In this document: piece after piece, positions 1-64,000 of the stretch
Layout of the letters: every line of letters begins with the position of its first letter
How positions within the stretch are numbered: position 1 is the first letter of the stretch
Notes under the pieces: generated by a model
The model's input: the letters and a program-made list of their open reading frames with translations, nothing else
The model's database searches: none
What the model was told of the DNA's origin: nothing
DNA from: Xenophilus sp. E41
GTDB taxonomy: Bacteria > Pseudomonadota > Gammaproteobacteria > Burkholderiales > Burkholderiaceae_C
Direction: 5' to 3'
Assembly: GCF_003671765.1 (NCBI RefSeq)
Contig: NZ_QPIB01000001.1
Span: 248,001-312,000 of the forward strand
DNA length: 64,000 nucleotides
Made by a program: the position numbers and the translations under genes

Positions 1-657
<657 letters not shown>

Positions 658-687
658 GCCGGCCGTCCCCCCCGCGGCCGCCACGAG

Positions 688-730
688 ACAACGCCCGCCG
701 GTGCATCGCACTGGCGGGCGTTGTTTGTTG
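688..730. terminator. Bidirectional intrinsic terminator
   Basis: A perfect 12-bp inverted repeat (688-699 with 713-724) with a 13-nt loop is followed on the plus strand by a T-rich tract to 730. It sits between two convergent genes, so it can end the ABC ATPase transcript and possibly that of the minus-strand lipoprotein gene too. Confidence 0.8.
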
Positions 731-750
731 CAGCGAAGCCGCTGTGGCGA

Positions 751-2130
751 CTACTTGGCGAGCGCGCCGGTCACCGGACTCAGGAGCCCGCCCAGCAAGC
801 CGCCGCCCGTCCCGGCGCTGGCGGTCGTGGTGCCACCCGTGGTGCCGACCCCGGCACCCAGGCCCAGCCCGCCGGTGATGCCGCCGACGGTGGTGCCCAC
901 GCCGTTGACGACGTTGCCCACCACGCCGCCCACGCCCGCGCCGGCCCCGACGCCGGCGCCCGTGCCGGAAGGCGTGGCCGCCACGCCGGCGCCCAGCCCC
1001 AGGCCGGCCGTCACGCTTCCGACGGTGCTGCCCAGGCCGCTGACCGTGCTGCCGACCAGGCCCGCCCCGGCACCGGCGCCTGCACCGGCGGCAATGCCAC
1101 CGCTGCCCGCGCTCACGCCGCCGCCGGCACCGACGCCGAGGCCGGCCGTCAAGCCGCCGTTGCCTCCGGTGAGGCCGCCCGTCAGGCCGCCCAACAGGCT
1201 GCCCTGCTGACCGTCGGTGGCATGGACCACGCCGCCGACCGACGCCACGGTGTTGCCCAGGCCGCTGGTGATGCCGTTGCTGCCGTCGCCCTTGATGCCC
1301 GTGCCGAGCTGGTTCGTGAGGTTCGCGACCGGCTCGCCGACACCCAGGCCGTCGCCCACGCGCTGCGTCAGCGTGCCGACGTTACGGTCGATGGGCACGA
1401 TCACGTTGTTGAGCTGGCCCGTCACCTGGCGCACGCTGCCGTTGTCGGTCACGTTGGCCAGTTGGCCCGAGAGACCGCTCACGCCGTCGCCCACCTTGTC
1501 CACCAACCCACCGGCCGCGCCCGTCACGGGCCGCAGCGGCGTGTTGCTTCCGACGGCGGTGACCAGTTCGCCGGTGCTCGACACCGTCTTGCCCGCGTTG
1601 TCGACCACCGGCGGCAGGCCGCCCAGCGTCCCGCCGACCGCGTCGTCGCTCTTGCCCAGCTGGCCCAGCCCGTTGCTCACGGCCGTGCCGGTGCTGCCGA
1701 CGGTATTGCCGGCGTTGGTGAGCACGCCGCTGGCGGGGGTGCCCGTGCCCAGGCCCCCCACCGTCGTGCCGACGCCGGTCACCGTCTGGCCGACGCCGTT
1801 GATGATGTTGCCGGTGGCCGATGCGTTGCGGGTACCACCGCCGTCGCCGCCGCCCGGGTTGCCACCCCCCGGGTTGCCGCCGCCGGGGTTGCCGCCGCCT
1901 GGATTGCCGCCCACGTCGGTGCCGCCGCCCCCGCCCCCGCCCCCGCCGCCACTGCCGCCGCCCGTGCCGCCCCCGACGCCGCCGCCGACGTCACCGCCGC
2001 GTCCGCCGCCTCCGAGCCCGAAGCCCACATGGCCGCCGCCCGATGAGCACGCGCCAAGCGTGCCGAGCGCTGCCACCACCGCGGCAACGCCTGCGAGGCG
2101 CCGCCATTCCGAACCTTGTCTGACTGCCAT
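751..2130 (-). CDS. Glycine-rich, collagen-like repetitive lipoprotein
   Basis: The 459-residue product starts at the ATG at 2130, with GAGGAG 6-7 nt upstream; a longer frame to 2205 lacks such a site. The N-terminus is a signal peptide with lipobox LGAC followed by SSGGG, so it is probably a lipoprotein. After it come a low-complexity Gly/Asn/Pro tract with GGGNP repeats (roughly residues 40-100) and a long array of imperfect repeats of the type VNGVGxTVGGxGxG. Such proteins are often named collagen-like triple-helix repeat proteins in Comamonadaceae, but the repeats are not strict Gly-X-Y. No catalytic domain is visible. A surface or matrix role is inference. Confidence 0.75.
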
Positions 2131-2446
2131 GATCCACTCCTCGTGATTGCGTTTGCACATCGGGACGCGACTCACCGGCGACACCCCGTTCGTCTCATGC
2201 GCCAAGCGCCAGCTCGGTACATGAAGCGGGTTTTACGGCTTAGTCACATTTGTTTGACGTTTTTTGCTTAAAAAATCAGCAGCGTCCTACCTGCATTTGC
2301 GAGACTTTTTTCACGAATTTGCGCTATCAACCGCTTTCTTAGGCCAAAGGTTCCAAAAAACTGTGCTTGTAAATCCCGACCGCCGTCGTGGTGGAAACAT
2401 CCTCCTTCGCGAGGCCCGCCCGGCGGTTCCCGGACGAAGGCAGTTC
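2131..2446. other. AT-rich divergent intergenic region
   Basis: About 315 bp between the minus-strand lipoprotein gene and the DUF1439 gene. It is clearly richer in A+T than its surroundings between about 2220 and 2370. It holds a TTGACG element (2254-2259) and a T6-GCTT-A6 inverted tract (2260-2275). It probably carries promoters for both divergent genes, but no convincing -35/-10 pair can be assigned. Confidence 0.45.
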
Positions 2447-2983
2447 GTGCGCCTGCTGGCCGCGGCGAGCATGCTCCCTGCCTGGCCTGCACTGGCAGGC
2501 TTCAACTTCTTCACCAGCGAATACACCGCCTCGCGCGAGGAACTGCAGGCCCAGCTGCTGCGCCGCTTTCCCCTTCAGCAGGGCCAGGGCGAGCTCTTCA
2601 CCGTGACGCTCACGGACCCCGTGCTCGGCCTGGATGCGGCCAACAACCGCGCGGCCATCGCGACGCGGGTGTCCATCGCCAGCCCGTTCCTGCAACCGCC
2701 GCGCGTGGGCGGATCGATCACCGTCAGCAGCGCGCTGCGATACGACGCCGGCTCGCTCACGCTGCGGCTGGAACAGCCGCGGGCCGAGCAGATCGCCCTG
2801 GACGGCGTGACGGGCCAGGACGCGGTGCGGCTGCAGCGCATCGGTGGTGCCGTGGCACAGGAGGCACTGCAGGGTCAGGCGCTGCGCACCTTCACGCGGG
2901 AGGAACTGACCGTGGGCCGCAAGACCTACGAGATCGGCGCCATCACCGTCCTCGCCGACGGCATCAAGGTCGAACTGAAGTAA
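2447..2983 (+). CDS. DUF1439 domain-containing exported protein
   Basis: The mature part (from about GFNFFTSEYTAS) resembles the DUF1439 family: a small exported beta-rich protein with an SREELQAQLLRRFP helix, a GSITVSSALRYDAGSLTLRL strand region and a C-terminal VLADGIKVELK strand. Function is not established for the family. The start is uncertain. I chose GTG 2447, preceded by GAAGG at a 6-nt spacing, giving 178 residues with a signal peptide ending PAWPALA. The frame is open back to 2264, but that stretch is AT-rich and looks non-coding. A different start just upstream, to include the Arg-Arg before QFVRLL, is possible. Confidence 0.65.
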   Translation: MRLLAAASMLPAWPALAGFNFFTSEYTASREELQAQLLRRFPLQQGQGELFTVTLTDPVLGLDAANNRAAIATRVSIASPFLQPPRVGGSITVSSALRYDAGSLTLRLEQPRAEQIALDGVTGQDAVRLQRIGGAVAQEALQGQALRTFTREELTVGRKTYEIGAITVLADGIKVELK

Positions 2984-3038
2984 AAGACCGCCTCGCCGGT
3001 GCCTCGAGCGCCGACCGCCGTTCCACACGCACGCCGCC

Positions 3039-4064
3039 ATGACCATCCGCTCCTTTTTCGATAGCACCTCGCGCCCGCTTGGAGGGCGCTGGCGGCCGTT
3101 TTTCCTTGCAAGCCTGGTGCTGGCCGGCTGCGCCGGCAGCGCGCCCGGCAGCCGCTCCTTCGACCTGCAGGCCCATCGGGGTGGACGCGGCCTCGCGCCG
3201 GAGAACACCCTGGCGGCCTTCTCGCAGGCCGCGGCGCTGGGCGTGGACACGCTGGAGCTGGACATCGGCCTGAGCGCAGACGGCGCCGTCGTCGTCTCGC
3301 ACGACACGCGCCTCAACCCCGACCACACGCGCGATGCGCAGGGCCAGTGGCTGCCGGCACAGGGCGCGCCGATCCGCAGCCTCACCGTGGCGCAGTTGCA
3401 GGCCTACGACGTGGGCCGGCTCAACCCGGCCACCGCCTACGGCCGCCAGTTCGCCACGCAGCAGCCGCGCGACGGCGAGCGCATTCCCACGCTGGCCCAG
3501 CTCTTCGCGCGGATGCAGGCGCAGGGCGCCACGCGGGTGCGCTTCAACATCGAGACCAAGATCGACCCCACCAGGCCCGACGAGACCGCCGCCCCCGAGC
3601 CCATGGTGCGCGCCCTGCTGGCCGAGATAGAGCGCGCCGGCGTCGGCCCGCGGGTGACGGTGCAGAGCTTCGACTGGCGCACGCTGGCGCTGGTCGGGCG
3701 GCTGGCACCGCAGTTGCCGCGCGCCTACCTCACCAGCGCCCGCACCTTGCGCGACAGCCGCTGGACGGCCGGGCTCGCCGCCGCCGACTTCGCCTCGACG
3801 CCGCGTCTTGTGAAGGCCGCCGCGGCCGGCGGGCCCGGCCCGGTCATCTGGTCGCCCGCCTTCGCCGACCTCACGCCCGAGGCCCTGCGCGAGGCGCATG
3901 CGCTCGGCCTCGCCGTGCTGCCCTGGACGGTGAACCAGCGGGCCGACATGGCCCGCCTGCTCGACTGGGGCGTGGACGGCCTCATCACCGACTACCCCGA
4001 CGTGCTGCGCAGCGTGATGGCCGAGCGCGGCCTGCCGCTGCCCGCCGGAGTGCCTGCACGATGA
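3039..4064 (+). CDS. Lipoprotein glycerophosphodiester phosphodiesterase
   Basis: A 341-residue GDPD-family enzyme that would hydrolyse glycerophosphodiesters to glycerol-3-phosphate and an alcohol. The N-terminus is a lipoprotein signal peptide with lipobox LAGC (about residue 31), placing it in the periplasm or on a membrane. The GDPD core begins with AHRGGRGLAPENT, containing the catalytic His, and continues with TLELDIGLSADG (metal-binding Glu and Asp) and VVSHD. RFNIETK and the C-terminal VDGLITDYPD are also typical. It overlaps the next small gene by 4 nt (ATGA), suggesting co-translation. Confidence 0.92.
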   Translation: MTIRSFFDSTSRPLGGRWRPFFLASLVLAGCAGSAPGSRSFDLQAHRGGRGLAPENTLAAFSQAAALGVDTLELDIGLSADGAVVVSHDTRLNPDHTRDAQGQWLPAQGAPIRSLTVAQLQAYDVGRLNPATAYGRQFATQQPRDGERIPTLAQLFARMQAQGATRVRFNIETKIDPTRPDETAAPEPMVRALLAEIERAGVGPRVTVQSFDWRTLALVGRLAPQLPRAYLTSARTLRDSRWTAGLAAADFASTPRLVKAAAAGGPGPVIWSPAFADLTPEALREAHALGLAVLPWTVNQRADMARLLDWGVDGLITDYPDVLRSVMAERGLPLPAGVPAR

Positions 4065-4333
4065 GGACGCCGGTCCTGCAGCTCGATGCCATCGCGTCGG
4101 CGCTGAACGCCCTGCGCGAGGGCAGCGGTCGCATCGCCGCGCTGTCCGACACCGCGCGCGCCAGCGACGCCCTGCTCGGCGCCCTGCCCGCGCGCTACCA
4201 CGAGGTGCTGCTCAACCTGCTGGACCGGCTCGAGTCCAGCGCGCTGTTCAGCGAGGAGAGCTGTTCCTTCAGCCAGAAGGATCTGCTGGACAGCCTCCAG
4301 ATGTGGGTCGACAAGGCGCGGGCGCAGCTCTGA
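4061..4333 (+). CDS. Hypothetical protein, 90 aa, coupled to the GDPD gene
   Basis: A 90-residue soluble, mostly alpha-helical protein with no signal peptide and no recognised domain. The start ATG at 4061 overlaps the stop of the phosphodiesterase gene (ATGA), and codon use matches its neighbours, which argues for a real gene. It contains LLGALPARYHEVLLNLLDR and a Cys-containing ESCSFSQKDLLDSLQ segment. I do not recognise the family. A role linked to the diesterase is only suggested by the coupling. Confidence 0.65.
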   Translation: MRTPVLQLDAIASALNALREGSGRIAALSDTARASDALLGALPARYHEVLLNLLDRLESSALFSEESCSFSQKDLLDSLQMWVDKARAQL

Positions 4334-4349
4334 AGCCGGCCCTGTTCGT

Positions 4350-4679
4350 TCAGCCGCCGCTGAGCGCCACGAACACCCGCCCACCCTCGATGCGGATCGG
4401 GTAGGTGCGCAGCGGCTCGGTCACCGGATCGCAGGTCGGCCGGCCGGTGCGCACGTCGAAGCGGCCCTGGTGCAGCGGGCATTCGACTTCCTCGCCGAGC
4501 AGGAAGCCGTCGCACAGCCTGGCATGGCCGTGGGTGCAGATGTTGTCGGTGGCATAGAACTGGCCGTCGACGCCGAAGACCGCGATCTCGCGGCCCTCGA
4601 CCTCGAGGGCCACCACGTCTTCGGGCGCGAGGCTTTCGGCAGCGCCGGCATCGGTCCAGGCCAGGGAGGTGTCGGTCAT
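4350..4679 (-). CDS. Rieske [2Fe-2S] ferredoxin of the ring-hydroxylating oxygenase
   Basis: A 109-residue Rieske ferredoxin that would pass electrons to the terminal oxygenase encoded upstream in the same operon. Cluster ligands are visible as C48-T-H50 and C67-P-L-H70 (CTHGHA and CPLHQGRF). Length and sequence fit AndAb/NagAb-like bacterial ferredoxin subunits. It is the last gene of the operon, 16 nt after the Bug receptor gene. No ferredoxin reductase is encoded nearby, so the reductase must be elsewhere or shared. Confidence 0.9.
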   Translation of the reverse strand: MTDTSLAWTDAGAAESLAPEDVVALEVEGREIAVFGVDGQFYATDNICTHGHARLCDGFLLGEEVECPLHQGRFDVRTGRPTCDPVTEPLRTYPIRIEGGRVFVALSGG

Positions 4680-4695
4680 CGTGGCTCCTTGCGGC

Positions 4696-5655
4696 TCAAT
4701 CGGGCTTCAGACCCGCGCGCTCGATCACCGGCTTCCAGCGCTGCAGTTCGTCGCGCATGAAGTCCGCCAGCTGCTTCGGCGAGCTGCCGACGGGATCGAA
4801 GTAGGCCGTGAGCAGGCGTTGCTTCGTCTCCGGCTCGGCCAGCACCGCCGCGATCTCGCGGCTCATGCGCTCGACGATGGGCTGCGGCGTGCCCTTGGGC
4901 GCCATGTAGGCGAACCAGGGCACGGCCTGGATGTCGGGCAGCCCCGATTCGCGCAGCGTGGGCAGCTCGGGCAGCAGCGCCGAGCGCTGCGCCGAAGTGA
5001 CGGCCAGCGCCTTGAGCTTGCCCGCCTTGACCTGCGGCATCACGGTGACGGGCGGCAGGCAGGCGAACTGCACATCCCCCTGCACCAGCGCCGTGACGGC
5101 CTGCGCCGACGAGGCATAGGGGATGTGCACCGCGAAGGACTGCGTCTTCGCCTTGACGAGCTCGACGCCCAGGTGCGAGATCGAGCCGTTGCCGGTGGAC
5201 GCGAAGTTGTACTTGCCCGGGCTGCGCTGCAGTGCGTCGAGCCAGCCCTTCACCGAATCGATGCCCAGCTGCGCATTCACTGCGCACACGTTGGGCGTGG
5301 TCGCCGCCAGCGACACCGGGACGAGGTCGCGGAAGGGGTCGTAGGGCAGGTTGCGGTAAAGCACCGTGTTGTAGACCAGCGGCGCGTTGACCGACAGCAG
5401 GAAGGTCTGCCCGTCGGGCGCCGCCTTGGCCACCCCGTCGGTGCCGGCGTTGCCGCCCGCGCCGGCCTTGTTGTCGACGATCAGCGGCTGGCCCAGGCGC
5501 TGCGCCAGGCGGTCGTTGACGATGCGCGCCAGGATGTCGGGCGACGAGCCGGCGGCGAAGGGCACCACGATGCGCACCGGGCGCTGCGGCCAGTCCTGCG
5601 CCTGGGCGCCGGTGGCCAGCAGGCCGACGGCGAGCGCGACGAGAACGGGCTTCAC
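4696..5655 (-). CDS. Bug-family tripartite tricarboxylate receptor (periplasmic)
   Basis: A 319-residue extracytoplasmic solute-binding protein of the Bug/TctC family. The GTG start at 5655 is chosen because it has a strong upstream GGGGAGGG, precedes a clean signal peptide (LALAVGLLATGAQAQ region) and overlaps the preceding stop as GTGA. The mature N-terminus WPQRPVRIVVPFAAGSSPD is the family hallmark, followed by IVDNKAGAGGNAGTDGVAKA. There is no TctA or TctB gene nearby, as is common for the expanded Bug families of Burkholderiales. Its location in an aromatic oxygenase operon suggests an aromatic acid ligand, which is inference. Confidence 0.9.
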   Translation of the reverse strand: MKPVLVALAVGLLATGAQAQDWPQRPVRIVVPFAAGSSPDILARIVNDRLAQRLGQPLIVDNKAGAGGNAGTDGVAKAAPDGQTFLLSVNAPLVYNTVLYRNLPYDPFRDLVPVSLAATTPNVCAVNAQLGIDSVKGWLDALQRSPGKYNFASTGNGSISHLGVELVKAKTQSFAVHIPYASSAQAVTALVQGDVQFACLPPVTVMPQVKAGKLKALAVTSAQRSALLPELPTLRESGLPDIQAVPWFAYMAPKGTPQPIVERMSREIAAVLAEPETKQRLLTAYFDPVGSSPKQLADFMRDELQRWKPVIERAGLKPD

Positions 5656-6032
5656 CGGCGGCCCTCCCCGACCGGCACCATCTGCGCATGGTCCTGCTGC
5701 TCGCGCGCGATGAAGCCGGCCACCATCGCGCGGTAGCAGGCCTCCACCACCTCGGGGTAGGCGCCTTCGGCCTCGGCCAGGCGCCGCACCTTGTCGAAGA
5801 CCTGCTGCTGCCGCTGGGGCGCCGACACCTGGAAGGCGTCGCGCTTGAAGCGGGCCGCGTCGCGCACGTAGCGGCCGCGCTCGGCCAGCAGCTTCACGAT
5901 CTGCACGTCCAGCGCGTCGATGCGCTCGCGCACCTCGGCCAGTGAATCGCACAGCGGCACGTAGGCCGGGTCGACGAAGCGGCGCAGCGCCGGGCCATGG
6001 GGATCGGGTTCTCTTGACTCTTGTTCGCTCAT
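5652..6032 (-). CDS. AroQ-type chorismate mutase / PchB-like protein
   Basis: A 126-residue all-helical protein of the chorismate mutase type II (AroQ) family. The core is [35 protein letters not shown] (Lys63 equals the active-site loop Lys of PchB) and [17 protein letters not shown]. It resembles isochorismate-pyruvate lyase PchB at least as much as housekeeping chorismate mutase. It overlaps the beta-subunit gene upstream (ATGA) and the Bug gene downstream (GTGA), so it is an integral part of the oxygenase operon. It could supply salicylate or act on a related aromatic acid. The reaction is not proven. Confidence 0.83.
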
Positions 6033-6502
6033 ATCGGGTAGATGATGGAATTCGGGATCATTTCGCTGTCGTACACGACCAGGCGCGCGGCGAACTTCAG
6101 GCCCTGGGGCGTGCGCACCACCTCGTCGATGGTGCGGCCGACGTTGAAGACGGTGGTGAGCTGCGAGAGCTTGGTGCGGAACACCGCGTAGTTCGCCTCG
6201 CAGTGGATGCGGCCGTCCTCAACGCGCCGCACCAGCGGCGTGCCGACGACGTGGCGCTGGTAGTAGGGGTCGTGGAAGAGCGTCTCGCGGATGCCGTAGA
6301 CCCGGTCGCGCAGCATGCCCCGGCTCTCGAAGGACAAGGTGGCGAGCGGAAAGCCGCGCTCGTGGTTCTCGCGCGGCTGCAGGCGGTAGCTGCACACCTC
6401 GGTGAAGAACTCGGGCCAGCGGTCCCAGTCGGCGGCGTCGAGCGCGGCGGCGTAGTCGGCATAGAGCTGCGTGAGCTCGAACCATTCTTCGGCGTTCAAC
6501 AT
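6029..6502 (-). CDS. Ring-hydroxylating oxygenase, small (beta) subunit
   Basis: A 157-residue beta subunit of a Rieske non-heme iron oxygenase, belonging to the NTF2-like SnoaL/ring-hydroxylating beta family. Start ATG at 6502 begins [20 protein letters not shown]; the typical segments [22 protein letters not shown] and [18 protein letters not shown] follow. It lies 2 nt after the alpha subunit stop and overlaps the next gene by 4 nt. Beta subunits are mostly structural in the alpha3-beta3 oxygenase. The longer frame reaching to 8743 on this strand is only read-through. Confidence 0.92.
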
Positions 6503-6504
6503 GG

Positions 6505-7788
6505 TCACTCGCTTTCCATGACTTGACGCCAGTAGTGGTACATCCCGCGGATGAGCGTCTCGGTCACCATGTGGTCGGTGTCCTCGACCGTGCGGCCCCC
6601 CAGTTCGGCCAGCGTGCGATGCCAGGGCCTGGACTCGAAACCCATCTGCGAGAGCTCGATCACCTCGCCGTCGTCGGCCGAGACGAAGCCCGCCGGTCCG
6701 AAGAGGTTGGCCTGGCGCAGGCGGCGCTGCACCATCTCTTCGGTGTCGTCCTCGAAGGCGAAATGCGTCCATTCGAAGAAAAAGGCGCCATGGCCGTCGG
6801 GCTGGATGTGGCGCGTCGACACGCTGTTGACCTGCTGCTGCAGGATGACGCTGGGGAACAGGGTGGTCATGACAGCAGTCGGACCGCCCCACCACGGCTC
6901 CGGCACGATGTCCAGGAAGCGCGCGTCCTCGAGCTGCATGCTTTCCTTGAAGCTCGACACCTGCGTGACCTGCGCCGCCTTGCCCTGCGCGCCGCGGGTG
7001 GAGATCATGGCCGCGTGGCGGTGCCGCTCGTCCATGACCAGCTGCGACTTGTTGTCGGCCCGCCAGAGCCCGAAGGTGACGAACCAGGTGTGCAGCAGGC
7101 CCGGGTGGTACGGGTCCTTGATGTTCTCCTGCATCAGCTTCCAGTTGCCCGGAATGCGCTGGCGGTTGTAGCCCAGGATCCTGAGCTGGCGGCCGTCGAA
7201 CAGGCGGTCGAACCAGCGCAGGATGGCCGGCCCCATGAAGTCCTCGAGCGACTCCACGCCATGGTCGAAGCTCGCGAACACCACGCCGCCACGCACCGCC
7301 ACCTTGAGCTTGTTGAGGCTGTTGTCCTCGGTCTTGAAGTCCGCCGGCATGCCGCCTTGCACCTTGCCGTCCTGCTTCACGCCGCGGCGGAAGGGGACGC
7401 CCTGCAGGTCGCCCTTGAGCGTGTAGTTCCACTGGTGATAGGGGCAGACGAATTCCTTGCGGTTGCCGTGCCGCTCGCGGCAGAAGGCCATGCCGCGGTG
7501 CGCGCAGACGTTCTCGACCACGTGCACGCTGCCGTCGACGGCGCGCGTGAGGATCACCGAGCGCTCGCCCACCGCCGTGCGCTTGAAGTCGCCCGGGTTG
7601 GGTATCTCCGCCTCCAGGCCCACGTAGCACCAGTGGCCGCGGTAGAAGAAGCGCTCCAGCTCGCGCCGGTGCAGGGCCTCGTCGGTGTAGGCGGCGAAGG
7701 GGATGCGGCTGCTGCCGGCGCCTTCCCAGTGCAGGGTCTGCGCCGGCACGTCGGGCCTGGCGGGTCGTGGGGTCTCCATGGCGTCCAT
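6505..7788 (-). CDS. Ring-hydroxylating oxygenase, large (alpha) subunit
   Basis: A 427-residue catalytic subunit. The N-terminal Rieske domain has C95-A-H97 and C115-P-Y-H118 (CAHRGM, CPYHQW). The catalytic domain has the mononuclear-iron motif [13 protein letters not shown], giving Asp225 as the bridging residue and His228/His233 as Fe ligands. The motif and length resemble the salicylate 5-hydroxylase (NagG) and three-component anthranilate dioxygenase (AndAc) group. The NahR-like regulator divergent to it favours a salicylate-type substrate. It is the first gene of a five-gene operon. A second in-frame ATG lies three codons downstream. Confidence 0.92.
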
Positions 7789-7840
7789 GGGCCGTCCTTG
7801 TCTCTGTCGTTCTCGGGAGGGCGATGGTCGCGCCCGCAGC

Positions 7841-7868
7841 GTTATCCATCAATAGAATCTTGTGAATA
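7841..7868. promoter_or_regulatory. Candidate LysR/NahR-type operator
   Basis: The 109-bp gap between the oxygenase operon and the LysR gene holds an AT-rich patch. On the minus strand it reads ATTCAC, about 10 nt, then TGAT and GGATAA. NahR-type sites contain an ATTCAC...TGAT half-palindrome, but the spacing here is longer than the published consensus as I recall it. It is the best operator candidate in the gap. Confidence 0.4.
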
Positions 7869-7897
7869 CGCCACATCACCATCATCAATAACGCCGG

Positions 7898-8800
7898 ATG
7901 AACCTGCACGAGATCGACCTGAACCTGCTGGTGGTGCTCAACCAGTTGCTGATCGAGCGGCGGGTGTCGGCGGCCGCGCAGACGCTGGGCCTGAGCCAGC
8001 CGGCGGTGAGCAACGCCCTCGCCCGCCTGCGCAAGGCCTTCGGCGACGAGCTGTTCCTGCGCACCTCGCAAGGCATGGTGCCGACGCCGCTGGCCGAGCA
8101 GCTGGCAGAGCCGGTGGCCAATGCGCTGGGCCTTCTGCACGGCGCGCTGAACCAGCGCGACGGCTTCGACCCCGCCACCAGCGGGCGCGCCTTCACCATC
8201 GGCATGACGGACATCGGCGAGATCTACTTCCTGCCCGGGCTCATGGCGGCACTGCGCGAATCGGCGCCCGGCGTGCGCGTGAGCACGGTGCGCAACACGG
8301 CCGTGAACCTGAAGGACGAGATGGAGGCCGGCCACGTCGACCTGGCCCTCGGGCTGCTGCCCGACCTGCGCGCCGGCTTCTTCCAGCGGCGCCTGTTCAC
8401 GCAGCGCTACGTGTGCCTGATGCGCCGCGGCCATGCGCTGGACAAGCGGCGCATCAGCCTGCGCGAGTTCCAGGCGGCCGAACACGTGGTGGTGGTCGCG
8501 GCCGGCACCGGCCACGGGCAGGTCGACGAGCTGCTCGCGCGCCAGGGCGTCGTGCGCGACGTGCGGCTGACGGTGCCGCACTTCGTGGCGGTGGGCCACA
8601 TCCTGCAGGCCAGCGACATGATCGCCACGGTGCCCGAGCGCTTCGCGCAGCGCGTGGGGGCGCCCTTCGACCTGGTGAGCGTGCCGCACCCGGCCGCGCT
8701 GCCGCCGATCGCCATCAACATGTTCTGGCACGCCCGCCAGCACCGCACGCCGGCCAGCCAGTGGCTGCGGACGCTGCTGGCCGACCGCTACGCGGATTGA
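7898..8800 (+). CDS. LysR-family regulator, NahR-like
   Basis: A 300-residue LysR-type regulator. The N-terminal winged helix ([29 protein letters not shown]) and the effector domain ([63 protein letters not shown]) closely follow NahR of naphthalene/salicylate plasmids along the whole length. NahR activates its targets in response to salicylate. The gene is divergent from the oxygenase operon, the standard arrangement for a LysR activator and its target. The effector is probably salicylate or a close analogue; this is inference from family resemblance. Confidence 0.93.
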
Positions 8801-8807
8801 GCGCGGT

Positions 8808-9563
8808 TCAGGACGCGGGGGGCGGCATGCCCAGCATGCCGGCCAGCACCCGGTGCTTGGACTGCTCGATGTGCGCCATCATCTGCGCCAGCGCCGCCTC
8901 GCGTTCGCCGGCAGCGAGCGCGCGCAGAAAGGCCAGGTGCTCGCGCATGGCAGGCACCACCTGCACCGGCCGCATCGAGTCGGCGTCGTAGCGGATCAGC
9001 CGCACGTGCAGGCTGTTGACGCGATAGATCTCCGACAGGATCTCGTTGCCGATGCTGTCGACCATCAGGTCGTGCAGGCCCCAGTCGACGGCCTGCGCGT
9101 CCTTCTCCAGGGCCGCATCGGGCTTGGGCTGCAGCGCGCGCTCCAGGATGGCCTCGTGGTCGGCAATGAGCCGCTCCAGCGTGGCCGGCGTCGCCACCTC
9201 GGCAAAGCGCTGCACGGCCTCGCGCTCGACCATCGCGCGCACCTGCCAGGCGTTGCGGATGAGCTTCATGTCCACCGTCGCCACCTGCAGGCCGCGCTTG
9301 GGCACCGCCTTGATCAGCCCCGCCGCCTCCAGCCGCGGCACCAGCTCGCGCACCGCGGCCAGCGGCATCGCCAGCAGTTGCATCAGCTCGCGCTGCGAGA
9401 CGAACTGGCCCGGCCGGATGCGCGCATCGATGATCTGCTGGCGAAAGCCCTGGTAGGCGAGGTTGCGCTGCGTGACCGGCTCGACGGCCTGCACGGCCGC
9501 CGGCGTTGCGCGGCTTGGCCGGTTGGAGGCGCGGGCGGTGGCTGTGGGATTCATGGGGGGCAT
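8808..9563 (-). CDS. GntR-family regulator, FCD subfamily
   Basis: A 251-residue regulator with an N-terminal winged helix ([22 protein letters not shown], then [21 protein letters not shown]) and a helical FCD ligand-binding domain ([63 protein letters not shown]). FCD regulators usually bind small organic acids and repress a neighbouring operon. It is divergent from the DHDPS/DhaKL/Liv operon, with palindromes between them. The start may be ATG 9563 or ATG 9554. Confidence 0.9.
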
Positions 9564-9600
9564 GGTATCGGGGCCGGACGGGGACGCGCACCCTGAAGGT

Positions 9601-9638
9601 GTACTAGGGATAGTACTAACATCTATCTGACATGTCAG
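9601..9638. promoter_or_regulatory. Paired palindromic operators for the GntR regulator
   Basis: The gap between the GntR gene and the divergent operon holds two perfect palindromes. One is GTACTA-GGGA-TAGTAC at 9601-9616. The other is CTGACATGTCAG at 9627-9638. A regulator of the FCD class binds such dyads as a dimer, so these are the likely operators for autoregulation and for the catabolic operon that starts at 9736. Confidence 0.6.
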
Positions 9639-9735
9639 TGAGCGTATAGTCCGGGCTCAGCGCACGGGCCCTGCCTCCGCGCACTTCACTCCACCCCTCA
9701 CCGCGTCCCCGCATCCCACCGGAAACCACACGTCC

Positions 9736-10626
9736 ATGGCCCTCGAACTCAACGGCATCATCCCGCCCCTCGTCACCCCCTTCACCGCCGATGGCGAGAT
9801 CGACGAAGCGGCGTTCCGCAACGTCATCCGCTTCAACCTGTCCAAGGGCGTGCACGGCGTGTGCCCCGGCGGCAGCACCGGCGAGGGCCACACCTTTACG
9901 GCCGAGGAATTCGCCCGGGTCATGGAGATCACCGTGGACGAAGTGGCGGGCAAGGTGCCGGTCGTCGCCGGCATCATCTCCAACAGCACCCGCGACGCGA
10001 TCCGCCGTGCGAAATCGGTCGCGCACCTGCCGATCGCCGGCCTGCAGGTCACGCCCGTGCACTACCTCTTCAAGCCCGACGAGGAAGCGACCTTCAACCA
10101 CTTCAAGGCGCTGACCGAGGCCGTCGACATCCCGGTCATCATCTACAACGTCGTGCCCTGGAACTACCTGAACCCGGCGCAGATGATCCGCCTGATGCAG
10201 GAGCTGCCCGGCGTGCAGGGCATCAAGCAGAGCCAGGGCGACCTCAAGCTGATGGCCGACCTGGTGCTGGGCGTGCCCGAAGGTTGCAAGGTGTTCTCGG
10301 CCGTCGACGCGCTCATGTACTCGTCCTTCGCGCTCGGCGCGCACGGCGCCATCGCCGCCACGCCGGCCGCGCTGCCGGGCGTGTGCGTGGCCCTGTGGAA
10401 CGCCGTGCAGGCCGGCGACCATGCCAAGGGCCTGGAGATCCACCGCGCCATGCTGACCTTCTGGAACGCCGTGGTGGGCGACAACCTGCCGGCCAACCTC
10501 AAGACCACCATCGCGCTGCAGGGCTGCCCCACCGGCCTGCCCCGCGCGCCGATGCCCGCGACCAGCGAAGCGCAGACCGCGCGCATCCGCAAGACCCTGG
10601 ACGCCGTGCTGGCCTTCGAGGCCTGA
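9736..10626 (+). CDS. Dihydrodipicolinate synthase family lyase/aldolase
   Basis: A 296-residue TIM-barrel enzyme of the DapA/NAL family, which forms a Schiff base with pyruvate-type substrates. Visible family features are GIIPPLVTPFT near the N-terminus, CPGGSTGEGHTF (the GxxGE carboxylate-binding loop), IIYNVVPWNYL (catalytic Tyr) and GIKQSQGD (Schiff-base Lys). Heading a transport and kinase operon, it is more likely a catabolic aldolase or dehydratase than the lysine-pathway DapA. First gene after the GntR operators; the 33-nt gap to the next gene fits one transcript. Confidence 0.88.
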   Translation: MALELNGIIPPLVTPFTADGEIDEAAFRNVIRFNLSKGVHGVCPGGSTGEGHTFTAEEFARVMEITVDEVAGKVPVVAGIISNSTRDAIRRAKSVAHLPIAGLQVTPVHYLFKPDEEATFNHFKALTEAVDIPVIIYNVVPWNYLNPAQMIRLMQELPGVQGIKQSQGDLKLMADLVLGVPEGCKVFSAVDALMYSSFALGAHGAIAATPAALPGVCVALWNAVQAGDHAKGLEIHRAMLTFWNAVVGDNLPANLKTTIALQGCPTGLPRAPMPATSEAQTARIRKTLDAVLAFEA

Positions 10627-10659
10627 GCGCAGCGCAACCCGACAACGACGGAGACACCC

Positions 10660-11643
10660 ATGAACATCCAACGACGCAACCTGATGAAAGCCGGCGCGCT
10701 GGCCGCCGCCGGCCTCGCCGTGGGGCCGCGCGCCTTCGCGCAGGGCGGCTTCCCGACCAAGCCGGTGACGCTCATCGTGCCCTTCGCGCCCGGCGGCAAC
10801 ACCGACATCGTGGCGCGCAGCGTCGCGGTGTCGCTGGGCAAGGTGCTGGGCCAGTCGGTGGTGGTGGACAACCGCGCCGGCGCGGGCGGCTCCATCGGCG
10901 CCTCGCTGGTGTCGCGCGCGCAGCCCGACGGCTACACGCTGCTGCTGTGCGGCGCGGGCGTGATCGTCACGGTGCCCGAGATCGTCAAGACCCAGTACAC
11001 GCGCGCCAACTTCGCGCCCATCGGCCTGGTGAACAAGAGCTCGATGGTGATCCTGGCGCGCAAGAACGACGCCCGCTTCAAGAACTTCCAGGACTTCGCC
11101 ACCTACGCCCGCGCGGCCGAGGGCAAGGTCATGGCCGCGCACTCCGGCCCCGGCACGCCCAACCAGCTGGCGCTCATCCAGCTGGAGAACCTGCTCAAGG
11201 CGCGCTTCACCAGCGTCAGCTACAAGGGCTCGGCGCCGGCGCTGGTCGACCTGATGGGCGGCCAGGTGGACGTGCACTTCGACCAGGTCACCAGTTCCCT
11301 GCCCTACATCAAGTCCGGCCAGCTCGAGCCGCTTGCGGTGCTCGGCCCGGCGCAGGACCCGTCGCTGCCCGGGGTGAAGACCGTGGCCGAGCTGGGCTTC
11401 GGCAATCTCGACGGCACCACCTACGTCGGCGTGCTCGGCCCGGCCGGCATGCCCAAGGACCTGCAGGACAAGCTGGCCGCTTCGCTGGCGCAGGCGGTGA
11501 AGGACCCGTACACGGTGCAGAACGCCCGCGAGCTGGGCAGCGTCGCCGTCAGCAGCACGCCGCAGGAGTTCGCCCGCATCCTCGACGCCGAGTACGCGCT
11601 GGCGAGCCAGTCCGTGAAGGACGGCCGCCTGAAGGCCGACTGA
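10660..11643 (+). CDS. Bug-family tripartite tricarboxylate receptor
   Basis: A 327-residue periplasmic binding protein. The N-terminus IQRRNLMKAGALAAAGLAV is a twin-arginine-like signal ending PRAFAQ. The mature start FPTKPVTLIVPFAPGGNTD and the DNRAGAGGSIGASLVSRAQPDG block are hallmarks of the family. No TctA/TctB partners are present. It sits inside an operon that also encodes a complete Liv-type importer with its own receptor, so two different binding proteins are co-expressed. It may act as a sensor or feed a remote transporter; that is inference. Confidence 0.9.
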   Translation: MNIQRRNLMKAGALAAAGLAVGPRAFAQGGFPTKPVTLIVPFAPGGNTDIVARSVAVSLGKVLGQSVVVDNRAGAGGSIGASLVSRAQPDGYTLLLCGAGVIVTVPEIVKTQYTRANFAPIGLVNKSSMVILARKNDARFKNFQDFATYARAAEGKVMAAHSGPGTPNQLALIQLENLLKARFTSVSYKGSAPALVDLMGGQVDVHFDQVTSSLPYIKSGQLEPLAVLGPAQDPSLPGVKTVAELGFGNLDGTTYVGVLGPAGMPKDLQDKLAASLAQAVKDPYTVQNARELGSVAVSSTPQEFARILDAEYALASQSVKDGRLKAD

Positions 11644-11668
11644 TCCCGACGCCTGCGGAAACCGCCAC

Positions 11669-12667
11669 GTGAAGAAAATCCTCAACGACCCCAAGGCCTA
11701 CGTCGACGAGATGCTCGACGGGCTGGTGCTGTGCCATCCCGAACTCGCCCGTGCCGGTGACGACGGCCGCGTCATCGTGCGCAGCCACGGCCCCGTGGCG
11801 GGCAAGGTCGGCATCGTGACCGGCGGCGGCTCGGGACACCTGCCGGTGTTCCTGGGCTACGTCGGCGACGGCCTGCTCGACAGCTGCGCCGTGGGCAACG
11901 TGTTCGCCGGCCCGCGCATGGACGACTGCATGACGGCCGCGCGCGCGGCCGACGGCGGCGCCGGCGTGCTGCAGCTGTACGGCAACTACGGCGGCGACCG
12001 CATGAACTTCGACATGGCGGCCGAGATGCTGGAGATGGACGGGCTGCAGGTCGCCTCGGTGCGCGTGTCGGACGACGTGGCCAGCGCGCCCGTCGACCAG
12101 CGCGAGAAGCGCCGCGGCGTGGCCGGCCTGGTCTTCGTCTACAAGGCGGTGGGCGCCAAGGCGGCGGCCGGGGCGTCGCTCGAGGAGGTCACGGCGCTGG
12201 CACGCAAGGCCAACGACGCCGTGCGCTCCATCGGCGTGGCCCTCACGCCCTGCGTCGTGCCCGAATCGGGCAAGGCCTCCTTCGAGATCGCCGACACCGA
12301 AGTCGAGTTCGGCATGGGCATCCACGGCGAGCCCGGCATCTGGCGCGGGCCGCTCAAGAGCGCCGACGCGCTGGTCGACGAGATGCTGGGCCACGTGCTG
12401 CCCGAACTGCAGCTGGCGCGCGGCGACCGCATCGCCCTGCTGGTCAACAGCCTGGGCGCCACGCCGCTGGAGGAGCTGTACATCCTCTACCGCCGCGCGC
12501 GGCAGGTGCTGGACGAACGCGGCATCGCCATCGCCCACCCGCTGGTGGGCCGCTACGCCACCTCGATGGAGATGGCCGGTGCCTCGATCAGCGTGATGAA
12601 GCTGGACGACGAACTGGCGCAGCTGCTGGCCGCCCCGGCCGACTGCCCCTTCTGGAGCGTGCGCTGA
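11669..12667 (+). CDS. DhaK-type kinase subunit (divergent)
   Basis: A 332-residue protein of the DhaK family, which binds ketoses such as dihydroxyacetone covalently through a His. The GTG start at 11669 begins MKKILNDPKAYVDEMLDGL. Family features are VTGGGSGHLPVFLGYVG, GNYGGDRMNF and FGMGIHGEPGI, the last carrying the hemiaminal His. Some usual residues are changed (GHLPVF where GHEPAH is common; GNYGGD where KNYTGD is common), so the substrate may differ from dihydroxyacetone. It overlaps the DhaL gene by one base. Confidence 0.87.
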   Translation: MKKILNDPKAYVDEMLDGLVLCHPELARAGDDGRVIVRSHGPVAGKVGIVTGGGSGHLPVFLGYVGDGLLDSCAVGNVFAGPRMDDCMTAARAADGGAGVLQLYGNYGGDRMNFDMAAEMLEMDGLQVASVRVSDDVASAPVDQREKRRGVAGLVFVYKAVGAKAAAGASLEEVTALARKANDAVRSIGVALTPCVVPESGKASFEIADTEVEFGMGIHGEPGIWRGPLKSADALVDEMLGHVLPELQLARGDRIALLVNSLGATPLEELYILYRRARQVLDERGIAIAHPLVGRYATSMEMAGASISVMKLDDELAQLLAAPADCPFWSVR

Positions 12668-13266
12668 TGCTCGACGCCGACACCCTCGCTGCGGCGCTGC
12701 CGAAGTGGTGCGCCGGCGTGCACCACGCGGCGCCCGAGCTCAACGAGCTCGACGGCCGCCTGGGCGACGCCGACCTGGGCGCCACGCTGGACAAGTGCGC
12801 CACGCTGGTCGAACAGGCCCTGCCCGAGATGGCCGGCATGCCGCTGGACGCCATGCTGCGACGCTGCGCGCAGGCCTGCGCCAAGGCCTCGGGCTCGAGC
12901 TTCGGCACCCTGCTCACGGTGGCGCTGATGACCGCCGCCAAGCGCTGCGCCGGCACCGACGCACTCGACCGCCCCGCCCTGGCCGCCCTGCTCGGCGAGA
13001 TCGGCGACACGCTGGCCGCCCGCGGCGGCGCGAGCCCGGGCGACAAGACCGTGCTCGACAGCCTGCACGCCGTGCGCCAGGCGCTGGCCGAGGCGCCGGA
13101 CGGCACGCCCCTGCGCCCCGTGGCGTGCGACGCGGCGCAGGCCGCGCTCGACAGCTTCCGCGACCGCCCCAACCGCATCGGCCGCGCACGCATGTTCGCC
13201 GACAAGACCATCGGCATGGACGACCCCGGCATGGTCGCACTGTTGCGCATGGCACAGAGCCTGTAG
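12667..13266 (+). CDS. DhaL-type kinase ADP-binding subunit (divergent)
   Basis: A 199-residue helical protein of the DhaL family, the nucleotide-binding partner of DhaK. The Mg-ADP motif reads LDGRLGDADLG, keeping the three aspartates (D29, D34, D36) but replacing the usual GDGDHG; GSSFGTLL replaces the more common GGTSGPLYG. A C-terminal TIGMDDPG corresponds to the family IGHxDPG segment. There is no DhaM/PTS gene nearby, so an ATP-dependent two-subunit kinase is more likely than a PTS-dependent one. Substrate unknown. Confidence 0.85.
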   Translation: MLDADTLAAALPKWCAGVHHAAPELNELDGRLGDADLGATLDKCATLVEQALPEMAGMPLDAMLRRCAQACAKASGSSFGTLLTVALMTAAKRCAGTDALDRPALAALLGEIGDTLAARGGASPGDKTVLDSLHAVRQALAEAPDGTPLRPVACDAAQAALDSFRDRPNRIGRARMFADKTIGMDDPGMVALLRMAQSL

Positions 13267-13324
13267 ACCCGCCACCCGACGTCCCTCGCAGAAGGGACGG
13301 TTCACGACACCGGAGACAAACGCA

Positions 13325-14197
13325 ATGCTGGGACAAGTGATCATCAGCGGCCTGGCCATGGGCTGCATCTACGCGCTCATCGCGCTGGGCTACGCCTACG
13401 TGTGGAACACGATGGCGATCGTGAACTTCGCGGCGGGCGAGTTCCTCACCTTCGCCGCCTTCGTGTTCGTGGCCACCTTCACCACCAGCCTGAATCTGCC
13501 CTTCTGGCTGGCGGCGCTGGCCACGGCCGCGGCCATGGCGCTCATGGGCGCCCTCTTCTCGGTGCTGGTCTTCGCGCGGCTGCAGCGGCAGAAGGCGCTG
13601 GTGGCCATCATCGCGACGGTGGGCTTCGGCATCTTCCTCAAGGAGATGGCCCGCATCATCTACGGCCCGGAGCCGCTGCTGTACCTCAGCCCCTTCGGCG
13701 ACGGCGTGCTGGACTTCGGCGCCTTCCGCATCCCTGTGCAGCAGCTGGTGATCATGGCCATCGTGCTCGTGATCATGGTGCTGCAGTACCTCGCGCTGCG
13801 CTACACCACCATCGGCAAGATGATGCGCGCCACCGCGCTGGACCGCGAGACCGCACGCCTCATGGGCATCCCGGTCAACCGCGTGCTGGCCGGCACCTTC
13901 GCCTTCTCGTCGGTGCTGGCGGCGCTGGCCGGCATCCTGCTCGCGCCGCTCTTCTACGTCACGACGGAGATGGGCACGCTGGTGGGCCTGAAGGGCTTCG
14001 TGGCCATGATCATCGGCGGCTTCGGCAGCATGCCGGGCGCCATCCTGGGCGGCGTGCTGCTGGGCATCGCCGAGAACGTGGGCGCCTTCACCATCTCGTC
14101 CACCTACAAGGACGCGCTGGCCTTCGTGCTGCTGCTGGTGTTCCTGCTGGTGCGGCCGCAGGGCCTGCTGCCCGAACGCCATGCGGACCGCGCCTGA
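13325..14197 (+). CDS. Branched-chain amino-acid-type ABC permease, LivH
   Basis: A 290-residue integral membrane protein of the LivH family with about eight predicted hydrophobic segments. Typical features are ISGLAMGCIYALIALGYAY at the N-terminus, the cytoplasmic RATALDRETARLMGI loop that contacts the ATPase, and GFVAMIIGGFGSMPGAILGG. It starts 58 nt after the DhaL gene and lies 13 nt before the LivM-LivG fusion. Despite the family name, Liv-type importers in this group of bacteria carry many aromatic and aliphatic acids. Confidence 0.92.
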   Translation: MLGQVIISGLAMGCIYALIALGYAYVWNTMAIVNFAAGEFLTFAAFVFVATFTTSLNLPFWLAALATAAAMALMGALFSVLVFARLQRQKALVAIIATVGFGIFLKEMARIIYGPEPLLYLSPFGDGVLDFGAFRIPVQQLVIMAIVLVIMVLQYLALRYTTIGKMMRATALDRETARLMGIPVNRVLAGTFAFSSVLAALAGILLAPLFYVTTEMGTLVGLKGFVAMIIGGFGSMPGAILGGVLLGIAENVGAFTISSTYKDALAFVLLLVFLLVRPQGLLPERHADRA

Positions 14198-14210
14198 GGG
14201 AGCCGGCACG

Positions 14211-16073
14211 ATGTCGCACCGACTCCTGCGCCCGCTGGCCTGGCTGGTCGTGCTGGCCGCCCTGGCCGCGCCCATCGCCTTCGGCCTGAACGACTACTAC
14301 CTGCGCGTCCTCAACCTCGCCTGGGTCTTCGCCATCGCGGCGCTGGGCCTGCAGATCGTCACCGGCGTGGCCGGGCAGATCGTGCTCGGCCAGGCTGCGC
14401 TGGTGGGTTTCGGCGGCTACGCCACCGCCCTCCTGATGATGCGTGTGCAGCTGCCGTGGTTCGTGGCGCTGCCCGCCGCCGTGCTGCTGACCACCGCCGT
14501 CGGCGCCCTGCTCGGGGCCGTGAGCACGCGCATCAAGGGCCACTACCTCGCGATCGTGACGCTGGGCCTGAACGAGATCTTCCGCATGGTCGCCATCAAC
14601 GAGGAATGGCTCACCGGCGGGCCCATGGGCCTGCGCGACATCCCGACGCTGCAGATCCCGGGCATGGGCGGCAGCATCGACCAGCAGCTGTACGTCCCGC
14701 TGCTGGCGGTGTGCGCCGTCGTCTATGCACTGGCCGTGCATGTCCACCGCAGCCGCATCGGCCGCACGCTGCGCGCCGTGCGCGACGACGAGATCGCCGC
14801 CGAAGCCATGGGCGTGGACTCGCGCAAGGCCAAGACCATCGCCTTCATGCTGTGCAGCGCCTGCGGCGCGCTGGCCGGCGGCCTGTACGTGCTGCTGGCC
14901 GGCTTCGCGGCGCCCAACAACTTCACGGTCTTCGAGAGCATCAAGATGATGCTGATGGTGGTGATGGGCGGGCTGGGCTCGATCGCAGGCACCTTCCTGG
15001 GCGCCGTGGTCATCACCGTGCTGCCCGAGGCGCTGCGCGACCTGCAGACCTACTACCTGGCCGCCTTCGGACTGGGCGTGGTGCTGATCCTGCTGGTCGC
15101 GCCGCGCGGCCTGGGCGTGATCGGCGACTGGATGCTCGGCCGCTTCCTGACGGGGCCGCAGCCGCCCGTGCCCGAGGCACCGGCCAGCCCGCTCAACCTG
15201 CGCGAGGCCGCCGAAGCCGCCAGCGCGGCCCTCGCGGGCCAGGTGCATGCGCCGCAGGCGGCGGCGCTGCTGCGCGTCGAGGGTGTCTCGCGCGCCTTCG
15301 GCGGCGTCAAGGCGCTGAACGACGTACGCTTCGAACTGCGCCGCGGCGAGATCCTGGGCCTGATCGGGCCCAACGGGTCCGGCAAGTCGACCATGATCAA
15401 CGCCTGCTCCGGCGTGGTGGACGTGGATGGCGCCATCGCACTCGAAGACACGCGGCTGGACAACCACCGGCCCTGGGAGATCCATGCCAAGGGCGTGGCC
15501 CGCATCTTCCAGAACGTGCGCCTGTGGGAGTCGATGAGCGTGCTGGAGAACGTGATGGTCGCCTGCCCGCGCGCGGCCGACGGCGCCGGACCCGGCGCCC
15601 GCGAGGCCCGCCGACGCGAGGCCGCGCTGCAGGCGCTGGTCCACATGGGCGTGGGGCACCTGGCGCACCGGCGTGCCGGCGACCTCTCCTTCGGTCAGAG
15701 CCGGCTGGTGGAGATGGCGCGCGCCATCGTGAGCCGGCCCCGCCTGCTGCTGCTGGACGAGCCCGCAGCCGGCCTGCGCGGCGGCCTGATCGAGGAGCTG
15801 GCGCTCATCCTCAAGCAGTTGCGTGCGGAGGGCATGTCGATCCTGGTCGTGGAGCACCGCGTGCGGCTGGTCATGGACATGTGCGACCGCGTGGTGGTGC
15901 TCAACCTCGGCGACAAGATCGCCGACGGCCGGCCCGTCGAGGTGATGACCTCGCCAGCCGTGGTCGAGGCCTACCTGGGCGAGCGCATCCCGCCCGAGGC
16001 ACCGCAGGCTGCGGCGCCACCCACCGAACCGCCGGGCGCGGCCGACGCGCCGAAGGCCATTGCGGTGGCCTGA
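14211..16073 (+). CDS. Fused LivM permease-LivG ATPase
   Basis: A 620-residue fusion. Residues 1 to about 320 are a LivM-type permease ([57 protein letters not shown]). A hydrophilic linker follows, then a LivG ATPase from about residue 350 with Walker [10 protein letters not shown], signature [13 protein letters not shown], Walker [12 protein letters not shown] and switch His [10 protein letters not shown]. The start ATG 14211 has GAGGGAG upstream and avoids overlap with livH; ATG 14181 is an alternative. The tail is Pro/Ala rich. Confidence 0.92.
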
Positions 16074-16137
16074 CACGCTTTTCTCACTCTCGCTTCAACA
16101 CAACGTGCCCAGGCACATCAAAACGGAGACCTCTGCC

Positions 16138-17268
16138 ATGCGTGATTCCTTCCCTCGTTCCTCGCGCCGGGCCGTCGCCGGCGCCGTCGCCCTGATGCTG
16201 GCCGGCTCGGCCATGGCCGAAGCCGTCATCGGTGTGTCGCTGCCGATGACCGGCCCCAAGGCCCTGGTGGGCCGCAACTACAAGCAGGGCGTGGAGCTGG
16301 CCGTGAGCGAGATCAACGCTGCCGGCGGGGTGCTGGGCAAGCCGCTGGAGGTGGTGTTCCAGGACGACCAGGGCGACAACCCCAACGGCGCCATCAACGC
16401 CGTGAACAAGCTGATGCAGGTCGACAAGGTGCCCGTGATGATCGGGCCTCACTACTCCGTGACGCAGATGGCCACGCAGAAGACCTACTGCAACGGCAAG
16501 GTGGTGTCGCTCACCGGCGGGACCTCGGTGGCGATCACGCACAGCGGCTGCAACTACGTGATCCGCACGCGTTCGGACGACGACGTGCAGGCCAAGGCCC
16601 TGATCGACTACGCCCAGAAGGAACTGAAGGCCGGCGAGAAGACGGCCATCTTCTACGCCAACGACGACTTCGGAAAGTCGGGCCAGGCGCGCGTGGTGGC
16701 GCAGATGGCCGCGCTGGGACTCAAGCCCGTCGCGGTCGAAAGCCACAACCCCAGCGACAAGGACTATTCCGCCCAGCTCGCCAAGCTGGAGAAGACCGGC
16801 GCGCAGCTCGTGATCCTGTGGGCCCACGACACCGACGCGGCCCTGATCCTGCGCCAGGCCAAGCAGTTCGGCCTGAAGTTCAAGTTCGCGGGGGCCGTGC
16901 TGTCGGAAGACGCCTTCCTCAAGCTGGCCGGCGGTGCCGCGGAGGGCGCGATGAGCGCCTCCTACTTCGTGCCGACCGACCCCAACCCGGCCGTGCAGGA
17001 CTTCGTCAAGAAGTACGAGGCGAAGTTCAAGATGGCGCCGGACGTCTGGTCGGCCACCTACTACGACGCCACGATCCTTGCCGCCAAGGCCATCAACGAG
17101 GCGAAGAGCACCGACGTCGACAAGGTACGTGCCGCCTTCGGCCAGGTGCAGTACAAGGGCCTGCTGGCCGACTACAAGTGCGACAAGGCCGGCGACTGCA
17201 ACAAGCAGGTCAACATCGTCGAGATCAAGGGCGGCAAGCCGGTCGTGCTCTCGGCCGTGCGCTACTGA
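16138..17268 (+). CDS. Liv-type ABC transporter substrate-binding protein
   Basis: A 376-residue periplasmic binding protein of the peripla_BP_6 (LivK) class. Start ATG 16138 has GGAG upstream and begins a signal peptide ending LAGSAMAEA. Mature features are IGVSLPMTGPKALVGRNYKQG, ELAVSEINAAGGVLGKPLEVVFQDDQGDN and AIFYANDDFGKSG. It lies between the permease/ATPase fusion and the LivF gene and completes the importer. Ligand is unknown. Confidence 0.92.
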   Translation: MRDSFPRSSRRAVAGAVALMLAGSAMAEAVIGVSLPMTGPKALVGRNYKQGVELAVSEINAAGGVLGKPLEVVFQDDQGDNPNGAINAVNKLMQVDKVPVMIGPHYSVTQMATQKTYCNGKVVSLTGGTSVAITHSGCNYVIRTRSDDDVQAKALIDYAQKELKAGEKTAIFYANDDFGKSGQARVVAQMAALGLKPVAVESHNPSDKDYSAQLAKLEKTGAQLVILWAHDTDAALILRQAKQFGLKFKFAGAVLSEDAFLKLAGGAAEGAMSASYFVPTDPNPAVQDFVKKYEAKFKMAPDVWSATYYDATILAAKAINEAKSTDVDKVRAAFGQVQYKGLLADYKCDKAGDCNKQVNIVEIKGGKPVVLSAVRY

Positions 17269-17287
17269 CCGGAGCACGGCGCGCACC

Positions 17288-18043
17288 ATGATGCAGGCGG
17301 TCCTCACCCCTCCCGACGTGCAGGCCGGCACGGCCGAGCTGGAGCTCTCGCACGTGGACGTGTTCTACGGCAAGGTGCAGATCCTGTTCGACCTGTCGAT
17401 CCGCGCGATGCCGGGGCAGATCGTGGCGGTGATCGGCGCCAACGGCGCCGGCAAGTCGACCACGCTGAACCTCATCGTCGGGCGCCTGCGCCCCAGCGCG
17501 GGCGAGGTGAGCTTTCGCGGCCGCAGCCTGCAGCAGCGCAGCGTGGAGCAGATCGTGGCCAGCGGCATCGCCTGCGTGCCGCAGCGCCGACGCATCTTCT
17601 CCACCCTCACGGTGCGCGAGAACCTCGACGTCGGCGCCTACGTGCGGCGGCACGACAAGGGCGCGGTGCAGGCCACGCTGGACGAGGTGTTCGAGCTGTT
17701 CCCGGTGCTCGAGCGCAAGGCCGGCGAGATGGGCGGCGTGCTCTCCGGCGGCGAGCAGCAGATGCTGGCCATCGCCCGCGGGCTGATGGCCGGCCCGCGG
17801 CTGCTGCTGCTGGACGAGCCGTCGATGGGCCTGTCGCCCAAGCTCACGACCGAGATGTTCCTGGACATCCGGCGCATCGCGCGCGCCGGCCGCACGGTGG
17901 TGATCGTGGAGCAGAACGCCTTCGCGGCCCTGAGCGTCGCCGACCATGGCTACGTGCTGGAGGGCGGGCGCGTCGCGCTCGAAGGCCCGGCCGCGCAGCT
18001 GATGCGCGACGACCACGTGCGCGCCGCCTACCTGGGCGCCTGA
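17288..18043 (+). CDS. Branched-chain amino-acid-type ABC ATPase, LivF
   Basis: A 251-residue ATPase. Motifs are Walker A (GANGAGKSTT), signature (LSGGEQQMLAIARGL), Walker B (LLLLDEPSMGLSP) and the LivF-type VVIVEQNAFAAL switch region. ATG 17288 is chosen; a second ATG follows directly. The frame is open back to 17078, but that part overlaps the receptor gene and is not coding. Second ATPase of the importer, pairing with the LivG half of the fusion. Confidence 0.92.
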   Translation: MMQAVLTPPDVQAGTAELELSHVDVFYGKVQILFDLSIRAMPGQIVAVIGANGAGKSTTLNLIVGRLRPSAGEVSFRGRSLQQRSVEQIVASGIACVPQRRRIFSTLTVRENLDVGAYVRRHDKGAVQATLDEVFELFPVLERKAGEMGGVLSGGEQQMLAIARGLMAGPRLLLLDEPSMGLSPKLTTEMFLDIRRIARAGRTVVIVEQNAFAALSVADHGYVLEGGRVALEGPAAQLMRDDHVRAAYLGA

Positions 18044-18067
18044 ACCGAATCCTCCTTTCCTCCGGCC

Positions 18068-19507
18068 ATGTCCTTCTCCAAGACCCTCGAAGAAACCGCC
18101 GCCGACGTCGAACGGCTGCTGCCGGCCCTGCAGGCGATCTTCGGCGAGCGCGCCGTGACCTCGGCCGCGGTGCGGGCCCACCACAGCCACGGCGAGGGCC
18201 TGCCCGACCCGGGGCAGCCCGACGTGGTGCTGTTCCCGCTCTCGACGGAGGAAGTCGCGGCGGCGATGAAGCTGTGCCACGCCGCCGAGGTGCCGGTGAT
18301 CGCCTTCGGCACCGGCACGTCGATGGAGGGTCACGTCGCGGCCATCCACGGTGGCGTGTGCATCGACCTGTCGCGCATGGACCGCATCCTGGAGGTGTCG
18401 CCCGAGGCGCTCGACTGCCGGGTGCAGGCCGGCGTCACGCGCGAACAGCTCAACGCCCACCTGCGCAGCATCGGCCTGTTCTTCGCCGTCGACCCGGGTG
18501 CCAACGCCTCGCTCGGCGGCATGGCGGCCACCCGTGCGTCGGGAACCGCCGCCGTGCGCTACGGCACCATGCGCGAGGCCGTGATGGGCCTGACGGTCGT
18601 CACGCCCGACGGGCGCATCATCCGCACCGGCACGCGGGCCCGCAAGTCATCGTCCGGCCTCGACCTCACGCGGCTGTACGTGGGCAGCGAGGGCCTCCTG
18701 GGCATCATCTGCGAGGTACAGCTGCGGCTCTTCGGGCTGCCCGAGCACGTGGTGGCCGCGGTGTGCCAGTTCGACAGCCTGCGCGCGGCCGTCGACACCG
18801 TCATCGCCGCGCTGCAGCTGGCCGTGCCGGTGGCGCGCATCGAGCTGCTCGACGACGCGCAGATGGACGCCTGCATCCGCTACTCGCGCCTGGACGAGTT
18901 CGAGGCGCGCCCCGCCCTCTTCATCGAGTTCCACGGCAGCGAGGCGGCGGTGGCCGAGCAGGTGGCCACGCTGGAGGCGCTGTCCGCCGACCATGGCGGC
19001 AGCGGCTTCCGCTATGCCCACAAGCCCGAGGAGCGCACGCGCCTGTGGAAGGCGCGCCACTCCTGCTACCACGCCAACCTGGCGATGCACCCGGGCTGGA
19101 GCTCCATGGGCACCGATGCCTGCGTGCCGATCTCGGCGCTGGCCGAATGCATCACCGAGACCCAGGCCGACATCGCGGCCAGCGGCCTGTACGCGCCCAT
19201 CGTCGGCCACGTGGGCGACGGCAATTTCCACCTGGGCATCATCTACGAGGACGCCGACGCCGCGGCCCGCGCTGCCGCCGAGGCGCTCGCGGAGCGCGTG
19301 GCGCTGCGGGCCATCCGCCTGGGCGGCACCTGCACCGGTGAGCACGGCGTCGGCTTGCACCGCATGGGCCAGATCGAGGTCGAGCACGGCGAGGCGATCG
19401 AGGTCATGCGCGAGATCAAGCGCGCGCTGGACCCCAAGGGCATCCTCAACCCCGGCAAGATGCTGAGGATGGACCCCGCCGCGTCAGACGTGCCGCGAGG
19501 CCGGTGA
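18068..19507 (+). CDS. FAD-linked oxidoreductase, GlcD/D-lactate dehydrogenase family
   Basis: A 479-residue FAD-binding (PCMH type) oxidoreductase. The FAD domain holds PVIAFGTGTSMEGH, DPGANASLGGMAATRASGT and RKSSSGLDLTRLYVGSEG. The C-terminal domain has GHVGDGNFHLGIIY and GTCTGEHGVGLHRMG, both typical of D-2-hydroxyacid dehydrogenases (GlcD, D-LDH). It is the last gene of the operon and would oxidise a 2-hydroxy acid, perhaps the product of the DHDPS-family lyase. Its 3' end overlaps the convergent MerR gene by 24 nt. Confidence 0.9.
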   Translation: MSFSKTLEETAADVERLLPALQAIFGERAVTSAAVRAHHSHGEGLPDPGQPDVVLFPLSTEEVAAAMKLCHAAEVPVIAFGTGTSMEGHVAAIHGGVCIDLSRMDRILEVSPEALDCRVQAGVTREQLNAHLRSIGLFFAVDPGANASLGGMAATRASGTAAVRYGTMREAVMGLTVVTPDGRIIRTGTRARKSSSGLDLTRLYVGSEGLLGIICEVQLRLFGLPEHVVAAVCQFDSLRAAVDTVIAALQLAVPVARIELLDDAQMDACIRYSRLDEFEARPALFIEFHGSEAAVAEQVATLEALSADHGGSGFRYAHKPEERTRLWKARHSCYHANLAMHPGWSSMGTDACVPISALAECITETQADIAASGLYAPIVGHVGDGNFHLGIIYEDADAAARAAAEALAERVALRAIRLGGTCTGEHGVGLHRMGQIEVEHGEAIEVMREIKRALDPKGILNPGKMLRMDPAASDVPRGR

Positions 19508-19957
19508 GCCGCGCTCGCCGGCGACCGGCTGTGCGTCGGCCCGCGCGTGCAGCGTGCCGATGATGTGGCACTCGGTGTCGCTGCCGTCGCAGCTGTTGCG
19601 CAGCGCCAGCAGGTCCTTCTCGAGCGTGCGCAGCTCGCGCAGGCGCTCGCGCACGTGGCCCAGGTGCGCATCCAGCGCGACGCAGGCGGCGTCGCAATCG
19701 GCCTTGCGGCGCAGGTCCAGCGCCAGCAGCGTGCGCACTTCGTCCAGCGACATGTCCATGGCCCGGCACAGGCGGATGAAGCGCAGCGCGTGCACGTCGG
19801 CGTCGCTGTAGAAGCGGTAGCTGTTGTCGCCGCGGCCCTGCGGCGCGATCAGGCCCTGCTTCTCGTAGTAGCGGATGTTGGCGGCGCTCACGCCGCTGGC
19901 GGCGGCGGCTTCGCCGATGCGATAACCCTGCGGGCCGGGCGGGTGGATGGCGGGCAT
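19484..19957 (-). CDS. MerR-family Cd/Pb-responsive regulator (CadR/PbrR-like)
   Basis: A 157-residue MerR regulator: winged helix YRIGEAAAASGVSAANIRYYEKQGL, then a dimerisation helix, then a C-terminal metal site. Cysteines at 88, 123 and 130 (the last two in NSCDGSDTEC) match the pattern of CadR/PbrR, which bind Cd(II) or Pb(II). It is divergent from the P-type ATPase gene, with a MerR-type operator between. Start ATG 19957 is chosen; the frame continues upstream without support. Confidence 0.93.
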   Translation of the reverse strand: MPAIHPPGPQGYRIGEAAAASGVSAANIRYYEKQGLIAPQGRGDNSYRFYSDADVHALRFIRLCRAMDMSLDEVRTLLALDLRRKADCDAACVALDAHLGHVRERLRELRTLEKDLLALRNSCDGSDTECHIIGTLHARADAQPVAGERGSPASRHV

Positions 19958-19960
19958 GGC

Positions 19961-19991
19961 TTGACCTTGAAGTGACTTCAACCTTTCCAAT
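19961..19991 (+). promoter_or_regulatory. MerR-type operator/promoter for the metal ATPase
   Basis: A -35-like TTGACC (19961-19966) and a possible -10 TCCAAT (19986-19991) are separated by 19 bp. That spacer is the long one typical of MerR-controlled promoters. It contains the perfect dyad TTGAAGT-G-ACTTCAA (19967-19981). The ATPase gene starts at 20025. Confidence 0.8.
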
Positions 19992-20024
19992 GCTGGCACA
20001 GCTTCGAAAACCACACCGAGTTCC

Positions 20025-22157
20025 ATGTCCGCCTCCCCCCGCCAGCCCGCCGCCCTGCTCCCACTCGCCGACCCCGACCGTGCGGCCGCCTCGTCGTGCG
20101 GCGACGGTTGCTGCGGCGGACCGGTGACGCTGCGCCCGGCCGCGGCCAAACCCCGGGCGCATGCCCACGACCATGAGGGCGGGCACGACCACGACCATGG
20201 CCCCGAAGGCCATGCGGCCGGCGACGGCCACGACCATGGCCCGCTGCCCGGCTGGCCGCGCCTGGCGGCCGCCCTCGTGGTGGCGCTGGCCGCCGAACTG
20301 AGCCACCTGCTGCTGCCCGAGACGGCCGTGTGGCGCGGCGTCGGCATGGCCCTGGCCGCGGTGGCGATCGCCCTGGCCGGCATCGGCATCTACCGGAGCG
20401 GGTTGAAGTCGCTGCTCAAGGGGCGCCTGGGCATCGACACGCTGATGGCGGTCGCGGTGACCGGCGCCTTCGTGATCGGCCAGTGGCCCGAGGCGGCCAT
20501 GGTGATGGCGCTCTACGCGCTGGCGGAGCTGATCGAGCACAAGGCCGCCGACCGCGCGCGCAACGCGATCTCGGGCCTGATGGCGCTGGCGCCCGACGAG
20601 GCCGAGGTGCGCGGTGCCGATGGTCAGTGGCGCCGCGTGCCGGCGGCCGAGGTGGCGGTCGGCCAGGTGCTGCGGGTGCGCCCCGGCGAACGCGTGCCGC
20701 TGGACGGCACCGTCACCGCCGGCAGCAGCAGCATCGACCAGGCCAGCGTCACCGGCGAGAGCATCCCGGTGGACAAGACGGTGGGCGACGCCGTTTTCGC
20801 GGCCACCGTCAACCAGGGCGGCGAGCTGGAGGTCCGCGTCAGCGCGGCCGTCGGGCACACCACGCTCGACCGCATCATCGAATCGGTGGAGCGCGCCCAG
20901 GCCTCGCGCGCGCCGACGCAGCGCTTCGTCGAGCGTTTCGCGGCCGTGTACACGCCCACGGTGTTCGTGCTGGCGGTGCTGGTCGCCGTCGTGCCGCCGC
21001 TCTTCCTGGGCGCGGCCTGGCTGGCGTCGGTCTACAAGGCGCTGGTGCTGCTGGTCATCGCCTGCCCCTGCGCGCTGGTGATCTCGACGCCGGTCACGGT
21101 CGTCAGCGGCCTCACCGCGGCGGCGCGGCGCGGCATCCTCGTCAAGGGCGGCGTGCACCTGGAGACCGCGCGCAGGCTGCGTGCCGTGGCGCTCGACAAG
21201 ACCGGCACCATCACGGCCGGCAAGCCGGTGCTGGTCGACTGGCAGCCCTGGGGCGGTGCCGACCGCGCGGGCACGGCGGCCGATGCCGCGCAACTGGCGG
21301 GCCGCTCCGACCACCCGGTGTCGGCCGCGATCGCGAGCGGCCTGCACGACGTGCCGCGCGGCAATGCGGCCATCGAGGGCTTCCGTGCCGTGGTGGGCCG
21401 CGGCGTCGAAGGCCGGGTCGACGGCCGCACGCTGGTGCTGGGCAACCACCGGCTGATCGAGGAGCGCGGCCTGTGCACGCCCGAGCTCGAGGCCGCGCTG
21501 GCCGCCCACGAACAGCAGGGCCGCACCGTGACGCTGCTCGCCGACGAACACGTCGTGCTCGGCCTCTTCGCGGTGGCCGACACCGTCAAGCCCGGTTCGC
21601 TTCAGGCCGTCGCCGCGCTGAAGGCGCTGGGCGTGACACCCGTCATGCTCACCGGCGACAACCCGAGCACTGCCCAGGCCGTGGCGCGCGAGGCCGGCAT
21701 CGACGACGCCCGCGGCGGCCTGCTGCCCGAGGACAAGCTGCAGGCCGTGCAGGCGCTGCGCCAGCGCTACGGCGCGACCGGCATGACCGGCGACGGCATC
21801 AACGACGCACCCGCCCTGGCGCAGGCCGACCTGGGCTTCGCGATGGGCGCGGCGGGCACCGACATCGCGATGGAGGCGGCCGACGTGGTCATCATGAACG
21901 ACGACCTCGGCCGCATCGCCGAGACGATCCGCCTGTCGCGCCGCACGCATGCGGTGCTGTGGCAGAACATCGCGCTGGCGCTGGGCATCAAGGCCGTCTT
22001 CTTCGGCCTGGCAATCTTCGGCCAGGCCACGATGTGGATGGCCGTGTTCGCCGACATGGGGGCCAGCCTGCTGGTGGTGGCGAACGGGCTGCGGCTGCTC
22101 AAGGCGCTGGACGCGCCGCCGGCCGCGGCAGGCGTGGCGCCGCTCAGGCCCGCGTGA
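20025..22157 (+). CDS. Heavy-metal translocating P-type ATPase (CadA/ZntA type)
   Basis: A 710-residue P1B-type ATPase exporting Cd(II), Zn(II) or Pb(II) across the inner membrane. Motifs: actuator SVTGES, metal-binding CPC in TM (IACPCALV, near 346), phosphorylation DKTGT (near 390), SDHPVS, MLTGDN and GDGINDAPAL (near 589). The N-terminus lacks a folded HMA domain. It has instead a Cys cluster (SSCGDGCCGG) and a His/Asp-rich tract with repeated HDH (residues 47-72), both plausible metal-binding sites. Controlled by the divergent MerR gene. Confidence 0.94.
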   Translation: MSASPRQPAALLPLADPDRAAASSCGDGCCGGPVTLRPAAAKPRAHAHDHEGGHDHDHGPEGHAAGDGHDHGPLPGWPRLAAALVVALAAELSHLLLPETAVWRGVGMALAAVAIALAGIGIYRSGLKSLLKGRLGIDTLMAVAVTGAFVIGQWPEAAMVMALYALAELIEHKAADRARNAISGLMALAPDEAEVRGADGQWRRVPAAEVAVGQVLRVRPGERVPLDGTVTAGSSSIDQASVTGESIPVDKTVGDAVFAATVNQGGELEVRVSAAVGHTTLDRIIESVERAQASRAPTQRFVERFAAVYTPTVFVLAVLVAVVPPLFLGAAWLASVYKALVLLVIACPCALVISTPVTVVSGLTAAARRGILVKGGVHLETARRLRAVALDKTGTITAGKPVLVDWQPWGGADRAGTAADAAQLAGRSDHPVSAAIASGLHDVPRGNAAIEGFRAVVGRGVEGRVDGRTLVLGNHRLIEERGLCTPELEAALAAHEQQGRTVTLLADEHVVLGLFAVADTVKPGSLQAVAALKALGVTPVMLTGDNPSTAQAVAREAGIDDARGGLLPEDKLQAVQALRQRYGATGMTGDGINDAPALAQADLGFAMGAAGTDIAMEAADVVIMNDDLGRIAETIRLSRRTHAVLWQNIALALGIKAVFFGLAIFGQATMWMAVFADMGASLLVVANGLRLLKALDAPPAAAGVAPLRPA

Positions 22158-22959
22158 CGACCACCTCCGCATACTGGCTGGGCACCACCAGCGAGGCCTC
22201 GCCCGCGCGGTTGCTGCGTTCCAGGAGCGCGAGCAGGTCGGCCTCCAGCGCCGCGGCGCCCTCGGCCGGCAGCGCACCGAAGACCTTGTGCACCGGCCCG
22301 TACCAGCGGCGGAACACGTCGACGAAGTGCGCCGGCGAGCGGTAGCGGAACATGAAGTCGCGCAGCGTGACGTCGATGCGCGCCGCGCCCGGACCGAACA
22401 GCGCCTGCAGATGCGCGGGCTGCCCCCACAGCGGCGGCGGCTGCAGACCCGCCGGGGGCGGCAGATGCCGGCCCAGGGTCTTGAACAGCTGGCCGATGAA
22501 GCCCTCGGGCGTCCAGTTGGCCAGGCCGATGCGCCCGCCCGGCCGGCACACGCGCAGCATCTCGGCCGCCGCCTGCGCATGGTGGGGCGCGAACATCACG
22601 CCGAAGGTGGACAGCACCACGTCGAAGCTCGCATCGGCGAAGGGCAGCGCCTCGGCGTCGGCGGTCTGGAACTGCACCTGCAGCCCTTCCGCGCGGGCAC
22701 GTTCGGCGCCACGCTCGAGCAGCGCGCCGACGTAGTCGGTCGAGGTGACCCGGGCGCCGCGGCGGGCCGCGGCCAGCGTGGCGTTGCCGTTGCCGGCGGC
22801 CACGTCCAGCACCTGCTCGTCGCAGTGCAGGTCGCAGGCCTCGGCCAGCTGCTCGCCGACGATCTGCAGCGTGGTGCCGATGACGGCGTAGTCGCCGCTG
22901 GCCCAGGCAGCCTGCTGGCGGGTCTTGATGGCGTCGAAATCGATGGCGGGTGCATTCAT
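22144..22959 (-). CDS. SAM-dependent methyltransferase (UbiE-like)
   Basis: A 271-residue class I methyltransferase. The SAM-binding motif I is VLDVAAGNGNATLAAARRG, followed by TSTDYVGALLERG (motif II acidic residue), TADAEALPFADASFDVV and the post-motif RVCRPGGRIGLANWTPEG. It begins at ATG 22959 (MNAPAIDFDAIKTRQQAAW) and its 3' end overlaps the convergent ATPase gene by 14 nt. Substrate is unknown. The long frame extending to 24642 is only read-through. Confidence 0.88.
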   Translation of the reverse strand: MNAPAIDFDAIKTRQQAAWASGDYAVIGTTLQIVGEQLAEACDLHCDEQVLDVAAGNGNATLAAARRGARVTSTDYVGALLERGAERARAEGLQVQFQTADAEALPFADASFDVVLSTFGVMFAPHHAQAAAEMLRVCRPGGRIGLANWTPEGFIGQLFKTLGRHLPPPAGLQPPPLWGQPAHLQALFGPGAARIDVTLRDFMFRYRSPAHFVDVFRRWYGPVHKVFGALPAEGAAALEADLLALLERSNRAGEASLVVPSQYAEVVVTRA

Positions 22960-23143
22960 GGCGCGGGCTCCAGGGTGGATGGGAAAGGCCTGCACTGTCC
23001 GCCTCGGCCTGCCACGACGTCCTGCCCGATCGTCGGCGCGGCCTGACCGAGCGTCCGCGCCGCGGCATAGGCCACCTGTCCACTGGCCGGCGCCGGTGCC
23101 GCGCCGGACAATGCCCGATCGCACGAACCGAGGAGGCCTGCCC

Positions 23144-23683
23144 ATGCCATCGTCGCCCTCCGTTGCCGACGCGCTCGCGCGCGTCGAGGCCGTGCTGCGC
23201 CGCCGGCCCGAAGCCGGCATCGACGCCGACCCGAGCGCCACCGCGCGCTGGGACGGCGGCCTGCGCACCCGCATCGCCCACCCGCACGGCCATGTGCTCG
23301 AGAGCGACATGCCCGTCGAGCTCGGCGGTGGCGCGACCCAGCCCACGCCCGGCTGGCTGCTGCGCGCGAGCGTCGCGGCCTGCACCGCCACACGCATCGC
23401 CATGGAGGCCGCACGCGCCGGCATCACGCTCGACACGCTGGAGGTGAGCACCGCGAGCCGCTCCGATGCGCGCGGCCTGTTCGACCTGCCCGGCGACGAT
23501 GGCGGGCCGGTGAGCCCCGCGCCCTTCGACCTGCGCATGGCGGTGCGCATCGCTGCGCAAGGGGTGCCGGCCCGGCGCCTGGAAGAGCTCGCCGCCGCGG
23601 GCTGCGAGGGCTCGCCCATGGCCCGCGCCCTGCGCGACGCCCTGCCGCTGGCGGTGCACGTCGAGGTGCTGGAGCAGACCTGA
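23144..23683 (+). CDS. OsmC family protein
   Basis: A 179-residue OsmC/Ohr-like protein. ATG 23144 has a perfect AGGAGG 7 nt upstream; a second ATG at 23111 is less likely. Family features are TPGWLLRASVAACTATRIAMEAARAG, with the conserved peroxidatic Cys in ACTA, followed by the beta-strand core. The second conserved Cys is probably that of AAGCEGSPM. Members reduce organic hydroperoxides, though this subgroup is uncharacterised. It overlaps the AraC gene by one base. Confidence 0.85.
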   Translation: MPSSPSVADALARVEAVLRRRPEAGIDADPSATARWDGGLRTRIAHPHGHVLESDMPVELGGGATQPTPGWLLRASVAACTATRIAMEAARAGITLDTLEVSTASRSDARGLFDLPGDDGGPVSPAPFDLRMAVRIAAQGVPARRLEELAAAGCEGSPMARALRDALPLAVHVEVLEQT

Positions 23684-24657
23684 TGGACGCGCTGTCGCAG
23701 ACGCTGCGCGTGGTGCGGCTGATCGGCTCGATCTTCATCCAGGGCCGCTTCACGGCGCCCTGGTGCTATCAGTCGCCCCCGGCCGACAGCGTGGCGCCCG
23801 TGCTGGAGCCCGGCGCCGAACGGCTGGTGATCTTCCACCTCATCACCGAGGGCGAGTGCTTCGTCGAGCTGCCGGGCGAAGCGCCGGTGCGGCTGGTGGC
23901 CGGCGACGCGTTGCTCTTTCCGCAGGGCCATGCGCACCGCATGGGTTCCGAGCCCGGCTTGCCGCCCGCGCGTGGCGCGCGCCTGAGCGAGGTGCTGGCG
24001 CGCCGCCCGCGGCTGCTGTCCTACGGCGGTGGCGGTCCGGCCACGCGCCTGGTGTGCGGCTACCTGGCCTGCGACGCGCGTCTCGGGCAGATGCTGCTGG
24101 CCGGCCTGCCGCCGCTGGTGCGCGTGAACGTGCGCGGCTCCGACGCCGGTGCCTGGCTGGAGGCCTCGGTGCGCTACGCGCTGGCGGAGGCGCGCTCGCC
24201 GCGGCCGGGCGGTGCCGGCGTGCTGGCCAAGCTGTCGGAAGTCGTCTTCATCGAGGTGCTGCGCCTCTACATGAACGAGCAGGCCGAGGGCCGCACCGGC
24301 TGGCTGGCCGGCGTGGGCGACCGGATCGTCGGTGGTGCACTCAAGGCAATGCACCGCGAGCCGGCGCGCAACTGGTCGCTCGAGGAACTGGCGCGCGAGG
24401 CGAACACCTCGCGTTCGGTGCTGGCCGAGCGCTTCCAGCAGCTGGTCGGCCAGTCGCCGATGCAGTACCTCACCCAGTGGCGCATGCTGCTGGCGTCGAA
24501 CCTGCTCGCGCGCAGCAACGCGCCGCTGCTGCGCATCGCCCAGGACGTGGGCTACCAGACCGACACCGCCTTCAGCCGCGCCTTCCGGCGCGAGTTCGGG
24601 GCGCCGCCGGCGACGTGGCGGCGGCAGCGTGCGGTGCAGCACGCGATGCCCTCCTGA
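23683..24657 (+). CDS. AraC-family regulator with N-terminal cupin
   Basis: A 324-residue regulator. The N-terminal cupin-like domain (LVIFHLITEGECFVELPG, VAGDALLFPQGHAHRMGS) is an effector or redox-sensing domain. The C-terminal AraC DNA-binding domain has two HTHs (WSLEELAREANTSRSVLAERF and IAQDVGYQTDTAFSRAFRREFGAPP). Translationally coupled to the OsmC gene, so it may control it or neighbouring stress genes; this is inference. Confidence 0.9.
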   Translation: MDALSQTLRVVRLIGSIFIQGRFTAPWCYQSPPADSVAPVLEPGAERLVIFHLITEGECFVELPGEAPVRLVAGDALLFPQGHAHRMGSEPGLPPARGARLSEVLARRPRLLSYGGGGPATRLVCGYLACDARLGQMLLAGLPPLVRVNVRGSDAGAWLEASVRYALAEARSPRPGGAGVLAKLSEVVFIEVLRLYMNEQAEGRTGWLAGVGDRIVGGALKAMHREPARNWSLEELAREANTSRSVLAERFQQLVGQSPMQYLTQWRMLLASNLLARSNAPLLRIAQDVGYQTDTAFSRAFRREFGAPPATWRRQRAVQHAMPS

Positions 24658-24692
24658 ACGTCCGGCCCCGCCTCGCGGTCTATCATCGGCCC

Positions 24693-25109
24693 ATGCGCCG
24701 CCTCCTCGTCGCCCTCATGATCCTCCTGCTGCCCCTGCGCGGCTGGATCGGCGATGCGATGGCGATGGAACTCATGCAGCCGGCGCTGCAGGCCGTGCAC
24801 ACGCAGGCACCGGCCGCGCCCGAGCCCTCGTCGCACGTCCACCACGGCGACGGCCATGCGAAGCACGATGCGCATGCGGGCCATGGGCATGCAGCACACG
24901 GTGCCACCGAGGATGCAGCCGAGAGCCAGGCCGGCCACGGCGTCGGCCACCTGGCCTGCACGGCCTGCCAGGTCTGCCATTCGGTCGCGATGGCCGAAAC
25001 CTTCGCCACGCTGGCTGGCGAGGCCCTGCCGCATGCCGCACCGCAGGCGGCGCTGCCGCACTTCGCAAGTGCGGAGGCACGCCGCCTGCCCGAGCCGCCC
25101 ATTTCCTGA
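24693..25109 (+). CDS. Small exported His-rich protein with CxxC
   Basis: A 138-residue protein starting at ATG 24693. It has a hydrophobic N-terminal signal (LLVALMILLLPLRGWIGDAMA), a His-rich middle (HVHHGDGHAKHDAHAGHGHAAHG), then HLACTACQVCHSVAMAE with paired cysteines. It is the first gene of the copper cluster. It resembles small DUF2946-like proteins found beside copper-resistance genes. Histidines and cysteines would suit metal binding; function is inferred from content and context. Confidence 0.7.
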   Translation: MRRLLVALMILLLPLRGWIGDAMAMELMQPALQAVHTQAPAAPEPSSHVHHGDGHAKHDAHAGHGHAAHGATEDAAESQAGHGVGHLACTACQVCHSVAMAETFATLAGEALPHAAPQAALPHFASAEARRLPEPPIS

Positions 25110-25184
25110 ACTCCCCACCCGTAGTCCGTCCGCCGCAGGCGCCCGAGCGCCTCGGCGCCGATGTCCCGACGCTGGAGAGTTGCC

Positions 25185-26711
25185 GTGTGTCCCCTTCCTT
25201 CGCGCGCCGCCACGGGCCGCGCGCACTATCGAATTCATAGCTGTCCGCCGCCGCGCCACGGGCGTTGGCGGCCGATTTCGTTCACAAGATTCGGGCTGAT
25301 CGCCCTGGCGGTGGCGCTGGTGGCGGGCTGCGCCAGCGTGTCGCCCCAGGCCGACCGCGCCGCGCTGCACAAGCTCCTCGCGCCATCGATCACGGGCGCG
25401 CTGACGGGCGACGCACAGCCCCAGGCGGCGCCCGACGACGCGAGCCGCGCGACCGTCGATGCGCTGCTGCGCGAGCCACTCGACGCGCAGGCCGCGGTGC
25501 GCATCGCGCTGCTGCAGAGCCCGCGCGTGCAGCAGGCCTTCGCCACGCTGCAGCTGAGCGACGCCGAGCGCGTGCAGGCGGCCACCCTGCCCAACCCCGT
25601 GTTCAGCTTCGGCAGGCTGCGCGAGGGCCGTCGCCTGGAGATCGACCGTGCCCTCGGCTTCGACGTGCTGGGCCTGCTCACCCTGCCCTGGCAGGCGCGC
25701 TGGGCGGGACAGCGCCACGAGGTGGCACGGCTGGAAGCGGCGCAGCAGATCGCGCAGGTGGCGGCCGACACGCGCCGCGCCTGGGTGCGCGCCGTGGCGG
25801 CGCAGCAGGGCGTGGCCTACCTGAGCGATGCCCGCGACGCCGCGGACACCGGCGCCGCGCTGGCACAGCGCATGGCCAAGGCCGGCAACTGGAGCGCGGT
25901 GCGACGCACGCGCGAGGAACTGCTGCAGGCCGACGCGGCGGCGCAACTCGCGCGCGCCGAGCAGGCAGCCATCGCCAGCCGCGAGCAGCTCACGCGCCTG
26001 CTCGGCCTGTCGCAGGAACAGGCTGCCTCCTTTCGATTGCCCGACCGCCTGCCGCCGCTGCCCGCGTCGCTGCCCGAGCGCACCAAGGTGCAGGCGACGG
26101 CGCTGCGCGAGCGCCTGGACGTGCGCGCAGCGCAGGCGCAGTTGCAGGCCACGGCCGACGCCCAGGGGCTCACGCGGGCCACGCGCTTCGTCGATGCGCT
26201 GGAGATCGGCGCCGTGCGCAACAGCAGCTTCGCCAACGACGCCGAGCGCGGACGCAGCACCGAGCGCGGCGTCGAGCTGTCGCTGCCGATCCCCCTCTTC
26301 GACTGGGGCCAGGCGCGCAGCGCGCGGGCCGAGGCGCTCTACCTGCAGTCGGCCGCTCGGGTGCGAGCCACCGCCGTGCAGGCCGCGAGCGAGGCACGGG
26401 AAGCCCACGCCGCCTGGCAGACCACCTGGCAGGTGGCGCACCGCTACCAGGCCGAGGTGCTGCCGCTGCGCCAGAAGCTCAACGACGAGATGCTGCTGCG
26501 CTACAACGGCATGCTGGCCAGCGTCTGGGAACTGCTGGCCGAGGCGCGCGCCAGCGCCCTGGCCGTGAACGCCGCGATGGGCGCGCAGCGCGACTTCTGG
26601 CTGGCCGACACCGACCTGCTGCTCGCGCTCACGGGCGCCTCGCCCGCCGGGCTGTCGGCGCTGCAGGGCGGCGACGGCGACGCGGTCGCCACCGCAGGAG
26701 GGAGCCACTGA
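25185..26711 (+). CDS. TolC-family outer-membrane lipoprotein
   Basis: An outer-membrane efflux factor with lipobox LVAGC. Two OEP repeats are visible, with coiled-coil segments rich in Ala, Arg and Glu and the conserved VELSLPIPLFDWGQARSARAEA. It lacks a nearby RND or MFP partner and is co-transcribed with the multicopper oxidase, overlapping it by one base. The start is uncertain: GTG 25185 has GGAGAG upstream (508 residues), ATG 25161 has no ribosome site, and a dispersed 41-bp repeat lies at 25225-25265 within the predicted N-terminus, which would put the true start after the repeat if that part is not translated. Confidence 0.8.
   Translation: MCPLPSRAATGRAHYRIHSCPPPRHGRWRPISFTRFGLIALAVALVAGCASVSPQADRAALHKLLAPSITGALTGDAQPQAAPDDASRATVDALLREPLDAQAAVRIALLQSPRVQQAFATLQLSDAERVQAATLPNPVFSFGRLREGRRLEIDRALGFDVLGLLTLPWQARWAGQRHEVARLEAAQQIAQVAADTRRAWVRAVAAQQGVAYLSDARDAADTGAALAQRMAKAGNWSAVRRTREELLQADAAAQLARAEQAAIASREQLTRLLGLSQEQAASFRLPDRLPPLPASLPERTKVQATALRERLDVRAAQAQLQATADAQGLTRATRFVDALEIGAVRNSSFANDAERGRSTERGVELSLPIPLFDWGQARSARAEALYLQSAARVRATAVQAASEAREAHAAWQTTWQVAHRYQAEVLPLRQKLNDEMLLRYNGMLASVWELLAEARASALAVNAAMGAQRDFWLADTDLLLALTGASPAGLSALQGGDGDAVATAGGSH
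25225..25265 (+). repeat. 41-bp double-hairpin repeat, copy A
   Basis: Geometry: 5-nt arm, 7 nt, 5-nt arm, 5 nt, 7-nt arm, 5 nt, 7-nt arm. Here the first hairpin is (A)CTAT-N7-ATAG(C) and the second right arm is CGGGCGT. The left arm of the second hairpin is degenerate. It lies just before the lipobox of the TolC-family gene. Confidence 0.7.
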
Positions 26712-28090
26712 TGGACCGCCGACGCTTCTTCTCCGGTGCCGTGGGCGGTGCGGTCGCTGCCGCGGCCGTCAGCCGTGTCGCGCTCGCGGCCGTGCCCGAG
26801 GCACCCGCGCAGACTTCCGCCGCCACCGCGCCGCCGCTGCTGCCGCCCGACGGCCGGCCCTACGACCCGGTGGTCACGCTCAACGGCTGGACGCTGCCCT
26901 GGCGCATGAACGGCAAGGTCAAGGAATTCCACCTGGTGGCCGAACCCGTGGTGCGCGAGATGGCACCGGGCTTCAAGGTCAACATGTGGGGCTACAACGG
27001 CCAGTCGCCGGGCCCGACCATCGAGGTGGTCGAAGGCGACCGGGTGCGCATCTTCGTGACCAACCGGCTGCCCGAGCACACCACGGTGCACTGGCACGGC
27101 CAGCGCCTGCCCAACGGCATGGACGGCGTGGGCGGCATCACGCAGCCGCACATCCCGCCGGGCAGGACCTTCGTCTACGAGTTCACGGCAAGGCGCCCCG
27201 GCACCTTCATGTACCACCCGCACGCCGACGAGATGGTGCAGATGGCGATGGGCATGATGGGCTTCTGGGTCACGCACCCGCGAGATCGCGCGCATCCGGC
27301 CATTGCCCGGGTGCAGCGCGACTTCTGCTTCCTGCTCGGCGCCTTCGATGTCGAGCCGGGCAGCGCCACGCCCAGGGTCAACACCATGACCGACTTCAAC
27401 ACCTGGGCCTTCAACAGCCGCGTGTTTCCCGGCATCGACTCGATGAACGTGCGCCAGGGCGACCGGGTGCGCATCCGCGTGGGCAACCTCACGATGACCA
27501 ACCACCCGATCCACGTGCACGGCCACGAGTTCGAGGTGACGGGTACCGACGGCGGGCCCGTGCCGCCCTCCGCCCGGTGGCCGGAGGTGACGGCCGACAT
27601 CGCGGTGGGCCAGATGCGGCAGGTGGAGTTCGTCGCCGACGAGGCCGGCGACTGGGCCTTCCACTGCCACAAGTCGCACCACACCATGGGGCCGATGGGC
27701 CACGAGGTGCCGACCATGATCGGCGTCGAGCAGAAGGACCTGGTCGCCAAGATCCAGAAGCTGGTGCCCGACTACATGGTGATGGGCGACAAGGGCATGG
27801 CCGACATGGGCGCCATGGAAATGCCGCTGCCCGACAACACGCTGCCCATGATGGCCGGCCAGGGTCCCTTCGGCCCGGCGGAGATGGGCGGCATGTTCAC
27901 GCTGCTGAAGGTGCGCCGCGATCAGAAGCCGGGCGACTACCGCGACCCGGGCTGGTTCAGGCACCCGGCCGGCACGGTAGCGCGCGAAGTGCCGGACGAC
28001 CGCGCACCGCCGGCGCCGCGCGCGCCGGGCGCCGGGGCGACGCCTGCAGCCAACGCGGTGCGCAAGCCCACAGGTGGCCACGACCATTGA
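26711..28090 (+). CDS. Multicopper oxidase (periplasmic copper resistance)
   Basis: A 459-residue multicopper oxidase. The signal MDRRRFFSGAVGGAVAAAAV is twin-arginine type, so it is exported folded. Copper ligands are complete: HTTVHWHG, TFMYHPHADE, HPIHVHGHEF and FHCHKSHHTMGPM, the last supplying the type 1 site. A Met-rich tail (MVMGDKGMADMGAMEM and following) is typical of cuprous-ion oxidation. It probably oxidises Cu(I) in the periplasm. The frame is open upstream through 25265 but that part is the TolC gene in another frame. Confidence 0.93.
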   Translation: MDRRRFFSGAVGGAVAAAAVSRVALAAVPEAPAQTSAATAPPLLPPDGRPYDPVVTLNGWTLPWRMNGKVKEFHLVAEPVVREMAPGFKVNMWGYNGQSPGPTIEVVEGDRVRIFVTNRLPEHTTVHWHGQRLPNGMDGVGGITQPHIPPGRTFVYEFTARRPGTFMYHPHADEMVQMAMGMMGFWVTHPRDRAHPAIARVQRDFCFLLGAFDVEPGSATPRVNTMTDFNTWAFNSRVFPGIDSMNVRQGDRVRIRVGNLTMTNHPIHVHGHEFEVTGTDGGPVPPSARWPEVTADIAVGQMRQVEFVADEAGDWAFHCHKSHHTMGPMGHEVPTMIGVEQKDLVAKIQKLVPDYMVMGDKGMADMGAMEMPLPDNTLPMMAGQGPFGPAEMGGMFTLLKVRRDQKPGDYRDPGWFRHPAGTVAREVPDDRAPPAPRAPGAGATPAANAVRKPTGGHDH

Positions 28091-28105
28091 CGCCCGATGT
28101 CGTTT

Positions 28106-28146
28106 GCTATTCTTTTCATAGCTGCCGGCGCCCGTCCTGCGGGCGC
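28106..28146 (+). repeat. 41-bp double-hairpin repeat, copy B
   Basis: The best-formed copy: GCTAT-N7-ATAGC (28106-28122), 5 nt, then GCGCCCG-TCCTG-CGGGCGC (28128-28146), both stems perfect. It lies between the multicopper oxidase and DUF411 genes, where it could also weaken or process the shared transcript. Confidence 0.8.
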
Positions 28147-28179
28147 TGCAGCCCTTTTATCCCTGGAGAATCCGATCCC

Positions 28180-28656
28180 ATGAACACACCGACTTCGAAC
28201 CGCCGCCGGCTCGTGCTGCAGGGCGCCGCGGCGCTGCTCGTCCCGCCGCTGCTATCGCGCCAGGCCTTCGCCGCCGCGCCAATGGTCGAGATCTGGAAGG
28301 ACCCGAACTGCGGCTGCTGCCAGGACTGGGTCAAGCACCTGAACATGAACAAGCTCGCCACCCGCGTGCACGACAGCGGAAACGCCGAGGCGCGTGCGCG
28401 CCTGGGCATCCCCGCCAAGCTCGGCTCCTGCCACACCGGAAGCGTCGGCGGCTACGCCATCGAGGGCCATGTGCCCGCCGGTGCCATCCATCGCCTGCTC
28501 AAGGAAAAGCCGCAGGCCATCGGCCTCGCCGTCCCCGGCATGCCCATCGGCTCGCCCGGCATGGACGGCCCGGCCTACGGCGGCCGCCGCGACCCGTACG
28601 ACGTGCTGCTGGTGCTGGCCGACGGCAGCACGCGCGTGTTCCAGCGCGAGGCCTGA
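28180..28656 (+). CDS. DUF411 domain copper-related exported protein
   Basis: A 158-residue protein starting at ATG 28180 with CTGGAGA upstream. The Tat-like signal NRRRLVLQGAAALLVPPLL precedes a thioredoxin-like DUF411 domain: VEIWKDPNCGCCQDWVKHL with a CGCC motif, SCHTGSVGGYAIEGHVP and KPQAIGLAVPGMPIGSPGMD. DUF411 proteins occur in copper/silver resistance clusters and are proposed metal-binding proteins. Context here, after the multicopper oxidase, supports this. Confidence 0.9.
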   Translation: MNTPTSNRRRLVLQGAAALLVPPLLSRQAFAAAPMVEIWKDPNCGCCQDWVKHLNMNKLATRVHDSGNAEARARLGIPAKLGSCHTGSVGGYAIEGHVPAGAIHRLLKEKPQAIGLAVPGMPIGSPGMDGPAYGGRRDPYDVLLVLADGSTRVFQREA

Positions 28657-28691
28657 GAAGGCGTGAGCGAACACCCATCCAAGGACCGACC

Positions 28692-28985
28692 ATGAAACGA
28701 CTGACCATCTCCCTCGCCGCCGCCCTCCTCGCTTCCGCCGCATTCGCCCAGGCGGCACTGCCGAAGGTCGAGGCCGAAGTGCGACGGGTCGACACCGCCA
28801 CGCAGAAGATCACGCTCAAGCACGGCGACATCCCCAACATCGACATGGGCGCCATGACGATGGTGTTCCGCGTCAAGGACCCCGCCCTGCTCGACAAGGT
28901 CAAGGCCGGCGACAAGGTGCTGATCACCGCCGACAAGGTCGACGGCAACCTCACCGTGATGTCGATGGAGCCGGCGAAGCCCTGA
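28692..28985 (+). CDS. CusF-like periplasmic copper-binding protein
   Basis: A 97-residue exported protein with signal ending ASAAFAQ. The OB-fold core ITLKHGDIPNIDMGAMTMVFRVKD contains the His and the MGAMTM methionines that form the Cu(I)/Ag(I) site in CusF. It would shuttle copper in the periplasm. It closes the copper cluster and lies 35 nt after the DUF411 gene. Confidence 0.92.
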   Translation: MKRLTISLAAALLASAAFAQAALPKVEAEVRRVDTATQKITLKHGDIPNIDMGAMTMVFRVKDPALLDKVKAGDKVLITADKVDGNLTVMSMEPAKP

Positions 28986-29000
28986 CGCTGGCCGCGCCGT

Positions 29001-31274
29001 TCAGGCGCCGAAGTCCAGCGCGCCCGTGAGGTCGCCCATCGGTCGGCCGCCGTTCTTCACCAGTGCCGCATCGCGTGCTGCTACGCCGTCGAGCATGGGC
29101 AGCGACCAGCGGTGGCTGATGAAGCGCAGGATCGACGCGGTGTCGTACTGCGTCCTGTCGACGAAGCCCTTCTTCGCGAAGGGCGAGATCACCAGTGCGG
29201 GAATGCGCGTGCCCGGGCCCCAGCGGTCGCCCTTGGGCACCGTGGCGTGGTCGTAGAAGCCGCCGTTCTCGTCGTAGGTCACGACGACCAGCATGTGCTT
29301 CCACTGCGGGCTGGCCTGCAGTTTGGCGATGAGGTCGGCGATGTGCCGGTCGCCGTCGCTCACGTTGGCGTAGCCGTTGTGCTGGTTCAGGTTGCCCTGG
29401 GGCTTGTAGAAGCTCACGGCCGGCAGCGTGCCCTTGGCCAGGTCGTTGAGGAAGTCGGCGTCGAAGTCCTTCAGGTGCGCGGCGCGCTCGTCGGCGTGGG
29501 TGGCCGGGTCGAAGCGTGCGTAGTAGTTGAAGGGCTGGTGGTGGAACTGGAAGTTGGGCGTCTGCGCCGCGGGCGGCACCGCGGCCGGGAACTTGCGGTC
29601 GCCCTCGGCGGTGGCCAGGGTGCTGTTCCACGCGCCGGCGTACCAGGCCCAGCCCAGGCCCCTGGCGCTCAGGCGGTCGCCGATGGTGGCCTGCGTCTGC
29701 GCGGGCAGCGTGGTGGCCTTGGACGGGTCGGCATAGGCATGCGAGGCGTCAGTGGTGGCCGGCGCATTGCTGCTCGGCTGGAAGGGCGGCTGCATCGTGT
29801 TGACAGCGTAGAAGCGGCCGTCGGCGTCCTTCGGCGTGAGCGTGCTGTCGTTGGCGTAGGTGGGCGCGCCGTCGAGCACCGAGGCCGGCGCGCTGGCCGC
29901 GGGCGTGAGGCGCACGAAGTTGCCGGCCGCATCGGTGTCGATGGCCGAGATGGAGGCCTTGGCCGGCGAGCTGGCTGCGTCGGCGTTCGGGTAGATGGGC
30001 GCGCAGCCGCAGACCAGGTACTGGTGGTTGAGGAAGGAACCGCCGAAGGCGCCCATGAAGAAGTTGTCGGCCAGCGTGTACTGCTGGGCGATCTTCCACA
30101 TCTTCATCGCACTGCCGTCGAAGTAGCCCATGCTCAGCGCGCCCGCGTCCGAGTACGCGGCGAACTTGTCGTTCGCGCCGCCGTCGATCTGCATCTGGTT
30201 GTTGTAGAAGCGGTGCACCAGGTCGCGCGTGATCACGCCCTGGTCGACCACCGTGCCGGTGTTGAAGAAGCCCTTGGGGTCGTCGATGCGGAACATCGCG
30301 TTGGGCATGCCCACCGTCTGCGCCTGCGTCACGGTGGTGGTCTGGCCCGCGGCCGTCACGCCGCCCCACACCGGGGGCAGCACCGGCAGCACGCTGCCGT
30401 CGAAGTCCTTCTGCGGTGCGACGCTGCCGATGGCGCTCGGGTTCACGCCCGGAATGCCGTTGGCGCCGGGGAACAGGCCGTAGAGGTTGTCGAAGCCGCG
30501 GTTCTCGGCGTAGATGACGACCACGTTCTCGATGCCATCGAGCGCGAAGCGGTTGCGCAGCGCCGCCACGCGGCTGCCGCTGTCGCCGGCCTCGTCCACC
30601 GCCTCGGCGATGCGTTCGAGCGACTGGTCGCTCTCGTTCTGCAGCGCGGCCTGGGCCGATGCGTCGGCCAGCGTGTTGAAGTCGCTCAGCAGCTGGGCGG
30701 GCGTGACGCCGATGCGCGCCGCCAGCGCGCTGCTTGCCGCATCGAAGTTGCCACCGTTGGTGTCCATCAGCGCGACCAGCTCGGTGCTCACGCCGCTGAC
30801 CACCGCGTTGGCCTGCGCCGGTGCGCGGAAGACCATCGGCCGCGTCACGGGCGTGACGCTGCCGGTCGCCGGGTCGTAGCGCTGCGCGCCGGTACCGATC
30901 TCGGCCACCACCGGGCCCTGGCCCTGCAGGGTGAAGGCGCCGTGGTCGTCGGTGGTGGCGCGGGCCTCGCCGCTGTCGCAACGGCCGTTGCCGTTGGCGT
31001 CGATGCACACCGTGGCCTGGCGGTAGTAGCTGCCGGTCACGACGCCGCGGGTCGTCGGGGACGACGTGCCGCCCGTGCCCGTGCCGCCGCCCGAACCGTT
31101 GTTCGAGCCGCTGCCGCTGCCGACGATCGGCAGGAAGCCGCCACCCCCACCCCCGCCGCCGCAGGCCACCACGAGGGCGGCCGCGGCCAATGCCGTGGGC
31201 CAGGGAGAGAAGCGGCGCAGAGGCCGGCGTGCGCGCGGCGCCGTCGGCGCGGTCGAGGGTGTGGGGTTCATCAT
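29001..31274 (-). CDS. Lipoprotein acid phosphatase / phosphoesterase (AcpA/PLC family)
   Basis: A 757-residue exported protein. Its lipobox VVACGGG is followed by a poly-Gly stretch and a Ser/Gly/Thr linker. A small N-terminal domain (VCIDANGNGRCDSGEA and following) precedes the phosphoesterase domain from about residue 250: NVVVIYAENRGFDNLYGLFPG, VSFYKPQGNLNQHNGY and VVVTYDENGGFYDHATVPKGDRWGPG. This pattern fits the non-specific phospholipase C/AcpA acid phosphatase family. Start could be ATG 31274 or 31271, or TTG 31277. Confidence 0.87.
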   Translation of the reverse strand: MMNPTPSTAPTAPRARRPLRRFSPWPTALAAAALVVACGGGGGGGGFLPIVGSGSGSNNGSGGGTGTGGTSSPTTRGVVTGSYYRQATVCIDANGNGRCDSGEARATTDDHGAFTLQGQGPVVAEIGTGAQRYDPATGSVTPVTRPMVFRAPAQANAVVSGVSTELVALMDTNGGNFDAASSALAARIGVTPAQLLSDFNTLADASAQAALQNESDQSLERIAEAVDEAGDSGSRVAALRNRFALDGIENVVVIYAENRGFDNLYGLFPGANGIPGVNPSAIGSVAPQKDFDGSVLPVLPPVWGGVTAAGQTTTVTQAQTVGMPNAMFRIDDPKGFFNTGTVVDQGVITRDLVHRFYNNQMQIDGGANDKFAAYSDAGALSMGYFDGSAMKMWKIAQQYTLADNFFMGAFGGSFLNHQYLVCGCAPIYPNADAASSPAKASISAIDTDAAGNFVRLTPAASAPASVLDGAPTYANDSTLTPKDADGRFYAVNTMQPPFQPSSNAPATTDASHAYADPSKATTLPAQTQATIGDRLSARGLGWAWYAGAWNSTLATAEGDRKFPAAVPPAAQTPNFQFHHQPFNYYARFDPATHADERAAHLKDFDADFLNDLAKGTLPAVSFYKPQGNLNQHNGYANVSDGDRHIADLIAKLQASPQWKHMLVVVTYDENGGFYDHATVPKGDRWGPGTRIPALVISPFAKKGFVDRTQYDTASILRFISHRWSLPMLDGVAARDAALVKNGGRPMGDLTGALDFGA

Positions 31275-31486
31275 CAAGGTGTCGTGAGGGGAGGAAGGCG
31301 GTGCGGCAGTCCCAGTGGGCCCTGCCGCCAGCGCGCCGATGCTCGTCGCGGGCGGTGACGAAGACGTGGCAGAAAACTGACCATCCGAGTCAGGAAGTGC
31401 GCGCCGCGGGCCTGCCCGTCGCGTTCGTCACGTCCCTGACATGCGCGCGGCGTAGGGTGCGGCCCCTCGTGTTGTCGCTCCACGCC

Positions 31487-32848
31487 GTGCGCGTTCTTCC
31501 CCGCTCCCTCCGCCGCACCTGCCTGGCCGCAGTGGTCTGTGCCGCGCTCCTGGCTTCGCCGCTGCTGGCGGGTTGCCACGGCACGGCCGATGCCCCGACC
31601 GCGGGCGCCGCAGCGTCCGACGTCGGTGCCGCGCCCGCCGCCGAGCGCGCGCCTGCGCCGGCCCACCTCGGCGCCACCTACGCGCCGCGCGACGGCCATC
31701 CCCTGCCCTCCGCCCGCGTGCTCACCGACCTGGGCCGGCAGATCTTCTTCGACGCCTCGCTCTCGGCCTCGGGCCGTATGTCCTGTGCGAGCTGCCACGA
31801 CCCGGCCCATGCCTACGGGCCGCCCAACACCCTGTCCGTGCAGCTGGGTGGCCCCGCACTGGACCGGCCCGGCCCGCGTGCGACGCCCGCGCTGCGCTAC
31901 CTGGAGACGCTCGCGCCCTTCACCGAGCACCACCACGACAACGACGGCGACGACAGCATCGACGCCGGCCCGACCGGCGGCCACATGTGGGACGGGCGCG
32001 CCGGCTCCGCGCACGCGCAGGCGGGCATGCCGCTGCTGTCGCCCGACGAGATGGCCAACGCCTCGGTGGACGACGTGGCCCGCAAGCTCGCCGCGAGCGG
32101 CTATGCGGCGCAGATGCGCGAGGCCTTCGGCACCGATGTGTTCGACAGGCCCCGGACCGCCTTTGCTGCGGCAGGCCTCGCGCTGGAAACCTTCCAGCAG
32201 TCGCCGAAAGACTTCTATCCCTTCAGCAGCAAGTACGACGCCGTGCTGCGCGGGCAGGCGAAGTTGTCGGCCGCCGAAGCGCGCGGCCTCGCGGCCTTCA
32301 ACGACGAGCGCCGCGGCAACTGCGCGGCCTGCCACATCAGCAGCGTGACGGCCGATGGCGCGTTCCCGCTCTTCACCGACTTCGGGCACGTCGCGCTGGG
32401 CGTGCCGCGCAACCGCCAGCTGCCGGCCAACGCCGATCCCGCGCACCATGACCTGGGCCTGTGCGGCCCGCTGCGCACAGACCTCGCCGACCACCCGGAG
32501 TACTGCGGCCTATTTCGCACCCCCACGCTGCGCAACGTGGCGCTGCGCGGCGCCTTTTTCCACAACGGTCGCTTCCATTCGCTCGAGGAGGTGGTGCGCT
32601 TCTATGCGCAGCGCGACACGCGCTCCGAGCGCTGGTACCCGCGCGACGCCAGGGGCCGGGTGCAGAGGTTCGACGACCTGCCGGCCGCCTACCACGACAA
32701 CGTCAACGTGGAGCCGCCCTTCGGCGGCGAACCGGGCGGCAAGCCGTCGCTGAGCGATGCCGAGGTGCGTGACATCGTGGCCTTCCTGAAGACGCTGACG
32801 GACGCCGACCTGCTGCCCACGTCCGGCGCGCCGCCCCGGCGCCCCTGA
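31487..32848 (+). CDS. Di-heme cytochrome c peroxidase family protein (MauG/CcpA-like)
   Basis: A roughly 450-residue periplasmic lipoprotein (lipobox LLAGC) with two CXXCH heme sites: CASCHDPAHAYG near residue 101 and CAACH near 280. The conserved GRQIFFDASLSASGRMSC, GHMWDGRAGS and FRTPTLRNVALRGAFFHNGRF identify the CCP/MauG family. It would reduce hydrogen peroxide or oxidise an unknown partner. Start is uncertain: GTG 31487 is used, with GTG 31469 and GTG 31457 as in-frame alternatives. Confidence 0.87.
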   Translation: MRVLPRSLRRTCLAAVVCAALLASPLLAGCHGTADAPTAGAAASDVGAAPAAERAPAPAHLGATYAPRDGHPLPSARVLTDLGRQIFFDASLSASGRMSCASCHDPAHAYGPPNTLSVQLGGPALDRPGPRATPALRYLETLAPFTEHHHDNDGDDSIDAGPTGGHMWDGRAGSAHAQAGMPLLSPDEMANASVDDVARKLAASGYAAQMREAFGTDVFDRPRTAFAAAGLALETFQQSPKDFYPFSSKYDAVLRGQAKLSAAEARGLAAFNDERRGNCAACHISSVTADGAFPLFTDFGHVALGVPRNRQLPANADPAHHDLGLCGPLRTDLADHPEYCGLFRTPTLRNVALRGAFFHNGRFHSLEEVVRFYAQRDTRSERWYPRDARGRVQRFDDLPAAYHDNVNVEPPFGGEPGGKPSLSDAEVRDIVAFLKTLTDADLLPTSGAPPRRP

Positions 32849-32860
32849 GCGGGCCGGTGC

Positions 32861-34132
32861 TCACGCCCCAAAGCGCCGCGGATCGAAGGGGGCCAGCGCC
32901 GGCCAGGCGCGGCCTTCGGTCAGCAGCCGCGCCACCCACAGGCCGGTGCGCGCCGAGGCGCCCAGCCCCACGTGGCCGTGGCCGAAGGCGAGCACGACGT
33001 CCTCGCTGGCGCGCGACAGGCCGATGCACGGCAGCCCGTCGGGCAGGCTCGGGCGGTGGCCCAGCCACTGGCGCACCTCGACCGCATCGGCCTGCGCCGC
33101 GAGCGCCGGAAACATGCGCAGCAGGTGCCGCCGCAGGATCTCGGCGCGGCGCCAGTCGGGCGCGGCGGCCAGGCCGGCGATCTCGACCTGGCCCGCGGCG
33201 CGCAGGCCGTCACGCATGGCGTGCACGATGAGCTTGCCGTCGGCCGCCATCATGGGCGTGCGCGGTCCGGCGGCGGCGCCTTGCAGCATCACGTGGTAGC
33301 CGCGCTCGGACTCCAGCGGCACCGGCGTGCCGGCGGCCGCGGCCAGCGCGGCCGAACGCGCGCCCGCCGCGATCACGGCGGCGTCGGCCGCGATCTCGCC
33401 GCGCTGGGTCCGCACGGCGCGCAGGCGGCCGGCTTCGATGCGCAAGCCGGTGGCGCGGCCCGCGTGCCACTCGGCACCGAGCACCGACGCATGCCGTGCC
33501 AGCGCCGCCACGTAGGCGCCGGGCTGGCGGCAGTGGCCCGCTTCGGGTACGTGGATGCCCAGCGTGTAGCCGGCATCCAGCGCGGGCTCGCGGGCACGCA
33601 GCATCGCGGCGTTCCATTCCTCCCACCGCACGCCGGTTCGCGCCCGCACGCGCCAGGCCAGCGCCTCGCCCTCGAATTCCTCGCGCGAGCGGTACACATG
33701 CAACAGGCCACGCTGCTCGATCAGCTCGGGCACGCCCGCCGCCGCGGCCAGTCGCGCATGCAGCGCGGGCGCATCGACGAGCAAGGTGCGCAGCGCGTCG
33801 GCGGTGGCTTGCACGCGGGCCTCCGTGCGGCCCGAGGCGAGGTAGCGCAGCAGCCAGGGCAAGGCGCGCGGCAGATAGGTCCAGCGCACCGCCAGCGGCC
33901 CGAGCGGATCGGCCAGCCAGCCCGGCACCTTGCGCCAGGCGCCGGGCAAGGCGGGTGGCACCACCGAGTGCGAGGACAGCCAGCCGGCGTTGCCATAGCT
34001 TGTGGCCTGTTCGCCACCGGGTTCGCCGGGCTCGACCACGGTCACCCGCAGGCCGGCGCGCAGGGCCTCGATCGCGCTCGCGCAGCCGATCGCGCCGGCA
34101 CCGATCACCACCACGTGGCGACGCGCATTCAT
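32861..34132 (-). CDS. FAD-dependent D-amino acid dehydrogenase family oxidoreductase
   Basis: A 423-residue DAO/DadA-family flavoprotein. The dinucleotide motif is HVVVIGAGAIGCASAIEALRAG, followed by VTVVEPGEPGGEQATSYGNAGWLSSHSVVPPALPG, typical of DadA. C-terminal elements SLPDGLPCIG and LAFGHGHVGLGASARTG are also family features. It would deaminate D-amino acids to keto acids. Start chosen at ATG 34132; ATG 34150 adds six residues. Confidence 0.88.
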   Translation of the reverse strand: MNARRHVVVIGAGAIGCASAIEALRAGLRVTVVEPGEPGGEQATSYGNAGWLSSHSVVPPALPGAWRKVPGWLADPLGPLAVRWTYLPRALPWLLRYLASGRTEARVQATADALRTLLVDAPALHARLAAAAGVPELIEQRGLLHVYRSREEFEGEALAWRVRARTGVRWEEWNAAMLRAREPALDAGYTLGIHVPEAGHCRQPGAYVAALARHASVLGAEWHAGRATGLRIEAGRLRAVRTQRGEIAADAAVIAAGARSAALAAAAGTPVPLESERGYHVMLQGAAAGPRTPMMAADGKLIVHAMRDGLRAAGQVEIAGLAAAPDWRRAEILRRHLLRMFPALAAQADAVEVRQWLGHRPSLPDGLPCIGLSRASEDVVLAFGHGHVGLGASARTGLWVARLLTEGRAWPALAPFDPRRFGA

Positions 34133-34351
34133 CTGTCCATCCACGGTCATGCGGGGATCGTAAGGGCCTCGCCCCTGCCGCGGACACGCCGAGTGCAATC
34201 GGACCGCAGCCCCCGTCCGGCGGGCACGGCGGGCAAATTCATCACATTCGTTACCAATTCCACGGCATCTGCCACGAACAGGAAAGGCGGATGCAAAGCG
34301 TCACGAGCACCAGGGCTCGGATGGCGGAAGCCGCGCCTATGATGCCGCCCG

Positions 34352-35395
34352 ATGTCCCACGCACCTGCCCGCTCCCCGCGCTCGCTGCACAGCGACGGCG
34401 CCATCACCGACATCGCCGGCATCGAGGTCGGCCACTTCACCGACGAGCGGCGGCCCAGCGGCTGCACCGTGGTCCTCGCGCGTGAAGGCGCGGTGGGCGG
34501 CGTCGACGTACGCGGCGCGGCGCCCGGCACGCGCGAGACCGACCTGCTCGCCCCCGGCAACTTCGTGCAGCAGGTGCATGCGATCGTGCTCGCGGGCGGC
34601 AGCGCCTGGGGCCTGGCCGCGGCGGACGGCGCGGTGCGCTGGCTGGAGGAGCGCGGCGTGGGCCTCGACGTGCGCTACGGCACGCTGCCGATCGTGCCCG
34701 CCGCCGTGCTCTTCGACCTGCCGCTGAGCCATGCCGACGGCGCGCGCGTGCGGCCCGATGCGGCCGCCGGTTACGCGGCCTGCGAGGCCGCATCACGCGA
34801 GGCGCCGGCCGAAGGCAACGTGGGCGCCGGCGCGGGCGCGCTGGTGGGCAAGCTCTTCGGCGCGCAGCACGCGATGAAGGGCGGCATCGGCACCGCGTCG
34901 GTCACGGTGGGCGGCGTCACCGTCGGCGCGCTGATCGCCTGCAACGCGCTGGGCGACGTGGTCGACCCCGACACCGGCGCGGTGCTGGCCGGTGCGCGCA
35001 CCGACGACGGCCGCGCGCTGCGCGACACGCGGCGCTCGCTGCTGCGCGGCGAGCTGCCGCAGCCGCTGCTGGCCGGCACCAACACCACCATCGGCGTGGT
35101 CGCCACCGACGCGGTGCTGACCAAGGTGCAGGCCAACCGCCTGGCCGCGGTGGCGCACGACGGCCTGGCCCGCGCCATCAACCCGGTGCACACCATGAGC
35201 GACGGCGACACGCTGTTCGCATTGGCCACCGGCCGCGTGCCGCTGCAGGGCGACGCCCCCGGCATGACGGTGCTCTCGACCATGGCCGCCGAGGTGGTGG
35301 CACGCGCGACGGTGCGCGCCGTGCGCGCGGCGCGCACGGTGCAGGTGGGCGACTGGCGCGTGCCGGCGATGAACGACCTCGGGGGCGCGCCATGA
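34352..35395 (+). CDS. P1 family (DmpA-type) N-terminal nucleophile peptidase
   Basis: A 347-residue member of peptidase family S58/P1. Members self-cleave to alpha and beta subunits, freeing a Ser or Thr nucleophile. Here the likely junction is GTNTTIGVVATDA, around residue 245. N-terminal IAGIEVGHFTDERRPSGCTVVL and GNVGAGAGALVGK are typical. Such enzymes act on small amides or beta-peptides. It overlaps the TAXI gene by 4 nt (ATGA). Confidence 0.88.
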   Translation: MSHAPARSPRSLHSDGAITDIAGIEVGHFTDERRPSGCTVVLAREGAVGGVDVRGAAPGTRETDLLAPGNFVQQVHAIVLAGGSAWGLAAADGAVRWLEERGVGLDVRYGTLPIVPAAVLFDLPLSHADGARVRPDAAAGYAACEAASREAPAEGNVGAGAGALVGKLFGAQHAMKGGIGTASVTVGGVTVGALIACNALGDVVDPDTGAVLAGARTDDGRALRDTRRSLLRGELPQPLLAGTNTTIGVVATDAVLTKVQANRLAAVAHDGLARAINPVHTMSDGDTLFALATGRVPLQGDAPGMTVLSTMAAEVVARATVRAVRAARTVQVGDWRVPAMNDLGGAP

Positions 35396-36840
35396 AGCTC
35401 GGGCTGCCGCGCCCCGTGAAGCTGGTGCTGCTGGCCATCCGCGACCTGATCGCCTCGGCCGGTCCGGTGGTGTTCATCGTCATCGGCGTGCTGGTGGCGG
35501 CCTACATCTGGCTCGACCCGCAGCCGCCGAAGAAGGTGTCGCTGGCCACGGGGCCGGCCGGCAGTGCGTATGCCGAGTTCGGCAAGCGCTATGCCGATGC
35601 GTTGAAGGCCAACGGCATCGAGGTGGAGCTCAAGCCCACCAGCGGCTCGCTCGACAACCTGCGACTGCTGCGCGAGGGCCAGGCCGACGTGGGATTCGTG
35701 CGCGGCGGCGCGGCCGACCCGGCGGCCGACGAGGAGGCCGGCCTCAGCTCGCTGGGCGCCCTGTTCTTCGAGCCGCTGTGGATCTTCTATCGCACCGATG
35801 CACTGCCCGTGCCCGCGCCCGATCCGAAGGCGCCGAAGCGGCGCCGCGGCGAGCCGCCGCCCGAACCGCCCACGCCCGCGCCCATCACCTCGCTGGCGCA
35901 GTTGGAAGGGCTGCGCGTGAACGTCGACAAGCCCGGCAGCGGCGTGCCGGAGATCATGGAGAAGATGTTCGCCGCCAACCGGCTCGACGCGTCGAAGCTC
36001 AAGCTCTCGCAGCTCGAACAGGCGCCCGCGACCGAGGCGCTGGAGGCCGGCCTGCTCGACGCCGTGGTGCTGGCCTCGGCACCGCAGTCGCCGCTGGTGC
36101 AGCGCCTGCTGCGCACGCCGGGCATCGCGCTGGTGGACCTGAGCCAGGTCGATGCGTACACGCGCATCTTTCCCTTCTTCTCGTCGGTGAGCCTGCCGCG
36201 CGGCATCGTGGACCTGGCCGGCGACGTGCCGACGCACGACGTGGCCATGCTCGCGGCGACCACCTCGCTGGTCACGCGCGAGGCCACGCACCCCGCGCTG
36301 CGCCAGCTCTTCGCGCAGGCGGCACAGACCATCCATGGCGGCGCGCACTGGTTCAACCGTGCGCGCGAGTTTCCCAACACCCGCACCAGCGAGCTGCCGG
36401 TGAGCGCCGAGGGCGACCGTGCCATCAACGGCACGCCGGCCTTCTGGCAGCGCTATTTGCCCTTCTGGGCCAGCAACCTCATCGAGCGCATGTGGCTGGT
36501 GATCGGCGGCCTGATCGTGCTGCTGCTGCCGCTGTCGCGGATCGTGCCGCCGCTCTACACCTTCCGCGTGCGGCGGCGCGTGTTCCGCTGGTACGCGCGG
36601 CTGCGCGAGATCGAGGCCAAGGTGGCCTCGGGCGAAGGCGATCGCAACGAGCTGCTCGACGAGCTGGACGAGCTCGACCGCGTCGCCAACCGGGTGACGG
36701 TGCCGCTGTCGTACGCCGAGGAGCTCTACGCGCTGCGCAACAACATCCACGCGGTGCGCAAGCGGCTGCTGGCGGCGCGGCCGGCAGGCACAGGCGTCGA
36801 TGCCCGAGTGGCAACGGCATCCGTGATCGCCCGATCCTAG
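35392..36840 (+). CDS. TAXI-family TRAP solute-binding protein, membrane-anchored
   Basis: A 482-residue protein with one N-terminal TM (VVFIVIGVLVAAYIWL), a periplasmic TAXI domain (LATGPAGSAYAEFGKRYADAL, SGSLDNLRLLREGQADVGFVRG) and a C-terminal TM (MWLVIGGLIVLLLPLSRIVPPLY) followed by a cytoplasmic helical tail. No TRAP permease is nearby. The anchored architecture is known in TAXI proteins without cognate permeases; role here is unclear. Coupled to the P1 peptidase gene. Confidence 0.88.
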   Translation: MKLGLPRPVKLVLLAIRDLIASAGPVVFIVIGVLVAAYIWLDPQPPKKVSLATGPAGSAYAEFGKRYADALKANGIEVELKPTSGSLDNLRLLREGQADVGFVRGGAADPAADEEAGLSSLGALFFEPLWIFYRTDALPVPAPDPKAPKRRRGEPPPEPPTPAPITSLAQLEGLRVNVDKPGSGVPEIMEKMFAANRLDASKLKLSQLEQAPATEALEAGLLDAVVLASAPQSPLVQRLLRTPGIALVDLSQVDAYTRIFPFFSSVSLPRGIVDLAGDVPTHDVAMLAATTSLVTREATHPALRQLFAQAAQTIHGGAHWFNRAREFPNTRTSELPVSAEGDRAINGTPAFWQRYLPFWASNLIERMWLVIGGLIVLLLPLSRIVPPLYTFRVRRRVFRWYARLREIEAKVASGEGDRNELLDELDELDRVANRVTVPLSYAEELYALRNNIHAVRKRLLAARPAGTGVDARVATASVIARS

Positions 36841-36866
36841 GCAGGCGCCGCCCCGGCGTGGCGCCC

Positions 36867-37151
36867 TCACCCGCCGCCCGGAGGGACGCGGATGCCCTCG
36901 GTGATGCGCCGCTCGGCGCGCTCCAGTGCGCACGCGGCCCCCTCGGCGATGTGGCGCAGCCGTCCCCCCATCGCCATCACGAGGCGCCGCAGGCCGGTCG
37001 CGCAAGTGGGCGCCGTCGTGGGCACCTGCGCGCCGGCGGCGTCGACCGGGAACACGCGGGACACCGGCAAGCGCTCAGTCGGTGAGGCGAGGCGCGCTGC
37101 CGCTGGCGATGCGCTGGCAGGCAAGGAGCGAGAAGGAAGGTCTGGTTGCAT
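36867..37151 (-). CDS. Possible small hypothetical protein, 94 aa
   Basis: An open frame of 94 residues filling most of the 384-bp gap before the LysR gene and divergent to it. It is rich in Ala, Arg and Pro with a helical C-terminal half. No ribosome site is obvious upstream of ATG 37151 and no domain is recognised. The plus-strand frame across the same region is also open. Treat as doubtful; the region may be non-coding. Confidence 0.35.
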   Translation of the reverse strand: MQPDLPSRSLPASASPAAARLASPTERLPVSRVFPVDAAGAQVPTTAPTCATGLRRLVMAMGGRLRHIAEGAACALERAERRITEGIRVPPGGG

Positions 37152-37190
37152 GGGACAGCCATGCTCTTGCGCGACCAGACTTCTGTAAAG

Positions 37191-37200
37191 TTGAATTCAA
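37191..37200. promoter_or_regulatory. Candidate palindromic operator upstream of lysR
   Basis: TTGAATTCAA is a perfect 10-bp palindrome 24 bp before the start of the LysR gene, in a short AT-rich patch. It could be an autoregulatory or promoter element. Confidence 0.35.
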
Positions 37201-37224
37201 TGACTTCCATCGTCACGATTTCTG

Positions 37225-38112
37225 ATGCGTAACCTCAATCTCGACCAAGTCCAGACGCTCGTCGCCATCGCGGACCTGGGCACCTTCGCCGCTGCGGCGC
37301 AGGCATTGCATCTCGCCCCGCCCACGGTGAGCCTGCACATCAAGGAACTGGAGTCGCGCATGTCGGCCGCGCTCGTCCTGCGGGGCCGGCGGCATGCCGC
37401 GTTGACGCCGGCCGGCGAGGCGCTGGTCGAGGAAGGACGCAAGCTCCTGTCCGCCGGGGACGAGCTCGTGGACCGGGTGCAACGCCGCGCAAGCGGGCGT
37501 GAGGCTCGGGTGAGGATCGGGGTGTCGGCGGGCGTCAGCACGCGCCTGCTGCCCTTGATGCTCGAGTCGCTGGCGCAACGGCACGCCGGTGTGGAGGTCA
37601 AGCTGGAAGCGGTGGGCTCGGCCGAATCCATGCTGCGGCTGCAGGCCGGCTCGCTGGACATCGCCATCGTGGCCAGCCCCCAGCCTGCCACGGCCCAGGT
37701 CCGGGTGGTCCCATGGCGCAACGATCCGATGGTCGCATTGCTCCCGGCCTCATGGGACGCGCCCCAGGACGTCACGCCCGAGTGGCTGGCCAGCCGCCGC
37801 TGGGCGTCTTTCGGGCCGGCCACGCAGATGCACGGCCTCGTCGCCGCCTGGTTCGGGCAGGCAGGCTTCCACCCGCGGCCCTTCCTGACGATGAGCTACC
37901 CGGGCGCCCTCAAGAGCCTGGCCCTGGCCAGCCAGAGTGCCGCCATCCTGCCGCTCGAAGAGGTGGCCGAGCACCAGGACACGCCCGGCGTGCAGGTCCG
38001 CCATCTCTCCCCGCCGCTGATGCGCCCCATGGCCGTGGCCTCCCGCGCATCGCCGGCAGCAGGCTCGGCCGTGTCCAGCGTGTTGGCCGTGCTGGCCGAG
38101 TTCGCCGACTGA
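37225..38112 (+). CDS. LysR-family regulator
   Basis: A 295-residue LysR regulator. The winged helix is LDQVQTLVAIADLGTFAAAAQALHLAPPTVSLHIKELESRM, followed by VRIGVSAGVSTRLLPLMLESL and the effector domain. It has no obvious divergent target apart from the doubtful small ORF, so its regulon is unclear. Confidence 0.9.
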   Translation: MRNLNLDQVQTLVAIADLGTFAAAAQALHLAPPTVSLHIKELESRMSAALVLRGRRHAALTPAGEALVEEGRKLLSAGDELVDRVQRRASGREARVRIGVSAGVSTRLLPLMLESLAQRHAGVEVKLEAVGSAESMLRLQAGSLDIAIVASPQPATAQVRVVPWRNDPMVALLPASWDAPQDVTPEWLASRRWASFGPATQMHGLVAAWFGQAGFHPRPFLTMSYPGALKSLALASQSAAILPLEEVAEHQDTPGVQVRHLSPPLMRPMAVASRASPAAGSAVSSVLAVLAEFAD

Positions 38113-38136
38113 CAACAAGGGGCGAATACGTCTGCA

Positions 38137-38177
38137 GCGCCCGTCCTGCCTGCGCGCGCCGCTACGAAATCGATAGC
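38137..38177 (-). repeat. 41-bp double-hairpin repeat, copy C (inverted)
   Basis: On the minus strand: GCTAT-N7-GTAGC (38161-38177), 5 nt, then a degenerate arm and CGGGCGC (38137-38143). Length and geometry match copies B and D exactly. It lies in the convergent gap between the LysR and sugar dehydrogenase genes. Confidence 0.75.
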
Positions 38178-38197
38178 AAACGGGAAAAGTACGCGGC

Positions 38198-39508
38198 TCA
38201 GCGCTCCAGCCGCAGCAGCTTGCCGTTGGCGCCATCGGTGAGCAGGTACAGCCAGCCGTCCGGGCCCTGGCGCACGTCGCGGATGCGCTCGCCGCGCCCG
38301 GCCAGCAGGCGCTCGCGCGCAACCACCGCGCTGCCGCTGAGCGTGAGGCGCCACAGGGCCGCGCCGGCCAGCGCGCCGCTGAACAGGCTGCCCTGCCACT
38401 CCGGCATCTTGTCGCCGGTGTAGAAGGCCAGCCCGCTGGGCGCGATCGACGACTTCTGGGTGCCCGGCGTCCAGGCCGAGCCGTCGATCGTCTCCCAGTA
38501 GGTGGCGGGCTGCTCCATGCCCGCCTTGGCCGTGCCCTCGCCGATCTGCGTGGTCGTGCCGTACTCCTGGCCCCAGCTGATGACGGGCCAGCCGTAGTTC
38601 AGGCCCGGCAGCGTGCGGTTGACCTCGTCGCCGCCCTGCGGCCCGTGCTCGCTGGTCCACAGTTCGCCGGTGGTCGGATGCAGCGTCGCGCCCTGCGGGT
38701 TGCGGTGGCCGTAGCTCCAGAATTCGGGCTGTGCGCCGGCCACGCTCCACGTGGGGTTGCCGGGCGCAGGCGCACCGTCGGTGGTGATGCGCGCCACCTT
38801 GCCGTTGCCGCGCGTGAGGTCCTGCGCGAAGCCGCGCTGGCTGTCGATCTGGCGCTCGCCCATCGTCACGAAGAGCGCGCCGCCGCGGTCGAACACCAGG
38901 CGCGAGCCATAGTGGCCGCTGCTGCCCGTGACCTTCGGCGTCTGCCGGTAGATGACGGTGACGTTGGACAGGGTGCGCGTGGCCAGGTCGATTTCCGCCC
39001 GCCCGACCGCGGTGCCGTTGGCGCCGCTGCCGTCGCGCTCGGAGAAGCTGAAATAGATGCGCCGGTTGCTGGCGAAGGCCGGGTCGAGCGCGACATCGAG
39101 CAGGCCGCCCTGCCCGCCCGTGTCGACGGCGGGCACGCAGCACACCGCGTCGGACCCGCCGTTGACCGCGCTGCCGTCTGCATTGCGCAGGCGCAGCTGG
39201 CCGCCGCGCTGGGTGACGAGCATGCGGCCATCGGGCAGGAAGGCCAGGCTCCACGGGTTGACCAGATCGGTGGCCAGCTCGACCACCTTGAGGGGACCGG
39301 GCGCGGGCGCGGGCGCGGGCGCAGGTGCCGGAGCGGGTGCCGGCGACGGTGCGGGCGCGGGTGAGGGCGCAGGGCTTGGTGCCGGTGCCGGCGCGCCTGG
39401 CAGCGCCGCGATCGGAAACCCGCCGCCGCCGCCTCCGCCCCCGCCGCCGCAACCGGCGACCAGCAGGACGAGGCTCCAGCCCCAGGGACGCGCAGCGGCA
39501 AGGGTCAT
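38198..39508 (-). CDS. PQQ-dependent sugar dehydrogenase family lipoprotein
   Basis: A 436-residue lipoprotein. Lipobox LVAGC is followed by poly-Gly and an Ala-Pro repeat linker (residues 38-72). The beta-propeller of the soluble glucose dehydrogenase/Aldose sugar dehydrogenase family follows: LVNPWSLAFLPDGRMLVTQRGGQ, SGHYGSRLVFDRGGALFVTMGER, EFWSYGHRNPQG and EVNRTLPGLNYGWP. It would oxidise aldoses in the periplasm. Start ATG 39508 has GGAGA upstream. Confidence 0.9.
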   Translation of the reverse strand: MTLAAARPWGWSLVLLVAGCGGGGGGGGGGFPIAALPGAPAPAPSPAPSPAPAPSPAPAPAPAPAPAPAPGPLKVVELATDLVNPWSLAFLPDGRMLVTQRGGQLRLRNADGSAVNGGSDAVCCVPAVDTGGQGGLLDVALDPAFASNRRIYFSFSERDGSGANGTAVGRAEIDLATRTLSNVTVIYRQTPKVTGSSGHYGSRLVFDRGGALFVTMGERQIDSQRGFAQDLTRGNGKVARITTDGAPAPGNPTWSVAGAQPEFWSYGHRNPQGATLHPTTGELWTSEHGPQGGDEVNRTLPGLNYGWPVISWGQEYGTTTQIGEGTAKAGMEQPATYWETIDGSAWTPGTQKSSIAPSGLAFYTGDKMPEWQGSLFSGALAGAALWRLTLSGSAVVARERLLAGRGERIRDVRQGPDGWLYLLTDGANGKLLRLER

Positions 39509-39619
39509 GCGGTTCTCCGTCGTAGATCGGCTGCAGTGTGTGCGCGGCGCCCTTCGCTGCCAAGGGCGAGGCCGCAACTCGCGGCGCTGTCCTGCACGGC
39601 CGCCAGCACGGGTCGCGGC

Positions 39620-39651
39620 CAAAGAAAAAAGGCCCGTCGTCGACGGGCCTT
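39620..39651 (-). terminator. Intrinsic terminator after ettA
   Basis: An 11-bp perfect stem (39629-39639 with 39641-39651) followed on the minus strand by a T-rich run ending near 39620. It ends the EttA transcript. Confidence 0.85.
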
Positions 39652-39680
39652 GCACGGGCAGCGCGCGGTGCGCGGCTTGC

Positions 39681-41342
<1,662 letters not shown>

Positions 41343-41381
41343 GTGTTTTCCAGGTTTCGAAGGATTCGATACGGCGCGATC

Positions 41382-41807
41382 TCAGGCGCCGGCGCCGGCC
41401 ATCAGGTCGACGAAGGGTTTGCGAGCCTTCCAACGGTAGGCGCCGAAGTCGCGCTTGTCGGTGGTGAGGATGCGGCCGTGGTTCAGGTGTTCGGCCAGCA
41501 GCAAGAGCGATGCGTCGGCCAGGTCCATCGGCAGTTTGCGGTATTGGGCCATGAGTTGCGCCATGCGCTGGCCGGCCGCCTGCGGGATGTCCCAGACGTG
41601 GATGCTACCCTCCCCGACCTCCGCCACGAAAGCGGTGGCGGCATCCTGGCCCAGGCGGGCCTGCAGAAGGTAGGTGGTTTCGGTGACCACGGGCCAGGTG
41701 GTGATCCAGCCTTCGGCCACGCTGGGCAGGAAGCCGACGGCACGCGCGTGGTGGGCATCCGAGGCGTCGAGGCAGGCGTAGAAGAAGCCCGAATCCACGA
41801 TGATCAA
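41382..41807 (-). CDS. PIN-domain toxin (VapC-like)
   Basis: A 141-residue PIN-domain RNase. Catalytic acidic residues are visible as D5 (IIVDSGFF), E43 (VVTETTYLL), D95/D98 (MDLADASLL) and D117 (ILTTDKRDF). It starts with TTG at 41807, which overlaps the antitoxin stop as TTGA. The rare start codon fits a toxin kept below its antitoxin level. Confidence 0.9.
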   Translation of the reverse strand: MIIVDSGFFYACLDASDAHHARAVGFLPSVAEGWITTWPVVTETTYLLQARLGQDAATAFVAEVGEGSIHVWDIPQAAGQRMAQLMAQYRKLPMDLADASLLLLAEHLNHGRILTTDKRDFGAYRWKARKPFVDLMAGAGA

Positions 41808-42088
41808 GGCGCCACCTTGCGCGCCAGGTGCTCGGCCACGACCTCCTTGACCCGTGCCGAGGTGTCTGCCCGGCCGCTGCGGTAGCGGCCCACCAGGGGC
41901 GCGAGGTGGCGCAGCACGGGCGCCTGTTGCGCACGTTGGGCCTGGTAGTAGTGCGCCAGACTGGCGCGCACGACCTCGCTGACACCCAGGCCGGTGGTCG
42001 CCGTCAGGTACTCCAGCTGCGCGGTGGCGTGGGCATCGAGCCGCGCATTGATGCGCGATTCGGTGGCCGAAGCGGGGGAGTTCTTCAT
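41804..42088 (-). CDS. Ribbon-helix-helix antitoxin
   Basis: A 94-residue protein with a probable RHH/CopG-type DNA-binding domain (SRINARLDAHATAQLEYLTATTGLGVSEVVRASLAHYY), overlapping the PIN toxin by 4 nt. ATG 42088 is used; ATG 42097 adds three codons. The C-terminal half would neutralise the toxin. A palindrome lies at its start, consistent with autoregulation. Confidence 0.85.
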   Translation of the reverse strand: MKNSPASATESRINARLDAHATAQLEYLTATTGLGVSEVVRASLAHYYQAQRAQQAPVLRHLAPLVGRYRSGRADTSARVKEVVAEHLARKVAP

Positions 42089-42095
42089 GTATGCC

Positions 42096-42108
42096 ATTGT
42101 ATGACAAT
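42096..42108. promoter_or_regulatory. Inverted repeat at toxin-antitoxin promoter
   Basis: ATTGT-ATG-ACAAT, a perfect 5-bp inverted repeat at the antitoxin start, in a short AT-rich patch. Likely the autoregulatory operator of the RHH antitoxin. Beyond it, to 42342, is a roughly 235-bp leader for the helicase gene with no other clear signal. Confidence 0.5.
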
Positions 42109-42342
42109 TGCGTCTGACGAGCTTGCCGCCCCGCCGGTGGCCGATCGTGCGACAATCGCGACGTTGCCGGGCGCAGTTACCCGCAACACCGGCTTCCTGC
42201 CGGGGACGACGGAAACCCTTCCTGGCTCCCACTCTCCCTCGATTGCATCAGCCTTTGACTGGCCCGGCCGCTCCCAGCGAGCGCACCGCGGCAGGCCGAT
42301 ACCCAAAGAACACCGCGCCGTGCAAGGCGCTCTTTCATCTCA

Positions 42343-44094
42343 ATGAACTTCGACGAACTGAAGCTGGCTCCGGCCATCCTCAAGGCCGTGCGCGAGCAGG
42401 GCTACGAAACCCCCACCCCCATCCAGGCCCAGGCGATTCCCGCCGTGCTCGAGGGCCATGACCTCCTCGCCGGCGCCCAGACCGGCACCGGCAAGACCGC
42501 CGCCTTCACCCTGCCCCTGCTGCACAAGCTGTCCAAGGGCGAGGGCAGGACCAACAAGTTCGGCAAGGACGGCATCGCCGCCCTGGTGCTGACGCCCACG
42601 CGCGAACTTGCCGCCCAGGTCGAGGAATCCGTGCGCACCTACGGCAAGTACCTGCCCCTGTCGTCCACCGTCATCTTCGGCGGCGTGGGCATGAACCCGC
42701 AGATCGACCGCATCAAGAAGGGCGTGGACATCCTGGTGGCCACCCCCGGCCGCCTGCTCGACCTGCAGCAGCAGGGCAACCTGGACCTCTCCACCGTCGA
42801 GATCCTGGTGCTGGACGAAGCCGACCGCATGCTGGACATGGGCTTCATCCACGACGTGAAGAAGATCCTGGCCCTGCTGCCCGACGACAAGCAGAGCCTG
42901 CTGTTCTCGGCCACCTTCAGCGACGAGATCCGCGACCTGGCCAACGGCCTGTTGCGCAACCCGCAGAGCATCCAGGTCACGCCGCGCAACACCACCGTAC
43001 AGCGCATCACGCAGGTGGTGCACCCGGTGGGCCGCGCGAAGAAGAAGCAGCTGCTGGCGCACATCATCCAGGAGCACGACTGGAGCCAGGTGCTGGTGTT
43101 CACCCGCACCAAGTTCGGCGCCAACCACGTGGCCGAGTTCCTGGCCAAGAACGGCGTCACCGCGATGGCGCTGCACGGCAACAAGAGCCAGAGCGCCCGC
43201 ACCCAGGCGCTGGCCGGCTTCAAGAGCGGCGAGATCCGCGCCCTGGTGGCGACCGACATCGCCGCCCGCGGCATCGACATCGACGACCTGCCGCACGTGG
43301 TGAACTACGAGATCCCCAACGTGCCCGAGGACTACGTCCACCGCATCGGCCGCACGGGCCGTGCCGGCAAGGAAGGCCAGGCGGTGAGCCTGGTCTGCCT
43401 GGACGAGGAAGGCTTCATGCAGGAGATCGAGCGCTTCACCAAGCAGCAGATCCCCTCGCAGGTCATCGAGGGCTTCGGCCCCGACGAGGGCGAGATCGCC
43501 GAGCCGATCGCCATGGGTCGCCAGACCCTGTGGGGCGGCGCCGGCCGCCCGCCGAGCCGCGACGTCATGGCGGCTGCCGCCAAGGCCGCGCGCCAGGAAA
43601 TGATGACCCGCATCCGCGAGAACAAGGCCGGCCAGGCGCCTCGTAAGGCCAATGGCGGTGGCAACAACAACGGTGGCGGCAACAACAACGGCGGCAACCG
43701 TGGCCAGGGCGGCCAGCGCCCGCCGCGCGACGCCCAGCGTGACGGCCAGCCGCCGCGCCAGCATGCGCCCAAGCGCCACCACCCGAATCCCGCCCAGCCG
43801 CATGCGCTGTACGAGGACCGCCCCGAGCGCCAGCCCAAGCACTACGGCAATTCCACCAGCCCCTCGCACGCCGACATGGTGGCGCACCGGCGTGCCGACA
43901 GCGTTGGCGGTGCTGCCGGCCAACCCGATCCGCTGCGCACCAGCGTCGACAGCTATGGCGGCGGCAAGCGCCGCGGCGGCGGTGGCTACGGCGGAGGCGG
44001 CAGCAACTACGGCGGCGGCGGTGGCAAGCGCCGCGGCGGTGGCGGTGGTGGCGGCAACTACGGCGGCGGTGGCGGCCGCCGCGGCGGCTATTGA
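42343..44094 (+). CDS. DEAD-box ATP-dependent RNA helicase (RhlE type)
   Basis: A 583-residue helicase. The motifs in order are TPIQAQAIP (Q), AQTGTGKT (I), PTREL (Ia), [13 protein letters not shown] (II), FSATFS (III), [20 protein letters not shown] (V) and [10 protein letters not shown] (VI). The C-terminal tail is a basic Gly/Asn/Arg-rich tract with GGGNNNGGG and repeated [12 protein letters not shown] units, typical of RhlE RNA binding. It is preceded by a leader of about 235 nt, suggesting post-transcriptional control as in cold-shock helicases; that is inference. Confidence 0.95.
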
Positions 44095-44121
44095 GCACGA
44101 CGCGCACCGCGTCCAGATACG

Positions 44122-44150
44122 GGCCATGTCCTTCGGGGCATGGCCTTTTT
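44122..44150 (+). terminator. Intrinsic terminator after the helicase gene
   Basis: A 10-bp stem (44122-44131 with 44136-44145, one G-T pair) with a TTCG tetraloop followed by five Ts. Confidence 0.88.
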
Positions 44151-44161
44151 CTTGGCTGCGC

Positions 44162-44607
44162 TCAGCGGTCCAAGTCGCGCACCAGGCCCTTCATCTGGTC
44201 GATTTCCTTGCGCTGCGTGGCGATGATGCCGTCGGCCAGGCGCCGCACGCGCGGGTCGGACAGATGGGCCCGCTCGCTGGTGAGTATGGCGATCGAATGG
44301 TGCGGGATCATGCCCTTCATCCACGCCACGTCGGCGATGGTGGCCTGGCTGCGCACCAGCCACAGGGCCAGCGCGAACACCACGGCGCTGCCGGCCAGGA
44401 TCGCGACGTTGACACCGCGCCTCGGATGCATGTGCCACATGAAGCCCATCATCACGAAGGCCATGGCGGCGCCCATCAGCAGGGCATGTAGGCGCGGGTC
44501 TCGCTGAAGAAGACATGGTCGATCGAATAGGTGTTCAGATACATGAGCCCGAACATCAGAACGGTCGAGCAAGCGGTCATGGCGGCAAAGCGGGCATAGG
44601 CGGGCAT
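44162..44607 (-). pseudogene. DUF305 membrane protein gene, frameshifted
   Basis: Two adjacent frames together encode one DUF305-family protein. From ATG 44607 the frame reads MPAYARFAAMTAC, then LMFGLMYLNTYSIDHVFFS and ETRAYM before hitting a stop (PC-stop). The other frame continues ALLMGAAMAFVMMGFMWHMH, VAILAGSAVVFALALWLV and MIPHHSIAILTSERAHLSD to the stop at 44162. Insertion of one base near 44484-44486 (a missing G on the minus strand, before CCCTG) restores a continuous protein of about 148 residues with three TM segments. Either a real 1-nt deletion or a sequencing error. Confidence 0.85.
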
Positions 44608-44897
44608 GGCTTCATCCGGGAGAGACAGTGATCCGTGACTTGTAGACCTGTCTGCTGCACCACGACGTAGGACGCCCCTTGCGACGTCGTGGCTTCGACG
44701 CCGACACCGAGGTTGGCGACCGGACGATCGCTCCTACAGAACGCGCGCTGCCGGCCTACTGCAATCGCGCGGCGCCTGCCTAGTGTCGATCCAACGCCCT
44801 TGGAGCGCATCATGCATCGACACGCCACTCCCATTGCTCGCGGTTGCATAGCGCCGCGCGCGGAGGTCGCGCACGCGATCGTGCGCCGCCCCCGGCC
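44608..44897. other. Intergenic region with a 9-bp stem-loop
   Basis: A 290-bp divergent gap. It contains an inverted repeat at 44660-44668 and 44684-44692 (CCACGACGT with ACGTCGTGG) without a T-run, so it is a structure or operator rather than a terminator. The frame of the TPP gene extends back to 44844 but has no ribosome site there. No clear promoter. Confidence 0.4.
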
Positions 44898-46673
44898 ATG
44901 AACGTCAGCGAATTCGTCTGGCAGCGCCTGGCGCAGTGGGGCCTGCACCGCGCCTACGGCTATCCGGGCGACGGCGCGGGCGGGCTGGACGTGGCCCTCG
45001 AGCGTTCGAAGGCGATGTCCTTCGTGCAGGCGCGGCACGAGGAGATGGCGGCCTTCATGGCCTGTGCGCACGCCAAGTTCACCGGCGAGGTGGGCCTGTG
45101 CTTCGCGACCTCGGGCCCGGGTGCGGTGCACCTGCTCAACGGGCTGTACGACGCCCGCATGGACCATGTGCCGGTGGTGGCGCTGGTCGGCCAGCAGCCG
45201 CGTTCCGCCATCGGGGCCAGCTTTCAGCAGGAGGTCGACCTGGCCGCCCTCTTCAAGGACGTGGCGTCGGAGTTCGTGGGCACGGCCACTTCGCCCGCCC
45301 AGGTGCGCCACCTGATCGACCGCGCCGTGCGCATCGCGGCAGCCCGCCGCACCGTCACCTGCGTGGTGCTGCCGCACGACGTGCAGCAGATGCCCTACGA
45401 GGACCCGCCGGTCGCCCACGGCAGCACGCACACCGGCGTCGGCCACGCGCGCAGTGCGGGGCTGCCCGACGAGCAGGCGCTGATCGAGGCGGCCGCCGTG
45501 CTCAACGCCGGCCAGCGCGTGGCGATGCTGGTCGGCGCCGGCGCGCTGGGCGCGACCGACCTGCTCATCGACGTGGCCGACACGCTGCAGGCCGGCTGCG
45601 CCAAGGCCCTGCTGGGCAAGGCGGCGCTGCCGGACGAGCTGCCCTGGGTGACCGGCTCCATCGGCCTGCTGGGCACCGAGCCGAGCTGGGAGCTGATGCA
45701 GTCGTGCGACACGCTGCTGATGGTCGGCACGTCCTTCCCCTACAGCGAATTCCTGCCCAAGCCCGGGTCGGCACGCGCGGTGCAGATCGACGTCGACCCG
45801 GCCGCGCTGAGCCTGCGCTACCCGACCGAGGTCAACCTGCTCGGCGCGGCGGTGCCCACGCTGCGTGCCTTGTCGGCGCTGCTGGTGCCGCGTGCGCGCA
45901 GTACCTGGCGCGAAGGGATCGAGCGCCAGGTCGCCGCCTGGTGGCGCACCTTGGAGGCCCGCGCGATGCAGCCGGCCGACCCGCTCAATCCGCAGCGCGT
46001 GCTGTGGGAGCTCTCGCCGCGCCTGCCCGACCGCAGCATCCTGACGGGCGACGCCGGCACTGTGGCGAACTGGTACGCCCGCGACGTGCGCCTGCGGCGC
46101 GGCATGATGGGCTCGCTGTCGGGCACGCTGGCTTCCATGGGCTCGGCCACGCCCTATGCGGTGGCCGCCAAGATGGCCTTCCCGGACCGGCCCGTGATCG
46201 CGCTGATCGGCGACGGCGCCATGCAGATGAACGGGCTGGGCGAGCTGATCACCATCGCCAAATACTGGCGCGAATGGGCCAGCCCGACCCTGGTGGTGAT
46301 GGTGCTCAACAACCAGGACCTGGCGCAGGTGACCTGGGAAGAGCGCATCCAGATGGGCGAAGGCAAGACCCTGAGCACGCAGCAGCTGCCCGACGTGCCC
46401 TACCACCGCTTCGCCGAGCTGCTGGGCCTGCGGGGCCTGTACGTGAGTTCGCCGGAGCAGGTCGGCCCGGCCTGGGACGAGGCGCTGCACGCCGACCGGC
46501 CGGTGGTGCTGGAATGCCGCACCGACCCGAACGTGCCGCCGCTGCCACCGCACATCACGCCCGAGCAGGCGCGCAACTTCCTGGGCATGGCGCGCACCGA
46601 GCTCGAGCTCGGGTCGGTGCTGGTGAACAGCGCGCGGCAGCTCTTCGCCTCCTTCCTGGGACGACGCCGGTAG
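44898..46673 (+). CDS. Thiamine-pyrophosphate enzyme (pyruvate oxidase family)
   Basis: A 591-residue TPP-dependent enzyme of the acetolactate synthase/pyruvate oxidase family. The N-terminal PYR domain has VQARHEEMAAFMACAHAKFTG with the catalytic Glu and TSGPGAVHLLNGLYDA. The C-terminal PP domain has the TPP/Mg motif GDGAMQMNGLG... ending VLNN. The order PYR-middle-PP is standard. It could make acetate or acetyl phosphate from pyruvate; FAD use cannot be decided. It starts at MNVSEFVWQRLAQWG. Confidence 0.88.
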   Translation: MNVSEFVWQRLAQWGLHRAYGYPGDGAGGLDVALERSKAMSFVQARHEEMAAFMACAHAKFTGEVGLCFATSGPGAVHLLNGLYDARMDHVPVVALVGQQPRSAIGASFQQEVDLAALFKDVASEFVGTATSPAQVRHLIDRAVRIAAARRTVTCVVLPHDVQQMPYEDPPVAHGSTHTGVGHARSAGLPDEQALIEAAAVLNAGQRVAMLVGAGALGATDLLIDVADTLQAGCAKALLGKAALPDELPWVTGSIGLLGTEPSWELMQSCDTLLMVGTSFPYSEFLPKPGSARAVQIDVDPAALSLRYPTEVNLLGAAVPTLRALSALLVPRARSTWREGIERQVAAWWRTLEARAMQPADPLNPQRVLWELSPRLPDRSILTGDAGTVANWYARDVRLRRGMMGSLSGTLASMGSATPYAVAAKMAFPDRPVIALIGDGAMQMNGLGELITIAKYWREWASPTLVVMVLNNQDLAQVTWEERIQMGEGKTLSTQQLPDVPYHRFAELLGLRGLYVSSPEQVGPAWDEALHADRPVVLECRTDPNVPPLPPHITPEQARNFLGMARTELELGSVLVNSARQLFASFLGRRR

Positions 46674-46700
46674 GCCTGCGCGGCGCGGTAGATTGCGGGC

Positions 46701-47714
46701 ATGCAAGACATCCCGCCGAATTTCGCGACCCTGTTCGTGGCCACCTGCAACGTCCTCAACCTGGCCCGGCCGCAGCGCGTCTTCTATGCCAACCAGGACC
46801 CGTACGACCCGCGCGACTATCAGCGCAAGGTGAGCTGGCTGGGCGAGCGCTTCCGCGCGCTCAACGCCGACGTGCTGGCCGTGCAGGAGGTGTGGGACGA
46901 CACCGCCCTGAAGGACGCGCTGCTCGCCAGCGGCCTGCGCTACGACACCATCGCGGTGCCCGGCGCCGAGAGCACGCCGCCGGCCCAGGGCGCGCAGGGC
47001 ACGCCGCGCGTGGGCATCGCGACGCGGCTGCGGGTGGACGGCATCGAGTCCTTCGTCGACTTTCCGGACGGCATCGCGGTCGACGTGCCCGGGCTGGGCC
47101 CGCACACGCGCTTCGAGCGCCCGCCCCTGCTTGCGCGTCTGCGCATGAAGCACGGCCAGCCGGTGAACGTGCTGACGGTGCACCTCAAGTCCAAACGGCC
47201 GAAGTTCCTGCTCGACGCGGCCGGCCAGTCACTGGAGGACCGCGACGACCGCAAGGTGGCGGCGCGCGCCTCGCTGCGCTCGCTGCTCATGCGCGGCGCC
47301 GAGGCCGCGGCACTGCGCTGCATCGTGATCGACCTGCTGCGTGGCAGCCAGGTGCCGCTGGTGGTGATGGGCGACTTCAACGACCACCCGCACAGCGTGA
47401 CCACGCAGCTGGTGGCCGCCACCTCGGACGCCGTCTACGACAAGTCGGCGCGCGACGTGGCCCTGTTCAATGCCTACGAGATGCAGGGCGAGTCGGCGCT
47501 GAAGAAGGACGTGGCGTATTCGCACGTGCACCAGGGCTTCCCGGAGATCCTGGACCAGGTCTTCGTGAGCGAGGAGTTCATGGCCGGCTCGCCGAGGAGC
47601 CTGGGCGACGTGCGGCGGGTGGACTACTTCAACGACCACCTGCACGAGGGCCGCGACCGAACGCGCTCGGACCACGGCTTCGTGCGTGCGCTGCTGCGGT
47701 TGCGGATCGGCTGA
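46701..47714 (+). CDS. Endonuclease/exonuclease/phosphatase family protein
   Basis: A 337-residue EEP-superfamily hydrolase. Motifs: FVATCNVLNLA, DVLAVQEVWDD (metal-binding Glu), NVLTVHLKSKRP, VVMGDFNDHPHS (catalytic Asp and Asn) and RSDHGFVRALL (catalytic Asp-His). No signal peptide. It could be a nuclease or phosphodiesterase; nothing in the neighbourhood tells which. Starts 27 nt after the TPP gene. Confidence 0.88.
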   Translation: MQDIPPNFATLFVATCNVLNLARPQRVFYANQDPYDPRDYQRKVSWLGERFRALNADVLAVQEVWDDTALKDALLASGLRYDTIAVPGAESTPPAQGAQGTPRVGIATRLRVDGIESFVDFPDGIAVDVPGLGPHTRFERPPLLARLRMKHGQPVNVLTVHLKSKRPKFLLDAAGQSLEDRDDRKVAARASLRSLLMRGAEAAALRCIVIDLLRGSQVPLVVMGDFNDHPHSVTTQLVAATSDAVYDKSARDVALFNAYEMQGESALKKDVAYSHVHQGFPEILDQVFVSEEFMAGSPRSLGDVRRVDYFNDHLHEGRDRTRSDHGFVRALLRLRIG

Positions 47715-47739
47715 GCGGGCAGCTGTCGACCCGAGGGCA

Positions 47740-48936
47740 TCACGCCTCGGACACGCGCACCGTGGCGTCCGCACGCTTGTGCAGGTCGGGCAGCAGTTCG
47801 AGCCCCAGGCCCGGCTTGTCGTTGAGCCGGATCATGCCCTTCTCGACGATCGGCAGTTCGGTCACCAGTTCCTTGTACCAGCCGGTGAAGAAGGCGCGCA
47901 CGCTCTCCTGGATGAGCGCGTTGGGCGCGTGCAGGCTGAGGTGCGTGGAGGCAGCCCATACCACCGGGCCGGTGCAGTCGTGCGGCGCCACCGGCAGTTG
48001 CCAGGCGTCGGCCATGGCGGCGATCTTGCGCGCTTCGGTCAGGCCGCCGCACCAGCTCAGGTCGAGCATGGCCACGCCAGCGACACCCGTCTGCAGGTAG
48101 TCCTTGAAGCCCCACTTGTAGCTGAGCGTCTCGCTCGCGCAGATCAGCGCCTTGCAGTCGACGGCATACTGACGGAGCAGGTCGAGGCTGTCCATGCGGA
48201 TCGCGTCCTCGTGCCAGAAAGTGTCGAACTCCTGCAGGGCGCGCGCGATCTTCTGCGCCATCGGCAGCCGCCACAGGCTGTGGAACTCGACCATGATGTC
48301 CATCTGCCGCCCCACGGCCGAACGGATCTTGCGGAAAGGCTCCAGCGCCGTGTCGAGATCGGCGTTGCTGATGTACTGGCCGTGGCTCCTCTCGGCCGCC
48401 GGGTCGAAGGGCCAGATCTTCATGGCCGTGATGCCTTCGGACAGCAGCGACTCGGCCAGCTCGTCGGCATGGTGCAGGAAGCCCTGCAGGTCCTCGTACG
48501 GCCCGGCGTTGTTCCCGAGCCCCCAGTTTGACGTGTTCTGGTTGGCCGTGCTGCGCACGTACTGGTAGCCGGCGCAGGTGTTGTAGATGCGGATGGCGTC
48601 GCGGCTCTTGCCGCCCAGCGCGGTGTGCACCGGCATGCTGGCGGCCTTGCCGAACAGGTCCCACAGGGCGATGTCGACGGCCGAGTTGCCGCGCGTCTCG
48701 ACGCCGGACCCGCGCCAGCCCAGGTAGCCCGTCAGGTCGCGGTTGCGCGCCTCGATCGCCAGCGGGTCGGCGCCCAGCAGCTTGGGCGCGGCCCACTCGT
48801 GCAGGTAGGCCTCGACGGCCGCGGCGCCCATGAAGGTCTCGCCCAGCCCCACCAGGCCTTCGTCGGTGTGCAGGCGCACCCACAGGATGTTGGGGAACTC
48901 GCCCAGGCGGACGGTTTCGACTTGCGTGATCTTCAT
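47740..48936 (-). CDS. Enolase-superfamily dehydratase (mandelate racemase-like)
   Basis: A 398-residue MR/MLE-family enzyme. The capping domain starts MKITQVETVRLGEFPNI and contains the typical WDLFGKAASMPVHTALGG. In the barrel, metal ligands appear as Glu in IMVEFHSLW, WHEDAIR and CASETL. The base/acid candidates are Lys in GITAMKIW and His in APHDCTGPV. These suggest a sugar-acid dehydratase of the galactonate/gluconate type. It is the last gene of the TRAP operon. Confidence 0.88.
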   Translation of the reverse strand: MKITQVETVRLGEFPNILWVRLHTDEGLVGLGETFMGAAAVEAYLHEWAAPKLLGADPLAIEARNRDLTGYLGWRGSGVETRGNSAVDIALWDLFGKAASMPVHTALGGKSRDAIRIYNTCAGYQYVRSTANQNTSNWGLGNNAGPYEDLQGFLHHADELAESLLSEGITAMKIWPFDPAAERSHGQYISNADLDTALEPFRKIRSAVGRQMDIMVEFHSLWRLPMAQKIARALQEFDTFWHEDAIRMDSLDLLRQYAVDCKALICASETLSYKWGFKDYLQTGVAGVAMLDLSWCGGLTEARKIAAMADAWQLPVAPHDCTGPVVWAASTHLSLHAPNALIQESVRAFFTGWYKELVTELPIVEKGMIRLNDKPGLGLELLPDLHKRADATVRVSEA

Positions 48937-48960
48937 GCGTGGCTGCTCCCGCGACGAAAC

Positions 48961-48988
48961 GGAAAAGGCCGCGCCCTGGAGCGCGGCC
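48961..48988 (-). terminator. Stem-loop between dctP and the dehydratase gene
   Basis: An 8-bp G+C-rich stem (48967-48974 with 48981-48988) followed on the minus strand by TTTTCC. It is a weak terminator or attenuator that would make the downstream dehydratase less expressed than the receptor. Confidence 0.65.
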
Positions 48989-49003
48989 CGTGGGTGGGCG
49001 CGA

Positions 49004-50011
49004 TCAGCCGCCGCGCGCCTTCTTCAGCGCATCCATCACCACGTTGACGGCCTCGGCACCGATGGTCGGGATGTTCTTGTCGTAGACCGGCTTGACCTTG
49101 TCGAACATGCGCTTCTGCTCGGCCGGGCTCACCTCGTTCACGGCCATGGTCTTCTTCAGGTTCTCCAGCGACTTGGCGTTGAGCGCACGGTTGGCCTCGC
49201 GCTCCACCTTGCGGCCCTCGATCGCGGCCTCGCGCAGCACCGCCTGCTCCTCGGGCTTGAGCTGGTCCCACAGCTTCTTGCTGTAGAGGATCAGGAAGGG
49301 CGTGTAGGCGTGGCGCGTCACGCTCAGGTACTTCTGCACCTCGCTGAACTTCGAGGTCTCGATGGTCACGAAGGGGTTCTCCTGGCCGTCGATGGTGCGG
49401 GTCTCCAGTGCGGTGAACACCTCGCCGAAGGCCATCGGCACGGCATTCGTGCCCAGCGTCTTGAAGGAGTCCAGGAAGATGTTGTTCTGCATCACGCGGA
49501 CCTTCACGCCCTCGAAGTCCTCGACCTTGGCGACGGGGCGCTTGCTGTTGGTGAGGTTGCGAAAGCCGTTCTCCCAGTAGGCCAGGTTGACCAGGCCCGC
49601 GGCCTCGAGCTTCTTGTTGAAGTACTCGCCGGCGGGGCCGTCGAGCACGGCGTCGGCTTCCTTCTCGTTGTTGAACAGGAAGGGCAGGTCGAACACGCCC
49701 AGTTCCTTGACGATGCCCACCAGCGGCGAGCTGGAGGTGCACACCATCTCCTGCGTGCCGGCGCGCAGGGCCTGCGTGGCCTGCAGGTCGCCGCCGGCGG
49801 CACCGCCCCAGAAGGCGGCGATCTTCATCTTGCCGCCTGTCTTGGCGGCCAGCACTTCCTGCATCTTCTTGACGCCCTGGCCCACCGGATGGTCCTCGTT
49901 CACGCCGTTGGTGAACTTGATGGTGCGCTCTGCGAACTGGGCCGAGGCCGCGAAGGGCGTGGCCAGGGCGATGGCGGCCGCCGCGGCGACCAGGCTTCTG
50001 CGGTTGAACAT
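49004..50011 (-). CDS. TRAP transporter receptor, DctP family
   Basis: A 335-residue periplasmic binding protein: signal NRRSLVAAAAAIALATPFAASA, then IKFTNGVNEDHPVGQGVKKM. Family elements include GVFDLPFLFNNEKEADAVLDG, FEGVKVRVMQNNIFLDSFKTLGTNAVPMAFGEVFTALE and TIDGQENPFVTI. The Arg in KVRVMQN normally binds the ligand carboxylate, suggesting a carboxylate ligand such as an aldonate. Precedes a stem-loop. Confidence 0.93.
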   Translation of the reverse strand: MFNRRSLVAAAAAIALATPFAASAQFAERTIKFTNGVNEDHPVGQGVKKMQEVLAAKTGGKMKIAAFWGGAAGGDLQATQALRAGTQEMVCTSSSPLVGIVKELGVFDLPFLFNNEKEADAVLDGPAGEYFNKKLEAAGLVNLAYWENGFRNLTNSKRPVAKVEDFEGVKVRVMQNNIFLDSFKTLGTNAVPMAFGEVFTALETRTIDGQENPFVTIETSKFSEVQKYLSVTRHAYTPFLILYSKKLWDQLKPEEQAVLREAAIEGRKVEREANRALNAKSLENLKKTMAVNEVSPAEQKRMFDKVKPVYDKNIPTIGAEAVNVVMDALKKARGG

Positions 50012-50090
50012 GGAATGTCTCCTTCTCTCGTCTTGGGTGGGGTTGGGAACAGGGGGCGAAACGTCGTCAGCGAACCGTCGGCCGGCGGCC

Positions 50091-51392
50091 TCATCGGGCC
50101 AGCCACCACGACAGCGGCACGGTCACGATCTGCGGGAAGAACACCATCGCGAACAGCACGATCAGTTGCGCGATGAAGAAGGGCATCACGCCCTTGAAGG
50201 CGTCGTCCATGCTGATGCGCGCCACGCCGCACACCACGTTGAGCACGGTGCCCACCGGCGGCGTGATGAGCCCGATGGCGTTGTTGATGATGAACAGCAC
50301 GCCGAAGTACACCGGGTCGATGCCGGCCTTGAGCACCACGGGCATCAGCACGGGGGTGAGGATCAGCACCGTGGGCGTGAAGTCCAGCGCCGTGCCGACG
50401 ATGACGATCAGCACCATCATCACGAACATCAGCAGCGTCTTGTTGTCCATGAAGGGCTGCAGGATCTTCGTCACCTCGCCGGGGATGTCGGCCACGGTGA
50501 TGAGCCATGCGCTCACCATCGCGGCGGCGACCAGGAACATGACGACGGCCGTGGTCTTGCCGGCGGCGGCGATCAGCCGGTACATCATGTGCCACTTCAG
50601 TTCGCGGTACACGAACATGCCGACCACGAAGGAGTACACGGCCGCCACCACCGCGGCTTCGGTCGGCGTGAAGATGCCGAACTTCATGCCGCCGATGATC
50701 ACCACCGGCAAGGCGAGGGCCAGGCTGCCGCGGGCCGTGATGCGCAGTCGCTCACCGAAAGGCACGCGCGGGGCGGACTTGACCTTGTCTCGGCGCGCCA
50801 CGATCCACCAGGCGATGCCGATCGCCAGGCCCATCAGGATGCCGGGCACGATGCCGGCCAGGAAGAGCTTTGTGATCGACACGTTGCCGGCCACACCGAA
50901 CACGATAAAGCCGATCGAGGGCGGGATGACCGGCGCGATGATGCCGCCGGCGGCGATGAGGCCGGCCGAGCGGTTGGTCTCGTAGCCCGCGCGGTTCATC
51001 ATCGGGATCAGCAGCGCGGCCAGCGCCGCCGTGTCGGCCACGGCCGAGCCCGAGATCGAGGCCATGATGATGGCCGCCACCACCGCCACGTAGCCCAGGC
51101 CGCCGCGGAAGTGACCGACCCAGGCCATGGCCAGGTCGACGATGCGACGCGAGAGCCCGCCGGCCGTCATGAACTCGCCGGCCAGCAGGAAGAAGGGCAC
51201 CGCCAGCAGCGGGAAGTTGTCGGCACCGTCGACGAAGCGCTGCGCGATGATCTGGCTGTCGAAGGCCGGCAGCACGCCGGTGAAGGCGAGCCAGCCCATG
51301 AGCGCCACGCCGCACACCAGCAGCGCGTAGGCGATGGGCATGCCGATGGCCATGGCGGCCAGCAGCGAGACGACGAAGACCGTGACCGTCAT
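50091..51392 (-). CDS. TRAP transporter large permease, DctM family
   Basis: A 433-residue membrane protein with about twelve hydrophobic segments. Features: ADNFPLLAVPFFLLAGEFM, SISGSAVADTAALAALLIPMM and ITPPVGTVLNVVCGVA. It overlaps dctQ by 4 nt (ATGA). Uses the Na+ gradient to import with DctP. Start at ATG 51392. Confidence 0.93.
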   Translation of the reverse strand: MTVTVFVVSLLAAMAIGMPIAYALLVCGVALMGWLAFTGVLPAFDSQIIAQRFVDGADNFPLLAVPFFLLAGEFMTAGGLSRRIVDLAMAWVGHFRGGLGYVAVVAAIIMASISGSAVADTAALAALLIPMMNRAGYETNRSAGLIAAGGIIAPVIPPSIGFIVFGVAGNVSITKLFLAGIVPGILMGLAIGIAWWIVARRDKVKSAPRVPFGERLRITARGSLALALPVVIIGGMKFGIFTPTEAAVVAAVYSFVVGMFVYRELKWHMMYRLIAAAGKTTAVVMFLVAAAMVSAWLITVADIPGEVTKILQPFMDNKTLLMFVMMVLIVIVGTALDFTPTVLILTPVLMPVVLKAGIDPVYFGVLFIINNAIGLITPPVGTVLNVVCGVARISMDDAFKGVMPFFIAQLIVLFAMVFFPQIVTVPLSWWLAR

Positions 51393-51940
51393 GACGCGCT
51401 CCTGGCTTCGCCGGCGTGGCCGGGTTCGGGGGCGACGTCCTCGGACTCCATCACCTGCACCAGTTCCTCGTCGCTCATGCGGCCGGTGAAGAGGCGCCAC
51501 AGCTTCTCGAGGTTGATGAGCCCCATGACCACCGAGACCACGTAGCCGATGCCGTAGATCCAGATCATCGAGATGCCGACCACCGGCGAGATGTTGGTGG
51601 TCTGCAGCTCGTGCATCTCGTAGGTGCCCATGAAGAAGAGCACGTTGCAGAGCAGCATCAGCACCTGGTTGATGAAGAAGCAGACCTTCTTGCCCGCGCG
51701 CGGCAGGTGCTTGATGAGCGTGTCCACGCCCAGGTGCGCGCCGTCGCGCATCGCGACCATGGCGCCGATGTAGGTGAGCCAGATGAAGCAGTAGCGCGAC
51801 ATCTCGTCCGACACCGTGATGCCCGAGTTGAAGCCGTAGCGCAGCACCACGTTGCCGAAGACCATGACGACCATGGCCACCATGCACACGACGACGAGGA
51901 ACTCGAGCAGCTTGAAGAATGCGTCGATCACGCCTCTCAT
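51389..51940 (-). CDS. TRAP transporter small permease, DctQ family
   Basis: A 183-residue protein with four TM segments (FFKLLEFLVVVCMVAMVVMV; MSRYCFIWLTYIGAMVAM; VCFFINQVLMLLCNVLFFMG; GISMIWIYGIGYVVSVVMG). The central R-DGAHLGVDTLIK loop is family-typical. Start ATG 51940 has GGAGA 8 nt upstream. Confidence 0.92.
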   Translation of the reverse strand: MRGVIDAFFKLLEFLVVVCMVAMVVMVFGNVVLRYGFNSGITVSDEMSRYCFIWLTYIGAMVAMRDGAHLGVDTLIKHLPRAGKKVCFFINQVLMLLCNVLFFMGTYEMHELQTTNISPVVGISMIWIYGIGYVVSVVMGLINLEKLWRLFTGRMSDEELVQVMESEDVAPEPGHAGEARSAS

Positions 51941-51980
51941 GGGAAATGTCTCCTGATGGATTGTTGTTGTCGGTATGGGG

Positions 51981-52733
51981 TCAGGCCGCGGCCTTGATGC
52001 GCCGCGGCGGTGCATGGATCTGCGGGATGCGCTTGCCTGAGGCGAACACCGTTTCGATGTCCTCGCGCGCGCCGTCGATCAGCACGCGGATCGCCTTCTC
52101 GGCGCGCTCGGGCTGGCGCGCGATGACGGCATCGAGCACGGCGCGGTGCAGCGGCAGCGAGATGGCCGGGCCGTTCTTGCGGCGCGTTGAGATCTCGAAG
52201 CTGGTGCGCAGCAGGGCCGCCAGCGCCCGGCTCATCTGCACCAGCATGCGGTTGTGGCTGGCGGCGATCAGGCCCTGGTGGAAGCGCAGGTCGGGCGTGA
52301 CGTAGTCGCCGCCGAATTCGATGGCGTGCTTCATCAGCGCGAAGGCGGCCTCCATGTCGGCAATGTCGCTGGCCGTGGCACGTTCGGCGGCCAGCCGCAC
52401 CGCCGCGGGCTCCACGGCGCGGCGCAGGTCCTGCAGGTCGCGCAGGAACTCGCGCGAGAGGCCCACGCGCGTCTGCCAGACGATGACGTCGGCGTCGAAC
52501 CAGTTCCACTGGTCCTCGGGCAGCACACGGGTGCCGACCTTCGGGCCGCTGGTGATCAGCCCCTTGGCGATCAGCGACTTGACGGCCTCGCGGATCACGG
52601 TGCGGCTCACGCCCAGTTCCTCGCACAGCAAGGGTTCGGGCGGCAGCGAACTGCCGGGCGGATAGCGGCCGGCCACGATGTCGGCGCCGATGCGGTCGAC
52701 CGTGTTGCCGTGGACGTTCTTGATCGCACTCAT
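51981..52733 (-). CDS. GntR/FCD regulator of the sugar-acid locus
   Basis: A 250-residue FadR-like repressor. Winged helix: IGADIVAGRYPPGSSLPPEPLLCEELGVSRTVIREAVKSLIAKGLI. The FCD domain contains LRFHQGLIAASHN and LHRAVLDAVIARQPERAEKA, including the His metal or ligand site. ATG 52733 (MSAIKNVHGN) overlaps the stop of a 34-codon upstream ORF as ATGA. Located between divergent operons that it would regulate. Confidence 0.92.
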   Translation of the reverse strand: MSAIKNVHGNTVDRIGADIVAGRYPPGSSLPPEPLLCEELGVSRTVIREAVKSLIAKGLITSGPKVGTRVLPEDQWNWFDADVIVWQTRVGLSREFLRDLQDLRRAVEPAAVRLAAERATASDIADMEAAFALMKHAIEFGGDYVTPDLRFHQGLIAASHNRMLVQMSRALAALLRTSFEISTRRKNGPAISLPLHRAVLDAVIARQPERAEKAIRVLIDGAREDIETVFASGKRIPQIHAPPRRIKAAA

Positions 52734-52834
52734 GGGCGATGCGCACCTCCGCCGGCACGCGCGCGGCCCGCTGCGCGCACCGCGGCGGCAAGCGCGGTGT
52801 CGTCGCGGCAAAGCACGTTCGAGCCGGTGGTCAT
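52730..52834 (-). CDS. 34-codon leader ORF coupled to the GntR gene
   Basis: ATG 52834 has a strong GGAGA at good spacing and the frame ends in an ATGA overlap with the regulator start, so ribosomes leaving it can re-initiate there. The 34-residue peptide (MTTGSNVLCRDDTALAAAVR and 14 more) is Ala/Arg rich and matches nothing I know. It may be a translational leader or the remnant of a larger gene. Confidence 0.55.
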   Translation of the reverse strand: MTTGSNVLCRDDTALAAAVRAAGRARAGGGAHRP

Positions 52835-52894
52835 GGGTGTCGTCTCCTGGGGTGCCACTCGAAAACCCTGAGCAGGGCCTTCGTCTTCGTTCTT

Positions 52895-52904
52895 ATCATA
52901 TGAT
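52895..52904. promoter_or_regulatory. Candidate FCD-regulator operator
   Basis: ATCATATGAT, a perfect 10-bp palindrome within an AT-rich patch between the leader ORF and the IlvD/Edd gene. Position between the two divergent operons makes it a likely operator for both. Confidence 0.6.
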
Positions 52905-52969
52905 GATTGAATCGGCAGGCTCGCAGAGTGGAAACCCTGAGCCGCGGCCGGCACCACGACGGAGACACC

Positions 52970-54715
52970 ATGAGCAACGAGACGCCCAAGAAGAAGAAAC
53001 CCGCCCACGAACTGCGCAGCCAGCAATGGTGGGGCCGCACCGACCGCGACGGCTTCATCTACCGCAGCTGGGTCAAGGGCAAGGGCGTGCCGCACGACCA
53101 GTTCGACGGTCGGCCGGTGATCGGCATCTGCAACACCTTCAGCGAGCTCACGCCCTGCAACTCGCACTTCCGCACGCTGGCGGAGCAGGTGAAGATCGGC
53201 GTGTACGAGGCCGGCGGCTTCCCGCTCGAGTTTCCGGTGATGTCGCTCGGCGAGACGCTGTTGCGGCCCACCGCCATGCTGTACCGCAACCTCGCCAGCA
53301 TGGACGTGGAGGAATCGATCCGCGCCAACCCGCTCGACGGCGTGGTGCTGCTGATGGGCTGCGACAAGACCACGCCGGCACTGATGATGGGCGCGGCCAG
53401 CGTGGACCTCCCGACCATCGGTGTGTCGGGCGGTCCAATGCTGTCGGGCAAGTGGCGCGGGCAGGAACTGGGCTCGGGCACCGGCGTGTGGCAGATGAGC
53501 GAACAGGTGCGCGCCGGCACGCTCAAGCTGCAGGACTTCTTCGAGGCCGAGAGCTGCATGCACCGCAGCCACGGCCACTGCATGACCATGGGCACGGCCA
53601 GCACGATGGCCAGCATGGTCGAGTCGCTGGGCATCGGCCTGCCGGGCAATGCGGCCTACCCGGCGGTGGACGGCCGGCGCAACGTGCTGGCCCGCATGGC
53701 CGGGCGGCGCATCGTCGACATGGTTCACGAAGACATGAACATGTCGAAGATCCTCACGCGCGAAGCGATCGAGAACGCCATCAAGGTCAACGCCGCGATC
53801 GGCGGCTCCACCAACTTCGTGATCCACCTGCTCGCAATCGCCGGACGCATGGGCATCCCGCTGACGCTGGAGGACTTCGACCGCCTGGCCTCGGAGCTGC
53901 CCTGCCTGCTCAACCTGCAGCCCTCCGGCCAGTACCTGATGGAGGACTTCTGCTACGCGGGCGGCCTGCCGGTGGTCATGAAGGAGATCGCCGGGCTGCT
54001 GCACAAGGACGTGATCACCGCCAGCGGCAAGACCCTGTGGGAGAACGTCAAGGACGCCGAGAACTACAACACCGCGGTCATCAAGCCGCTGGACCAGCCC
54101 TTCAAGGACAAGGCCGGCATCTGCGTGCTGCGCGGCAACCTGGCGCCCAACGGCGCCATCATCAAGCCCAGCGCCGCCACGCCCGAGCTGCTGGTGCACA
54201 AGGGCCGCGCCGTGGTGTTCGAGAACGCCGACGACCTGCACAGGCGCATCGACGACGAGAGCCTCGACATCGACGAGACCTGCGTGATGGTGCTGAAGAA
54301 CTGCGGCCCCAAAGGCTATCCCGGCATGGCCGAGGCCGGCAACATGCCGCTGCCGCCCAAGGTGCTGCGCAAGGGCATCACCGACATGGTCCGCGTGAGC
54401 GACGCGCGCATGAGCGGCACCGCCTACGGCACCGTGGTGCTGCACACCGCGCCCGAAGCGGCCGCGGGCGGCCCGCTGGCGCTGGTGCAGGACGGTGACA
54501 TCGTCGAGCTCGACGTGCCGAACCGCCGCCTGCACCTGCACGTGAGCGACGAAGAGCTCGCGCGCCGCCGCGCCGGATGGACCGCGCCCAAGCCCCCGCT
54601 CGACTCTGGCTACTGGAAGCTCTACGTCGACAACGTGCTGCAGGCCGACGAAGGCGCCGACCTGGGCTTCCTGCGCGGCAAGCGCGGCAGTTTCGTGCCG
54701 CGCGACAACCACTGA
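52970..54715 (+). CDS. IlvD/Edd-family sugar-acid dehydratase
   Basis: A 581-residue Fe-S dehydratase. Likely cluster cysteines: C63 (SELTPCN), the Cys of LLMGCDKTTPA and that of SHGHCMTMGTASTMA. SGMAGR-like ending elements: MVRVSDARMSGTAYGTVVLH. The MGCDKTTPALMMGAASVD and GTASTM pattern is characteristic of sugar-acid (arabinonate/xylonate/galactonate) dehydratases rather than IlvD. ATG 52970 with GGAG upstream is used; frame open to 52907. Confidence 0.92.
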   Translation: MSNETPKKKKPAHELRSQQWWGRTDRDGFIYRSWVKGKGVPHDQFDGRPVIGICNTFSELTPCNSHFRTLAEQVKIGVYEAGGFPLEFPVMSLGETLLRPTAMLYRNLASMDVEESIRANPLDGVVLLMGCDKTTPALMMGAASVDLPTIGVSGGPMLSGKWRGQELGSGTGVWQMSEQVRAGTLKLQDFFEAESCMHRSHGHCMTMGTASTMASMVESLGIGLPGNAAYPAVDGRRNVLARMAGRRIVDMVHEDMNMSKILTREAIENAIKVNAAIGGSTNFVIHLLAIAGRMGIPLTLEDFDRLASELPCLLNLQPSGQYLMEDFCYAGGLPVVMKEIAGLLHKDVITASGKTLWENVKDAENYNTAVIKPLDQPFKDKAGICVLRGNLAPNGAIIKPSAATPELLVHKGRAVVFENADDLHRRIDDESLDIDETCVMVLKNCGPKGYPGMAEAGNMPLPPKVLRKGITDMVRVSDARMSGTAYGTVVLHTAPEAAAGGPLALVQDGDIVELDVPNRRLHLHVSDEELARRRAGWTAPKPPLDSGYWKLYVDNVLQADEGADLGFLRGKRGSFVPRDNH

Positions 54716-54720
54716 GGACG

Positions 54721-55620
54721 ATGGCCTTCGTCGCTGTCGACTGGGGCACCAGTTCGCTGCGCGGCGCGCTGATCGCCGATGACGGCCGCGTGCTCGACGA
54801 GCGCCATGCGCCGCGCGGCATCCTGAGCGTGCCCGCCGGGGGCTTCGCGGCGGTGTTCGACGAGCTCTTCGGCGACTGGATGGCCGTGCCCGAACGGCGC
54901 TGCCTCGTGTCCGGCATGGCCGGCAGCCGACAGGGCTGGATCGAGGCGCCCTACTGCCCGTGCCCCGCGGACGCCGCCGACCTGGCACGCCATGTGATTC
55001 CGGTCGTCGCGAAGCGCATCGCGATGGTGCCCGGCCTCAGCGACAGCCACGACGGCGTGCCCGACGTGATGCGCGGTGAGGAGGTGCAGATCTTCGGCGC
55101 CATGCAGCTCACGGGCCTGGCCGACGGCGTCTTCGTGCTGCCGGGCACGCACAACAAGTGGGTGCGGGTGCAGGGCGGCCGCGTGCTGGGCTTTCGCACC
55201 TTCATGACCGGCGAGTTCTACGCCCTGCTCGGCCAGCATTCGATCCTTTCGCGCACCATCGACCCGGACGCGCCGCTCGAAGCGGAGACCTTCGCCCAGG
55301 GCGTGTCGCGCTCCACGCAAGGCGGCGGCCTGCTGCACAACGCCTTCGGCGCGCGCACGCTTGGGCTGTTCGAGCGCATGTCGGCGGCGCAACTCGCAAG
55401 TTATCTCTCGGGCCTTTTGATCGGCGAGGAACTGCGCAGCCAGACGCTCGACGCGAGCGCCGGCGTGGTGCTCATCGGCGCGCCGGCGCTGACCGCGCGC
55501 TATGCCCTCGCCCTCGAGGGCCTGCGCATCACGCCGCGCGTGCTGGGCGCCGAAGCCACCTGGGCCGGCGCGCATGCCCTTCATACCGCCCTGCAAGGCA
55601 CCGACACTTCCTGCCCATGA
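54721..55620 (+). CDS. dgoK: 2-dehydro-3-deoxygalactonokinase family
   Basis: A 299-residue kinase of the DgoK family. N-terminal FVAVDWGTSSLRGALI is the phosphate-binding loop; VSGMAGSRQGWIEAPYCPCP, MRGEEVQIFGAMQL and LPGTHNKWVRVQGG are family signatures. It would phosphorylate 2-keto-3-deoxy-galactonate at C6. Five nt after the dehydratase and overlapping the aldolase (ATGA). Confidence 0.92.
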   Translation: MAFVAVDWGTSSLRGALIADDGRVLDERHAPRGILSVPAGGFAAVFDELFGDWMAVPERRCLVSGMAGSRQGWIEAPYCPCPADAADLARHVIPVVAKRIAMVPGLSDSHDGVPDVMRGEEVQIFGAMQLTGLADGVFVLPGTHNKWVRVQGGRVLGFRTFMTGEFYALLGQHSILSRTIDPDAPLEAETFAQGVSRSTQGGGLLHNAFGARTLGLFERMSAAQLASYLSGLLIGEELRSQTLDASAGVVLIGAPALTARYALALEGLRITPRVLGAEATWAGAHALHTALQGTDTSCP

Positions 55621-56258
55621 GTAGCGCTCTCGACAAGTTCCAGTCCGCCATGCAGGTGCTGCCGCTGGTGGCCATCCTGCGCGGGCTCACGCCGCCCGAA
55701 GCCGAACCGGTCGGCGACGCCCTGGTCGGTGCCGGCTTCCGTCTGCTCGAAGTCCCGCTCAACTCGCCCGAGCCGCTGGCCAGCATCGCGCTGCTGCGGC
55801 GGCGCTTCCCCGACGCGCTGGTGGGTGCCGGCACGGTGCTCGACGCCGCGCAGGTGCGCGCCGTGCACGACGCGGGCGGCGAACTGATCGTGGCGCCCAA
55901 CTTCGACGCCGCCGTGGTGGCCGAGGCGCGCCGGCTGGGCATGGTGAGCCTGCCCGGCGTGATGACACCGACCGAGGCTTTCGGGGCGCTGGCCGCCGGT
56001 GCCACGGGCCTGAAGCTGTTCCCCGCCGAGCTCGCCTCGCCGGCCGTGGTGAAGGCGCTGCTGGCCGTGCTGCCGCCGGACACGGCGCTGATGCCGGTCG
56101 GCGGCATCTCGCCGGACAACATGCAACCCTGGCGCGACGCAGGGGCGGCCGGCTTCGGCATCGGCTCCTCCCTGTACAAACCGGGCAAGAGCGCGGCGGC
56201 CGTGGCGGCCGACGCTATCAAATTCGTAGCTGCTTACGCCCGCCCCACGGGCGCCTGA
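55617..56258 (+). CDS. dgoA: 2-dehydro-3-deoxy-6-phosphogalactonate aldolase
   Basis: A 213-residue KDPG/KDPGal aldolase. Features: LPLVAILRGLTPPEA (catalytic Glu region nearby), GAGTVLDAAQVRAV, ELIVAPNFD, PGVMTPTEAF and GLKLFPAE with the Schiff-base Lys. It splits the phosphorylated keto-deoxy acid into pyruvate and glyceraldehyde-3-phosphate. Its last 14 codons (AIKFVAAYARPTGA) are encoded by a copy of the dispersed repeat. Confidence 0.92.
   Translation: MSSALDKFQSAMQVLPLVAILRGLTPPEAEPVGDALVGAGFRLLEVPLNSPEPLASIALLRRRFPDALVGAGTVLDAAQVRAVHDAGGELIVAPNFDAAVVAEARRLGMVSLPGVMTPTEAFGALAAGATGLKLFPAELASPAVVKALLAVLPPDTALMPVGGISPDNMQPWRDAGAAGFGIGSSLYKPGKSAAAVAADAIKFVAAYARPTGA
56214..56254 (+). repeat. 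41-bp double-hairpin repeat, copy D (inside dgoA)
   Basis: GCTAT-N7-GTAGC (56214-56230, one G-T pair), 5 nt, then ACGCCCG and CGGGCGC (56236-56254; six-base-pair stem). Lies within the coding sequence of dgoA, with the stop codon at 56256-56258 just beyond it. Confidence 0.78.
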
Positions 56259-56266
56259 GGCCAAAA

Positions 56267-57055
56267 ATGCTTGAAAAGACCGCGATCCCCCATCTGCACG
56301 CCGCCGGATCCGCCGACGCCGAGTACGCCAGCCCCACCGTGCGCCGCCTGCGCGAAGACCTCGCCCTGGCCCTGCGCGCCGCCGCCCACCACAAGCTGGA
56401 GGAAGGCGTCTGCAACCACTTCAGCGTGATGCTGCCGGGGACGCAGGACAAGTACCTGATCAACCCCCGCGGCCTGCACTGGAGCGAGGTGGGTCCCGAC
56501 GACATCGTGCTCATCGACGTGCAGGGCAAGGTGCTCGCCGGCCGCCACCGCGTGGAGCCCACCGCCCTCTTCATCCACGGCGCCGTGCACCGCCTCACCG
56601 GCCGCGCCGTGGTCCTGCACTGCCACATGCCGTACGCGACCGCACTCACGCTCACGTCCGACCGCGGCCTGGATCCCACGCTCAGCCAGAACGCCATGCG
56701 CTACATGAACCGCATCGCGATCGACGCCGAATACAACGGCCTGGCCCTGGACGACGCCGAAGGCGAGCGCATCGCGCGCACGATGATGGGCGACAACGCC
56801 GGCAAGGACATCGCCTTCCTGGCCAACCACGGCGTGATCGTGGCCGGCGCGACCATTGCCCACGCCTACGACGACCTGTACTACCTCGAGCGCGCCTGCC
56901 TGCACCAGGTGCTGGCGCAGAGCACCGGCCGGCCGCTGGTGCCCGTGCGACCCGAGCTGGCGGCGCACGTCGCGGCGCAGATCCAGGGCGAACGCGAGCA
57001 GTCGGACCTGTTCTTCGAGGCGCTGCGACGCCTGTTGCCGGCGCCCGGGCGCTGA
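56267..57055 (+). CDS. Class II aldolase/adducin family protein
   Basis: A 262-residue zinc enzyme of the FucA/AraD fold. Metal-binding histidines appear in FIHGAVHRLTGRAVVLHCHMPYAT and FLANHGVIVAG; the catalytic acid region is EEGVCNHFSVMLPG. Starts 8 nt after dgoA. Might cleave another aldol of the same pathway or act as a decarboxylase/epimerase; substrate unknown. Confidence 0.88.
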   Translation: MLEKTAIPHLHAAGSADAEYASPTVRRLREDLALALRAAAHHKLEEGVCNHFSVMLPGTQDKYLINPRGLHWSEVGPDDIVLIDVQGKVLAGRHRVEPTALFIHGAVHRLTGRAVVLHCHMPYATALTLTSDRGLDPTLSQNAMRYMNRIAIDAEYNGLALDDAEGERIARTMMGDNAGKDIAFLANHGVIVAGATIAHAYDDLYYLERACLHQVLAQSTGRPLVPVRPELAAHVAAQIQGEREQSDLFFEALRRLLPAPGR

Positions 57056-57153
57056 ACGCGATCACAACAACTCTTCATGTGCCTTCGTCGCAGCTTTGCA
57101 CGGCGTTCACATGGCGCGGCGACCATGCAGACATCCCACAACGAGGAGTCACC

Positions 57154-57462
57154 GTGAAGAAACTCATCGCAGCCGTCGGCGGCGCCGCCCTGATGTCGCT
57201 GGCCATGCTCGGCGCCCCGGCCCAGGCCCAGCCCCACGGCCCCATCGTCCAGGCGCAGTACTACGTGGCGCCGCCCCCGCCGCCGCGCTACTACGCGCCG
57301 CCTCCGCCGCCGCGCTACGCGCATCCCGGCTATTACCACGACGGCCCGCGCTACCACCCGCGTCACCGCCACTGGGAGCGCCGCCATGGATGGCGCGACA
57401 GCGACCGCGATGGCGTGCCCAACCGGTACGACCGCCGGCCGAACAACCCCTACCGCTACTGA
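57154..57462 (+). CDS. Small exported Pro/Tyr/His/Arg-rich protein
   Basis: A 102-residue protein with GTG start at 57154 (GAGGAG upstream), signal peptide ending GAPAQAQ and a low-complexity body with two YYxxPPPPPRY repeats followed by His/Arg-rich HPRHRHWERRHGW and RDSDRDGVPNRYDRRPNN. The DSDRDGVPNRYDRRPNNP end resembles a thrombospondin type 3/calcium-binding repeat seen in many small exported proteins. Function unknown. Confidence 0.75.
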   Translation: MKKLIAAVGGAALMSLAMLGAPAQAQPHGPIVQAQYYVAPPPPPRYYAPPPPPRYAHPGYYHDGPRYHPRHRHWERRHGWRDSDRDGVPNRYDRRPNNPYRY

Positions 57463-57474
57463 GCGGCTGAAATG

Positions 57475-57500
57475 AAAAACGCCCCGCAAGGGGCGTTTTT
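57475..57500. terminator. Bidirectional intrinsic terminator
   Basis: Perfect 11-bp stem (57475-57485 with 57490-57500) with a GCAA tetraloop, A5 before and T5 after, between two convergent genes. Confidence 0.92.
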
Positions 57501-57514
57501 CGTTACGCGGTCGT

Positions 57515-58225
57515 TCAGGCCGCCACGGCGCTCGCCGCGTAGGGCGGATTGGCGCTCGAAAGGCCCTGCTTGAGCTGACGCGACACCTCGTCGGCCAGCG
57601 CCTCCGGGCGACCCGCCTGCACGGCGTCGAACGCCTGGCGGGCCACGTCGTCGGGCGAGGTCTTCGGTCCGTCCACGTGGGCCGCCATGTCGGTGTCCAT
57701 GTAGCCCACGTGCACGCTCACCACCTGCGTGCCCTGCCCCGCCAGCTCGTTGCGCAGGCCGTTGCTGAGCGACCAGGCCGCCGACTTGGTGGCGCTGTAG
57801 GTCGCCACGCTCGGGAAGGTGGTCCAGGCCAGCGCCGACAGCACGTTCACGATCGCGCCGCCGCCGTTGCGCGCGAGCACGGGTGCGAAGGCGCGCGCGA
57901 GCAGCCAGGGGCCGAAGAAGTTGGTCTCGAGCTCGGCACGGGCGGCATCGACCGAATCGGCGCCCAGAAGGTTCGTGCCGCGCGAAATGCCGGCGTTGTT
58001 GACCAGCACGGTGACGTCGCCGCAGGCGCGCGCGGCGGCCTCGATCTGGTCGGGCTTGGTGACGTCGAGCGCGACGGGCGTCACGCCGGCCAAGGTGACC
58101 GTGCTCGCATCGCGCGCCGCACCGTAGACCTTGCGTGCACCGGCTGCGAGGGCCGCCTTGGCGAAGGCCAGCCCCAGGCCACGGTTGGCCCCGGTGATGA
58201 AGACGACGGAATCCTGAAGGTTCAT
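57515..58225 (-). CDS. Short-chain dehydrogenase/reductase (SDR)
   Basis: A 236-residue classical-type SDR. Cofactor motif FITGANRGLGLAFA, NNAG (VLVNNAGISRG), catalytic Ser in NVLSALAW and YxxxK in YSATKSAAW. Would oxidise or reduce an unknown small substrate. A longer frame to 58312 is non-coding. The ATG with M-N-L-Q-D-S is the likely start. Confidence 0.9.
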   Translation of the reverse strand: MNLQDSVVFITGANRGLGLAFAKAALAAGARKVYGAARDASTVTLAGVTPVALDVTKPDQIEAAARACGDVTVLVNNAGISRGTNLLGADSVDAARAELETNFFGPWLLARAFAPVLARNGGGAIVNVLSALAWTTFPSVATYSATKSAAWSLSNGLRNELAGQGTQVVSVHVGYMDTDMAAHVDGPKTSPDDVARQAFDAVQAGRPEALADEVSRQLKQGLSSANPPYAASAVAA

Positions 58226-58286
58226 GACATGCTCCGAATGGAAGGGAGTGGGAGAAGAAAAAAGGGAAACGGATGCGCCCTGCAGC

Positions 58287-59687
58287 TCAGGCCAGCCGAC
58301 GCAGCAGCGCACCGGTGCTGCGCGGCCAGCCGGGCCGCCCGAACCAGGCGCCGCCGGAGATGACCGAGGCGATGAAGAGCCCGTAGGCCACCAGGGCCAG
58401 CCCCTGGGCGACGAACACGTGCACGAGCTGGCCGCCCCAGCGCAGCGCGAGCCAGCCGCCGATGCCGGCCACGGCCAGGCGGATCAGCGTGCCGAACACC
58501 GGCCACATCAGGCGGCCCGCACCCTGCGACGCGAAGTACAGCACCAGGCCCAGCCCGAAGAAGCCGTAAAGCGGCCCCACTGCGCGCAGGTACTGCGTGC
58601 CGGCCTCGAGCATCGCGGGGTCGTTGCCGAAGAGCAGCAGCCACTGGCGCGGGAACAACGCCGCCGCAAGGCCGATGCTGCCGGTGAGCACGAAGGCCAC
58701 CACGGCACCGGTCCAGGCGGCGCGCAGCGCACGTTCGCGCTGGCCCGCACCGATGCAGGTGCCCACCATGGCGACCAGCGGCGCGCCGAGGCCGAAGACC
58801 AGGGGTACCAGCAGGTATTCGAGCCGCGACGCGGTGCCGTAGCCCGCGATGGCACCGGCCCCGTAGCGGCCGGCGAAGGCGGTCGCCAGTGCGATGCAAG
58901 CGTTGGTGGCCACGGTGGAGATGGCGCCGAAGAGCCCCACGCGCAGGATGTCGCGCAGCAGCGGCCAGCGCAGCCGCGCCTGCGCCCACACGGGCCGCAG
59001 CAGGCTGCGCGACGAGCGCAGGTACAGCGCCAGTGCCACGGTGCCGGCCAGGTAGTACACCAGCAGCGCCATGGCACCGCCCGCGATGCCCATGCCCGGC
59101 ACCGGCCCCCAGCCGAAGATCAGCAGCGGCGACAGCGGAACGAGCAGCACGACGCCCGCCACGGTGACGTTGGCCGGCACGGCCATGTTGCCGGTGCCGC
59201 GGATCACCGCCGCCAGCGAATTGAACATCCACACCAGCACCGCACCGGCGAACACCCAGTGCGAATACGTCAACGCCGCCTCCAGCGCCGCGCCGCTGCC
59301 GCCCATCGCGGTGTACAGGGCACGGCCGCCCAGCCACAGCGCCAGCGTGAAGGCGATGCCGAAGCCCAGCGCGATGGCCACCGCCTGCCACACCAGGGCC
59401 TGCGCATCCTCGCGGCGGCCGGCGCCGAGCGCTCGCGCCACCGCCGAGGCGATGCCGCCGCCCATGGCGCCCGCGGAGGTCATCTGCATCAGCATCACGA
59501 TCGGGAACACCAGCGCCATGCCGGCCAGGGCGTCGGTGCCGAGCTTGCCGACGAACCAGGTCTCGATGAGGCCGACCGCGGCCTGCGCCACCATCACCAG
59601 CACGTTGGGCGCCGCCATGCGCAGCAGCGTCGGCACGATCGGGGCGTGCAGCAGGCGCTGCGTGCGTGGGTCGAGCGGCGCGTTCAT
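58287..59687 (-). CDS. MATE-family efflux transporter
   Basis: A 466-residue membrane protein with about twelve TM segments in two MatE repeats (TLLRMAAPNVLVMVAQAAVGLIETWFVGKLG; DILRVGLFGAISTVATNACIALATAFAG). Exports organic cations or drugs in exchange for Na+ or H+. Overlaps the MFS gene by 4 nt (ATGA), so the two transporters are co-translated. Confidence 0.9.
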   Translation of the reverse strand: MNAPLDPRTQRLLHAPIVPTLLRMAAPNVLVMVAQAAVGLIETWFVGKLGTDALAGMALVFPIVMLMQMTSAGAMGGGIASAVARALGAGRREDAQALVWQAVAIALGFGIAFTLALWLGGRALYTAMGGSGAALEAALTYSHWVFAGAVLVWMFNSLAAVIRGTGNMAVPANVTVAGVVLLVPLSPLLIFGWGPVPGMGIAGGAMALLVYYLAGTVALALYLRSSRSLLRPVWAQARLRWPLLRDILRVGLFGAISTVATNACIALATAFAGRYGAGAIAGYGTASRLEYLLVPLVFGLGAPLVAMVGTCIGAGQRERALRAAWTGAVVAFVLTGSIGLAAALFPRQWLLLFGNDPAMLEAGTQYLRAVGPLYGFFGLGLVLYFASQGAGRLMWPVFGTLIRLAVAGIGGWLALRWGGQLVHVFVAQGLALVAYGLFIASVISGGAWFGRPGWPRSTGALLRRLA

Positions 59688-61018
59688 GCGCGGGCCTGCG
59701 CGGCGGCCATGCCACCCTGCGGTGCCGGTGCGGCGGCCTTGCCCACCGGGCCTGCGGGCTTGCGGATGGTGAGCACCAGCAGGGCGGCCAGCAGGCAGGC
59801 GCCGCCCGCCACATAGAGCGCCGGGGTGTAGGTGAGCAGCAGCGTGCGCGACATGCCGGCCCCCCAGGCTGCCGTCGCCGCGCCCAGTTGATGCGCCGCG
59901 AACACCCAGCCGAACACCATGCCGGCCTTCTGCGGGCCGAAGGCCGCGCCGGCCAGCTTCACGGTGGGCGGCACCGTGGCGATCCAGTCGAGCCCGTAGA
60001 ACATGGCGAACACACCCAGCCCGACCAGCGAGAAGCCGGAGTGCGGCAGCCAGAAGAGCGACAGGCCGCGCAGCCCGTAGTACCAGAACAGCAGCTTGCG
60101 GTTGTCGTAGCGGTCCGACAGCCAGCCCGACAGCACCGTGCCGACGAAGTCGAAGGCACCCATCGCGGCCAGCACCGAGGCGGCGGGCACCGGGCCCAGC
60201 CCGTTGTCGCCGCACAGCGAGATGAAGTGCGTCTGCACCAGGCCGTTGGTGCTGAGGCCGCAGATGAAGAAGGTGCCGGCGAGGATCCAGAAGGTGCGGT
60301 GCTGCGCCGCCTCGGCGAGCACGCGGAAGGGCGTGGCAAATCCAATGCGCGTGATCGCGGCCTGGGGCGGCGGCGCCGTCGCGGGCGTCTCACCGTAGGG
60401 CAGCAGTCCCACGTCGGCGGGGCGGTCGCGCATGAGCCACAGCGCCAGCACGGCAATCAGGAAGGCGCCGACGACGATGGGCACCACGGCAGAGCGCCAC
60501 CCCCAGTGCTCGATCATCCACGCGGCCACCGGCAGGAAGGCCAGCTGCCCCGTGGCGGAGCTCGCGGTGAGCAGTCCGATGACCAGCCCGCGCCTGGCGT
60601 TGAACCACCGGTTGGCGACCACCGCGCCGAGCACCATCGCGGTCATGCCGGTGCCCAGGCCCAGCATGAGGCTCCAGAGCACGAAGAGCTGCCACAGCTG
60701 GTTGGCGGCCGTCACGAGCGCCATCGCGCCGCCGACCAGCGCCAGGCCGCACACCATGACCCGGCGCAGGCCGAAGCGCTCCATCAGCACCGCGGCGAAG
60801 GGCCCCATCAGGCCGAAGAGCGCGAAGCGCAGGGCGAGGGACGATGAGATCTGCTCCGTGGTCCACCCGAACTCGTCGCCCAGCGGCTTGAGCATGGCGC
60901 CCGGCAGGCCCAGCGCGGCCGCCATGGTGAGCATGGTGAGGAAGGTGACGGCGGCCACCAGCCAGCCGTAGTGGATGCCTCGGGCTTGCAGCCAGGCGGA
61001 GACGCGAGTGGCGGACAT
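59684..61018 (-). CDS. Major facilitator superfamily transporter
   Basis: A 444-residue MFS protein with twelve TM segments. Features: GWLVAAVTFLTMLTMAAALGL, LMERFGLRRVMVCGLA and the motif-A-like GWLSDRYDNRKLLFW in the second half. The pattern fits oxalate/formate-antiporter-like or monocarboxylate MFS members; substrate unknown. Upstream of the MATE gene in one operon. Confidence 0.88.
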   Translation of the reverse strand: MSATRVSAWLQARGIHYGWLVAAVTFLTMLTMAAALGLPGAMLKPLGDEFGWTTEQISSSLALRFALFGLMGPFAAVLMERFGLRRVMVCGLALVGGAMALVTAANQLWQLFVLWSLMLGLGTGMTAMVLGAVVANRWFNARRGLVIGLLTASSATGQLAFLPVAAWMIEHWGWRSAVVPIVVGAFLIAVLALWLMRDRPADVGLLPYGETPATAPPPQAAITRIGFATPFRVLAEAAQHRTFWILAGTFFICGLSTNGLVQTHFISLCGDNGLGPVPAASVLAAMGAFDFVGTVLSGWLSDRYDNRKLLFWYYGLRGLSLFWLPHSGFSLVGLGVFAMFYGLDWIATVPPTVKLAGAAFGPQKAGMVFGWVFAAHQLGAATAAWGAGMSRTLLLTYTPALYVAGGACLLAALLVLTIRKPAGPVGKAAAPAPQGGMAAAQARA

Positions 61019-61066
61019 GGGGATTCCAGGGGGTCGATGAACTTGCGGGGTGACCGGGCGCGACGC

Positions 61067-61522
61067 TCAACTGGCCAGGTCGTCGGCCTCGCCGGGCGCG
61101 AGCACGTCCAGGGCCTCGTCGATCAGGGCATGCAGCTGCGCCACGCGGACCAGCCCGAGCCGATCGTTGAGCGAGCGCTGGGCCTGCTGCCAGAGAGCGC
61201 GCGCCTCGTCGCGCTTGGCACGGCCCGCGGCGGTGATGTGGATCAGACGGCTGCGGGCGTCGGCGCCCTCGCCCACTTCGACCCAGCCTTCGGCGATCAG
61301 CGGCTTGAGGTTGCGGGTGAGGGTCGACGCGTCGAGGCTCATGCGCGCCGCCAGGTCGACCGGCCGCACCGGGCCTGCAGCCAGGATGTGGGACAGCAGG
61401 GAGTACTGCGAGGTCTTCAGGCCGCTGGCCGCCACGTGGGCGTCGTAGTGGCGCGCCACCACCCGGCTGAGCTGGCGCAGCTTGAAACTCGTGCAGCCCT
61501 TGGGCTTTGCGATAGCATCCAT
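61067..61522 (-). CDS. MarR-family regulator
   Basis: A 151-residue MarR repressor with winged helix (LKTSQYSLLSHILAAGPVRPVDLAARMSLDASTLTRNLKPLIAEGWVEVG) and the RSRLIHITAAGRAKRDEA wing. Start taken at ATG 61522 (ATG 61531 is three codons upstream). Divergent from the thioesterase gene and upstream of the MFS/MATE operon, so it may control either. Confidence 0.9.
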   Translation of the reverse strand: MDAIAKPKGCTSFKLRQLSRVVARHYDAHVAASGLKTSQYSLLSHILAAGPVRPVDLAARMSLDASTLTRNLKPLIAEGWVEVGEGADARSRLIHITAAGRAKRDEARALWQQAQRSLNDRLGLVRVAQLHALIDEALDVLAPGEADDLAS

Positions 61523-61545
61523 GCCGATCATTGTAGCTGCAATGA

Positions 61546-61557
61546 TTGCATATGCAA
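61546..61557. promoter_or_regulatory. MarR-type operator candidate
   Basis: TTGCATATGCAA, a perfect 12-bp palindrome between marR and the thioesterase gene. A second dyad (CATTG-N6-CAATG, 61529-61544) adjoins it. Confidence 0.65.
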
Positions 61558-61589
61558 CCTTCAGGTCATCCAGAGAGAGGAACGCGACC

Positions 61590-62144
61590 GTGACGCCGAC
61601 GAATTCAGAAGACGTATCGAAGACCTGGCTGGCCGAGGAGGCCGAAGTCATGGCCCGGCTCGACGCCGGCCCGGGCCCTGGGCTCGCCCGGCCCGACCAG
61701 ATCGCCGGCAAGACCGGCCTGCAGGTCATGGAAGGCATGCTGCGCGGCGAACTGCCCTATGCCGAGATCGCGAAGACGCTGGACTTCACCATCGTCGAGG
61801 TCGGACCGGGCAAGGCGGTTTTCCAGGGCACGCCCCTGCAGCGCCACCTCAACCCGCTGGGCACCGTGCACGGCGGCTGGTTCGCCACCCTGCTCGACTC
61901 GGCGCTGGGCTGCGCCGTCCACACCATGATGCCGCCGGGCCGCGGCTACACCACGGCCGAGCTGGGCGTGAACCTCGTCAAGGCCATCACGCCCAAGGTG
62001 CCGCGTGTGCGCGCGGAGGGCCGCGTGATCCACTGCGGCCGGCAGCTCGCGACGGCCGAGGCCCGACTGGTGGGCCCCGACGGCACGCTGTACGCCCACG
62101 CGACCACCACCTGCCTGGTCTTCGACCTGCCCGCGAAGCGCTGA
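61590..62144 (+). CDS. PaaI-family hotdog thioesterase
   Basis: A 184-residue thioesterase. GTG start at 61590 with GAGAGAGG upstream. The hotdog signature is LGTVHGGWFATLLDSALG, with HGG and the catalytic Asp, and the central helix follows. It would hydrolyse acyl- or aryl-CoA. Divergent from marR. Confidence 0.88.
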   Translation: MTPTNSEDVSKTWLAEEAEVMARLDAGPGPGLARPDQIAGKTGLQVMEGMLRGELPYAEIAKTLDFTIVEVGPGKAVFQGTPLQRHLNPLGTVHGGWFATLLDSALGCAVHTMMPPGRGYTTAELGVNLVKAITPKVPRVRAEGRVIHCGRQLATAEARLVGPDGTLYAHATTTCLVFDLPAKR

Positions 62145-62204
62145 GGGCGCAGCTTCAACCCCACGGCGCCCGGGTTTTCGGCGTGGAAAGACTCTTTTGT
62201 CGTT

Positions 62205-62223
62205 GACAATGATTCTCAACCAG
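62205..62223 (+). promoter_or_regulatory. Fur box upstream of the iron importer
   Basis: GACAATGATTCTCAACCAG matches about 13 of 19 positions of the Fur consensus. It lies 62 bp before the iron-binding protein gene, where Fur-Fe(II) would repress. Confidence 0.75.
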
Positions 62224-62284
62224 CAGACGCTGGGCCGGCGCCCGCCGGCACAAGAGATCCCCATAGACGTCCGGAGGAGTTTCC

Positions 62285-63331
62285 ATGTCCTTGTTGTCCC
62301 GTCCGCGCCGGAAGGCGTGCGCCTTCGCCCTTGCAGCCGCCGGCCTGGTGGCTGCGGCCCTGCCCGCCCATGCGCAGGGCGAACTCACGCTCTACACCAC
62401 CCGCGAGCCGGGCCTGATCCAGCCGCTGATCGCGGCCTTCAGCGCGCAGACGCAGATCAAGGTGAACACCGTGTTCGTGAAGGACGGGCTGCTCGAGCGC
62501 GTCAAGGCCGAGGGCGCCCGCTCGCCCGCGGACGTGCTGATGACGGTGGACGTGGGCAACCTGCTCGACCTCGTCGAGGGCGGCGTGACGCAGCCGGTGA
62601 AGTCGGCGGCGCTCGAATCGGCGATCCCCGCCAACCTGCGCGGCGCCGATGGCCAGTGGTTCTCGCTGTCGATGCGCGCGCGCGTGCTGTACGCCGACAA
62701 GAACCTCAAGCTCACGAACATCCGCTACGAGGACCTGGCCGACCCGAAGTACAAGGGCAAGGTCTGCATCCGCGCCGGCCAGCACCCCTACAACACGGCC
62801 CTCGTGGCGGCGCTGATCGCGCATGACGGCGAAGCGCAGGCCGAGCAATGGCTGCGCGGCGTGAAGAACAACCTGGCGCGCAAGGCCACCGGCGGCGACC
62901 GCGACGTGGCGCGCGACATCCTCGGCGGCATCTGCGACGTGGGGCTGGCCAACTCCTACTACGTGGGCCAGATGAAGGGCTCCAAGGAAGGCAGCGACGC
63001 GCGCAAGTGGGGCGACGCGATCAAGGTGGTCCGTCCGACCTTCGCCAAGGGCGGGGGCACCCACGTCAACATCAGCGGCGCGTCCGTCGCCAAGAGCGCG
63101 CCGAACCGCGACAACGCGGTCAAGCTGCTCGAGTTCCTGGTGTCGGAGCCGGCGCAACAGCTCTATGCCCAGGCCAACTACGAGTACCCGGTGCGCAAGG
63201 GCGTGGCGCTCGACCCGATCATCGGCCAGACCATCGGCGAGCTGAAGGTCGATCCGCTGCCGCTCGTCGAGATCGCCAAGTACCGCAAGCAGGCCAGCGC
63301 GCTGGTCGACAAAGTCGGCTTCGATAGGTAG
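62285..63331 (+). CDS. Ferric iron ABC transporter substrate-binding protein (FbpA-like)
   Basis: A 348-residue periplasmic receptor. Signal ending ALPAHAQG; mature ELTLYTTREPGLIQPLIAAFSAQTQIKVNTVFVKDGLLERVKAEG. Later GLANSYYVGQMKGS carries the paired Tyr that bind ferric iron in FbpA. GGAGGAG lies before ATG 62285. Regulated by the Fur box. Confidence 0.92.
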   Translation: MSLLSRPRRKACAFALAAAGLVAAALPAHAQGELTLYTTREPGLIQPLIAAFSAQTQIKVNTVFVKDGLLERVKAEGARSPADVLMTVDVGNLLDLVEGGVTQPVKSAALESAIPANLRGADGQWFSLSMRARVLYADKNLKLTNIRYEDLADPKYKGKVCIRAGQHPYNTALVAALIAHDGEAQAEQWLRGVKNNLARKATGGDRDVARDILGGICDVGLANSYYVGQMKGSKEGSDARKWGDAIKVVRPTFAKGGGTHVNISGASVAKSAPNRDNAVKLLEFLVSEPAQQLYAQANYEYPVRKGVALDPIIGQTIGELKVDPLPLVEIAKYRKQASALVDKVGFDR

Positions 63332-63342
63332 GGGCTTCAAAC

Positions 63343-63365
63343 GCCGAGCCGCTTCGCGGCTTGGC
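63343..63365. other. Intergenic hairpin between receptor and permease
   Basis: A 10-bp stem with one G-T pair and a 3-nt loop and no T-run. In receptor-permease gaps such stems often protect the upstream message and lower permease expression. Confidence 0.6.
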
Positions 63366-63385
63366 TTCCGCTCCGCGATGACCTG

Positions 63386-64000
63386 ATGTGGATCGCTCGC
63401 AGGCCGAGCCTGCGCAACGTGGGCCCGCTGTGGCAGGCCAGCGCCATCCTGGTGGCGCTGGGCGTGCTCGCGCCCGTGCTCTCGCTGGCCTGGCTGGCGG
63501 CGGGTGCCGACCTCTCGCACTGGGCGCATCTCGCGCAGCACGTGCTGCCGCAGGCGGCCCTCAACACCGCCCTGCTGCTGGCCGGCGTCGGCACCCTGGT
63601 GCTGCTGATCGGCACCGGCTGTGCGTGGCTGGTGTCGAGCTGCGACTTCCCCGGCCGGCGCGTGCTGAACTGGGCGCTGCTGCTGCCGCTGGCCATGCCG
63701 ACCTACATCGTGGCCTTCGCCTACCTCGACCTGCTGCACCCCATCGGCCCGGTGCAGACCGCGCTGCGCTGGGTGCTGGGCTACGACAGCCCGCGCGAGT
63801 TCCGCCTGCCCGACCTGCGATCGATGGGCGGCGCGGTGTGCGTGCTCGGCGTCGTGCTCTACCCCTACGTCTACCTCACGGCGCGCGCCATGTTCATGAC
63901 GCAGCCCGCGCACCTGCTGGAGGCGGCGCGTTCGCTCGGCGAGGGCCGCTGGGGCGCCTTCCGCCGCGTGGCGCTGCCGCTGGCGCGGCCGGCGCTGGCG
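63386..64000 (+). CDS. Ferric iron ABC transporter permease (3' partial)
   Basis: Open from ATG 63386 to the window edge (205 codons seen). N-terminal MWIARRPSLRNVGPLWQAS then TM segments (AILVALGVLAPVLSLAWLAAG; ALNTALLLAGVGTLVLLIGTG; LLLPLAMPTYIVAFAYLDLL) and the EAARSLGEGRWGAFRRVALPLARPALA loop, the EAA motif that docks the ATPase. Fits the two-domain FbpB permease. The frame continues outside the window. Confidence 0.9.
   Translation, partial: MWIARRPSLRNVGPLWQASAILVALGVLAPVLSLAWLAAGADLSHWAHLAQHVLPQAALNTALLLAGVGTLVLLIGTGCAWLVSSCDFPGRRVLNWALLLPLAMPTYIVAFAYLDLLHPIGPVQTALRWVLGYDSPREFRLPDLRSMGGAVCVLGVVLYPYVYLTARAMFMTQPAHLLEAARSLGEGRWGAFRRVALPLARPALA

Follow-up and report, generated by a model that had tools for sequence, protein, structure and literature searches.

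Which compound would be broken down by an operon that combines a lyase of the DHDPS family, a DhaK-DhaL-type kinase, two solute receptors, a Liv-type importer and a D-2-hydroxyacid oxidase? Such a set of genes is found in the stretch of 64,000 nucleotides that we analyzed (hereafter, the window), which comes from a bacterium of the Comamonadaceae. A sequence-only reading had considered it an uncharacterised catabolic operon, and this fits the comparative evidence. The parts are familiar and, in agreement with the claim of that reading that no described pathway has this combination, we found no description of it among the literature matches listed, which were unrelated or gave general background. 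PMC3102087 deals, in the portion available, with haloarchaea only, and none of six pocket terms occurs in the text of PMC4661931.

Gene order and the likely operator

As previously claimed, nine genes form a run on the + strand (9736-19507) behind a divergent GntR/FCD regulator on the minus strand (8808-9563; PF07729, E 6e-15; PF00392, E 5e-7). The run starts with a DHDPS-superfamily class I lyase (9736-10626; PF00701, E 1e-57), which is followed by a Bug/TctC solute receptor (10660-11643; PF03401, E 2e-49), a DhaK-type (11669-12667; PF02733, E 1e-119) and a DhaL-type kinase subunit (12667-13266; PF02734, E 6e-28), and the permease LivH (13325-14197; PF02653, E 1e-34). The remaining genes encode a LivM-LivG fusion (14211-16073, in a frame open from 14181), a LivK-type receptor (16138-17268; PF13458, E 1e-67 for the scanned frame from 16060), the ATPase LivF (17288-18043; PF00005, E 1e-31 for the scanned frame from 17078) and an LDHD-like FAD D-2-hydroxyacid dehydrogenase (18068-19507; PF01565 and PF02913). 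The likely start codons of LivMG and LivF are at 14211 and 17288, respectively. The gaps between neighboring genes are short (33, 25, -1, 58, 13, 64, 19 and 24 nt, from gene 1 to gene 9), which is consistent with a single transcription unit. The LivM-LivG fusion had been noticed before and is confirmed: a permease domain (residues 40-304; PF02653) and an ATPase domain (residues 379-529; PF00005, with PF12399) share one frame of 630 amino acids. With LivH, LivM, LivG, LivF and LivK domains all present, the operon encodes an importer of the Liv/HAAT ABC type; the best NCBIfam match of the LivF gene is LivF, at a score under the cut-off of that model. Despite the Bug/TctC receptor, no TctA or TctB was found in the operon.

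Both of the perfect palindromes claimed by the sequence-only reading are present between the regulator and the lyase. One is CTGACATGTCAG (9627-9638), with the consensus CTRACATGTYAG. The other, GTACTA-GGGA-TAGTAC (9601-9616), overlaps TAGTACTA (9611-9618); the full form of this upstream inverted repeat (9601-9618) was observed in the closest relatives only. We searched for the consensus in the eight of 14 same-genus genomes that possess a GntR-type operon, leaving out G010, whose operon is of the IclR type, and five genomes without a DhaK match. Each of the eight presented a single match, always 5' of this operon. Among the related loci (relatives from the best 80 of 547), CTRACATGTYAG precedes the lyase gene in 17/18 loci bearing GntR vs 0/10 without GntR, an association confounded with kinship, since the loci that bear GntR are also those more closely related. 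Because it presents one match per genome and tracks the GntR gene, CTGACATGTCAG is likely the operator of the operon's GntR protein. The regulator can thus be described as a GntR/FCD protein with its own operator at the level of predicted binding to a conserved palindrome.

The lyase, the kinase and the oxidase

The lyase presents the Schiff-base lysine, the tyrosine, the G-x-x-G-E motif and the TIM barrel of the DHDPS/NAL class I aldolase superfamily. Its AF2 model (pLDDT 92.8) was matched by Foldseek to the DHDPS fold, with matches that do not separate aldolases from synthases. Lys164 and Tyr137 are invariant in 28/28 aligned lyases, H52, K113 and W142 are nearly invariant, and the alignment reveals that the subfamily has a signature of its own. 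The score against the NCBIfam dapA equivalog is 181.3 bits, below the cut-off of 206.15, and the lyase reads YNVVPWNYL where DapA of E. coli has Arg138 in YNVPxRT. Another PF00701 gene, on C46, reaches 336 bits vs 195 for the operon lyase and, because of this far higher score, is likely the DapA of the genome. Given the dapA cut-off, the missing arginine and the far better gene on C46, we rejected the reading of the operon lyase as the housekeeping DapA. We propose that the lyase, with Lys164 and Tyr137, is a pyruvate-releasing aldolase.

The two kinase subunits possess full-length Dak1 and Dak2 domains and retain the His/Asp of DhaK and, when aligned with DhaL of E. coli, the Asp triad of DhaL, residues that we take to be catalytic. 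Both subunits score under the NCBIfam cut-offs (387 vs 406 bits for dhaK1 and 81 vs 138 bits for dha_L). The sequence-only reading had described the kinase motifs as altered, which holds only in part: the catalytic His/Asp are kept, and Glu57->Leu and Lys104->Gly are common to most aligned DhaKs; the change specific to the clade is Ser80->Gly. The position of E. coli Ser80, which presumably contacts dihydroxyacetone, is a glycine in all 29 lyase-linked DhaKs of the tree; these represent 29/94 rows overall and 29/34 within the Gly clade. This tree excludes six near-duplicates (L016, L018, L019, L021, L023 and L024; the named copies were retained) as well as rows no longer than 300 aa. The further claim that the substrate is probably not dihydroxyacetone is not borne out: the catalytic residues are intact, a triose such as dihydroxyacetone would be a natural product of the adjoining lyase, and Ser80->Gly is compatible with either case. 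TIGR02364, the model for DhaM, yielded 0 matches in the genome (G000) and matched 3 of 14 control genomes. Given the lack of a DhaM match in the genome, a PTS-type DhaKLM system was rejected, and the kinase is probably ATP-dependent.

The closest solved relative of the last gene is LDHD (8jdc), aligned nearly full-length over residues 17-466 (E 2e-142); the next group (9qgz) is found at E 1e-55. This predicts an LDHD-like activity. The gene scores 309 bits against NCBIfam glcD, far under the cut-off of 568, and a GlcD glycolate oxidase was rejected for this reason. The families named by the sequence-only reading are thus confirmed, except that the last gene, named GlcD-like there, is LDHD-like. 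A second paralogue is present elsewhere in the genome, with 54% identity to the operon copy.

A lyase-kinase core with exchangeable partners

Relatives were collected by a scan of genome contigs, from which the best 80 of 547 were used, so that all context counts favor close kin. Their genes were predicted with a simple gene caller (starts are approximate), and several neighbor genes took the name of their cluster (identity of 38% or more), of which representatives were examined with Pfam. We defined related loci as those with lyase and kinase together; 28 were obtained from these best 80 of 547, and the lyase and DhaK genes are co-stranded in 27 of them. When the search was based on the lyase, DhaK-DhaL adjoined in 11/15 loci, excluding that of the window. 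Four lyase homologues, all from one genus, have no DhaK within about 20 kb, which counts against the pathway proposed below.

The importers found beside the lyase-DhaK-DhaL core vary: Liv ABC, GntP, TRAP, TTT or MFS. In the same sample (best 80 of 547), LivH is missing from 17/28 related loci and the LDHD-like gene is present in 12/28, suggesting that the latter is optional. It accompanies LivH in 10/11 loci vs 2/17 without LivH (Fisher P = 5e-5, ignoring kinship). The count of LDHD-like genes includes L038, where the end of the contig truncates the gene, and L070, where the gene is on the opposite strand at a distance of about 5 kb; in L130, the stretch compared ends shortly after LivF. Three loci (L020, L021 and L022) possess a minimal operon, lyase-Bug-DhaK-DhaL-GntP, with no further enzyme, which suggests that no other enzyme is needed. 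Finally, HpcH/HpaI, a non-homologous pyruvate aldolase, adjoins DhaKL and a TTT importer in six other loci, and both aldolase types are present in L036 and L044. The six HpaI-linked kinases fall outside the Ser80->Gly clade, so this aldolase swap constitutes an analogy from sister kinases.

Proposed pathway and known systems

The conserved lyase-DhaK-DhaL core, its exchangeable importers, the palindrome tied to GntR and the HpaI-DhaKL loci make it reasonably probable that the operon imports a sugar-type carboxylic acid, cleaves it to pyruvate plus a triose, and phosphorylates the triose. The acid would enter through the Liv importer, by way of LivK and perhaps the Bug receptor, and the LDHD-like enzyme would convert a 2-hydroxy form to the 2-oxo acid (2-oxo-4-hydroxy). 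The lyase, with Lys164 and Tyr137, would then perform a retro-aldol cleavage to pyruvate and dihydroxyacetone or glyceraldehyde. DhaK would hold the carbonyl of this triose while DhaL and ATP phosphorylate it to triose phosphate, and GntR would repress at CTGACATGTCAG until a substrate or intermediate is bound. The enzymes probably act in the order oxidase, lyase, kinase. The sequence-only reading had placed lyase, kinase and hydroxyacid oxidase in series on a hydroxy or keto sugar acid; the enzymes fit the comparative evidence, but their order probably differs and the oxidase is optional. A tetronate route was not retained as the main reading, as none of the operon's genes encodes a tetronate enzyme and a pyruvate-type lyase would presumably be idle on this route. 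The window also holds a separate 2-keto-3-deoxygalactonokinase and a KDPG-aldolase-type gene, which makes an ordinary 2-keto-3-deoxyhexonate less likely as substrate. A branched sugar acid is a tentative and rather doubtful candidate: the new DHDPS subfamily and the Ser80->Gly DhaK clade would convert 4,5-dihydroxy-4-(hydroxymethyl)-2-oxopentanoate to pyruvate and dihydroxyacetone, and CoA-dependent versions at other loci of the clade (mostly in alphaproteobacteria) would yield the same ketone. Five Gly-clade kinases adjoin a CoA-transferase plus a TPP enzyme or an enoyl-CoA hydratase, without the lyase; this counts against the proposed pathway, as the kinase substrate may differ. In these CoA-linked loci, the TPP enzyme scores similarly against acetolactate synthase and glyoxylate carboligase, and somewhat lower against 2-hydroxyacyl-CoA lyase/oxalyl-CoA decarboxylase.

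The kinase might instead act first, on a larger keto-sugar acid for which Ser80->Gly would provide space; cleavage of the phosphorylated acid by the lyase would follow. The glycine found in 29/29 lyase-linked kinases of the tree agrees with this order, as do H52, K113 and W142 of the lyase, which could hold an extra group. We consider it improbable, since class I enzymes of the DHDPS superfamily mostly act on unphosphorylated acids and the contact of Ser80 with dihydroxyacetone is itself presumed. It is quite improbable that the lyase is a dehydratase of the 5-keto-4-deoxyglucarate or 2-keto-3-deoxyarabinonate type feeding a semialdehyde route, with the kinase serving another branch. Such dehydratases exist in the DHDPS superfamily, NCBIfam KdgD and PRK03620 give weak matches, and one cluster (L043) has a downstream aldehyde dehydrogenase gene. 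Against this, the scores are far under the cut-offs (97 bits, cut-off 374, for KdgD and 121 bits, cut-off 278, for PRK03620), an aldehyde dehydrogenase is absent from the window operon and from the GntP operons, and a dehydratase would not give rise to a DhaKL substrate.

It appears very unlikely that the operon joins two pathways, with its importer and receptors dedicated to a different solute such as an amino acid or a dicarboxylic acid. The nearest solved chains of LivK (3ip5, E 3e-32) and of the Bug receptor (BugD 2f5x, E 6e-53) are amino-acid-type receptors, judging from ligands that we in part assume, which counts against sugar-acid import, and the many relatives without LivH point in the same direction. 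Against this, the core repeatedly gains importers of different families, and the whole set is preceded by a single operator match. If cleavage of a sugar-type acid followed by triose phosphorylation is correct, a recognisable but unassigned DHDPS subfamily and a DhaK clade, both liable to be mislabelled by family names, would gain a function, and a carbon source of Comamonadaceae and their relatives would be revealed. With a single operator match and with importers that change from locus to locus, the question of the substrate is tractable.

The 2-keto-3-deoxygluconate aldolases YagE and Sulfolobus KdgA are, like the operon lyase, class I enzymes of the DHDPS superfamily, and cleave a 2-oxo acid to pyruvate and a triose. 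The lyase model superimposes on YagE (2v8z) with a TM-score of 0.92, but the identity is only 26% and the signature is its own. In the non-phosphorylative Entner-Doudoroff pathway the triose goes to a dehydrogenase and glycerate kinase, whereas here it would enter DhaKL. E. coli DhaKLM shares DhaK and DhaL with the presumed catalytic His/Asp; it differs from the present system by its DhaM, by Ser80, by the family cut-offs that our subunits do not reach and by the carboxylate operon in which these are found. The oxidase resembles mammalian LDHD, a D-lactate dehydrogenase, but is operon-borne and distinct from its 54% paralogue. Finally, the L-erythrulose kinase LerK is DhaK-like. Tetritol pathways use LerK and thus likewise rely on a broadly similar kinase to catabolise sugar derivatives, as described in the portion of PMC10733421 available; there the kinase is fed by a polyol dehydrogenase, whereas here it would be fed by a pyruvate-type lyase.

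Gene content and phylogenetic spread of the operon

The genome around the window measures 5.84 Mb, and the window lies on its contig 11. Profile matches to the window's frames bore out the nine genes at 9736-19507 (+) with the families assigned from sequence alone (DHDPS-superfamily lyase, Bug receptor, DhaK, DhaL, LivH, LivM-LivG, LivK, LivF and a dehydrogenase), separated in order by 33, 25, -1, 58, 13, 64, 19 and 24 nt. The last gene had been read as GlcD, which is ruled out (309 bits vs. a cut-off of 568); its closest solved relative is LDHD, the mammalian D-lactate dehydrogenase (E 2e-142). The divergent GntR/FCD gene (8808-9563, -) and the palindromes ahead of the operon were both found in the sequence as described. 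Judged from its sequence, this is a genuine, compact, self-regulated and catabolic operon. Just downstream, 20025-22157 (+) encodes a P-type ATPase (PF00122) with a His-rich N terminus, probably for a heavy metal.

We searched DhaK relatives in 60 genomes and found a match in 12, the window's own included. Among the best 80 of 547 DhaK candidates, from which relatives in named genomes were taken, the nearest were Comamonadaceae (e.g., Xenophilus, Pseudacidovorax, Variovorax). A separate lyase-based search, used to avoid bias from DhaK queries, covered 399 order, 399 family and 398 phylum genomes (overlapping sets) and gave matches at strict cut-offs in 3, 10 and 6 genomes, respectively, own genome included. 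DhaK-DhaL adjoins the lyase in 11 of the 15 loci found in this way (window left out). The remaining four (L131-L134), all from a single genus, carry a different gene next to a lyase of the same subfamily: a short-chain dehydrogenase gene follows it in L131, with similar genes in the others, and DhaK is absent from the fetched stretches. These loci possibly represent a second use of the lyase.

After removal of copies, 28 loci besides the window contained the lyase subfamily, DhaK and DhaL. Lyase and DhaK lie on one strand in 27 of these (the exception being L081), and LivH is present in 11. Other loci present a GntP permease directly 3' of DhaL (L020, L021, L022; Pfam for L021 and L022), a TRAP importer (L042, L043 by Pfam; L038, L081, L130 by cluster), a TTT importer (L097 by profile; L081 by cluster) or an MFS importer (L085, L126, L130 by profile; L070 by cluster), and in some we saw the Bug receptor and no other importer (e.g., L019, L037, L125, L128). 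The simplest arrangement, lyase-Bug-DhaK-DhaL-permease, is that of the GntP operons. TRAP, TTT and GntP systems transport organic or sugar acids, and Liv systems mostly amino acids but also other solutes. The LDHD-like gene was found in 10/11 loci with LivH vs. 2/17 without (P = 5e-5; Fisher test ignoring kinship); Liv would thus import a 2-hydroxy acid, and the other importer types presumably a 2-oxo acid. One comparison genome (G008) has two operon versions, GntR-linked and IclR-linked (L017, L023; the IclR assignment rests on the profile of a homologue in L038), which suggests two related substrates.

A candidate regulator-operator pair

The 12-bp palindrome ahead of the window operon (9627-9638) is CTGACATGTCAG, and its recurring form is CTRACATGTYAG. 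We searched this exact pattern, which looser sites would escape, in the 8 of 14 same-genus genomes with a GntR-type operon (window's genome included). Exactly one site was found in each of the eight, always ahead of this operon, relative to a chance expectation of 0.22 sites per genome of such size (window base composition); the reversed control pattern gave no site in the same genomes.

Among the 28 related loci, 18 have a homologue of the window's GntR adjoining the lyase gene: 17 carry the exact motif no more than 300 bp ahead of the lyase gene, and the last (L044) has it with one mismatch. The motif was ahead of the lyase gene in none of the 10 loci without a window-type GntR neighbor, one of which (L097) has a different GntR/FCD gene ~3 kb further on. 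Kinship contributes to this association, since the loci with GntR are more closely related as well (67-100% lyase identity vs. 47-66% in the other loci). The GTACTA/TAGTAC repeat is kept less widely across relatives than the 12-bp palindrome. On the simplest reading, the GntR protein and the palindrome are a candidate regulator-operator pair that acts locally, mainly on this operon; a further co-regulated enzyme would then not be needed.

Candidate substrates of the lyase and of the kinase

All 28 aligned lyases have the class I residues Lys164 and Tyr137, and the DapA arginine is gone. The signature GGS[ST]GEGHT plus YNV[VI]PW[NSC]Y, accompanied by VTPVHYLFKP or a variant, was found in the 39 subfamily rows of the alignment (copies included) and not in the distant rows L090 and L095. 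The AF2 model (pLDDT 92.8) has the barrel typical of DHDPS. The DHDPS superfamily also includes dehydratases, which counts against an aldolase; we nevertheless consider it moderately probable that the lyase belongs, by reaction class, to the pyruvate aldolases and supplies a triose kinase. Ordinary 2-keto-3-deoxygalactonate would be a less likely substrate, because the window has a separate 2-keto-3-deoxygalactonokinase (54577-55620, +) and KDPG/KHG aldolase domain (frame 55158-56258, +, the domain lying after the kinase's end). With a class II aldolase gene (56267-57055, +), the 54577-57055 (+) stretch resembles a galactonate pathway of the De Ley-Doudoroff type and lies ~35 kb away from the operon. 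An enolase-superfamily (MR/MLE) gene at 47740-48936 (-) is a possible sugar-acid dehydratase. A profile search of the whole genome gave no DhaM match, so ATP is the likely phosphate donor for DhaKL.

Of 94 DhaKs, 36 have Gly and 58 have Ser at the position of E. coli DhaK Ser80, which we take to contact dihydroxyacetone. One clade (support 100/99) holds 34 of the 36: all 29 lyase-linked DhaKs and five others (L041, L045, L076, L078, L092). The other two (L087, L094) are placed elsewhere, as independent Ser80-to-Gly changes, next to genes for an amidase-family protein and an ABC permease of the spermidine/putrescine type (profiles in L087). A family III CoA-transferase lies near DhaKL in all five, with an enoyl-CoA hydratase in L041 and a TPP enzyme in the other four, whose neighbors would form a CoA-dependent route. 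In these four, the TPP enzyme is of the PRK06112 group and a MaoC-type gene also occurs (Pfam in L092, cluster elsewhere); L076, L078 and L092 have an additional two-subunit CoA-transferase (Pfam in L076). In the tree, L076 and L092 branch together with three lyase-linked sequences (L081, L097, L126), so the lyase in some loci and the CoA route in others seem to take the same place next to one kinase. Provided that the two routes yield one and the same ketone, an attractive candidate would be dihydroxyacetone derived from a branched acid; this is the boldest reading and unproven. Titles and abstract openings of the literature matches listed do not describe a lyase-DhaKL combination; earlier work may exist.

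In six other loci (L048, L052, L053, L061, L063, L066), an HpcH/HpaI aldolase adjoins DhaK-DhaL together with a TTT importer (HpaI by profile in L048, L061 and L063; TctA and TctB by profile in L063; the rest by cluster). Their DhaKs keep Ser and fall outside the Gly clade. The lyase and an HpcH/HpaI aldolase are present together in L036 and L044 (HpaI by profile and by cluster, respectively). That two unrelated enzymes adjoin the same kinase pair argues that DhaKL would take the non-pyruvate product: HpcH/HpaI is a pyruvate aldolase without relation to the lyase, and the reaction type is their only common feature.
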